From a virus, in the IMG/VR virus record IMGVR_UViG_3300025168_000269, positions 1 to 35,905 of that record: DNA of 35,905 bases. One strand, 5' to 3'. Shown piece by piece: positions 1 through 35,905 of this stretch; the first letter of the stretch is position 1; each line of letters begins with the position of its first letter. The notes under the pieces are model-generated. The model had not been told where the DNA came from. It saw only the letters and a program-made list of their open reading frames with translations, and did not search any database. The position numbers were made by a program, and so were the translations under genes.

Positions 1-1769
1 CCTTCAACTACCTCAATACATGAATTGTTATCTGTGTTAGCTAGAGAGTCCCAATTAAACGCTGACGGATCAATACATCCATAAACAATTGGAATGCAAG
101 AGAAGTCATCTGTGTTAGCCTGGTCGTTGTAATTGAACGCGTCTGGATCTGTGCATCCTAATATAGTTGTAAAACAACCACCATTATCTACGTTAGCTTG
201 AGAGTCGTAGTTGTCAGCGGTAGGATCCATACAACCAAAGTATATACAAGACTCGTCTGCTGTGTTAGCTAAAGCATTATAATTCCAAGCGTAATTATCC
301 ATACACCCAACGGTAACAGCAACACATCCACCACTATCGATGTTGGCAAGGGAATCATAATTGAAAGCTAACTCGTTTGTACATCCAACCACCACATCAA
401 TACAACCCCCGTCGTCTGTATTAGCTAAGCTATCATAGTTCAACGCTAGCTCATCTAAACAACCGTGCACCTTAGGTATACAGTAGTCACCGCAGAAAGG
501 CAACGCATGATATACATGCCAGAAAGGAGGTGCGTATGATTGCAAAGCTCCACCACCATTATCAGCGAAAGGGTATGAACCACCTTGTAAAGTAATATCA
601 CCAACTGAATTTATTAATCTAAACGAGTTGTGCATTGTTTGAAATGCAACTTCTGCAAGAGGAGTTTGTGGGTTAGCTATCTCAAAGTAGTAAACCTTAA
701 CTGGCTTATCTGTTTCTAATACTAGGTTAAACTCTTGAGAGTAAGGACCAGGTCCCATTGTATAAGTACCAAGAATACTATCTTCTTGTACTACACCTAT
801 ATAGCAATCACCCCATCCATCACCACCGTCATCTTCAATAATCAAAGTGTAGTTACAGGTAGGTATTATAGCGTTTAACGTAGCAAGTGAATCGTAGTTA
901 AAAGCGTTTGGGTTCACACACCCTAAAGCGTGTAATGTCTCACAAGTACCATCATCAAGATTAGCTTGTGGACTAAACTCTACATAACTATTATTTGTAC
1001 AACCTTCTACTAAAGGAACATCACATTGCTCTAACCATATAGGACCAGAGTAAGCTGCGTTACCAAAGTTAGCAGAATCTAAAGCCCATAAAGTATCTAA
1101 ACTACCACAAGGCTCTGCGTCACCAAGCACTACTATATTACCATCAGTTCCACCCCACTGTGAGCCAGCCATACCATCTCCGTATATGTCGCTAAGTATT
1201 ATTTCAATTCCAGTCTCAGGTATACATATATCATATATGATAGTTTGATTAGCCTGCTCGTACGTGTACTCACCAGCTACTACGTTATCCACAGCTTGAC
1301 CATTTGATAGGTCAGTTATAATCCAACCAGTCTCACCTGGATATTGATCTAGTGTTAGCTGTAAAATAATTTTGGCCTCTCCGTCGGAACAACTTATTCC
1401 AACACAGCTGCCATCATCTGCTTCTGCCCAAGGGTTATAGTTCGGTGCTTCAGGATCGATGCAACCGAATATAGGATACTCACAACTACCGTCATTAAAG
1501 TTTGCTTCAGGAACAAAGTTTAAAGCTAACAAGTCAGTACAACCAGGTACTGTATCTATAGGTGCTTCGCAATCTCCTTCATCATAATTAAATTCTTCAC
1601 AATCAAAGTAAACTGGTACTCCGTTGTAAGTGTAAGCGCCATCATCACACCACCCATCTCCTAACCAACCCGACACTGCTGTAACATCAGACCCTAAACA
1701 ATCATATAAAGTATCTTGAGCTAGTAAACTATTTGATATTATTAAAATTAATAAAAGTAATTTCTTCAT
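1..1769 (-). CDS. Secreted Cys-rich repeat protein, partial (C-terminus beyond left edge)
   Basis: This reading frame is open through 589 codons to the left edge, so the C-terminus is missing. The product starts with a clear signal peptide (two Lys, a Leu/Ile core, probable cleavage after A17 in SLLA-Q). A segment like a Lin-12/Notch repeat follows at about residues 24-65 (GDGWCDDG, then EGDC). Ten units then follow the pattern GC-D-x(3)-A-x-NY(D/N)-x(3)-A-x(3)-D-x(2)-C. They are interrupted by two beta-type segments with GDG motifs near residues 193 and 312. Such repeats are known from secreted proteins of marine Bacteroidota; their function is poorly defined. The start lies one base after the stop of the preceding gene, so it is probably co-transcribed with the late genes. 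Function is unknown: surface adhesion, envelope modification or a role at lysis are all possible. The gene looks host-derived. Confidence 0.85.
   Translation of the reverse strand, partial: MKKLLLLILIISNSLLAQDTLYDCLGSDVTAVSGWLGDGWCDDGAYTYNGVPVYFDCEEFNYDEGDCEAPIDTVPGCTDLLALNFVPEANFNDGSCEYPIFGCIDPEAPNYNPWAEADDGSCVGISCSDGEAKIILQLTLDQYPGETGWIITDLSNGQAVDNVVAGEYTYEQANQTIIYDICIPETGIEIILSDIYGDGMAGSQWGGTDGNIVVLGDAEPCGSLDTLWALDSANFGNAAYSGPIWLEQCDVPLVEGCTNNSYVEFSPQANLDDGTCETLHALGCVNPNAFNYDSLATLNAIIPTCNYTLIIEDDGGDGWGDCYIGVVQEDSILGTYTMGPGPYSQEFNLVLETDKPVKVYYFEIANPQTPLAEVAFQTMHNSFRLINSVGDITLQGGSYPFADNGGGALQSYAPPFWHVYHALPFCGDYCIPKVHGCLDELALNYDSLANTDDGGCIDVVVGCTNELAFNYDSLANIDSGGCVAVTVGCMDNYAWNYNALANTADESCIYFGCMDPTADNYDSQANVDNGGCFTTILGCTDPDAFNYNDQANTDDFSCIPIVYGCIDPSAFNWDSLANTDNNSCIEVVE
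3..470 (-). repeat. Tandem GCxD...DDGSC-type protein repeats (six units)
   Basis: Six consecutive coding repeats of about 24-26 residues lie in the visible C-terminal part of the secreted protein. The closing cysteine codons start at plus-strand positions 18, 96, 174, 246, 324 and 402, giving spacings of 78, 78, 72, 78 and 78 bases. Each unit opens with GC and closes with C, with NYDSLAN-like cores. Four diverged units lie further right, near 890-1560. The array runs off the left edge. The repeat is conserved at protein level; the DNA copies have diverged. Confidence 0.85.
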
Positions 1770-1770
1770 A

Positions 1771-2067
1771 CTACGATTTTTTATGTTTCCTACAAAAAGC
1801 AGCAGCGGCCTCTCTACTACCAAACCCCCATTTCTTTAAAGCTCTAGCATAAGGAGTTGGTTCTCCTTTTTTATTCTTCATACTTCCCTGCATGCCAGCA
1901 AACCTACAGGCAAAAGAAACTCTACGTGGATTTGTACCACTGGTTTTTCTATCACCTAATGTTTTACCTGTTTCACTCTTATGATCGGCGCGCATTTTTT
2001 TATTACGCTTAGCGTAAGCTGCCTCTGTTATTTTAAGTGGATCTACACTTCTATTATCGTATGCCAT
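1771..2067 (-). CDS. Small basic conserved phage protein
   Basis: This 98-residue protein is very basic throughout. Its C-terminal half carries a compact motif: VSFACRFAGM at about 50-59, a Lys-rich turn, then ALKKWGFGSREAAAAFC at about 76-92. From memory this resembles a small domain of unknown function common in marine phages; I cannot confirm the family name. The charge and the single small domain suggest nucleic-acid or virion association, but this is not shown. The stop codon lies one base before the start of the secreted repeat protein, and the upstream 72-residue gene ends three bases before this start, so it sits inside the late operon. Confidence 0.75.
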   Translation of the reverse strand: MAYDNRSVDPLKITEAAYAKRNKKMRADHKSETGKTLGDRKTSGTNPRRVSFACRFAGMQGSMKNKKGEPTPYARALKKWGFGSREAAAAFCRKHKKS

Positions 2068-2070
2068 AAT

Positions 2071-2289
2071 CTACCTTTCTTCGCAATCGTTAACCATTTT
2101 AGTACTACCGTCTTTATTTTTTCTACCAGACGGAGACTTTTTCATACCTACTTTTTTGTGTGTATCCCAACAGTTTAATGGACTATGACTATAGCCTTTC
2201 TTCTTAAGCTCAACATGCTCTTTATGAGTGTTAGCTTTCTTCTTGTCGTACATGTTGTGAGGCACAAAGCCTTTCATATAAAATGGCAT
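2071..2289 (-). CDS. Small Lys/His-rich hypothetical protein
   Basis: A 72-residue basic protein with many Lys and His residues, two Cys (C40 and C69) and no hydrophobic segment. I do not recognise it. It is supported by position: it fills the space between the holin candidate (ends at 2293) and the 98-residue basic protein (starts at 2067) with three-base gaps, on the same strand. A short plus-strand frame overlaps it but has no such context. Product and role are unknown. Confidence 0.6.
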   Translation of the reverse strand: MPFYMKGFVPHNMYDKKKANTHKEHVELKKKGYSHSPLNCWDTHKKVGMKKSPSGRKNKDGSTKMVNDCEER

Positions 2290-2292
2290 ACG

Positions 2293-2505
2293 TTATTTTT
2301 TTGCAAACTTCTCTACGCCTGAGATTCCAAATGAACCAAGCACAACCCAAACAAATGAGTTGTAGACGTATTCGTTTATTATTAAATCACTTCCTACCCA
2401 GCCTGTAACTAAATCAGCTATCATTATAAGGCACATAATAGCAAACGCTATAAATCCTACTATAGCTTTTTCGTTCCAATTGTTATCGTTCTTAAATATT
2501 TCCAT
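2293..2505 (-). CDS. Small two-helix membrane protein, holin candidate
   Basis: A 70-residue protein with a charged N-terminus, a strong hydrophobic segment at about residues 14-37 (rich in Ile, Ala and Met), a second hydrophobic segment at about 46-63 and a short basic tail ending in AKK. Size and topology fit a class II-type holin, which would open the inner membrane at lysis. Its place at the end of the virion genes agrees, but no endolysin is recognisable beside it, so another small membrane protein is possible. The ATG overlaps the preceding gene's stop as TAATG, suggesting translational coupling. Confidence 0.6.
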   Translation of the reverse strand: MEIFKNDNNWNEKAIVGFIAFAIMCLIMIADLVTGWVGSDLIINEYVYNSFVWVVLGSFGISGVEKFAKK

Positions 2506-2855
2506 TATCTACAATCTTTTACTCTTCCAACTACTATACCTGATGCTACTTGTATGTTTTTAAATCTACCTCCACCACCATCCATCTTGTAGTTACCATC
2601 TTCTAAAAAATACCTATCATTAGCTCTAGCCCTAGCATAAACTTTATCACCCGTAGTTGGAGTTGAACCACTACCATCATGATAATATGTTTGATCCATA
2701 GTCGCAGCGCAAGCATTACTACCGTTGCTTTGAACTGTACAACTAGAGAAAGAGGTGTAGCCTTTAGCAGTTACAACTTCCTTTCTTCGTTGTACTTTTA
2801 CGGCCCTGTTCTTACCTCTAGCTTGTGCTGTTGTATTTGAATTACCTAAAGCCAT
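2505..2855 (-). CDS. Hypothetical small virion-type protein
   Basis: A 116-residue protein with a basic N-terminus (residues 13-30, many Arg/Lys) and a Gly/Ser/Thr-rich remainder that looks like beta structure (GDKVYARARAN, then a four-Gly run). Three cysteines are present. It overlaps both neighbours by TAATG junctions: its ATG overlaps the stop of the 120-residue gene and its stop overlaps the ATG of the holin candidate. That is strong evidence for a real coupled gene. A similar N-terminus (MALGNSNT) is, from memory, seen in small proteins of marine phages. The role is unknown; a minor structural or fibre-tip protein is possible. Confidence 0.7.
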   Translation of the reverse strand: MALGNSNTTAQARGKNRAVKVQRRKEVVTAKGYTSFSSCTVQSNGSNACAATMDQTYYHDGSGSTPTTGDKVYARARANDRYFLEDGNYKMDGGGGRFKNIQVASGIVVGRVKDCR

Positions 2856-3217
2856 TAATAACCAAAGTAAGCTATTATACCACCAGCGCCTTCAGCAGCG
2901 TTCAAAGAAACAGCTGTCCATCTACCATACAAAGTAGTACCGTCTGCTATTGTAATACTCGCATCTAAAGCCTCACCATTACCGTTTGTGTTAGCGTTGG
3001 TTATACCAAAATAGCAGTCATTAGTTTCAGTCCCACCGTATACTAAAGAATTAGAAGTGTCAGCTGTCAATACATCAAACTCTACTTCACTAAGAGCGGT
3101 AATAGCTACTATCACCATTCCATCAGGGGGAGTTAGAGTTTCACCATTATCATTATGCATGTGTGCGCTACCTAGTTGTCCAAAGTTGTAAGCAGCTCCT
3201 GTTGAATTTAATCCCAT
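2855..3217 (-). CDS. Hypothetical small structural protein
   Basis: A 120-residue acidic to neutral protein with short hydrophobic strands alternating with Gly/Asn/Thr-rich turns, ending in IIAYFGY. The composition suggests a compact beta-sandwich such as a phage decoration or tail-tip protein, but no family is recognised. It is the first gene after the giant 3009-residue gene, with 53 bases between them, and couples to the next gene by TAATG. The ATG is preceded by an A/T-only leader with a run of T and A bases and no Shine-Dalgarno motif. Confidence 0.7.
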   Translation of the reverse strand: MGLNSTGAAYNFGQLGSAHMHNDNGETLTPPDGMVIVAITALSEVEFDVLTADTSNSLVYGGTETNDCYFGITNANTNGNGEALDASITIADGTTLYGRWTAVSLNAAEGAGGIIAYFGY

Positions 3218-3270
3218 GATTTTTTTTATTACTTGTTTATAATTATAATATTACACACTACGTAAACAGT

Positions 3271-6200
3271 TTACTGATGCGCATAACATCTTTTGTTTTT
3301 ATTCTCTGTTCTATTCTTACATCTACTACCTGATCCAGTGTTCGATTTGCATTGATATTCTTTAATACCATTATTGTTCCTATCACTACCTTGATTAGGT
3401 TTATAAGATCTATGGTATGAACACAAAGCTCTTTTAGTTTTAGATTCAACCATTATACTACACCTGCCACCACTTGATTTAGTACCAGAGCATCTAACTT
3501 GTTTAATACCTTGTTTCTCTTTTTTTTCTTGCTCTTGCTTTTTCTCTTCGTCTTTCTTCTTCTTATCTTCTATCTTCTTGTTATCTTTGTCTATCTTCTT
3601 TTGAGCTTCCTTCTCAGCCTTCTCTTCAGCTTTTTCTCTCTGCCCAATACCAACGTCCCATTTACTCCAACCTAGACCTACTAACACCCTTTGCCAAGCT
3701 TCGTTCTGGTCATCTAAAGCAGCTTGAATATTAGTAATCTTTCTATGAGCTCTATTAACTGGCACGTTAAGTAGACCTTCAGTTAGCATTGTTAAACCTT
3801 CTAAGGCTGGACCATCAAGAGTTAAACCTTCTTTAAGTATTTCTTTCTTATTGAACTTATATGTATTACCAGCTGCATCAAATTTACCAAACTTAGATCC
3901 TATGGTAGGAGATACATTCAGTAAGTCTTCACCAACTTCACTGTAGTCAGCTCCCCAACCCTTGTTGTTCTGTTTTTGAAACTCCAGTATACTATTCTTT
4001 ATACCAGACAGTACAGCTCCAGGTATTCCCATACCTCTTAAGAACGAATCAGCCATAGTGTTTATAGCATATATCTCTTTCTCAGCTTTTAATTCGTCAT
4101 CATCACTATTAGCCATGAGTGCAAATAACCCAGACTGTAACCCAGCGAATATAGCAGATTGTACAAACCCGTAATAGCCTACTTTACTCATCTTGTTAGT
4201 GAAAGAACCATCACCAGCAAATCCTTTATACCTACCGTTCTTAATATCAAGCAACTCCTTCATCATTATTCTATTCATCTGCATAGGAGTATTGGCAAAT
4301 GGTAATACTATTCTACCACCCCAAGAAACTTGTTGTGCAGATAATAGATCTGGTCTAGAAGATTGTTGAGTTCTTTCTGCCACTGCTTGGAAGTCTACAA
4401 AAGCTTTTTTCTCAGCCTCAGCTTTAGACAAACCTTCTTTCATATACTTGTTTATAGCATTACGATAATACGTAGCACCACCAGAAGCTATAGCAAAACT
4501 ATCCGCTATCTTAGTAGGTAAATAACCTGCTTTTAATATCTTAGCTATAACAGCTTTAGAAGGGTTCCTACTTTTAGAAGCAGCTGCAGCAAGTTCAGCT
4601 TCTGTAACGTTTATCTCTAACCCAGCTCTACGTTGCTTTAACATGTCTGAGTTCATGATAGTCATGAAGTCTTTCCAATACTGAGGTTGATTAGCGAAAG
4701 CTTTAGAAGCTGCTAGTGGATTGTTAAACGAATGGTTTACAAAGTTAACTGTAGATAGTAACTGTAGCGTTGCGGATCTAGTATTAAAGTTCATTATAGT
4801 ACCAACACTACCGTTTAGGTAATCCATTATTTTATTACCAGCAGTTCCAAGGTCAGCTCTTCTAGTTTGACCAGTCTCCATTCTTTCAAACATCTCTTCA
4901 AGATTCTTTCTCCAGTTAGAGCCTAACTTAGATTCCATCTTGTTTAAATTCTCTTCAGAGAATATTTCGTTCTTAGCTTCTATCCATTCCGCAAGATGTT
5001 TCTTTCTACTAACACCCTCACCTAAGCCACCGACTTCACTAGCTAGAGTTTCAGCCCACCAACTATTTGATGGTTCTTTTACTTCTAGTATTCTAGAGAA
5101 ATTCTCAGCGTACGCTTGAAGATCAGGGTTGTTTCTAACATGCTCGACTAGCTTCGCCTCTGTGGCTTTAGCTAAGTCAGGTATCTTAATACCATTTTTA
5201 TTCCAGTTATAAATTCGTATAGCCATGTCGTTAGTAAACCCAGTATCTCCAACTTCTTTATCTAAAGACTTAACCGTTTCTTTGTTTTGCTTACGTAACG
5301 ACAAGTATTGATTAGCCGCTTTCTGCTTAGCATTATTAAGATCATTATAACCTCTTTCAAAAGGCTTTATCAAGTTCTCGTTAAACCACTTCTGATTCTC
5401 TATACCTTTCTTACCTTTACCATATAAAGGTTCTAACAATAATTCCATGTCAGCAGCAGAGTCTGTCATAAAGACTCTACGTCTTTTAATATCTGCACCA
5501 CGAACTTTAGCTTCAGCTTTAGAAAATGTTTTCTCAGGAGCTATATCTAAAGAATGTTTCATAACGTCATTAACGCCCTGACTGAGATCTTTAGATGCTA
5601 AAGCTTGTTGTACTTTAGATTTTATATCCAGTTGATCTAAGACCTTCTTAACAGCCTCTACGTTGGGAAGAGCATCATCAACAAAGTACATATCATTATA
5701 ACCTTCAGCAAACTTCTCTAACATCCAAAGAGCTTTAGCCTCACCTTGACTTTTACCTAACCCTGTTATATTTTCTAAAGGTATATCAACACCTTTAGTT
5801 TTAAGCCATTGATGAATAGGTCCAGCAGCGTCTTGCATTCTAGCAGTTAAAACAAAAACATCTTTAGGTCCATGTTTTCCTATTAAGTTTTTCATCTTCT
5901 GAAGCAGTGGTCCTTCTTTACCGCCGCGAACGTTTACAAAATCTGAAAAATCAAATTCAAAACCGCGCTCAGCGTATTTAGGCCCTTCAATAGGCCAATT
6001 ACCACTACTTATTTTAACAGTCTCTTTACCTCTCTTAGCCACAACAAAGTTTTCTCCGTCTACAATAAGTGTTTCGTCAAAATCAAAAGTAGCCATACCT
6101 TGAGTTTTCTTATTCTTTTTTCTACCCAGTGCAAACGCTTTATCTGCGTCACGTATAGCTTTACCTAAGTCCTTAGATGCTAGAGCTTCTTTGTAACCTT

Positions 6201-9200
6201 TAGGGAATAAAGCTTCTCGATACTCTCTAAGTCTTTTTCCAGCCTGCACAGTTTCAACTTGACTAGTGCCTGGCATTTTATCATAAGTTATATCTCTAAC
6301 AAAGTCGTATAGTGGTATATCAAAACCTTTACCAAAAGCATCAGAGTGGTAACGATCTAGTATAATATTAGATCTACCATCAAATAAATTTTCAGGTGGT
6401 AGTGACTCTTGATATATCTCATTTACCATTACATCTAGATTCTCAGGTATTAGAGTAGTGTGATAGTTATCTAAAGCGTTTTTAACCCAATCTTTAAGTT
6501 GAGCTTTTCTAGCGGCCTCTGGACTTTTGGGTTCACCTTTAGGGGTAGTTATATAATCATATATTAAAGTAGCTATTTCTTTAGCTGGAGTTGTATGTTC
6601 TAACACCCATTTTTTACCATACTGTTTTATAAATTCCTTAGGGTTTCCTTTAGGTAGTAGAGCTAAAGATGCACTAGACTTTATTAACCCAGGCATTGAA
6701 GCTGAATGTAATTGAGTGAACGCTCTAACGTGTCCATGGTTTATATCACCCTTCTCGTATGCTTCATTCAGTATGTCTACAACCTCCCTTAAGACATCTT
6801 TATTTTGCTCCCCGAGTTTATACGCTTCCATAGGATCAAGAGACCCATCAACCCACTTCTTTAGCATTACAGCTTTGTTAGTAATATACGGGGATGGTTT
6901 CTTGCCTTCCCACTTTTTCTTCTTAACTTTTTTAGATATTGGTTCACTTACGTTCGCAACATAATCAGCAGCTGTAACAAAGTACGAAGGTCTTGCACTA
7001 CCTGATTCTTTACCAAATATTACATCGTGTAATCCTTTAACTATAACATCCGAACTTTTATATGGACCCAAACCGGAACCAGTTGTTGCTCCTGATTTTA
7101 AGAAAGCCTCAGCAAAACCAGGGCCATACTTAGCGTCTAGTTTTTCAGCTATTAAAAACTCCACTTCTCTACCTTTTATTATACCGGCTTTATTACCAAA
7201 CGGATTACTTAAAGGTTGTAAACCATTTCTAGCTTCAACAGCGGAGTACTCGTTAGACTTTAATATTCTATTACCTACTTTTATAGCTATATTATTAGGC
7301 TTATAACCTTGTAGCTTTAAAGATCCAGATAACTGATTAGCTATATTAGCTAGCAACATGTTTTTAGTTATAGGTTTTCCAGTGCTAGTCTCTAACTTCA
7401 ACCCTATATCCTTGTCTTTAAAGTATTGTCTGAAACTTTCTATAACAGCTTTATCTGTCTTGCCGTAACCACTAATGTTAGCGTTGAATATACTAGCAAA
7501 TTCAGGGGATATAACACCTCTAAAAACTTCTTTCTGAGCATCAATAGACTGTCTACCCAAGTCTTTACTAGCTAACGCTTCAGACTTACCGGCTTGAACT
7601 TGATTCATTAAATTCTCTACAGATGTAGACAACTCAAACTGTGGTGAGTTATTTTTTAAATACTCTCTAGCAACTTGATTAGACCAAGCCTTACCTAATT
7701 GATCTACAGCCGCTTTAACTTTCTGGCTAAGGCTTCTATCATTTTTAAGTTCAATAAAAGTTCCATCAGGTCTTACACCAAAAAATGCTTTAACATCTCT
7801 AGGTGTTATTTTACTGTTTTTAATTTGAATAGGATTACCGGCACCAGTTTTTACTCTAGTACCTTTACTATAGAAAGAGTTTAGTAAAACGTTTTGCACG
7901 CCGGTAGCTGTACCCTTTATAGACTCAGGAGCACCTTCCATTTCTACAGTTCCCTCCGGCAATGCGTCAATAAACAATCTAGCGTTTGAATCTTTACTAA
8001 ACCACTTTTGAGCATTACTAACGCTATTTTTACCTATACCTCCAACCTTAGGCTCTACTCCAAGCAACTCGTTAGTATATTCAGGTACTAAATCTTTTAA
8101 CGTTTTATAAGTAAGTTTTGTAACATCTAAACCAGATAATCTCTCTTCAGCTTTGCTTATAACATCCTCAGGTATGTTAAGATCTCTAACCAGCTCCCTA
8201 CCCTTAGGTCCTTCAGAACCTGATCTACTTAGCTCCGGTGAAGTATCTGCTATCTGTAAAGTCTCAGCGTCAACACCAGCCTCACTCATAGCTATCTCAG
8301 TTGTTCTACCAGCTTGAGCTGCTCTCAATATATTTCCTTGCTGTGAGAAACCAGACTTAGTATGTTTACCACCGAGCGATTGCTTTAAGTAAGCACCAAA
8401 TGGTACCCCTGTTTTAGCGTCGTACCTGTTCATTATCTTAACTACCTGCACCATCGTCTCGGCTTCAAACTCAGACTTGCTAACGTCTAAACCTTTTTTA
8501 AATTCCGAATCTATGAACTTGCTAATAATACCCATATTGTCATTATACAGAGCGTTTTCAGCTCTTGTTCTAGGTACATCACCTGGTTCAAATTTTTGAT
8601 ATACCTCTATATTTTTAGCGTTACGTTCTGACTTCTTTATATTCTCGTTAAGCTTTTTTATTTCTTCAATATTCTTACTAACCTCAGCCTCATACCCTTT
8701 AGGTTTATTCGTTCTTAACGATTCGTTAGTTTGCATCAGAAGTTGCTTCTCTAAAGTCAAATCACGTGAAGCCATCTCAGCTTCGGTAGGTTTTTTACCT
8801 ACATCTAAATATTGATCTAAGTGTTTAAGCTCGGAGATCTTACCTGTGCTACCAAATCTTCCTAACATGTTGACTAATTCACGTTGCGTGAATACATCTA
8901 GTGGTTTACCAAGTAAACTTTTAGACATGTTGTTAAAGAACCCACCTACAGCGGAGTATGCTCTGGAATCTATTAAATGTTGATTCTCCTTCTTACTCAA
9001 GTATTCTGCTGTGTAAGCCCTTAGCTCCATGAACTTTGTAGGATCTTTCATTTCTGATATAGCAGCGTCGCTTAATACAGCGTCGTAAAGATTTGTTTTG
9101 TTACCTCCTTGATTTATTTCTATTCGCTGCATCCTCTTTTTAAGAGCTTCTACATATTGAGTTGCCATTTCAGGTGATCCCTCAAAAAGTATATCTTCAT

Positions 9201-12200
9201 AAGCGTGAAGCATTTCGTGAGATATCGTGCCTCTACCTTTAGCTTTTTTGGTGTTGTAAACTATTTTATAAGGATCTTTAGATGTCTTAGGTTTAGTATA
9301 TAAAGCGTTAACATCTTGATACTTTGTCTCACCATTAGCTGATACGTATTCTTGATATATAGGTTTATCCGTTAACTCGTATTGGAACTCTTTACCTTTA
9401 CTTGCAGCGAATTTCTTTAATTCTCTGTGGTGTTCCTCATATAGCTTCTCCCCCTTAACGGGATCTGTCCATGCTTCAACATCATCAGCTCTATCTAAAT
9501 AGTTCTGTGCAGCGTAGAAATCCTGTTGATAAGTTTGAAAGTCATCTACAAGTTTAGATATTTTAGAACCCTCGCTCTGGCTACTTAACCACTCTTGATA
9601 ATTAGCTACTGTATAGTTTTCTTTTCTAAAATTCTTTATTTTTTTACTTTGCTGTCTGTTAGCATCGGTAACGTGTATACTCTGTCCCTTATATATAATA
9701 CCTTCTTGTTCGGCTTTACTTTGTAGATACTCATCAAAACCTTGTTTGATTTTGTTCTCTGTTCTATCACGTAGAGTTTGTGCTTCTCTCTTAGTTTTAC
9801 CTATAGCTTCATATGTCTGTATGTCCTTAGATTTTAAACCATGCATTCCTAGCATACCACCAAATATCATATGCTCAATACCTCTATGTGCAACTTGGCT
9901 ATAGTCGCTCCAGTTTTCTTTTATAAAAGTATTAAATTCCTCAACACCTCTAAGATCGTTAACCATAGCTTTACCAAGCTCACCCACCTCTGCTGCAATA
10001 GCGAAAGCAGGGGCATTTTTTAATGATAACTCTAAGACGGTGTTCAATTGGTTTCTACTAGTGAGGTTTTTAAAACTCCAAGGGGCTAGCTTAGATCCAA
10101 GTAAAAATGCTGCGCCAGTACCTCTTTCAAATGCTAATTCTCCATCAACACTTAAAGCACCCATACCTTCTCTCATCTTAACATCCTCAGCTAAAGCTAA
10201 CATACCAAGAGCTGAACCTCTCTCCATTTTAGTGGCCTTACTAGCTACAGCAGCTCCACTTCCTATCATTTTCTCTAGGGTAGTACCCTTCTTAGATGCA
10301 AAAGCTACAGCCCTAGCGCTATTCATTCTAGTACCGTTTACAATATACTTAGCGCCCATAAGGTTTCTAGCCATACTAGTCACACCAGCTAAACCCTGAA
10401 CTTTATTACCTATAGTTAAAGCTGGAGCCATTCTAGCAAATCCACCAGCACCTATAACTACATTGTCTAATAAACTTTTTTCCAGATGAGTTCTTTGAGC
10501 TTCGGTTGTAAACAAAGCTTTATTATCTTCATCCACTCCCATACCAGGTAGAATATCTTGATCTACAACATCAAGTAATTGTTGTTGAGTTAAGCCAAAA
10601 GTTTCCTGCGCTACACCTCTTCCTAGAAAATCATCTAACACCTTGCTAGCTTCCCCACCAAACTGACCTAACCTAGTTTTATCTATAGTAGAGTAATCTC
10701 TATTTAAACTGTATACCTGCCACAGCGCTTCTTTTTTAGCTGAAATATCTAAACCTTTCTCCTTCCTGTTCTTTAAGTATTCAACAAACTCATCTGGGTT
10801 GTCATACCTGCCCTCAATATTGTTGACTGGTGATATGTCGTAATCCTCAAACGAGAAGTTTCTTGATAAGGCTCTAGGAGTATGGTTTGTTAAGAAACTA
10901 ACTGGCACATCTTTAAAACCCAACCCACCATCACTTTCAAAACCAGCTTCCTTTAAATGAGCAAACAAGGCTTTATCCCCTACTCTAACATCTATAGTCT
11001 CCTCACCTTCTAAATCAAATCCTTTTTCCTCTAATAAAACTTCAGAGTTATATCTCTCCAATTGACCATAAGGCGTTCCGTCAAACATGGATACATAAGA
11101 CTCGTAGCTAGTAGTTATATCATTCGCTTCTCCACCGGATTGCTGTATTATTTTAGCTTCTTCAGTACCAACAACCTTACCAGTTGCTGGATCCAAATAC
11201 TTAGCATATCCACCACCATGTTTAGGTATTTTTTTACCAGTCTTTTCATATGTACCAAATTTACCGCCCTTCCAAACTAACTCGTCGGTGTAAAATATTT
11301 TATCCACCAACTCGCTTCTTCTCTGTTCCAATAAAGCTGTTGGACCATTAACTCTTATCTGCTTATTTATTCTGGCTAACTCGCCCTCATCACCACCATG
11401 AATATTAATCTCAGCTAATTCTAAATCAAAAGCTAGAGACGCGGTTTCTTGCCCCTCCTCTTCAGCATTTTTAATTGCTCTTTGAATATTACTTTTTTCT
11501 AACTTGTTAGCTTCTAACTCTTGGTATTCACCGAAAGATTGCTGTATAATTTCATCTACATCACCATCACTAACAAACGGGAACGCTTGTCTACCCTCAC
11601 TCTGAAAACCTACAAATGATTTTATCTCTTGTTTTAAATTCTTAATATTAGAATCATCTCTAGAGTAACCAGATAAAGTTTTAGTACCTGTTATATCTTT
11701 TAATACTTCTTTATTTTGAAAAAAGTTTTTGTCGACATATTGTTTTAAATACTTCTTCTGTGTACCAACTATTTTAGACTCTGAAACATCTTCTTCTTCA
11801 TCAGAATAATAGTCTAACTCTGGTCCTAACATAGCTTCCGTTCTCTGTTGGATAGGATCTACCTCTTCAAACTCTTTAGCCCATTCTACTACGTCTTCCG
11901 AAGCTTGTTGCTCATCAAGCATCAACTCTGGTTTACTACTGTAAAAAGTGTTTATATTATCAATCCCACCTTTAGGATCGTAAACAACTTCTGGTAATTG
12001 TACGCCTGTGTTATCCCGTCTAGCTGGTTCTGGTAAATCCGAAGAAATATCTTCCGATGGTAATTCCGTATTCTCTTCTTGATTGTTTTGAGGTTGAACC
12101 ACCTCTTGATTTGATGCTGCAGTCTCTGGCTTCACAGTCGCATCTGCACTGGAGCCTGTTTGATTTCCCGTTACCTCGTCTTCAGGTTTAGGATTCTTTA

Positions 12201-12300
12201 AATTATACTCCTCTATAACAGCTGCTATATTCTCTTCTGGCTCGTTAGCCTCTTGCATTCTAGTTATTATACCTAATATCTCTTCTTTATTGTATGACAT
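3271..12300 (-). CDS. Giant multidomain (polyvalent) virion protein, 3009 residues
   Basis: This 3009-residue protein is of the large polyvalent type found in many marine short-tailed phages, probably packaged and ejected with DNA. Visible in order: a disordered acidic N-terminus (1-130); Ala/Gly-rich hydrophobic stretches (about 600-830); an HEMLH zinc-peptidase motif (1028-1032); a sigma-region-2-like segment (about 1245-1310); a HAD-like domain (about 2065-2215, with D2073, D2075, T2077, T2152 and D2208/D2209); a conserved C-terminal module (about 2450-2750) with hydrophobic helices; a Lys/Glu coiled coil (about 2880-2935); and two Cys3His motifs (2937-2963 and 2984-3008). A short ALASKDL-type motif recurs four times. 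The single long frame shows no breaks. The family attribution is recalled; the enzyme activities are motif-based inference. It lies between an internal-protein gene and small genes and probably has ejection or early host-takeover roles. Confidence 0.85.
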   Translation of the reverse strand: MSYNKEEILGIITRMQEANEPEENIAAVIEEYNLKNPKPEDEVTGNQTGSSADATVKPETAASNQEVVQPQNNQEENTELPSEDISSDLPEPARRDNTGVQLPEVVYDPKGGIDNINTFYSSKPELMLDEQQASEDVVEWAKEFEEVDPIQQRTEAMLGPELDYYSDEEEDVSESKIVGTQKKYLKQYVDKNFFQNKEVLKDITGTKTLSGYSRDDSNIKNLKQEIKSFVGFQSEGRQAFPFVSDGDVDEIIQQSFGEYQELEANKLEKSNIQRAIKNAEEEGQETASLAFDLELAEINIHGGDEGELARINKQIRVNGPTALLEQRRSELVDKIFYTDELVWKGGKFGTYEKTGKKIPKHGGGYAKYLDPATGKVVGTEEAKIIQQSGGEANDITTSYESYVSMFDGTPYGQLERYNSEVLLEEKGFDLEGEETIDVRVGDKALFAHLKEAGFESDGGLGFKDVPVSFLTNHTPRALSRNFSFEDYDISPVNNIEGRYDNPDEFVEYLKNRKEKGLDISAKKEALWQVYSLNRDYSTIDKTRLGQFGGEASKVLDDFLGRGVAQETFGLTQQQLLDVVDQDILPGMGVDEDNKALFTTEAQRTHLEKSLLDNVVIGAGGFARMAPALTIGNKVQGLAGVTSMARNLMGAKYIVNGTRMNSARAVAFASKKGTTLEKMIGSGAAVASKATKMERGSALGMLALAEDVKMREGMGALSVDGELAFERGTGAAFLLGSKLAPWSFKNLTSRNQLNTVLELSLKNAPAFAIAAEVGELGKAMVNDLRGVEEFNTFIKENWSDYSQVAHRGIEHMIFGGMLGMHGLKSKDIQTYEAIGKTKREAQTLRDRTENKIKQGFDEYLQSKAEQEGIIYKGQSIHVTDANRQQSKKIKNFRKENYTVANYQEWLSSQSEGSKISKLVDDFQTYQQDFYAAQNYLDRADDVEAWTDPVKGEKLYEEHHRELKKFAASKGKEFQYELTDKPIYQEYVSANGETKYQDVNALYTKPKTSKDPYKIVYNTKKAKGRGTISHEMLHAYEDILFEGSPEMATQYVEALKKRMQRIEINQGGNKTNLYDAVLSDAAISEMKDPTKFMELRAYTAEYLSKKENQHLIDSRAYSAVGGFFNNMSKSLLGKPLDVFTQRELVNMLGRFGSTGKISELKHLDQYLDVGKKPTEAEMASRDLTLEKQLLMQTNESLRTNKPKGYEAEVSKNIEEIKKLNENIKKSERNAKNIEVYQKFEPGDVPRTRAENALYNDNMGIISKFIDSEFKKGLDVSKSEFEAETMVQVVKIMNRYDAKTGVPFGAYLKQSLGGKHTKSGFSQQGNILRAAQAGRTTEIAMSEAGVDAETLQIADTSPELSRSGSEGPKGRELVRDLNIPEDVISKAEERLSGLDVTKLTYKTLKDLVPEYTNELLGVEPKVGGIGKNSVSNAQKWFSKDSNARLFIDALPEGTVEMEGAPESIKGTATGVQNVLLNSFYSKGTRVKTGAGNPIQIKNSKITPRDVKAFFGVRPDGTFIELKNDRSLSQKVKAAVDQLGKAWSNQVAREYLKNNSPQFELSTSVENLMNQVQAGKSEALASKDLGRQSIDAQKEVFRGVISPEFASIFNANISGYGKTDKAVIESFRQYFKDKDIGLKLETSTGKPITKNMLLANIANQLSGSLKLQGYKPNNIAIKVGNRILKSNEYSAVEARNGLQPLSNPFGNKAGIIKGREVEFLIAEKLDAKYGPGFAEAFLKSGATTGSGLGPYKSSDVIVKGLHDVIFGKESGSARPSYFVTAADYVANVSEPISKKVKKKKWEGKKPSPYITNKAVMLKKWVDGSLDPMEAYKLGEQNKDVLREVVDILNEAYEKGDINHGHVRAFTQLHSASMPGLIKSSASLALLPKGNPKEFIKQYGKKWVLEHTTPAKEIATLIYDYITTPKGEPKSPEAARKAQLKDWVKNALDNYHTTLIPENLDVMVNEIYQESLPPENLFDGRSNIILDRYHSDAFGKGFDIPLYDFVRDITYDKMPGTSQVETVQAGKRLREYREALFPKGYKEALASKDLGKAIRDADKAFALGRKKNKKTQGMATFDFDETLIVDGENFVVAKRGKETVKISSGNWPIEGPKYAERGFEFDFSDFVNVRGGKEGPLLQKMKNLIGKHGPKDVFVLTARMQDAAGPIHQWLKTKGVDIPLENITGLGKSQGEAKALWMLEKFAEGYNDMYFVDDALPNVEAVKKVLDQLDIKSKVQQALASKDLSQGVNDVMKHSLDIAPEKTFSKAEAKVRGADIKRRRVFMTDSAADMELLLEPLYGKGKKGIENQKWFNENLIKPFERGYNDLNNAKQKAANQYLSLRKQNKETVKSLDKEVGDTGFTNDMAIRIYNWNKNGIKIPDLAKATEAKLVEHVRNNPDLQAYAENFSRILEVKEPSNSWWAETLASEVGGLGEGVSRKKHLAEWIEAKNEIFSEENLNKMESKLGSNWRKNLEEMFERMETGQTRRADLGTAGNKIMDYLNGSVGTIMNFNTRSATLQLLSTVNFVNHSFNNPLAASKAFANQPQYWKDFMTIMNSDMLKQRRAGLEINVTEAELAAAASKSRNPSKAVIAKILKAGYLPTKIADSFAIASGGATYYRNAINKYMKEGLSKAEAEKKAFVDFQAVAERTQQSSRPDLLSAQQVSWGGRIVLPFANTPMQMNRIMMKELLDIKNGRYKGFAGDGSFTNKMSKVGYYGFVQSAIFAGLQSGLFALMANSDDDELKAEKEIYAINTMADSFLRGMGIPGAVLSGIKNSILEFQKQNNKGWGADYSEVGEDLLNVSPTIGSKFGKFDAAGNTYKFNKKEILKEGLTLDGPALEGLTMLTEGLLNVPVNRAHRKITNIQAALDDQNEAWQRVLVGLGWSKWDVGIGQREKAEEKAEKEAQKKIDKDNKKIEDKKKKDEEKKQEQEKKEKQGIKQVRCSGTKSSGGRCSIMVESKTKRALCSYHRSYKPNQGSDRNNNGIKEYQCKSNTGSGSRCKNRTENKNKRCYAHQ
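3274..3492 (-). other. Tandem Cys3His motifs at the end of the giant protein
   Basis: The last 73 residues of the 3009-residue protein contain two similar units. Unit 1 is C2937-x9-C2947-x12-C2960-x2-H2963. Unit 2 is C2984-x9-C2994-x10-C3005-x2-H3008. Both have a G-x-RC turn and a C-x2-H end. The spacing resembles small zinc-binding modules seen in Bacteroidota and in viruses. They follow a Lys/Glu-rich helix and end one residue before the stop, so they form a separate C-terminal appendage. Confidence 0.7.
5584..8778 (-). repeat. Four dispersed copies of an (E/Q)-ALASKDL motif in the giant protein
   Basis: The copies are EMASRDL (residues 1175-1181, bases 8758-8778), EALASKDLG (from 1574, bases 7555-7581), EALASKDLG (from 2038, bases 6163-6189) and QALASKDLS (from 2232, bases 5581-5607). 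Each is followed by a short charged helical stretch (such as RQSIDAQ, KAIRDAD or QGVNDVM). The last two bracket the HAD-like domain. Codons differ between copies, so the conservation is at protein level. Confidence 0.8.
5671..6096 (-). other. HAD-like phosphatase domain inside the giant protein
   Basis: Four HAD superfamily motifs appear in order. Motif I is D2073-F-D2075-E-T2077 in TFDFDETL. Motif II is T2152 in VFVLTAR. A lysine lies in GEAKALW (about 2188). Motif IV is D2208-D2209 in YFVDDALPN. The set of catalytic residues looks complete, so a phosphohydrolase activity (substrate unknown) is plausible. A similar domain is, from memory, a recurring module in marine phage polyvalent proteins. 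The ATG at 6096 could serve as an internal start, but nothing shows that it does. Confidence 0.7.
9205..9219 (-). other. HExxH zinc-metallopeptidase motif in the giant protein
   Basis: Residues 1028-1032 read HEMLH within TISHEMLHAYEDILFEG. The preceding hydrophobic strand (KIVYN) and the helical context fit a zincin active-site helix. A third zinc ligand cannot be fixed by eye; the acidic residues shortly downstream are candidates. A five-residue motif can arise by chance in 3009 residues, so this is suggestive only. Confidence 0.5.
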
Positions 12301-12309
12301 ATTAAAATT

Positions 12310-13458
12310 TTATTGTGAGTATTTATTCAAAAGATCTTCAGGAGATGATTCTTCAGAGCCCAACTCAGGTAGTGATAAACCACCACCTGTACCCCGTGGA
12401 CCAATGTATCCTAAGTCTAATTTCATTTCAGCTTCATAATTCCTTTGTAAGTGACTAGTAAAATAGTTTGTTAAGCTATTCTTAAGTCCATCTTTATATT
12501 CAGAGTCTAATAACTTTTTCATTATTTGACCTTTTATATCATCATCAATATTATCACCAGCAGTTATAGCTCCATCTTCATCTCCCTCTGGAGGTTCGAA
12601 TCCTAAGTCTTCATATTTAATATTAGCAAGATCATCACTATTAAATAAATCTTCCATATAAGAGGTGTTACCAAAAGACTTATCTAAAGCTAAAGAATTA
12701 ATATTTCCTCCTTCTATAATCTGAGCTATATCTCCTTTAGCTTTTTCATAATCAAACGATAGATTGCCAGCACCATCAGAGATACCTTTCTCTCTATAAA
12801 AACTAGCAAGATCTGAAATCTGGTTAAACTGTTCGTTGGATACTTTATATCCATCTAACTTTTTTCTTAATTCTGGTTCAGTATACATTTCACCTCCAGG
12901 ACCTTCTACAAACAATTGATTATCTAACTCTATTAATTTCACATTATTTTCACCACCCTTTATCATATCCATTAGCCATTCCTTCTCTTCTTCTTCTGCA
13001 TACTCTAAGGAGTTACCATACCCATACGCTGTATGTTCTCCTCTGTTTTGCCAATCTTCATTTACTTCAGTAAAAGTTTGCTCAAAAGCGTTCATGTCTT
13101 CAGCTTTCTTTTGTGTCTCAGCCATTAAATCATCTTGACCAGCATTATCTTTATTGCTCACATAACCGTACATCCTATCTTGACCTTCTTTTAAGCTAGC
13201 TCTTACCTGTTCTTTATCTCCAGGTGTTATACCTACGTCTTGTGTTGCCGCTTTATCCGTATCGGCTTCATCTTTAACTTGCTTAGGTGTTTTGTTAGTC
13301 GGTTTTATTTTAGTAGAAGCAGGATCAACTACTCCTGGTTTCTTCTTACCAAGCTCACTAATCTTCTCACTAGCTCCTTTTCTAGCTTGAGCCAACCCCA
13401 TATCATAGTGTTGCTTAGCTTTAAATTGTCCTGATACTAACGCTGCATCTGCTGCCAT
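12310..13458 (-). CDS. Hypothetical internal virion protein
   Basis: A 382-residue, strongly acidic, mostly helical protein. The first 40 residues are Ala/Lys-rich, followed by a Lys/Pro/Asp-rich linker (about 40-90). The remainder alternates Asp/Glu-rich helices with short Gly turns and has a Gly-rich segment (GPRGTGGG) near the C-terminus. No enzyme motif or family is recognised. Its ATG overlaps the stop of the S74-motif internal protein (TAATG) and its stop is nine bases before the start of the giant protein. In short-tailed phages this position, between the nozzle genes and the long internal protein, usually holds ejection proteins, so an internal virion role is inferred. Confidence 0.7.
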   Translation of the reverse strand: MAADAALVSGQFKAKQHYDMGLAQARKGASEKISELGKKKPGVVDPASTKIKPTNKTPKQVKDEADTDKAATQDVGITPGDKEQVRASLKEGQDRMYGYVSNKDNAGQDDLMAETQKKAEDMNAFEQTFTEVNEDWQNRGEHTAYGYGNSLEYAEEEEKEWLMDMIKGGENNVKLIELDNQLFVEGPGGEMYTEPELRKKLDGYKVSNEQFNQISDLASFYREKGISDGAGNLSFDYEKAKGDIAQIIEGGNINSLALDKSFGNTSYMEDLFNSDDLANIKYEDLGFEPPEGDEDGAITAGDNIDDDIKGQIMKKLLDSEYKDGLKNSLTNYFTSHLQRNYEAEMKLDLGYIGPRGTGGGLSLPELGSEESSPEDLLNKYSQ

Positions 13459-14318
13459 TACTTAATACTTTTAAATTCAACATCTATCTTAGAGTAGTCT
13501 ATCATATCAAAACCGCTACCATGTTTTATAACAACATCCTTAGATACCTCGTCGGACATCGCGCCTTGGAATATACCCTCACCCAGTCTTTTGTCTATAT
13601 ACTCGAACGTGTATATGCCTATACCGCTTGGTGACTCACCAACTAACTTTATATTTCTTTTTAATCGCCTATCTGAAAAACCTGCAGCGGCACCAGCCAT
13701 ACTACCTACAGCATCCCACTGAGCAGCTTTACCCGCAGCCTCAGCTTGTCTAGCACCTGCTAAATCACCTTGAGCCATTCCCATCAACGTTGAAACTTTA
13801 TTTAACTCTTGCCCTCTAGACCACTGCTCTCCCGCGCCCTTCTGCGCGTCTACGGCTGCAGCACCCGCAGCTTCTGCTGTTTGTAATCTACCAGCTTCGG
13901 CTGCCATAGCTTTTTCGTTAGCCGCTTCTTGTTGACCAATATTAGCTGAAGTTTTCTGAGCTTGCAATTGTCCTGACTGTGCCATCTGCTGAGCTAATGC
14001 AGCTACACCACTACCACCAGCCATACCTTTCATGTTAGCCATTATGTTAGCTCTTTGCTGAGACCCTTGTTGATTCTCCATCTCAGCTTGTTGTTGGTTA
14101 ACTGTTAAGTCTTCCATTGTGTTCTCTAAACCTGCATACTGATTTTGTAGATTAGCAAATGGATTGCTAGTATCTAAATTAGCAAATGCAGCTTTCTGTT
14201 TATTCAAATCTGCTTGAGCGGCTGCTGCTTCTCTTCGAGCTCTTCTTTTATCTTTTCTAGCTCCAAAAAATTTAGCTCCACCAACTGCAACTCCAATACC
14301 TGCTGCTATAAAACTCAT
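13458..14318 (-). CDS. Ala-rich internal virion protein with C-terminal S74-like motif
   Basis: A 286-residue protein. The N-terminus (about 1-18) is a Gly/Ala hydrophobic segment followed by a very basic stretch (ARKDKRRARREA). Residues 30-205 are Ala/Gln-rich predicted coiled coil, the composition of T7 gp14-like ejection proteins. From S215 the sequence reads SDRRLKRNIK, then SPSGIGIYTFEY and FQGAMSDEV. This is the short form of the peptidase S74 / intramolecular chaperone motif, in which the Ser-Asp and Lys of SDxRLK are the self-cleavage residues in full-length domains. Only 72 residues follow S215, shorter than the classic endosialidase chaperone, so self-cleavage is uncertain. Its stop overlaps the next start by TAATG. 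Confidence 0.75.
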   Translation of the reverse strand: MSFIAAGIGVAVGGAKFFGARKDKRRARREAAAAQADLNKQKAAFANLDTSNPFANLQNQYAGLENTMEDLTVNQQQAEMENQQGSQQRANIMANMKGMAGGSGVAALAQQMAQSGQLQAQKTSANIGQQEAANEKAMAAEAGRLQTAEAAGAAAVDAQKGAGEQWSRGQELNKVSTLMGMAQGDLAGARQAEAAGKAAQWDAVGSMAGAAAGFSDRRLKRNIKLVGESPSGIGIYTFEYIDKRLGEGIFQGAMSDEVSKDVVIKHGSGFDMIDYSKIDVEFKSIK

Positions 14319-14319
14319 A

Positions 14320-14919
14320 TTACTCTATTTTTAAATTAATCTTTTCTAACATTTTTATCACATCACAATCCGCAGGTAGATCTTCGTATTTAGCACAAAT
14401 AACTTCTTCTTCAACCTCCTCTATAGATGTGTTACCTGTAGCATGCACTGTTATAAAAATACATTCTTCATGTGTGTATATAGCTCTTTTTGTACCTGGC
14501 TTAGTTATGCCTTGGTAAGGAGCTTCTATTTCTTGTATACCGTCCTCTGTTAATATTGACATACTACCTTTCATTAAAAAGAACGGATGCTCTTTCTTAT
14601 GTATCTTAGTTACTATTAAATGATTAGCGGGATTATATATCTCTCTTATATAACACCCGCCAGCAAACGTATGCTTGACCGGATTGGCTTCATGAAGTTC
14701 ACCACCTTGCATACCAAATTCAGTAATAGTATTCTCTAGCTCAGTCATCTTCTCTCTGAACTCTATTCTTCTTCTTATCTCTAGTCCTATCTCCCACGCT
14801 TCGTCAAAATTAAACGAATGTTTTAAACCAAATCTCTCTGTCATTTCGTAAAATTGAGCTTTACTTTCCTCTTTGGTTAGTGGAGCTTCCTCGACTTGCT
14901 TATCTATATTGTCTTCCAT
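14320..14919 (-). CDS. Cupin-fold phage protein
   Basis: A 199-residue protein. Residues 1-75 are charged and helical. Residues 83-162 form a cupin-type beta-barrel: HTFAGGCYIREIY, then KIHKKEHPFFLMKG (H107, E110, H111), then ITKPGTKRAIYTHEE (P141, G142, H150) and ITVHA (H159). These match the two short cupin motifs and supply possible metal ligands. The tail (163-199) is acidic. A protein with this arrangement recurs, from memory, near tail and lysis genes of many phages; its function is not established. It starts 45 bases after the 336-residue structural gene and ends one base before the Ala-rich internal protein. Confidence 0.75.
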   Translation of the reverse strand: MEDNIDKQVEEAPLTKEESKAQFYEMTERFGLKHSFNFDEAWEIGLEIRRRIEFREKMTELENTITEFGMQGGELHEANPVKHTFAGGCYIREIYNPANHLIVTKIHKKEHPFFLMKGSMSILTEDGIQEIEAPYQGITKPGTKRAIYTHEECIFITVHATGNTSIEEVEEEVICAKYEDLPADCDVIKMLEKINLKIE

Positions 14920-14964
14920 ATGATTAAATTTAATTTACTCATATATAATCACAGTCATAGAACT

Positions 14965-15975
14965 TTATTTACTACTCTCTCTACCGTCTACAGCTATAGC
15001 AAACATTTCGCTTTTAATCTTTGAGTTATTTTCTACTTTAGCTTCAGCATAATAACCTATAGGGGAAGACATATTAACAGCGTTATCCTTGCTAAACATT
15101 TGGAAATCACCTATATTAGCGCTGTCTGCACCTGCCTGGGTTTCTGCAACTACCATCCACCATTTAGTTTTACCGTACCAAGGTGATATAGTTGTTGGAG
15201 ATGTGCCTCCGGGATGCGGAGTCCCTGTCGCAGGGTAAGTAGGCATGCTAAATATACTAGGCGTATTATCAAACTTAAATCTTACCCTAGTAGGTCTATT
15301 TTGAAATTGCGCATCTAACTCGTACTGTGGAACACCGTCAACATACCGCAATGATTTATATTTATTTAAACCCACATTAGCACTAAAAGAAGTAGGTAAT
15401 ATACGGGCTAACTCACCGTTTAGTGAGTTTGCTGAAAACCCCTGGGTGACCATATCCCACATAGCTATTTCTATCTCGTTGGGATCGTCACCATTTGGGT
15501 TTACACTTTTCACATATAGCAACGTGTCAGAAGAATTCGATTGTCTTTCATAAATACTATCAGTGAAAGTTGTCAACGTCCCTGTACTTGTTAAAGCATC
15601 AGCTGTACCTATATCTATTTGCATTCCAGATATTATACCAGCTTCTTTGTAGGTTTTATTTATTCTTACTATACCAGTAAGACTATTACAGTCAGCGGTA
15701 TCGCCCCATCCACAATCCTCAAAATCTCCTTTAAATTGTATATAAGCTTCGTTAGCATTGACTAAACCATTGTTGTCTGTTGTATCTAAAGTTGTAGTAT
15801 CTATAAGATGAACGCCTTTTATTTTACCTAACTCTACCAAGTCACTCTTGCCAGCGGTATCAAACCCACCAACAGATGTTATAGGTGTAAAGTAAGATAC
15901 ATCTCCAGTTTGAATTGACGCGTTCATGCTAGCTAGCTTGTCGTAATCAAACCATGTTACTTGCTCTTTCGTCAT
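14965..15975 (-). CDS. Putative tail structural protein
   Basis: A 336-residue protein with the Asn/Thr/Gly/Asp-rich, low-Cys, beta-strand-dense composition of phage tail or fibre proteins. A Pro/Gly/Thr-rich linker occurs at about 245-268 (TGTPHPGGTSPTT), followed by a more conserved-looking C-terminal block (KWWMVVAETQAG to FAIAVDG). No named family is recognised. It lies 18 bases after the 1079-residue tail protein on the same strand, so the two are probably translated together and may form one complex. An adhesin subunit or tail-tip protein are both possible. Confidence 0.65.
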   Translation of the reverse strand: MTKEQVTWFDYDKLASMNASIQTGDVSYFTPITSVGGFDTAGKSDLVELGKIKGVHLIDTTTLDTTDNNGLVNANEAYIQFKGDFEDCGWGDTADCNSLTGIVRINKTYKEAGIISGMQIDIGTADALTSTGTLTTFTDSIYERQSNSSDTLLYVKSVNPNGDDPNEIEIAMWDMVTQGFSANSLNGELARILPTSFSANVGLNKYKSLRYVDGVPQYELDAQFQNRPTRVRFKFDNTPSIFSMPTYPATGTPHPGGTSPTTISPWYGKTKWWMVVAETQAGADSANIGDFQMFSKDNAVNMSSPIGYYAEAKVENNSKIKSEMFAIAVDGRESSK

Positions 15976-15993
15976 GTGCTTATTTGTTTATCA

Positions 15994-18900
15994 TTAACTT
16001 TCCCATGTTGCTATTTTACTTAAATCTACCTCATATACATTGTTACTAGTTCCAAACATTTGAACTTCAAACTTTCCTAAAACAGTTAGGTAGTTATCGT
16101 AGTCTCCACCACTATCTATAGTACCAGAGTCGGTTTCGTAATCCCAAGCAGTAACTTTACCTAACACAGCTTGAAAACTGTTTACTGAAGCTGCTTCACC
16201 ACCGTTGTTAAATGTACTTGAGTGATCTTGATAATTAGTAAATTCATTTAATTCTGTTATAGATATGTGTGAAAATTGACAAAATAACTGTGTGTGATCG
16301 TCTGTTGTATTAGGTGATTCTATATATGCTATTATTTTATATTGACCTGCTGTTGGTGCCACATACGTTATATTTACATCTTGATTAAACACATAAGCAT
16401 CCACTCCAGTGTCGTTAATTACATCCCAATTATTCCATTCCTCAGCGTTACGTGCGTCAAACCACTGGCTTATTTGAGCATAACCAGTCTGAGTACCCCC
16501 AAAATCTTGACTAGGTCTTACAATAATAAATCTACCACGCATAGGCGTACCAGTGCCACCACAAGAATGTATATTAGAAGTTATCTGATAAGTTTGACCT
16601 TCTGTAAGTGTTACATTTCTTTTTATATAAGCTCTGGATTTATCATTGTAATATTGTGATATCATTTGATTACCATACATCTTGTAGTCACTTGAAAACT
16701 GTACTGAACTAGGGCCTGGTCTATACTTTTGAAGAGCACTTGCACCACCTGTGTTCCAATTATTAGGCCAAGCTCCATAATAAGATGCTGCAGCATTTGA
16801 TCCACCTTGTCCTAGTTGAGTGTCTATTATAATTGAAGCAGGAGTAGTATCAACTCCAGGCGATGGAAAGTTGTGCGTTATTAAAAATCGATCACTACCA
16901 TCCTCTAGAGTCTCTTGAAATGGATACAATTGAGATGCCTGACTAGTTCTATTAATGTTAGATAAAGAACATACGTCACCTTCTGGATTAGTAGATTCAT
17001 TATACGTGACAGTGCAACTCGTTGCTGGCCAATGTAATTCGTGGTCATCGTCACTATGTGCTTGGTCTGTTATACCAGTACCACCTGCGTTAAGCTTACG
17101 GAAAAACTCTGGATTAAATTTAAATTTTCCGGTTTCGGAACTGTGTAATACCCATCTAAACTCTACTTCAAGCGGGTAAAAGTTTGGCCCATTATTATCT
17201 AAGTAATAACCTTCGACCCATTGATTATAGTATGCTAAAGCTCCAGCAGATGGAGTGCTAACTGCATCAAATGATATATTTGCTTCACTAGGAAAACCAC
17301 TTATATTAGGGACTAACTTTATAACATCTGTGTTTTGTTGTCTAAGCCTAATCTGTATAGTATTTCCTGGTGCGTTATAATTAATTCCATTAATATAAGT
17401 GTCCTGCCAATCACCAGAAACAACATCAGATCCATAGGCTGAGTTGTGGGCAGTAGTTCTTATTTGAGTGTCACCTTGAGCTATAACTCTTAAATAGTAA
17501 TTTTTATATTCACTAACGTCAGTGTGTGCAGGTATGTCTGGTAACACTAACTCGTATGGTTGCTCACTTGGGTTAGGCAATGTAATAACCGTAGTAATAC
17601 CAGCTTGTAGCGGATCGGTAGGTATAACGTTGTTATCTACAACATCACCCCATTGTACCGCGTTTCTAAAGCTACCAACAACTCCATCTCCACTAGACCT
17701 ACCAGTGGCGCGCGTTATAACCTCCACCTCTATTATTTCCACTTTAAACTCCGCACCTGAGTAGCCAGATATTTCCAACGCTATACGATTACCTACGTCA
17801 GTTGAATCGTTACCACTAGCTGGTATTAACCAAGCCTTATTGTTTGGCCCTTCAGTTTCACCAGGAGGACCAACCCACCCATTAATTTCACTAAGCTCTA
17901 GATCCCCCAAGCTTGGCGTAATAGTAATATTATTTATATACTTAGTGTTTTGATTTAGCAGTGGTGGAGCTGCTGTTAAGAAACCACTTAGAGATAAGTC
18001 ATTGAAATTGTTCACTACAGCGTTAGTCATATCACTTTCACTATGCGTAAATTCACTAGCTACACTAACCCCTAATAAACCAAGTTCATCTAACTCTTCT
18101 GCGTTTGGGTATCTAAAATACCAATCTCTTTGCCATTTAGTACAAAGAGAACTCGTATTTGGCTGGCTCGGCTCAAACGTTTGAGATGGGTTTTCCTCCC
18201 ATGGTCCCATTGCGTTGCTCCACGTGCCGTACAAAAACTCATCAATAGAATCAGCACCAGTGTGAGTATCTGTTTCAGGATCAAAAGCATTATTATCATT
18301 ACCATTAGAATCTCTTAGTTGATGAGATACGACTGCTAGCTGCTCCATCCCATGGTTTTGTATTTCCCAAACCTCTTTTGATATAGCACTAGTTCCATTA
18401 AAAGAGTTACCATTTTTATTCGCTTCTCTAAAAACAAACCCATACTCACCCTCACTAACTGCGCTGGAGGGTATTTCATTAGCAGATATGCCGTTACCTA
18501 ACTCTGTATTATCTAACTCAACAGTTATAGTACCTACCTTAATCCAACCCTCATCTTGACCTGATCTATCTAAAGTAAAAGTACCTTTAACATAAATAAC
18601 TTCATTTTGAGTTTTAAAATCATTATGATAATCAATAGCAGTACTTGAAATTGTGGGTGAAGTAACAGGAGTAAAATCTTGACCACCACTAACGTCTGTC
18701 ATGTTAACAGCTGGTGTAAACGTAACTTTACCTACACCTACTCTTCCGGAATAATTTACTGACCCAGGACCAGTAGTAGTATCAAATACTGACCAAGAAC
18801 CCCCTCTTATTTGCTTAGCAAAATCTGTCTGTAAAGCTATTACAGCTTCCTTTTCGTAGCCTTGATCAGCTACACCTAATAAATCTACCGTTACAATTTG

Positions 18901-19233
18901 GTCAGCTTGTAAAAAGAAGCTATCTTCTAAGTTTATAGTAACCTTAACCATGTTACCAACCACGTTCGGTCCTATAGTATTAGTGAAAGTAATATCTAAA
19001 TTATTCGCGTCAAGTTGAGCTATAATACCATCCCAGTTATCTCCGTTTGGATAAGTGGTTTTAGTATTATCCTTAAAAGCTTCAGCCTTAACAGTATACA
19101 CAGGATCCCAAGCATTCACTGGCTCATCAGGTACTATATATAAAATTTGATTAGGAAGATTAGTGTCTACTACTTCTAAACCACTTGTTACCGCATCTTC
19201 TTTAACATGACAATTGACTAAATTTCCCGCCAT
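15994..19233 (-). CDS. Large tail structural/adhesin-like protein
   Basis: A 1079-residue protein made mostly of predicted beta strands with Thr/Asn/Gly/Ser-rich turns and few charged clusters. Near residues 860-990 a segment with the pattern LTEGQTYQIT and then TAGQYKIIAYIES resembles jelly-roll or carbohydrate-binding-like sandwiches. No catalytic motif is visible. The start at 19233 is four bases after the stop of the nozzle gene, implying tight coupling. Position directly after the nozzle and the lack of hydrophobic segments suggest an external tail appendage or receptor-binding protein. This is inferred from context and composition; homology is not recognised with certainty. Confidence 0.65.
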   Translation of the reverse strand: MAGNLVNCHVKEDAVTSGLEVVDTNLPNQILYIVPDEPVNAWDPVYTVKAEAFKDNTKTTYPNGDNWDGIIAQLDANNLDITFTNTIGPNVVGNMVKVTINLEDSFFLQADQIVTVDLLGVADQGYEKEAVIALQTDFAKQIRGGSWSVFDTTTGPGSVNYSGRVGVGKVTFTPAVNMTDVSGGQDFTPVTSPTISSTAIDYHNDFKTQNEVIYVKGTFTLDRSGQDEGWIKVGTITVELDNTELGNGISANEIPSSAVSEGEYGFVFREANKNGNSFNGTSAISKEVWEIQNHGMEQLAVVSHQLRDSNGNDNNAFDPETDTHTGADSIDEFLYGTWSNAMGPWEENPSQTFEPSQPNTSSLCTKWQRDWYFRYPNAEELDELGLLGVSVASEFTHSESDMTNAVVNNFNDLSLSGFLTAAPPLLNQNTKYINNITITPSLGDLELSEINGWVGPPGETEGPNNKAWLIPASGNDSTDVGNRIALEISGYSGAEFKVEIIEVEVITRATGRSSGDGVVGSFRNAVQWGDVVDNNVIPTDPLQAGITTVITLPNPSEQPYELVLPDIPAHTDVSEYKNYYLRVIAQGDTQIRTTAHNSAYGSDVVSGDWQDTYINGINYNAPGNTIQIRLRQQNTDVIKLVPNISGFPSEANISFDAVSTPSAGALAYYNQWVEGYYLDNNGPNFYPLEVEFRWVLHSSETGKFKFNPEFFRKLNAGGTGITDQAHSDDDHELHWPATSCTVTYNESTNPEGDVCSLSNINRTSQASQLYPFQETLEDGSDRFLITHNFPSPGVDTTPASIIIDTQLGQGGSNAAASYYGAWPNNWNTGGASALQKYRPGPSSVQFSSDYKMYGNQMISQYYNDKSRAYIKRNVTLTEGQTYQITSNIHSCGGTGTPMRGRFIIVRPSQDFGGTQTGYAQISQWFDARNAEEWNNWDVINDTGVDAYVFNQDVNITYVAPTAGQYKIIAYIESPNTTDDHTQLFCQFSHISITELNEFTNYQDHSSTFNNGGEAASVNSFQAVLGKVTAWDYETDSGTIDSGGDYDNYLTVLGKFEVQMFGTSNNVYEVDLSKIATWES

Positions 19234-19237
19234 TTTA

Positions 19238-22200
19238 TTATCCGTTTTCTGTTATTGTTAATTTGAACACGTTAATTATAGGTACGCTAGCTATATCTAT
19301 AACGCCAATACCTTGAACTGAAAATTCTTTAGTATCTAAATTACTCAAACTAGTAGCATCACCTTTAATGTATTCAAACCATTTACCTTCTCTTTCTATA
19401 AACTCAGGTATGCTAGCCTCTTGTAAATTCGTTTTAAACGAACTAACGTGCCAGCCAGCCTTAGTATCACTAGTTAAGTCTTGATAATTAGGGTTGTTAA
19501 TACTTATTTCATTTCCATTAGCGTCCGTAAGATTTTTATTATCCCACCCATCAACTTTAGCTTGAGTACCTTCATAGTTCATAGATAAGAAACTTTTAAT
19601 CACTTCAGGACTTTGATTAAATAAAACGTCCACAGTTGAATTATAATGTTCACCATAAAAATTATTAGCTTCAATATCTAAGGATCCGTCAGTTGATAAA
19701 TCTTCATTGTGATGTGACCATATAATTTTGTTGTTTATATAATCAGTATCGCTCGAGTCATACTTAATCTTACCAGTAAGGTATTCATCATTAATTGACA
19801 GACCAGTTTGAGGTATAAAAGATTTAAAGCTAGTCCACCCTTTGGTTTTCTCGCTAAAAGAAACTGTGGTGTCTCTATAAGTATTTTGTTTATGATTAAG
19901 CGTGAGATTGTATTCACCTTTTATCTCATCAAAACTACCAACCAACCACCGTGTTGGTTCTAAATTATCTCTAAACCAAGAGCTCATACCAGCGTCAGAT
20001 ATAGGTGTTAAACCATCTTGAGATAATCTAATAACTTTATTTCTCTGCTTGTCAGTAAAATACATTCTAATGTAATCAACAGCTAGAGACTCAGGGTTTG
20101 TAGATATACCATAATCACCCTTGAAAGCTTTAGCATCTCCTAGTACTGCATTGGATGCTGTCACGTTAGAACTACCGTCAGCGTTATATAATGCATCTTT
20201 GTTTGCTAATATCTGAAATACCTTATCTTCACAGAAAGCAACAACATTAGTATCTCTAGTTTTTAAAGCTTGAAGGGATCCGTAAGATGGGTTTAAATCC
20301 TTAGTTATAGGTTGAGCCATGTTAAACTCATTAAGGTTATTAACACCACTTGTAGAGTTATATATACCTGACCATATCATGCCACTACCTCTACGTTCCT
20401 CTCCAAATGTATCAAGCGTTGTAGAAACCTTGCAACCGTTATCTATTGTAGGCGCATTGAAATCATCTCTAATTCTATCAGACTCTAAACCGTTTCCAAA
20501 AGCGTAGCAATTAAACCAACTCAAGCCTACCGGTTCTTTAAACACCTCGTGATCTAGTCTATAAAACCCAGTCTCGAATTGGTTGTCTTCACCACTGTAA
20601 TTGTTAGCTGGAAAATAATTTTCAGTATCTGTAATGTTATCGTAGAATTGCCAGTGAGCTATTATACTTGACTGTGTTATAGTTCCATTTGGATGTATAA
20701 ACTCTAACACATCACCAACCAATAAGCCTAAATCCTGTTCAGGCTTACAAATTCCTTGTATCCCAATCATTATAACATCCCTTATTGCGGAGCACACTTG
20801 CACCCTACCAAAACCTGTCATATCAACATTAACACCGTCTCTTGTCACTCTAACATCGCAACCTAGAGGTATAAAAGATTTTATGGTTTCATTTTTTAAC
20901 TGTATTGGTATAGCATCTGTAGCTTCATAATACAAATCCATACCAACGTCATCTTTAGGTTCTGTCTCCCATATAGCATTACCATCCGTTATATTAACAG
21001 CTTCTGATCTATCAAAAAAAGCTTCAACAAACTCTATCATAGAGTGGTTAGTACCATCATGCCTTAAGGAACTTCTAGGATCCCAAATATTAACGTCCAT
21101 ACCTTTCATAGGATCTCCCTTTATGTGGAAGTATGTTTTCATGAGAGTCCTATAACACCAACTTGCAGGTGAACTAGCTTCATCACACTCTTTACAAACT
21201 GTGTTTTGATGAATATGGTAATTCCATCTATTCCAACCCGGCCTATGACCAGATATTTGGTATATAGTTCCAGTAGGATCACCAGAGAATCTAAATATAG
21301 ATCCAGCTTCAGTCATTCTATTATAGAAATCAAGATTGTTTTGATCATTAAAACCGTCTTTACCCATCGTAGCCCATTGTATTGCATTCATGCCCGCTGC
21401 TGGTCCACCTTCCGCGTCGTTGTGTAAGCCTGGATGCCAATTTTCTGGGTTAGGGCTGCCTTGTTCACCTTGCCCTAACGCGTTTGCATCACCATTACCC
21501 CCACTACCACGAGCTTCATCTATAAATGGTGTGTTTATATGAGAAATAGGGTATGTGCCAGAACCTCCAGCGTACCACTCCCAGAACCTACGCACATCAT
21601 CCTTTACGAAGCATTCTCCCATATGCCCTGCATCTGCTCCTGATAGAGCGTTACCAGGGTAGTTATCACAGCCCACTACATTCTGCGTTCCCCAAAACGA
21701 ATTATACCAATTAACAGATGAAGGTGTTCCAGCTGTTGGATTTGATTCTCCTGAATAGTCACCTTGATATTGAGCATTTGATGCAGAAGCGGTATTGGTA
21801 GGGTTGTTTTGGACGTACTTAAATTTTAATTGATAATTAGTATTGTACTTTAAACCATCTTCTGTTATGCTCATGATTTTAGTAGATAAAGTAGCGTCTT
21901 TGTATACTTTAATAAAAAACTTACCGTCAAATTCTGGTCTGTTTTCTACAACAGCATCTTTAATTTCAAACTCCATTTCATCTATTTCTTGAAAACTACT
22001 TAACCCAAAAGAGTCGGTAAAGTTAGCTGAGTCGCCAAGCGGGTCTACTAATGTCACAGTGTGATTGGTATCATTCATTCTGGCTATCTTAACCCAGTTA
22101 GAATATTTCAATGTACCACCTTCAATAGCTCTTAATCTACCCCAGCCAATACCTTTAAATTCTATATTATCAAAATTAGCATCATATAAAGTGTCGTCGA

Positions 22201-24862
22201 AGTTAACGATCATTGAGTCTGTTAAATTGGTATTAGTCTCCATGGGTATACAACCTATTATCTTGTCAGTGGTTTTTATAAAGTCAGGAGCTTCATTTTT
22301 TATAGCTAATATTTTATATTTAGCTTTGTCTAAAACTGGTGTTTCATTACCATGTTCATTTTTAAGTATTAAGTATGTATTTTCGTCTACTTTATTTCTA
22401 TCAGAAGATTGAAACGACAACCACAAATTACCGTCTTCAGCGTCATACCAGCGGTCTTGAACTAAGTTGTAATACTCATTAGTTGTTTCCTTCACGTAGA
22501 ACTTGAAGTATTCCATCCAAGGTTCAGGGCTTGAAGTCGTCCATTCTAACTGGGCTTTCAACTTGTTAATACTTGCACATTTTTCCTTTGGAACAGTTAC
22601 ACTATCAGGATATATAGGCGCTGGAACTAGAGGGTCGGAGATCTCACCCATACCTCCTAATCCTATAACAGGCGTCTCTCTACCATACTTATCGCCGAAC
22701 ACTACGCCAATTCTATATTTACGTATAGATTTTAGTGACTTAAAAGGATAAAAATCAGTTTGTTCAAGCTCCTCTTCTGTAGATTTACTAGTACCAGGTT
22801 TAGCTTGATATTTCTTAAACCAAGTACTTCTAAGCATAGAACCATGTTCTATAGACTCATACCACTGTTTTACAAAAACTGGAGAATCAATATCGTAGTT
22901 TTGTAAATAATTACCATATACTACTCTGTTACCTGTAACCTCTTGAGCTAAAGCTTTTCTTGGCACGTTATCCCAAGCTCTTAGTATCTGAGATGACTCA
23001 AGTGTTCTATGTATCATTTCTGATTTTATTTCAAAAACCCCTTTGTAACTACTTGTTGGGTTCACCCCATTAAGCAACTGATTGTTGCTCTCGTCATCCC
23101 ACTCGTGATGCTTAGACCTACTTATTGTTTTAACTATATAAACGTTTGGTGACACAGTGTCTTTATATAATATATCAACCTCAGTAACATCGTCAGGTCT
23201 TAAAGCATCATCAACTATAAAATCAGTTATTTTAAGTTGTCTAACGTTGTTAACCATACCAAGATTAAAACCTTTCTTAGGTACATAATCAAATTTATCA
23301 GGTATAAAAGCTAATTCAGACCAAGGTGCGAAAGAAGAATACTCTCCATCTTGATATTTGTATCTAAAAGAAAATCTCCCAAACTTAAGTTCAAAATAAG
23401 GATCTTTTTTAATTTCGTATAATCTAACTTTCCATACTAAATCTGTGGCTTCAATATCATTGCTTATAACATCTATCAGTACTTTGTAACGATTCATCAC
23501 ACCCTCTTCAGTGTAATTAATATCGGCCACTATAGCTACTATTTGTTTATCACCATTTTCTTGATAAATCTCAATGCGATCACCAATATCAAATAATGGT
23601 AAAGGTACCGAGCTAGTACCAATTTTTATTTCATCACCAGGTTGATATAACTCTTCGTTTGGCTTGAAGTTAACCACAAACATTGCCTCAGTAAGACCTG
23701 GCATGCTTTCTGCGTCGTATGATAGTAAATCACCAGTAGCTGGCGCACCTTTCCCATCTGAGTATTGAGACATTTCTATCTTAGGAGAAGTTCTAGGTGC
23801 TCTTCTTATCATTGTGACGTGATCAGGTTTAACACCTCCATCCGTGCCAACATCTACTGAGTCCAAACTAATCAGTGAATTATTGCTACTATCTGGATCG
23901 CTTATCATCAACTTGGTGTGCTTGTTGAAAAGACCATCATCAGAGCTGCATCCAGCCTTACTTCTTGCAATGTTTATTTTCTTAGGCTCAGTTCTATTAT
24001 CTGTCCAAAACAGTAAATCATCTATTATATTTATACCAGTTATATAATTTTTAGGAATTTCCTCATCTACTGGTGGGTCGTCTTGTAGTGAGAAATCTAA
24101 AACTGGGTTAGCTTTAATTACACAGTGATAAAGCGGTGAAAAAACTCCAACAATATATCTATCGAAATAAATTCTTGTGGCATTATTTTGTAAGTGTTCA
24201 ACTTTTACGATTTTTATAGTCTCCTCTGGCATACCATTTAATCCACCCATGTTATTAGGTTTGTATGTAGATAGTACGTAACTGGTTCCATTATAAATCT
24301 GAAAACTCATTCCAGCTCTAATGTTTTGAGTTAAATTTTGATCAGTACTACCTATAGTAATGTAGTAGTACGGGACGGTTGCTGACCCGTTTGTTGTGCT
24401 ATTGTTGTCAACTACAGTTTGAAAACTGTCTACTCGGGTTTCAATTCTTTTAACATCTATAAATACAGGTAACACACTCCGAGTAGCTTGGTTGTACTCA
24501 ACTATCATGTCTTTATATAGCTTAGTACCCTTAACCATATCCCAAGTAAAACCACTTGCGGTTGTCTCCTCGCTATGCGGTGGTGATGCCACAAAGAAGT
24601 AAGCTTTATTTGTCTTCTCATTAGAAATAGAACCAACATGATAGCTAGTTCTACCCATCCAATTAGTTGTAGGATCTATATCACCCCTAGTTGAAAACCT
24701 ACCTTTATTACCGTATAAGTTCTGTATAGCTCCAATGTCACTATCACTAGACGTCCTAACTTCTATGTTTAATGCGTCTCTATATTCACCTTGAGGAACT
24801 ATTCTTTCATCAAGGTCTTTATTCATTTTACCGCCTTGAAATGTATGTCTTATCTCTGCCAT
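19238..24862 (-). CDS. Tail nozzle (muzzle-type) protein, large
   Basis: A 1874-residue protein. The N-terminus (HTFQGGKMNKDLDERIVPQGEYRDALNI, read as two shorter motifs) is the recognisable start of a nozzle or stabilisation-type family recalled from marine and crAss-like phages, functionally comparable to T7 gp12 or P22 gp10. Such proteins form the six-fold tail nozzle below the connector. Strand-rich blocks follow throughout, consistent with beta-propeller-type domains. Residues about 1015-1250 are an odd Gly/Asn/Pro/Trp-rich section with a C-x2-C motif (VCKECDE) that looks inserted. The C-terminal 600 residues return to regular strands (such as KGWTSFKSFIPQTG, typical of the family). It begins six bases after the connector gene. 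Confidence 0.8.
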   Translation of the reverse strand: MAEIRHTFQGGKMNKDLDERIVPQGEYRDALNIEVRTSSDSDIGAIQNLYGNKGRFSTRGDIDPTTNWMGRTSYHVGSISNEKTNKAYFFVASPPHSEETTASGFTWDMVKGTKLYKDMIVEYNQATRSVLPVFIDVKRIETRVDSFQTVVDNNSTTNGSATVPYYYITIGSTDQNLTQNIRAGMSFQIYNGTSYVLSTYKPNNMGGLNGMPEETIKIVKVEHLQNNATRIYFDRYIVGVFSPLYHCVIKANPVLDFSLQDDPPVDEEIPKNYITGINIIDDLLFWTDNRTEPKKINIARSKAGCSSDDGLFNKHTKLMISDPDSSNNSLISLDSVDVGTDGGVKPDHVTMIRRAPRTSPKIEMSQYSDGKGAPATGDLLSYDAESMPGLTEAMFVVNFKPNEELYQPGDEIKIGTSSVPLPLFDIGDRIEIYQENGDKQIVAIVADINYTEEGVMNRYKVLIDVISNDIEATDLVWKVRLYEIKKDPYFELKFGRFSFRYKYQDGEYSSFAPWSELAFIPDKFDYVPKKGFNLGMVNNVRQLKITDFIVDDALRPDDVTEVDILYKDTVSPNVYIVKTISRSKHHEWDDESNNQLLNGVNPTSSYKGVFEIKSEMIHRTLESSQILRAWDNVPRKALAQEVTGNRVVYGNYLQNYDIDSPVFVKQWYESIEHGSMLRSTWFKKYQAKPGTSKSTEEELEQTDFYPFKSLKSIRKYRIGVVFGDKYGRETPVIGLGGMGEISDPLVPAPIYPDSVTVPKEKCASINKLKAQLEWTTSSPEPWMEYFKFYVKETTNEYYNLVQDRWYDAEDGNLWLSFQSSDRNKVDENTYLILKNEHGNETPVLDKAKYKILAIKNEAPDFIKTTDKIIGCIPMETNTNLTDSMIVNFDDTLYDANFDNIEFKGIGWGRLRAIEGGTLKYSNWVKIARMNDTNHTVTLVDPLGDSANFTDSFGLSSFQEIDEMEFEIKDAVVENRPEFDGKFFIKVYKDATLSTKIMSITEDGLKYNTNYQLKFKYVQNNPTNTASASNAQYQGDYSGESNPTAGTPSSVNWYNSFWGTQNVVGCDNYPGNALSGADAGHMGECFVKDDVRRFWEWYAGGSGTYPISHINTPFIDEARGSGGNGDANALGQGEQGSPNPENWHPGLHNDAEGGPAAGMNAIQWATMGKDGFNDQNNLDFYNRMTEAGSIFRFSGDPTGTIYQISGHRPGWNRWNYHIHQNTVCKECDEASSPASWCYRTLMKTYFHIKGDPMKGMDVNIWDPRSSLRHDGTNHSMIEFVEAFFDRSEAVNITDGNAIWETEPKDDVGMDLYYEATDAIPIQLKNETIKSFIPLGCDVRVTRDGVNVDMTGFGRVQVCSAIRDVIMIGIQGICKPEQDLGLLVGDVLEFIHPNGTITQSSIIAHWQFYDNITDTENYFPANNYSGEDNQFETGFYRLDHEVFKEPVGLSWFNCYAFGNGLESDRIRDDFNAPTIDNGCKVSTTLDTFGEERRGSGMIWSGIYNSTSGVNNLNEFNMAQPITKDLNPSYGSLQALKTRDTNVVAFCEDKVFQILANKDALYNADGSSNVTASNAVLGDAKAFKGDYGISTNPESLAVDYIRMYFTDKQRNKVIRLSQDGLTPISDAGMSSWFRDNLEPTRWLVGSFDEIKGEYNLTLNHKQNTYRDTTVSFSEKTKGWTSFKSFIPQTGLSINDEYLTGKIKYDSSDTDYINNKIIWSHHNEDLSTDGSLDIEANNFYGEHYNSTVDVLFNQSPEVIKSFLSMNYEGTQAKVDGWDNKNLTDANGNEISINNPNYQDLTSDTKAGWHVSSFKTNLQEASIPEFIEREGKWFEYIKGDATSLSNLDTKEFSVQGIGVIDIASVPIINVFKLTITENG

Positions 24863-24868
24863 AAAATA

Positions 24869-25771
24869 TTACTTAATAGGTTTACTAATACCTTTTAGTA
24901 TTTGAGTAAACTCTTCCATTTTTATATTAGACAATCTAATCTTAGCGTTTCTAGTCTCCGCAAACTTTTCTCTTTTAAATCTTTGAACAACTCCTTCTGG
25001 AATGTTAGATCTACCAGAAACTAACCCGTACATAATATGTTTGTATACTGCTTCTTCACAAAATTTATGTACTATCATTTCTGAATCAGTACCTAAACCA
25101 TCGCTAATATACTTTAATGTTATTGTTTTCCCAGCTAAATCAGAACTGAAATGTATAAACCCAGTTGAGTTGTCTATATAGAAAGTACCATTACTTTGTG
25201 CGTGCTGAGGATCTAGACCATATCTTCTACCTCTATTATCTAAATGGTTGTGATCTGAAGTATCATGATCTTGATCGTTGCTAGATGATGATATAGAGTT
25301 AAATTTATCCCAAGTCCTTGATTGATGAGGCTCAGTGGCGCTAGTGGCATCTCCTGTAGGATTTAAATTATTACCAGTGTAATTGTAAACGCCCGTTGAA
25401 GAGTTTGCGTCAAGCGGGAAGGGATTAGATGTTTTACCTGTAGGGTACAAAAGCTTTTCAATACCACTAGAATCTACTCTAACTATCTTAGTGTAGTTGA
25501 CGTAATCTCGCGGTAAAGGCATAACTAATATCGAGGGTACTTCTTGTTCAAAAGCTTTGTGAGAACGAAGAACATCGTATGATAATTCTTGTATAGCTCT
25601 CATGCCATGAAACTGAACGTCCATATAGTTAACTTTGTTTATTATTTTATTTTCTCCAACATAAACTAACATAAAAGATTTTACTATCTCATCTAAAGAT
25701 ACGAATTGATAATTACCTTTGCTAGTACCCTCATAATAACCTTTTTCAGTTGTTCCGTCTAGTAATCCCAT
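24869..25771 (-). CDS. Connector/adaptor protein
   Basis: A 300-residue protein starting MGLLDGTTEKGYYEG, with a helical block at about 26-75 (DEIVKSFMLVYVGENKII, then GMRAIQELSYDVLRSH) and the phrase LPRDYVNYTKIVRVD at about 85-99. This layout matches a conserved marine-phage family that I recall next to the nozzle gene and regard as the head-tail adaptor or upper tail ring (T7 gp11-like in role). A Ser/Asp/His-rich flexible stretch (about 150-185) precedes a strand-rich segment and a basic C-terminal helix. The leader is the A/T-only TAATTAATT element overlapping the preceding stop codon. It lies between two ring paralogs and the nozzle, as expected for connector assembly. Confidence 0.75.
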   Translation of the reverse strand: MGLLDGTTEKGYYEGTSKGNYQFVSLDEIVKSFMLVYVGENKIINKVNYMDVQFHGMRAIQELSYDVLRSHKAFEQEVPSILVMPLPRDYVNYTKIVRVDSSGIEKLLYPTGKTSNPFPLDANSSTGVYNYTGNNLNPTGDATSATEPHQSRTWDKFNSISSSSNDQDHDTSDHNHLDNRGRRYGLDPQHAQSNGTFYIDNSTGFIHFSSDLAGKTITLKYISDGLGTDSEMIVHKFCEEAVYKHIMYGLVSGRSNIPEGVVQRFKREKFAETRNAKIRLSNIKMEEFTQILKGISKPIK

Positions 25772-25773
25772 AA

Positions 25774-26559
25774 TTAATTATTTTTTGCAGCTTCATTACT
25801 AGCCTCGTTTCTCAAAGCCATTTCAGAGGTTTGAACGTCATCTGTAGACATACCAGCTAAATATAGTATTTTGTTAATCAAAGAAGATCTTTCAGATTCA
25901 TGCAGCTCAAAGTCAACTGTAGCACCAAGTGAATAAGTAACCACTCCAGTATCAACGTTAGTAATACTACCCCATTTTGGTGTTGTTGGTTTTTTTATAA
26001 AATCCAAATTTGGATTGCTAGTAGGTTCTGGGAATATACCTACTGTGTTAGAGGTTTTTCTGTAGTATATATGTTCTAAATCTTTTTTGAAAAACGCTTT
26101 ATTAGTAGAGTAAGATCTGACTTGTATAAAATAATTTTTAGAAACTTCTCTATATACAACAGCTGCACTAGCACCATCATTGTTAACGCTTTCAATCCAA
26201 TAAATATCCGCTGGAGGATAAGTTGTAAAATCTACAGGTATACCACTTCCTTTATTAAGCTCAACACCTTCTACTCTAAATGGTTCTATTTTATTTGCTA
26301 TTAAATCAAAGTCTCTATGTTCTTCGTAATTCCCTTTTTTTCCTTCTATCCAAAAAGCTTTGTATTCGTTTAGACTTTCTTCAAACAAATCTTGCTGTGC
26401 TCTGTCTGCGAGTATATTAAATTCATTAGGCGTTATATAATCTCTACGTCCTTGAACAAGCATAGGAGATCCTTCAAAAGATACATTTTGCTTCTCAAGC
26501 TTTTCATTGCTAATTACACTTAAGATTTCCTTATAAACTTTATTTATACTTATCGCCAT
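25774..26559 (-). CDS. Connector ring protein candidate, paralog B
   Basis: A 261-residue protein clearly related to the gene just upstream. Shared features are an N-terminal helix (VYKEILSVI), the motif YITPNEFN (from residue 41) followed by A-x2-AQQD-x-FE, the strand phrase IYWIESV, the stretch FIKKPTTPKWG, and the end SSLINKILYLAGM ... ALRNEASNEAAKNN. It carries about 18 extra residues before the YITP motif. Families of this kind are, from memory, found between capsid and nozzle genes of crAss-like and other Bacteroidota phages and are regarded as ring or collar proteins. The role is inferred from position. The duplicated pair suggests two successive rings, or one divergent copy with a new partner. 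Confidence 0.7.
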   Translation of the reverse strand: MAISINKVYKEILSVISNEKLEKQNVSFEGSPMLVQGRRDYITPNEFNILADRAQQDLFEESLNEYKAFWIEGKKGNYEEHRDFDLIANKIEPFRVEGVELNKGSGIPVDFTTYPPADIYWIESVNNDGASAAVVYREVSKNYFIQVRSYSTNKAFFKKDLEHIYYRKTSNTVGIFPEPTSNPNLDFIKKPTTPKWGSITNVDTGVVTYSLGATVDFELHESERSSLINKILYLAGMSTDDVQTSEMALRNEASNEAAKNN

Positions 26560-26561
26560 GA

Positions 26562-27335
26562 TTAATTGTTTTTATCAGCTTTATTCATAGATTCATTTCT
26601 AAGAGCTGAGTCAGATAATGGTTGCTTTTCTAGTGCTATACCTGCTAATTCTAATACTCTATTAACAAGAGAACTTTCTTCAGAAGAATGCACCACAAAA
26701 TCTGTTGTACCACCTGCGTTGTATATAGGTTGGTGATCAGCCACAACATATCCCCATTTAGGAGGTGAGAACGCTGAAACTGGTTTTATAAAATCACATT
26801 TTGGTTCAAAGTCGGAACTAGGTACTGGATAGAAAAACATAGTATTAGTAGACTCTCTATAAAATACATTTTTAGATCTGAACTCAAGATTACCACCCGA
26901 ACCGTCAAGCACAACGTGTTCTAAGTTTAAAGGGAAACCTTTAGCACTCATATAATCTTTAAAGTAGTTTACTTGTCTTTTAGTTACTTCCTCAAAAACT
27001 ATATCGTTAGCCATATCATAAACACTCTCAAGCCAATATACATTACTTGCGTTATCACCTCCTATAGTCCCAGTATCACCAGATATTACTATAGCCTGAT
27101 TAATTTCTCTAAATGGAGCTATCTTCTCTCTCAGCATATTAACGTCGTTGTGCTGACCGGCTACTTGATCTGGATGTAAGAAGGCATCTTTATAATCTTG
27201 AAAAGTAATTTCAAATATATCGTTCTGAGCTTTCCTAGCGAATAAGTTAAACTCCTGAGGAGTTATATAACCCCTTTGCTCCTTATTAGCTATAGCTAGT
27301 ACTTGCTGATAAACATTGTCTACGCTTACACTCAT
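26562..27335 (-). CDS. Connector ring protein candidate, paralog A
   Basis: A 257-residue protein with an N-terminal helix, EQRGYITPQEFN (from about residue 19) followed by ARKAQNDIFE, VYWLESVYD, KPVSAFSPPKWG, and a C-terminal helix ending ALRNESMNKADKNN. The match to the next gene runs over nearly the whole length, so the pair arose by tandem duplication. The phrase around NKEQRGYI is, from memory, characteristic of connector-region structural proteins in phages of Bacteroidota. It starts one base after the stop of the 51-residue gene and ends two bases before paralog B. A collar or ring role is inferred from context. Confidence 0.7.
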   Translation of the reverse strand: MSVSVDNVYQQVLAIANKEQRGYITPQEFNLFARKAQNDIFEITFQDYKDAFLHPDQVAGQHNDVNMLREKIAPFREINQAIVISGDTGTIGGDNASNVYWLESVYDMANDIVFEEVTKRQVNYFKDYMSAKGFPLNLEHVVLDGSGGNLEFRSKNVFYRESTNTMFFYPVPSSDFEPKCDFIKPVSAFSPPKWGYVVADHQPIYNAGGTTDFVVHSSEESSLVNRVLELAGIALEKQPLSDSALRNESMNKADKNN

Positions 27336-27336
27336 T

Positions 27337-27492
27337 TTACTTTAATTTGTAGGGGAATTGTTTATTTAACCAATTCTTCCTTTTGTTACATCCACAATCC
27401 TTTTCGTCCTTAGTTACCATTTCAACTAAACTTTTTATACGTGTGAACTTCGTAAATTTTTCTATTGTATCTCCTAAACCTCTTGATTTCAT
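27337..27492 (-). CDS. 51-residue conserved small protein
   Basis: A short gene encoding 51 residues, beginning MKSRGLGDTIEKFTK and containing a C-G-C motif (C33, C35) followed by KRKNWLNKQFPY. The pattern GLGDTIEK ... CGC-x-KR-x3-LN-x3-PY is one I recall from very small proteins in many marine phages, usually beside structural genes; its function is not known. The paired cysteines could bind metal. It is the first gene after the terminator at 27550-27581, and its stop (TAA) is one base before the ATG of ring paralog A. The 57 bases between terminator and ATG are A/T-rich and may hold a promoter, but no convincing consensus is visible. Confidence 0.75.
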   Translation of the reverse strand: MKSRGLGDTIEKFTKFTRIKSLVEMVTKDEKDCGCNKRKNWLNKQFPYKLK

Positions 27493-27549
27493 ATGATTCT
27501 ATTTTACTTAAATATAGTTACATAGTAAAGCGAAGAGTTAGTATAGGGT

Positions 27550-27581
27550 AAAAAAAATAGCCACCCGCGAGGATGGCTATT
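27550..27581 (-). terminator. Rho-independent terminator after the second small head paralog
   Basis: On the minus strand an 11-base arm, AATAGCCATCC, pairs with GGGTGGCTATT around a TCGC loop, with one internal A-C mismatch, and is followed by eight T bases (plus-strand A run 27550-27557). The two outer A/T pairs overlap the T tract. It lies 24 bases after the stop of the 120-residue gene, so it should end the head transcript before the connector genes. Confidence 0.85.
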
Positions 27582-27604
27582 AATATTAAGTTTAATGTTA
27601 CTTA

Positions 27605-27967
27605 TTAAACCGCTGCTCTTGTTATTACACAAGAAGTTATTCCAGATACGTTGTCCATAGTAGCATCAACGTCGTTCTTCACGATCATATAGTTTCTTTG
27701 CTTAGACTTATACGTACCATAGTTATAATTTAGTGCATCTATTATCGCTAATGTAACTGATCTTTCTGTTTCGTCAGGAACAGTTAAATCTATTGAATCA
27801 GCTTCTCTATCTGCGCCAGTAGCTGCATCACCAATATTTGGTTCGAAATACAACTTTACTACGTCATCACCTTCATGATGAATGCTAAGCAATCTATTAG
27901 AAGGATACATTACTGCGTCATCACCAGCACTAACAGCCATGATGAACTGTACTTTTTGATTTGCCAT
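27605..27967 (-). CDS. Small virion (head) protein, paralog 2
   Basis: A 120-residue protein that shares layout with the preceding 127-residue gene: an early phrase DDAVMYPSNRLLSI (compare DEAVYPLSGLRSV), a strand KLYFEP (compare LDFYFD), a Thr/Asp turn, a helix with AIIDALN (compare AIMKAFAD) and a final strand NYMIV (compare NYLIV). The pair looks like a tandem duplication of a small beta-rich domain. Position after the capsid gene and before a strong terminator, together with small size, suggests a capsid decoration or cement protein. That is inference; no family name is recognised. Confidence 0.7.
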   Translation of the reverse strand: MANQKVQFIMAVSAGDDAVMYPSNRLLSIHHEGDDVVKLYFEPNIGDAATGADREADSIDLTVPDETERSVTLAIIDALNYNYGTYKSKQRNYMIVKNDVDATMDNVSGITSCVITRAAV

Positions 27968-27993
27968 CTTTTATTTTTTTATAGTGTTAATGA

Positions 27994-28377
27994 TTATGCA
28001 GCTCTAGTTATAGAATCAACAGCTGTTACATCTGCGTGGAAATACGCACTAGCTATTTCATCTCCTACTATAAGATAATTACCTGCTTTACCTCGGTTTT
28101 TGTAAAAGTTACCGTTAACTTCATCTGCAAAAGCTTTCATTATAGCTACCTCAGTATCTGCTGTAATACTACATCTAATAACATCAGTAGTTGTACTCGT
28201 AGTACCTGTTGGTAAAAAGTTCGCAGTGTCAAAGTAAAAATCTAACTTTGCATCCGCCGAACAACTAACACTTCTCAAACCGCTTAACGGATAAACCGCC
28301 TCGTCGTTATCAGCCAATTTAAAATATAGGAAATACTCTTGAGGTAATCCCATATTAGTTCCTGGTTTTTGTTGCAT
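27994..28377 (-). CDS. Small virion (head) protein, paralog 1
   Basis: A 127-residue protein with the shared layout: EYFLYFKLADNDEAVYPLSGLRSV at about 14-37, the strand KLDFYFD, a Thr-rich turn, the helix EVAIMKAFADEVNG and the strand GNYLIVGDEI. Three cysteines occur, two in short strands. It starts after a 93-base A/T-rich gap (28378-28470) that carries the preceding terminator and tandem AATTATT-type repeats just before the ATG, a possible promoter and leader region. Like its paralog it is probably a capsid-associated small protein. Assignment rests on location and on the paralogy. Confidence 0.7.
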   Translation of the reverse strand: MQQKPGTNMGLPQEYFLYFKLADNDEAVYPLSGLRSVSCSADAKLDFYFDTANFLPTGTTSTTTDVIRCSITADTEVAIMKAFADEVNGNFYKNRGKAGNYLIVGDEIASAYFHADVTAVDSITRAA

Positions 28378-28459
28378 TTTTTAAATGTTTAATAATTAAT
28401 AATTGTTTTTGAATTAAGGTTTAAAGTTTAAGGATTAGGGTTTGTGCTTATTTAGTATT

Positions 28460-28486
28460 AAAAGAAACAGTTATGATAACTGCTTC
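28460..28486 (-). terminator. Probable terminator overlapping the stop of the 275-residue gene
   Basis: The minus strand reads GAAGCAGTT, loop ATCAT, AACTGTTTC, a nine-pair stem including one G-T pair, followed by only four T bases and then A/T-rich sequence. The stop codon TAA (28471-28473) lies in the loop and the distal arm. The short T tract makes it weaker than the other two terminators. Moderate confidence. Confidence 0.5.
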
Positions 28487-29298
28487 TCTATATTAGTGTA
28501 TACTTCCATACCTTCATCAGTTTTAAACCACTGTGCAAGTGCGGAGTATGGGTGTTCATCAAACGGAACTGTCATAAGTTTTCTATCGTTAGATCCCCAC
28601 ATAAAGTGTCTTTGATCTGATGATAACTTTATAATGTTTAGTTCAGTTGCTTTAATACCAAAGTTCCTTAGCTGTACGTTGTCGTCATTAGCTAACTCTA
28701 AGAACAATCTAGGATTTCTTTTAGCGTATAATAATAAATCTCTTTTAAGCTCTTTAGAACTCATCTCTGACACCTTAGAACCAAGCTCTACACGCATAAC
28801 AGCCTCAGCCATATCTATATCTAAATTTTGAGCAGCGTTTAAAGCTTCAATCTCTAATTCAATCCAAGCTACTTCATTAGCTGCTTTTAATACAGGCTTG
28901 TCTTCTTCATATATAACATCTTTCATTGGATGATATATAGATAGCAACTTCTGTAGAACGGTTTTATTCTTAGGAACCACTAATGTTCCATTTCTAAATA
29001 TAATGTGCTCTAATCTTTGGTCACCAACCATCTCATCCACAAAGCATGTTCTTTGATTAGAGCAGTATTTTAACTCTCTTTCGTAACCTTTCTCTTCATC
29101 GAAGTAATAAATATTACTACCTTTTATAAGACTAGATAGGGGTGTTTTACCTTTTAGGTGATAAACTCTATCCTTGATCTCCCACTTAGGAGTTTGGGGT
29201 TTCTTAGGAATTTCCACCTTAGGTGTTTCAATAATATGTTGTTCCATTACTTCAACTGCAGCTTCCTCTACTGCAGTTTTTGTTATCTTTTTAGCCAT
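28471..29298 (-). CDS. Conserved phage protein following the capsid gene
   Basis: A 275-residue protein. The N-terminal 45 residues are Lys/Glu/Pro-rich and probably flexible. The body has the phrases GKTPLSSLI, YYFDEEKGYERELKYCSNQ, LVVPKNKTVLQKLLSIYHP, ELEIEALNAAQNLDI, KELKRDLLLYAKRNPRLFLEL and a C-terminal VPFDEHPYSALAQWFKTDEG. From memory this is a conserved family found just after the major capsid gene in many marine phages, with no assigned function. It lies between two terminators, so it may be expressed at a lower level than the capsid protein. A head-completion or capsid-associated role is possible. No catalytic motif is visible. Confidence 0.75.
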   Translation of the reverse strand: MAKKITKTAVEEAAVEVMEQHIIETPKVEIPKKPQTPKWEIKDRVYHLKGKTPLSSLIKGSNIYYFDEEKGYERELKYCSNQRTCFVDEMVGDQRLEHIIFRNGTLVVPKNKTVLQKLLSIYHPMKDVIYEEDKPVLKAANEVAWIELEIEALNAAQNLDIDMAEAVMRVELGSKVSEMSSKELKRDLLLYAKRNPRLFLELANDDNVQLRNFGIKATELNIIKLSSDQRHFMWGSNDRKLMTVPFDEHPYSALAQWFKTDEGMEVYTNIEKQLS

Positions 29299-29318
29299 AA
29301 TATAATATAATAAAAATT

Positions 29319-29349
29319 AAAAAATAAGACCGAGGCCGAAGCCTCGATC
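29319..29349 (-). terminator. Strong terminator after the major capsid gene, UUCG tetraloop
   Basis: On the minus strand a stem GATCGAGGC / GCCTCGGTC (nine pairs, one T-G wobble) closes a TTCG tetraloop in the very stable C(UUCG)G context, followed by TTATTTTTT. The hairpin begins 11 bases after the capsid stop codon. It is the most G/C-rich element in this intergenic space. Downstream genes would need read-through or a separate promoter. Confidence 0.9.
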
Positions 29350-29359
29350 TATATATTGC

Positions 29360-30799
29360 TTAGTTTAATAAGCAGAAGTTGTTAGCTCCTTGTACAACTA
29401 GACACCTTTCTGATAAGAAGTGCATTTCCATCGCATCTAAATCCGATGTAACTGCTCCAACAGAGCCAGTAGTCCAAGTTTTCATTTTACGAGATTCAGT
29501 ATTAGAAGCTCTGTAGCGAATGTGTAAAAACGGACGCTTAAGATTCTTACCTAAGTTTTCATCGTAAACAGATGATACACCAGCTGGAACAACAACACCG
29601 CGAATAGCGCCTGCCACGTTTCTAGCATTAATACCACCACGAGTAGCTAAATCATTTAAGTACTTCCAGTCAGATTTGTAGAAGTCGTAAGAACCTCTTC
29701 TGAAACCAGAGAAACCTAAATTTAAAGCCATATCTTCGTCGTTGTCAAATACCCCGTAAGAAGTACCACCAGCTCCGTAAGAATTCATAGAAGCAAGCAT
29801 GTCATCCATAGCAAGAGCAGTAGCTCTATTAATAAACATCATATTTTCTTCAATCGCACCTTGCTTGTCAAACTCCGCTAATAAAGCGTCAAACTCAGCT
29901 AGATCAGTAGCAGCGTTAACACCAGAGATACCAGTAGAAGTATTACCTCTAGCTTCTAAAGCTGAGAATAAACCTTCAGTACCTACTAAACCGTTAGCCC
30001 CACCTAATACTGTAGAGTCGTCATGAGCTTTTTCAGCTTCAACTAAAGCCATTTCACAGTAATCTGAGAAACGAGATCTAGTATCGCCTTCAGCTTTTAA
30101 ATACCAGTAGTATCCGTTTTGACCATCTTCACCAGAAACTTCAACCCAACCAATTTGAGCAACATCAGATCCAGAGATCTCATACTTGTCTTTTAGGATA
30201 ATAGGCTTGTTAGTAAATCTAGTAAAAGAAGGTTTGTTAGCACCAGCTCTACCTTCAGTACCTTTGCTGAATTCAGAACCGTAAACCAATATTGTAACTG
30301 CATCATCAGCTCCAAAACCAGCATTATCTAAGTGCTCTGCACCATAAGGTATAGCTGTAATGAAATCTGTTGCACCAGCGTTTTGCGCACCACCAGTGTC
30401 AGAGTTAATTTGAGATACATAACACTTCTTAGTTAAAGCCGCAGACGCTACTATAATAGTATCACCAACTCTAACACCGTGAGTAGTACCAACGTCGACT
30501 CCGTCAATATCTGTATCTAATTGAATTGTACTTACCGTGTTAGTACCAATGGTACCTTTGTACGACAAGTGTAATCTACCTTGCTCTGACCAAACAACTT
30601 GATCAGCAGCCATTGCTTCTTCAGCGCCTACTTGAGATAAGAAACCTGAGATAGTTCTCTTTCCGAAAACCTCAGCCTCTTTCTCCATTAAGTCCGGTAG
30701 GTACTGTTGTGCCCACCCGCTTGAGAAGTCTAAATAATTGTCAGCTAATACTTGCTGAACTGACCCAGCTCTATTGTTGGGTGCTCCTGTTACTGCCAT
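29360..30799 (-). CDS. Major capsid protein
   Basis: A 479-residue protein in the canonical position after portal and scaffold candidates. The N-terminal arm (GSVQQVLADNYLDFSSGWAQ) and the acidic segment before RTISGFLSQ look like the N-arm and E-loop of an HK97-fold capsid protein. The mid region includes AEKAHDDSTVLGG and the P-domain-like NRATALAMDDMLASM. The C-terminal FLHIRYRASNTESRKMKTWTTG region is strand-rich. Length is close to crAss-like and marine podovirus capsid proteins (roughly 480-500 residues). It is followed immediately by the strongest terminator in the window, as expected for the most abundant virion protein. The fold is inferred from position and overall pattern. Confidence 0.8.
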   Translation of the reverse strand: MAVTGAPNNRAGSVQQVLADNYLDFSSGWAQQYLPDLMEKEAEVFGKRTISGFLSQVGAEEAMAADQVVWSEQGRLHLSYKGTIGTNTVSTIQLDTDIDGVDVGTTHGVRVGDTIIVASAALTKKCYVSQINSDTGGAQNAGATDFITAIPYGAEHLDNAGFGADDAVTILVYGSEFSKGTEGRAGANKPSFTRFTNKPIILKDKYEISGSDVAQIGWVEVSGEDGQNGYYWYLKAEGDTRSRFSDYCEMALVEAEKAHDDSTVLGGANGLVGTEGLFSALEARGNTSTGISGVNAATDLAEFDALLAEFDKQGAIEENMMFINRATALAMDDMLASMNSYGAGGTSYGVFDNDEDMALNLGFSGFRRGSYDFYKSDWKYLNDLATRGGINARNVAGAIRGVVVPAGVSSVYDENLGKNLKRPFLHIRYRASNTESRKMKTWTTGSVGAVTSDLDAMEMHFLSERCLVVQGANNFCLLN

Positions 30800-30821
30800 A
30801 ATGTTTTAATTTAAAAATTAA

Positions 30822-32000
30822 TTATTTTCTTTTCCTAATTTTGAATTTGAAATCATTTGAATCCTCACCTAGCACTCTAACTTTCATCCCACCAGTATTC
30901 TCATTTCCATGAGTTCCTCTTGGGTTAACGTCAATATTCTTACCTTTAGCTACAGTATCTTTGATAGCGTCTGCTTTTCCTTGCTCATAAAAATGTTGAG
31001 CTATAACATCTGCATTCATCGCTGTAAATAAAGACTTATGATAACCCTTGGCGTCACCTAAATGTCTATCTTTATTCAAAAACTTTTCAATAAAGTTATT
31101 TATATCACCTTGGGTTTGTTTGACGTCGTCTACGTTTTTAACATTAAACCTATATTTTTTATCCCCAACATTGTAGTCAAAACCTTTGAACTTGTCGTTG
31201 AATAAATTATCGGTCTTCTGTTGAAAAACTTTTTTGCTAGAGTCTGCTAGTCTATTAGTCTCTTCAGATTCTTCGTTGTAACGGTTAAAGAAATCAACTG
31301 CTTTTTGTTGCTCACCCGTAAGTTTGCTACCAGCTTTTATTTCTTCGTAGTATTTGGTTTTTTGATTATCTAAATAAGACTTTGCTTCGGCAACCTGCTC
31401 TTTCAGCGCGATCTTCTTAGATTTTATTGTTCGCTCATCATCCATGTCTTCGTCAAATCCAAACTTATCTTCTAATAGAAAGTTTCTTTCTGACGCTGAA
31501 AGATGAGATTTAGTTTCTCTATAATATTCGTCAAGTATTTCAGAGTCGTCTAATTTCTCTAGATCTCTGTTTAAACTTACGTAATCATTTAAATCTCCCC
31601 CAGTATCTTCCATAAAGTCAACTAACTTTTGGATATTCTCTGGTAGAGGTTTACCAGTAGCTTCCGCTTCCTCTATAGCTTCTACAACTTGCTCTTCAAC
31701 TTGCTGTACTTCTTCTTCAGTTATTTCCTCTAATACTGGTAACTCTGTTTCTTGTACTTCTCCTTCCGGCTGTACTTCTTCTTGTTCTTGTGGGGTGTCG
31801 GTGTTTTCATTGCCTCCCACCACTCCTGCTGTGTCAGCTTCTGTTTCTGTAGTTTCATTAGTTTCTTGGGTTGGGGGTTTACTTAAATCTACTTTCATAA
31901 CGCTATCATCTCCAGCGCTTTCAAATTTTGATTCGTCAATAGTATTCTCGACGGTTTGTTCTACAGTCTCTTCAACTGTTTCTTTTGTTTCTTCTGCCAT
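30822..32000 (-). CDS. Capsid scaffold/assembly protein candidate
   Basis: A 392-residue, highly acidic protein with a Glu/Thr/Val-rich N-terminus (about 1-115, many EETxE and VEEQ runs), a long predicted helical middle (about 120-350) and a basic C-terminus ending FKFKIRKRK. This polarity, an acidic helical body and a basic capsid-binding tail, is typical of phage scaffolding proteins. The gene stands between portal and major capsid, the usual scaffold position. No separate prohead protease is seen in that interval. The leader contains TAATTAATT starting at the portal stop codon. A retained internal capsid protein would be an alternative. Confidence 0.75.
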   Translation of the reverse strand: MAEETKETVEETVEQTVENTIDESKFESAGDDSVMKVDLSKPPTQETNETTETEADTAGVVGGNENTDTPQEQEEVQPEGEVQETELPVLEEITEEEVQQVEEQVVEAIEEAEATGKPLPENIQKLVDFMEDTGGDLNDYVSLNRDLEKLDDSEILDEYYRETKSHLSASERNFLLEDKFGFDEDMDDERTIKSKKIALKEQVAEAKSYLDNQKTKYYEEIKAGSKLTGEQQKAVDFFNRYNEESEETNRLADSSKKVFQQKTDNLFNDKFKGFDYNVGDKKYRFNVKNVDDVKQTQGDINNFIEKFLNKDRHLGDAKGYHKSLFTAMNADVIAQHFYEQGKADAIKDTVAKGKNIDVNPRGTHGNENTGGMKVRVLGEDSNDFKFKIRKRK

Positions 32001-32021
32001 AATAAAATATTATATAATTAA

Positions 32022-34424
32022 TTATCTAGGGTCGAACCGCTCTAAACCGAGTCCTCCTCCTACTACATCATTACCTGATGATTCAAACTTTTTAAGTGAT
32101 TCACCCCTTTTAATTGCTTGATTGTTTTGGGCTTTCATATCTTCTCGTTTGTCTTTTCTACTCTCTCTCTTGTCGTCTCGCTTATCTATAGTCTCATTTT
32201 CCATACCACTAAGCTGCATGTTAATTTGGAATTCGTGATCCATTAATTCTCTCTTAACTAAAGCTTCTTGTTTTAAAAACTCTATCTTCATTTGATTTTT
32301 AGCTTGTTCAAGTTGTTGATCTATTTGAGCTTTCTGCTGTGCCTTCTGCATTTCAGCTTGTGCCGAAGCTTGTTGAGCTTCTTGGTTAGCTTTAGACTGC
32401 GCTTGAATATTTTCTTGCTGTATCTTCTGATCTCTCTCTAATTTCTTTTGTCTTCTAATCTTTAACAATTGATTAGCTAACTTAACATTTCTTATTTCTC
32501 TAAGATCAATTGCGTCATCTAAATCAATCAACCCTTGAGATATAGCTTGTTGTATGTTATTCTCAAGCATTTGCTTTTCTTCTTCATCTGGCGTTAACTC
32601 TATAAATATACCGAAATCATATAAATGTAAACCAGACATCTCTTTTAGTGTAGCCACATTATGAGCTCCTATAGATTGTATAAAAGCTTCCTTAGTAGGT
32701 GAATACTCTATAATATCAGATATTCTAAGAGATAAAGCTTCAGCTGACTCGGATACTAATAGCATCATTGATTGTAGTACGTGTCTAGTTGCTGTATTTG
32801 AATTAGCGGCTGCCATTTTTTGAATACCAACTAAAGAATTTTTATCTGGAGTTGAAGCGTCTCTAGCTTCGTTTAACCCGGTAACATCTCTAATCATTTG
32901 TAAGTAATAGTTATACGTCTGTATTAACGCTTGCAACTTATTACCACCTGCTCCGTTTTGTATTTGTTGTATAGGTATTTTACCCGGGTTCTGACCACCT
33001 TCAGAAGTAAACGATCTACCAATAACAGAACCTGTTTGGAAGAACATATTTAAAGCTTCTTGAGGATTGTAATTAGTACCGTTACCTAAATCTATTTCAG
33101 CTAATCCATCAGCATCTAAATATACACCATCAGGAACCATGCGAGATAACACTTGTTGCAACTTCAAGTGTGTCAACTGTATCATGTCGGCAAAACCAGT
33201 GATTCTACTAACCACAGACTCTATTTTACCTTGATACATTCTAGGTGCTACTATACTATAGTTCATTTTAACTTTATCAAAGTTAGACTTAGTACGCATC
33301 ATGTTTTTAGCCATCTCCCATTTAAGTAGCTTGTCAGTACCTAGTATTAACACACCTTCATACAAGCACTCCATTACTCTTTCAAGTTTCATAAAGTTTC
33401 CTTCCATATCGGCAGGAGGATTAAAAGTATCATCCTTCTCTATCACTCTCTCAGCACCAGTACTTAATTCTTTTACTTTATAAGTATTGTTCTTGTGAGT
33501 TTTAAAATTGAAATATAAAACATCTACTTTATTTCTGTCTCTATTGTAATGATTGCTATTATTACCTTGATAGCTTTTCATAGAAGATCTAGGTCCTTCT
33601 ACTAAATCTTTAATATCTTCTTCTGTAAGTTCTGGAAATTGTTTTACTAATTCATTTATAGGTACTTCTTTAACTTCCCCCACATAATATATATCATCAA
33701 AGTAAGGCGACTCAGTGTAAGAGTAAACTAAATTAGCTGGATCTACATACTCAACTTTAGCACCATCACTCCAGTCAAATGTAGTTTTAACAGCCCCAAT
33801 ACCTATAGTAGTTAAATCATACAAACATCTTCGCTTAGTTAACTCAAACTTACTACCTTCCATTAGAACGTTTATAGCCTGCTCTTCAGCTAATTCCACA
33901 GCTTGCTTGTAATCCAACTGCATGTGAAGTGCTAATTCTTCTTCAGTGTCAGGTAAATCTTCCTTCTTGTTTTCATAAAGATTCATACCAAACTGTTGTT
34001 GCACCATGTCATTATACTCCTTAGTACGCATGTCACGCAGTATTGACTCCATATGCTTAGTTCTTTTACTAACACCGTATGAATCTTGTGAGTATGCTTT
34101 AACTTCATAAGTTCTTTGAGCCATACCATTAACCACTATATCGACAAACTTAGGCACAATTGGCACTGGTTTCCAATCTAAGTTTAAGTAGCTTAAGTCA
34201 CCATTTATAGATAACTCATTTTTATACTTCTGTATAGGCTGTTCACCCCGTGCGTATAGTCTTAGTTTGTGAAAATTGTTTTTAGTATTTAAATACTTTG
34301 AAGTATCATTACTAAACCACTCGTGCTCTATCGCTCTAGCTACTTTCAACCCATACTCTTGACTCATCTTCTCTAGATCGCTTACTGCTTGAGAAGGAAA
34401 ATTATTTATCGCAGACTCTGCCAT
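32022..34424 (-). CDS. Portal protein
   Basis: An 800-residue protein directly after the terminase large subunit. It has the helical and loop phrases of a portal: NNFHKLRLYARGEQPIQKYK near the N-terminus, VPIVPKFVDIVVNGM, and a region around DVTGLNEARDASTPDKNSLVGIQK that includes the conserved clip-to-stem portion. The C-terminal third is a very long Gln/Lys/Glu-rich helix (about 640-770), consistent with a portal barrel or crown extending into the capsid. Length is close to that of crAss-like and marine podovirus portals. It forms the dodecameric DNA channel at the capsid vertex and binds terminase. It starts three bases after the terminase stop codon. Confidence 0.9.
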   Translation of the reverse strand: MAESAINNFPSQAVSDLEKMSQEYGLKVARAIEHEWFSNDTSKYLNTKNNFHKLRLYARGEQPIQKYKNELSINGDLSYLNLDWKPVPIVPKFVDIVVNGMAQRTYEVKAYSQDSYGVSKRTKHMESILRDMRTKEYNDMVQQQFGMNLYENKKEDLPDTEEELALHMQLDYKQAVELAEEQAINVLMEGSKFELTKRRCLYDLTTIGIGAVKTTFDWSDGAKVEYVDPANLVYSYTESPYFDDIYYVGEVKEVPINELVKQFPELTEEDIKDLVEGPRSSMKSYQGNNSNHYNRDRNKVDVLYFNFKTHKNNTYKVKELSTGAERVIEKDDTFNPPADMEGNFMKLERVMECLYEGVLILGTDKLLKWEMAKNMMRTKSNFDKVKMNYSIVAPRMYQGKIESVVSRITGFADMIQLTHLKLQQVLSRMVPDGVYLDADGLAEIDLGNGTNYNPQEALNMFFQTGSVIGRSFTSEGGQNPGKIPIQQIQNGAGGNKLQALIQTYNYYLQMIRDVTGLNEARDASTPDKNSLVGIQKMAAANSNTATRHVLQSMMLLVSESAEALSLRISDIIEYSPTKEAFIQSIGAHNVATLKEMSGLHLYDFGIFIELTPDEEEKQMLENNIQQAISQGLIDLDDAIDLREIRNVKLANQLLKIRRQKKLERDQKIQQENIQAQSKANQEAQQASAQAEMQKAQQKAQIDQQLEQAKNQMKIEFLKQEALVKRELMDHEFQINMQLSGMENETIDKRDDKRESRKDKREDMKAQNNQAIKRGESLKKFESSGNDVVGGGLGLERFDPR

Positions 34425-34427
34425 AAT

Positions 34428-35905
34428 CTATTTCTTTATTATTGTTGAATTAAAACCTGTATTTTTATATTTGGATATTGTAAGGTTAAGTGGTTCTTTT
34501 TTGTATTCCGGGTTTGGCTTGTACATATGCCTGTTGCAAGCCATCACAGCTAAGCCAGTACTAATGGAAGCATCGTGTTTGGTTCTTTTAGTTATGTCAA
34601 ATCTACTCCAATCGTTTAACGTCTCGTTAAAATACATAGTACCGTAAGTACCATCTTGAAGCAAACCTACATGATCGTTAATGTACATTTCTATTGCTGC
34701 TGCGTGAGCCTGTTTTATATCTTCACTAGAGTTTGGTATACCACCAACTTCTTTTTCAGCTACAGATAATTTATTCCATATCTTGTCAGGGCGGTTCATA
34801 CTAAAACCTCTGTAACCTCTTCTACGCAGATAGTACAACAACCTTGGTTTATTATTTTCTGCTAATATAGGCATACCGTAAAACACTAACGCCATTAGTA
34901 CATCTTCAAAAAATATTTCAGCGGTCTGTGGTCTAGCTATATATTCTAAGAAAAATGTATTAGCTGGAGCATCTTCCATGCTAAATTTGCTTAAGCCATG
35001 TAAAGCACCTTTAGAACCTTTACCATCCACGGTTCCACTAATATCATAGCTATCACAACCAAACGCACCTATGTGCTCGTTGCCAGGATACTTTACGCCA
35101 TTTTTTAGTATAACATTGTTTTGTAAATTCCTACCCGGCACCCAACTAACTTTGAATCTACCGCTTGGATCTGGATTAAAAACCACTTGCGTGTCTTTTA
35201 CTCCATTTACCCACTGAAAATTTCCAGTAGTTAATACTGAGGAGTTTCTATTACCCTCGTTGTAATCAATTTGTTCGTATATCTTTACTAGATTAAATAA
35301 AGAGTTTTTTGTCTCATCTCTGAATGCGTGTTCTTCTGATCTAGGGAATTGTCTATAAAACTCGTTTAAAGCATCTTGATCTCCTTTTAAGCCATCAACT
35401 TCATTCTCCCAGTAATCTACTACACCTATATCTATTAATTCACCATGAGGTCCTCGCCTTGCATCACTTGGTGTATCAAATACTGGAAGTCCGTACTGGT
35501 CAATAAATCCTTCATAGTTCCACTCCATTGGGACAAACAAAGAATATAGACCAGATTTTGTCTGGCCATTTCTATTTCGCTTTGTAACATCTGAGTCATA
35601 AAACAATTTTTTAAAGTTATCACCACCCTTGTCTAGAGCGTTTGATGTTGACCCCATCATACACTTACCTACTATTCTACCACCTAACCTTAAACAAGTT
35701 TTTGTAACTCTCCAGTTGTGAAGTATATTGTCAGGTCTTTCCCACTTACCACTTTCATCATGTACTAGCAGGGAAAGCTTTTCACCATCATAACTGTTGT
35801 CACCAGTGTTCTTCCAGTCAATAGTTGTATCAAGGCCTTCCATATCATCTTGCTCTTCATGAAGCCCCATTTTTCTACGGGTAAACTTCTTAGCTGGTAC
35901 ACGGT
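34428..35905 (-). CDS. terL: Terminase large subunit, partial (N-terminus beyond right edge)
   Basis: The frame stays open to the right edge, so the N-terminal part of the ATPase, including Walker A, is missing; an in-frame ATG at 35870 is internal. A Walker B-like strand LSLLVHDE ends at bases 35754-35759, and a coupling motif GKCMMGSTSN follows. The C-terminal RNase H-like nuclease shows AFGCDSYDISGT (first catalytic Asp near 35052) and TKHDASISTGLAVMA (last Asp near 34572). Terminase drives DNA into the prohead and cuts concatemers. The portal gene follows after three bases. The phrase order is close to that of terminases I recall from short-tailed marine phages. Confidence 0.9.
   Translation of the reverse strand, partial: RVPAKKFTRRKMGLHEEQDDMEGLDTTIDWKNTGDNSYDGEKLSLLVHDESGKWERPDNILHNWRVTKTCLRLGGRIVGKCMMGSTSNALDKGGDNFKKLFYDSDVTKRNRNGQTKSGLYSLFVPMEWNYEGFIDQYGLPVFDTPSDARRGPHGELIDIGVVDYWENEVDGLKGDQDALNEFYRQFPRSEEHAFRDETKNSLFNLVKIYEQIDYNEGNRNSSVLTTGNFQWVNGVKDTQVVFNPDPSGRFKVSWVPGRNLQNNVILKNGVKYPGNEHIGAFGCDSYDISGTVDGKGSKGALHGLSKFSMEDAPANTFFLEYIARPQTAEIFFEDVLMALVFYGMPILAENNKPRLLYYLRRRGYRGFSMNRPDKIWNKLSVAEKEVGGIPNSSEDIKQAHAAAIEMYINDHVGLLQDGTYGTMYFNETLNDWSRFDITKRTKHDASISTGLAVMACNRHMYKPNPEYKKEPLNLTISKYKNTGFNSTIIKK

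Follow-up and report, generated by a model that had tools for sequence, protein, structure and literature searches.

A cassette of four genes, which appears from its distribution to be restricted to phages and carried by uncultured marine viruses of Bacteroidota, encodes a repeat protein that is very probably exported by the type IX secretion system (T9SS) of the host. We refer to this protein as the cargo. The other members are a predicted outer-membrane barrel, a 94-aa transmembrane (TM)/coiled-coil protein and a secreted thioredoxin fold, and neighbor clustering showed the same genes accompanying the cargo across different phage backgrounds. Sequence evidence establishes the phage location, the signal peptide, the sorting tail in relatives, the cassette itself and the selection acting on it.

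The window and its cargo gene

The window, that is, the whole stretch of DNA analyzed, is a 35,905-bp IMG/VR-type virus record. Its terminase large subunit marks it as the record of a tailed phage, and the terminase (TerL), the portal and several virion proteins were clear in PHROGs searches (Table 1). Annotated relatives of the portal and of a 479-aa virion protein, at most 51% identical, come mostly from flavobacterial phages (Elemovirus, Callevirus of the Pervagoviridae, Pachyviridae and Maribacter phage Panino), so the host was very likely a flavobacterium. A crAss-like identity was dropped, as the portal relatives are Pervagoviridae, Pachyviridae and Elemovirus. The phage origin and late-operon position proposed in the first-pass annotation were both supported. 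The window also contains a 3009-aa open reading frame (3271-12300) that had no PHROG match and has relatives in several cassette phages. Of the cassette region itself, the window covers no more than the larger part of the cargo gene together with the 70-aa and DUF6321 genes.

Table 1. Features of the window that bear on the cargo gene and on phage identity
Feature	Position	Strand	Basis
Terminase large subunit, C-terminal part	34428..35870	-	phrog_6681, 5e-113
Portal protein	32022..34424	-	phrog_6547, 8.5e-144
70-aa membrane protein, candidate holin, conserved cassette neighbor	2293..2505	-	65-100% identical in loci carrying it
98-aa DUF6321 protein just upstream of cargo gene	1771..2067	-	PF19846, 4e-08
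Putative T9SS cargo gene, 5' 589 codons	3..1769	-	ORF and relatives; C-terminal ~160 codons with sorting domain expected beyond contig
Signal peptide, residues 1-17, predicted cleavage before Gln18	1719..1769	-	Sequence; pattern in 38/38 relatives
GDGWCDDG...DEGDC segment, residues 37-67	1569..1661	-	Sequence
GC...SC repeats 1-2	1404..1544	-	Strict-pattern count
First GDG-loop beta segment (bounds approximate)	1020..1400	-	Model strands
GC...C blocks 3-4	855..1004	-	Sequence
Second GDG-loop beta segment (bounds approximate)	480..857	-	Model strands
GC...C repeats 5-10, array runs on past contig end	3..464	-	Repeat count; relatives

The cargo reading frame opens with an ATG at 1769 on the minus strand, one base past the stop of the 98-aa gene, as first reported, and is still open at the contig end. 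Many independent contigs have the 70-aa TM gene and basic genes of the DUF6321 type ahead of the cargo gene, which makes a misjoin at 1769-1771 unlikely, in agreement with the earlier judgment that a recent assembly artifact is improbable. The protein begins with MKKLLLLILIISNSLLA and continues, past the predicted cleavage site, with QDT; its hydrophobic region and cleavage pattern, with Gln at +1, fit the signal peptide that had been proposed. By eye, the fragment contains ten GC...C blocks, and two beta segments, each with a GDG loop, break up the series, which is the composition originally described; seven blocks meet a strict pattern versus a mean of 0.14 in 200 shuffles.

Pfam returned no family for the cargo fragment even at an E value of ≤1, Notch included, and PHROGs returned no match. 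The label "LNR-like," under which the GDGWCDDG...DEGDC segment had been read as a Notch repeat, thus describes a resemblance of motif only, and homology is unsupported by Pfam. Nor was there support for assigning these repeats to surface proteins of the host and not to virions. The same GCTDPxAxNY repeats occur at the C terminus of a 3017-aa protein (L043:1968-11018) that is a homologue of the 1874-aa virion protein of the window (19238-24862) and has neither a signal peptide nor a sorting tail; they also match a protein of Synechococcus phage S-CAM3 annotated as "virion structural protein." Judging from the L043 homologue, the repeat module is common to virion and secreted proteins.

Sorting tail, signal peptide and cassette partners

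Scanning IMG/VR with the cargo yielded 42 loci with relatives, the best of them 93% identical; one of the 42, L043, matches solely through the repeats on its different protein. With later finds counted in, the complete relatives range from about 650 to 1340 aa. The length of the repeat array and the N-terminal domains vary, and the tail is constant. Por_Secre_tail (PF18962) was detected with Pfam in 29 of 29 aligned relatives, and the NCBIfam model TIGR04183 scored above its curated cutoff in all six relatives tested. The same model exceeded its cutoff in 28 of 28 cassette-bearing virus records searched, with exactly one match in 26. Record G024 has a second match near its end, and record G032 (IMGVR_UViG_3300030098_004828; 245,646 bp) has two cassettes (L056 and L059) 119 kb apart and is probably a head-to-tail dimer assembly, not a jumbo phage.

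The modeled tail of the L005 cargo is a seven-strand sandwich that matches solved tails of T9SS substrates, with NucA (8glk_D) first (TMt, 0.79) and RemA (8gl6_D) and mirolase (8qb1) among the further matches. By these profile and model matches, the cargo of complete relatives carries a T9SS type A sorting domain. The first-pass annotation had suggested that the phage would be using the export route of its host if the missing C terminus held such a domain, and the relatives bear out that conjecture. As the tail-coding part of the window copy lies beyond the contig end, we infer its tail from the 93% identical L023 and from synteny. In 38 of 38 relatives with a complete N terminus, a short signal peptide precedes a Gln at the predicted +1 position, all signal peptides here being called by pattern search rather than by a trained predictor. 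Gln at +1 after signal peptide cleavage is the Q-rule of the Bacteroidetes (PMC5837995).

In loci reaching 5 kb to either side, and taking best-scoring matches, all four cassette genes were present in 31 of 31 loci found through the barrel and 34 of 34 found through the thioredoxin-like protein. In the pooled set of 55 loci, the cassette genes always lie on one strand, and the cargo and barrel genes overlap by 4 nt at the median. The order was cargo-barrel-TM-thioredoxin in 37 loci, TM-thioredoxin-cargo-barrel in 13 and barrel-TM-thioredoxin-cargo in 4; since the order varies while the set persists, the genes evidently stay together through rearrangement. In the nearest relatives of the window, the other three genes lie downstream of the cargo gene. 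Except for the sorting domain and a weak match to thioredoxins, none of the four families corresponds to a Pfam or PHROGs family.

The barrel protein (∼354 aa, with a signal peptide) is a predicted outer-membrane beta-barrel. Its low-confidence model (mean pLDDT, 62) has 12 predicted strands and resembles the 12-stranded barrels KdgM, NanC, EstA and NalP (Z of about 15), and the last residue is F, L, Y or I in 104 of 107 sequences. It did not match Pfam PorP_SprF at an E value of ≤1, and hhalign of 107 barrels against 11 PorP proteins gave a probability of 6%, indicating no recognizable sequence relation to this family. Two divergent barrels (L210:1501-3248 and L211:240-2729) adjoin a 230- to 252-aa secreted, Cys-containing protein that ends in YNINGQAIKE..GLYIE(N/D)GKI; TIGR04183 gave no match there, and this ending could be a reduced sorting tail.

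In alignment, the 94-aa protein opens with a TM segment, after which comes a charged stretch resembling a coiled coil. This is an i-spanin-like topology; no PHROG spanin match was seen. The thioredoxin-like protein (∼111 aa, with a signal peptide) matches thioredoxins by profile at 1e-8. The CxxC by which a redox thioredoxin would be recognized occurs in 0 of 131 sequences, most of which have NxxN in its place, and the cis-Pro is kept in all 131. Near the cassettes of L095, L102, L110, L112 and L114 there is a second, shorter thioredoxin-like reading frame (81 to 82 aa).

Distribution, selection and precedents

At least 520 IMG/VR stretches encode the barrel, and at least 564 encode the thioredoxin-like protein. 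In GTDB (one genome per species; 84,980 species), the barrel was found in five contigs (L044 to L048), all from metagenome bins; because four hold more of the cassette and one is labeled as an archaeon (Nitrosopelagicus), these are probably mis-binned phage. Only 1 of 395 host-phylum genomes searched had the barrel, and that one was the query's own center. The tail and barrel were absent from the phage records Panino, phi14:2, elemoE, ctfjg026, Calle_1, phi13:2, Gundel_1, phi38:1 and crAss001, eight of these nine being cultured or single-isolate Bacteroidota phages, in a part of the search that had no internal positive control.

Searching 50,697 phage records with tblastn and blastn yielded nothing for the window fragment, the barrel or a short L102 DNA stretch; the matches were to the repeat region only, in cyanophage S-CAM3 and marine virus AG-345-P14. 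A weak divergent-barrel match in Psychrobacter phage D'Alembert was rejected as it sits on an unrelated short gene. No T9SS tail was seen among 20 TerL relatives, all of them fragments; in those with a visible barrel, the cargo is cut by the contig end or possibly lies beyond it. Values of dN/dS of 0.05 to 0.17 for the cargo and 0.04 to 0.16 for the barrel point to strong purifying selection, suggesting that the genes are kept for function.

Several known systems share parts of this arrangement. In sprB-sprF, a T9SS cargo gene is followed by the gene for a dedicated PorP/SprF outer-membrane barrel, and PorP/SprF partners serve type B tails. The cassette likewise places a barrel gene after a cargo gene, but its tail is type A and its barrel shows no relation to PorP/SprF at the sequence level. 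Among phage-encoded outer-membrane proteins, T5 Llp and the PA-2 Lc porin change receptor availability; compared by description only, they involve neither T9SS nor a four-part cassette. Phage spanins include an inner-membrane TM plus coiled-coil protein encoded near the holin and endolysin, which the 94-aa protein resembles; however, no o-spanin-like lipoprotein partner was seen at the cassette loci, and the outer-membrane partner would be the barrel.

Three reports concern phage proteins with export signals. Cryophage carries three variable accessory genes (endoglucanase, GH39 and PA14) with T9SS type A sorting domains; this was called a unique occurrence, and the host system was proposed to serve their products (Bellas et al. 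2020, PMC7468147). The domains are of the type seen in the cargo; unlike Cryophage, each cassette phage genome has a single conserved repeat protein, whose barrel, TM/coiled-coil and thioredoxin-like partners are constant. An excerpted account of gut phages places genes for T9SS sorting domains beside BACON genes, upstream of phage head genes (PMC6949934). These too are phage-encoded sorting domains near virion genes, but they go with BACON domains, and the excerpt describes no barrel/thioredoxin cassette. Porphyromonas gingivalis phages encode proteins without annotated function that share the Bacteroidota Q-rule signal peptide, in a paper that mentions neither T9SS nor a sorting domain (PMC10367356). 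In a literature search whose scope lay outside bioRxiv and most subscription journals, we found no account of a conserved T9SS cargo whose constant partners are a barrel, a TM/coiled-coil protein and a CxxC-less thioredoxin-like protein. Phage T9SS tails have been reported on two earlier occasions (PMC7468147 and PMC6949934), though not in this cassette, and there is a real chance that the cassette is new.

Possible roles at the host envelope

Addressed to the host T9SS, the cargo should end up outside the infected cell. It would be made from the virion operon, a position that suggests late expression, and would cross the inner membrane by Sec. Removal of the signal peptide would expose the Gln, which is expected to become pyroglutamate, and the C-terminal type A tail would hand the protein to the T9SS for delivery to the cell surface. 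The four cassette proteins probably act as one unit, which would span the envelope from the 94-aa TM/coiled-coil protein in the inner membrane, through a periplasmic thioredoxin fold devoid of redox cysteines, to the outer-membrane barrel and the surface cargo. T9SS export and joint action at the envelope are, taken together, also likely. More tentatively, and arguing from location and logic, we suggest that the surface may be remodeled late in infection so that receptors are masked, which would guard against superinfection or keep progeny from being lost to spent cells. We favor masking since what T9SS most obviously adds to plain Sec export is placement beyond the outer membrane.

The main rival, by virtue of the neighboring lysis genes and the i-spanin-like partner, is that the cassette performs the outer-membrane step of lysis after holin and endolysin have acted, the TM/coiled-coil protein forming the inner-membrane spanin part and the barrel and surface protein the outer part. 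A holin-type gene (the 70-aa TM gene or GTA_holin_3TM) lies near the cassette in 53 of 55 pooled loci, and an M15 endolysin in 17 of 55 and in 22 of the 34 loci found through the thioredoxin-like protein. However, the expected lipoprotein is missing from view, many large phages have the cassette with no M15 endolysin in reach, and lysis has no obvious need for T9SS to place a repeat protein of 750 to 1300 aa outside the cell. We regard this role as possible, if somewhat less likely than masking. The Cys-rich array of variable length, the variable N-terminal domains and the constant tail would also suit a surface adhesin by which infected cells aggregate or attach to particles, so that progeny reach new hosts, with the partners aiding folding and display; this leaves the constant inner-membrane partner unexplained, and we think it improbable.

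That the cargo is an ordinary virion fiber or decoration protein is very unlikely. It shares an operon with virion genes, and its repeats recur on the L043 homologue and the S-CAM3 protein, but a signal peptide obeying the Q-rule and a T9SS tail, each found in every relative in which it was assessed (38/38 and 29/29), would be useless in a virion assembled in the cytoplasm. Hardly any credence attaches to a recently captured host passenger gene or an erroneously joined host contig. Bacteroidota do often encode T9SS tails and repeats of this kind (one MAG had 42 tail matches), yet the same cassette recurs in dozens of independent viral contigs, is under strong purifying selection and is almost absent from host genomes.

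A more novel form of our proposal, which we advance with reserve, is that a four-part trans-envelope apparatus, undescribed before and constant in hundreds of marine Bacteroidota phage contigs, plugs into the host T9SS, sets a phage protein on the cell surface and is required either to release progeny or to guard the infected cell. The T9SS is a speciality of the Bacteroidota, which are major polymer degraders in the ocean. If the cassette is T9SS dependent, a widespread phage module would take over the surface-export line of the host, beyond replication and lysis. The cassette points to four co-inherited gene families largely outside Pfam and PHROGs and opens to experiment the poorly known ways in which phages of Bacteroidota protect or break through the outer membrane.
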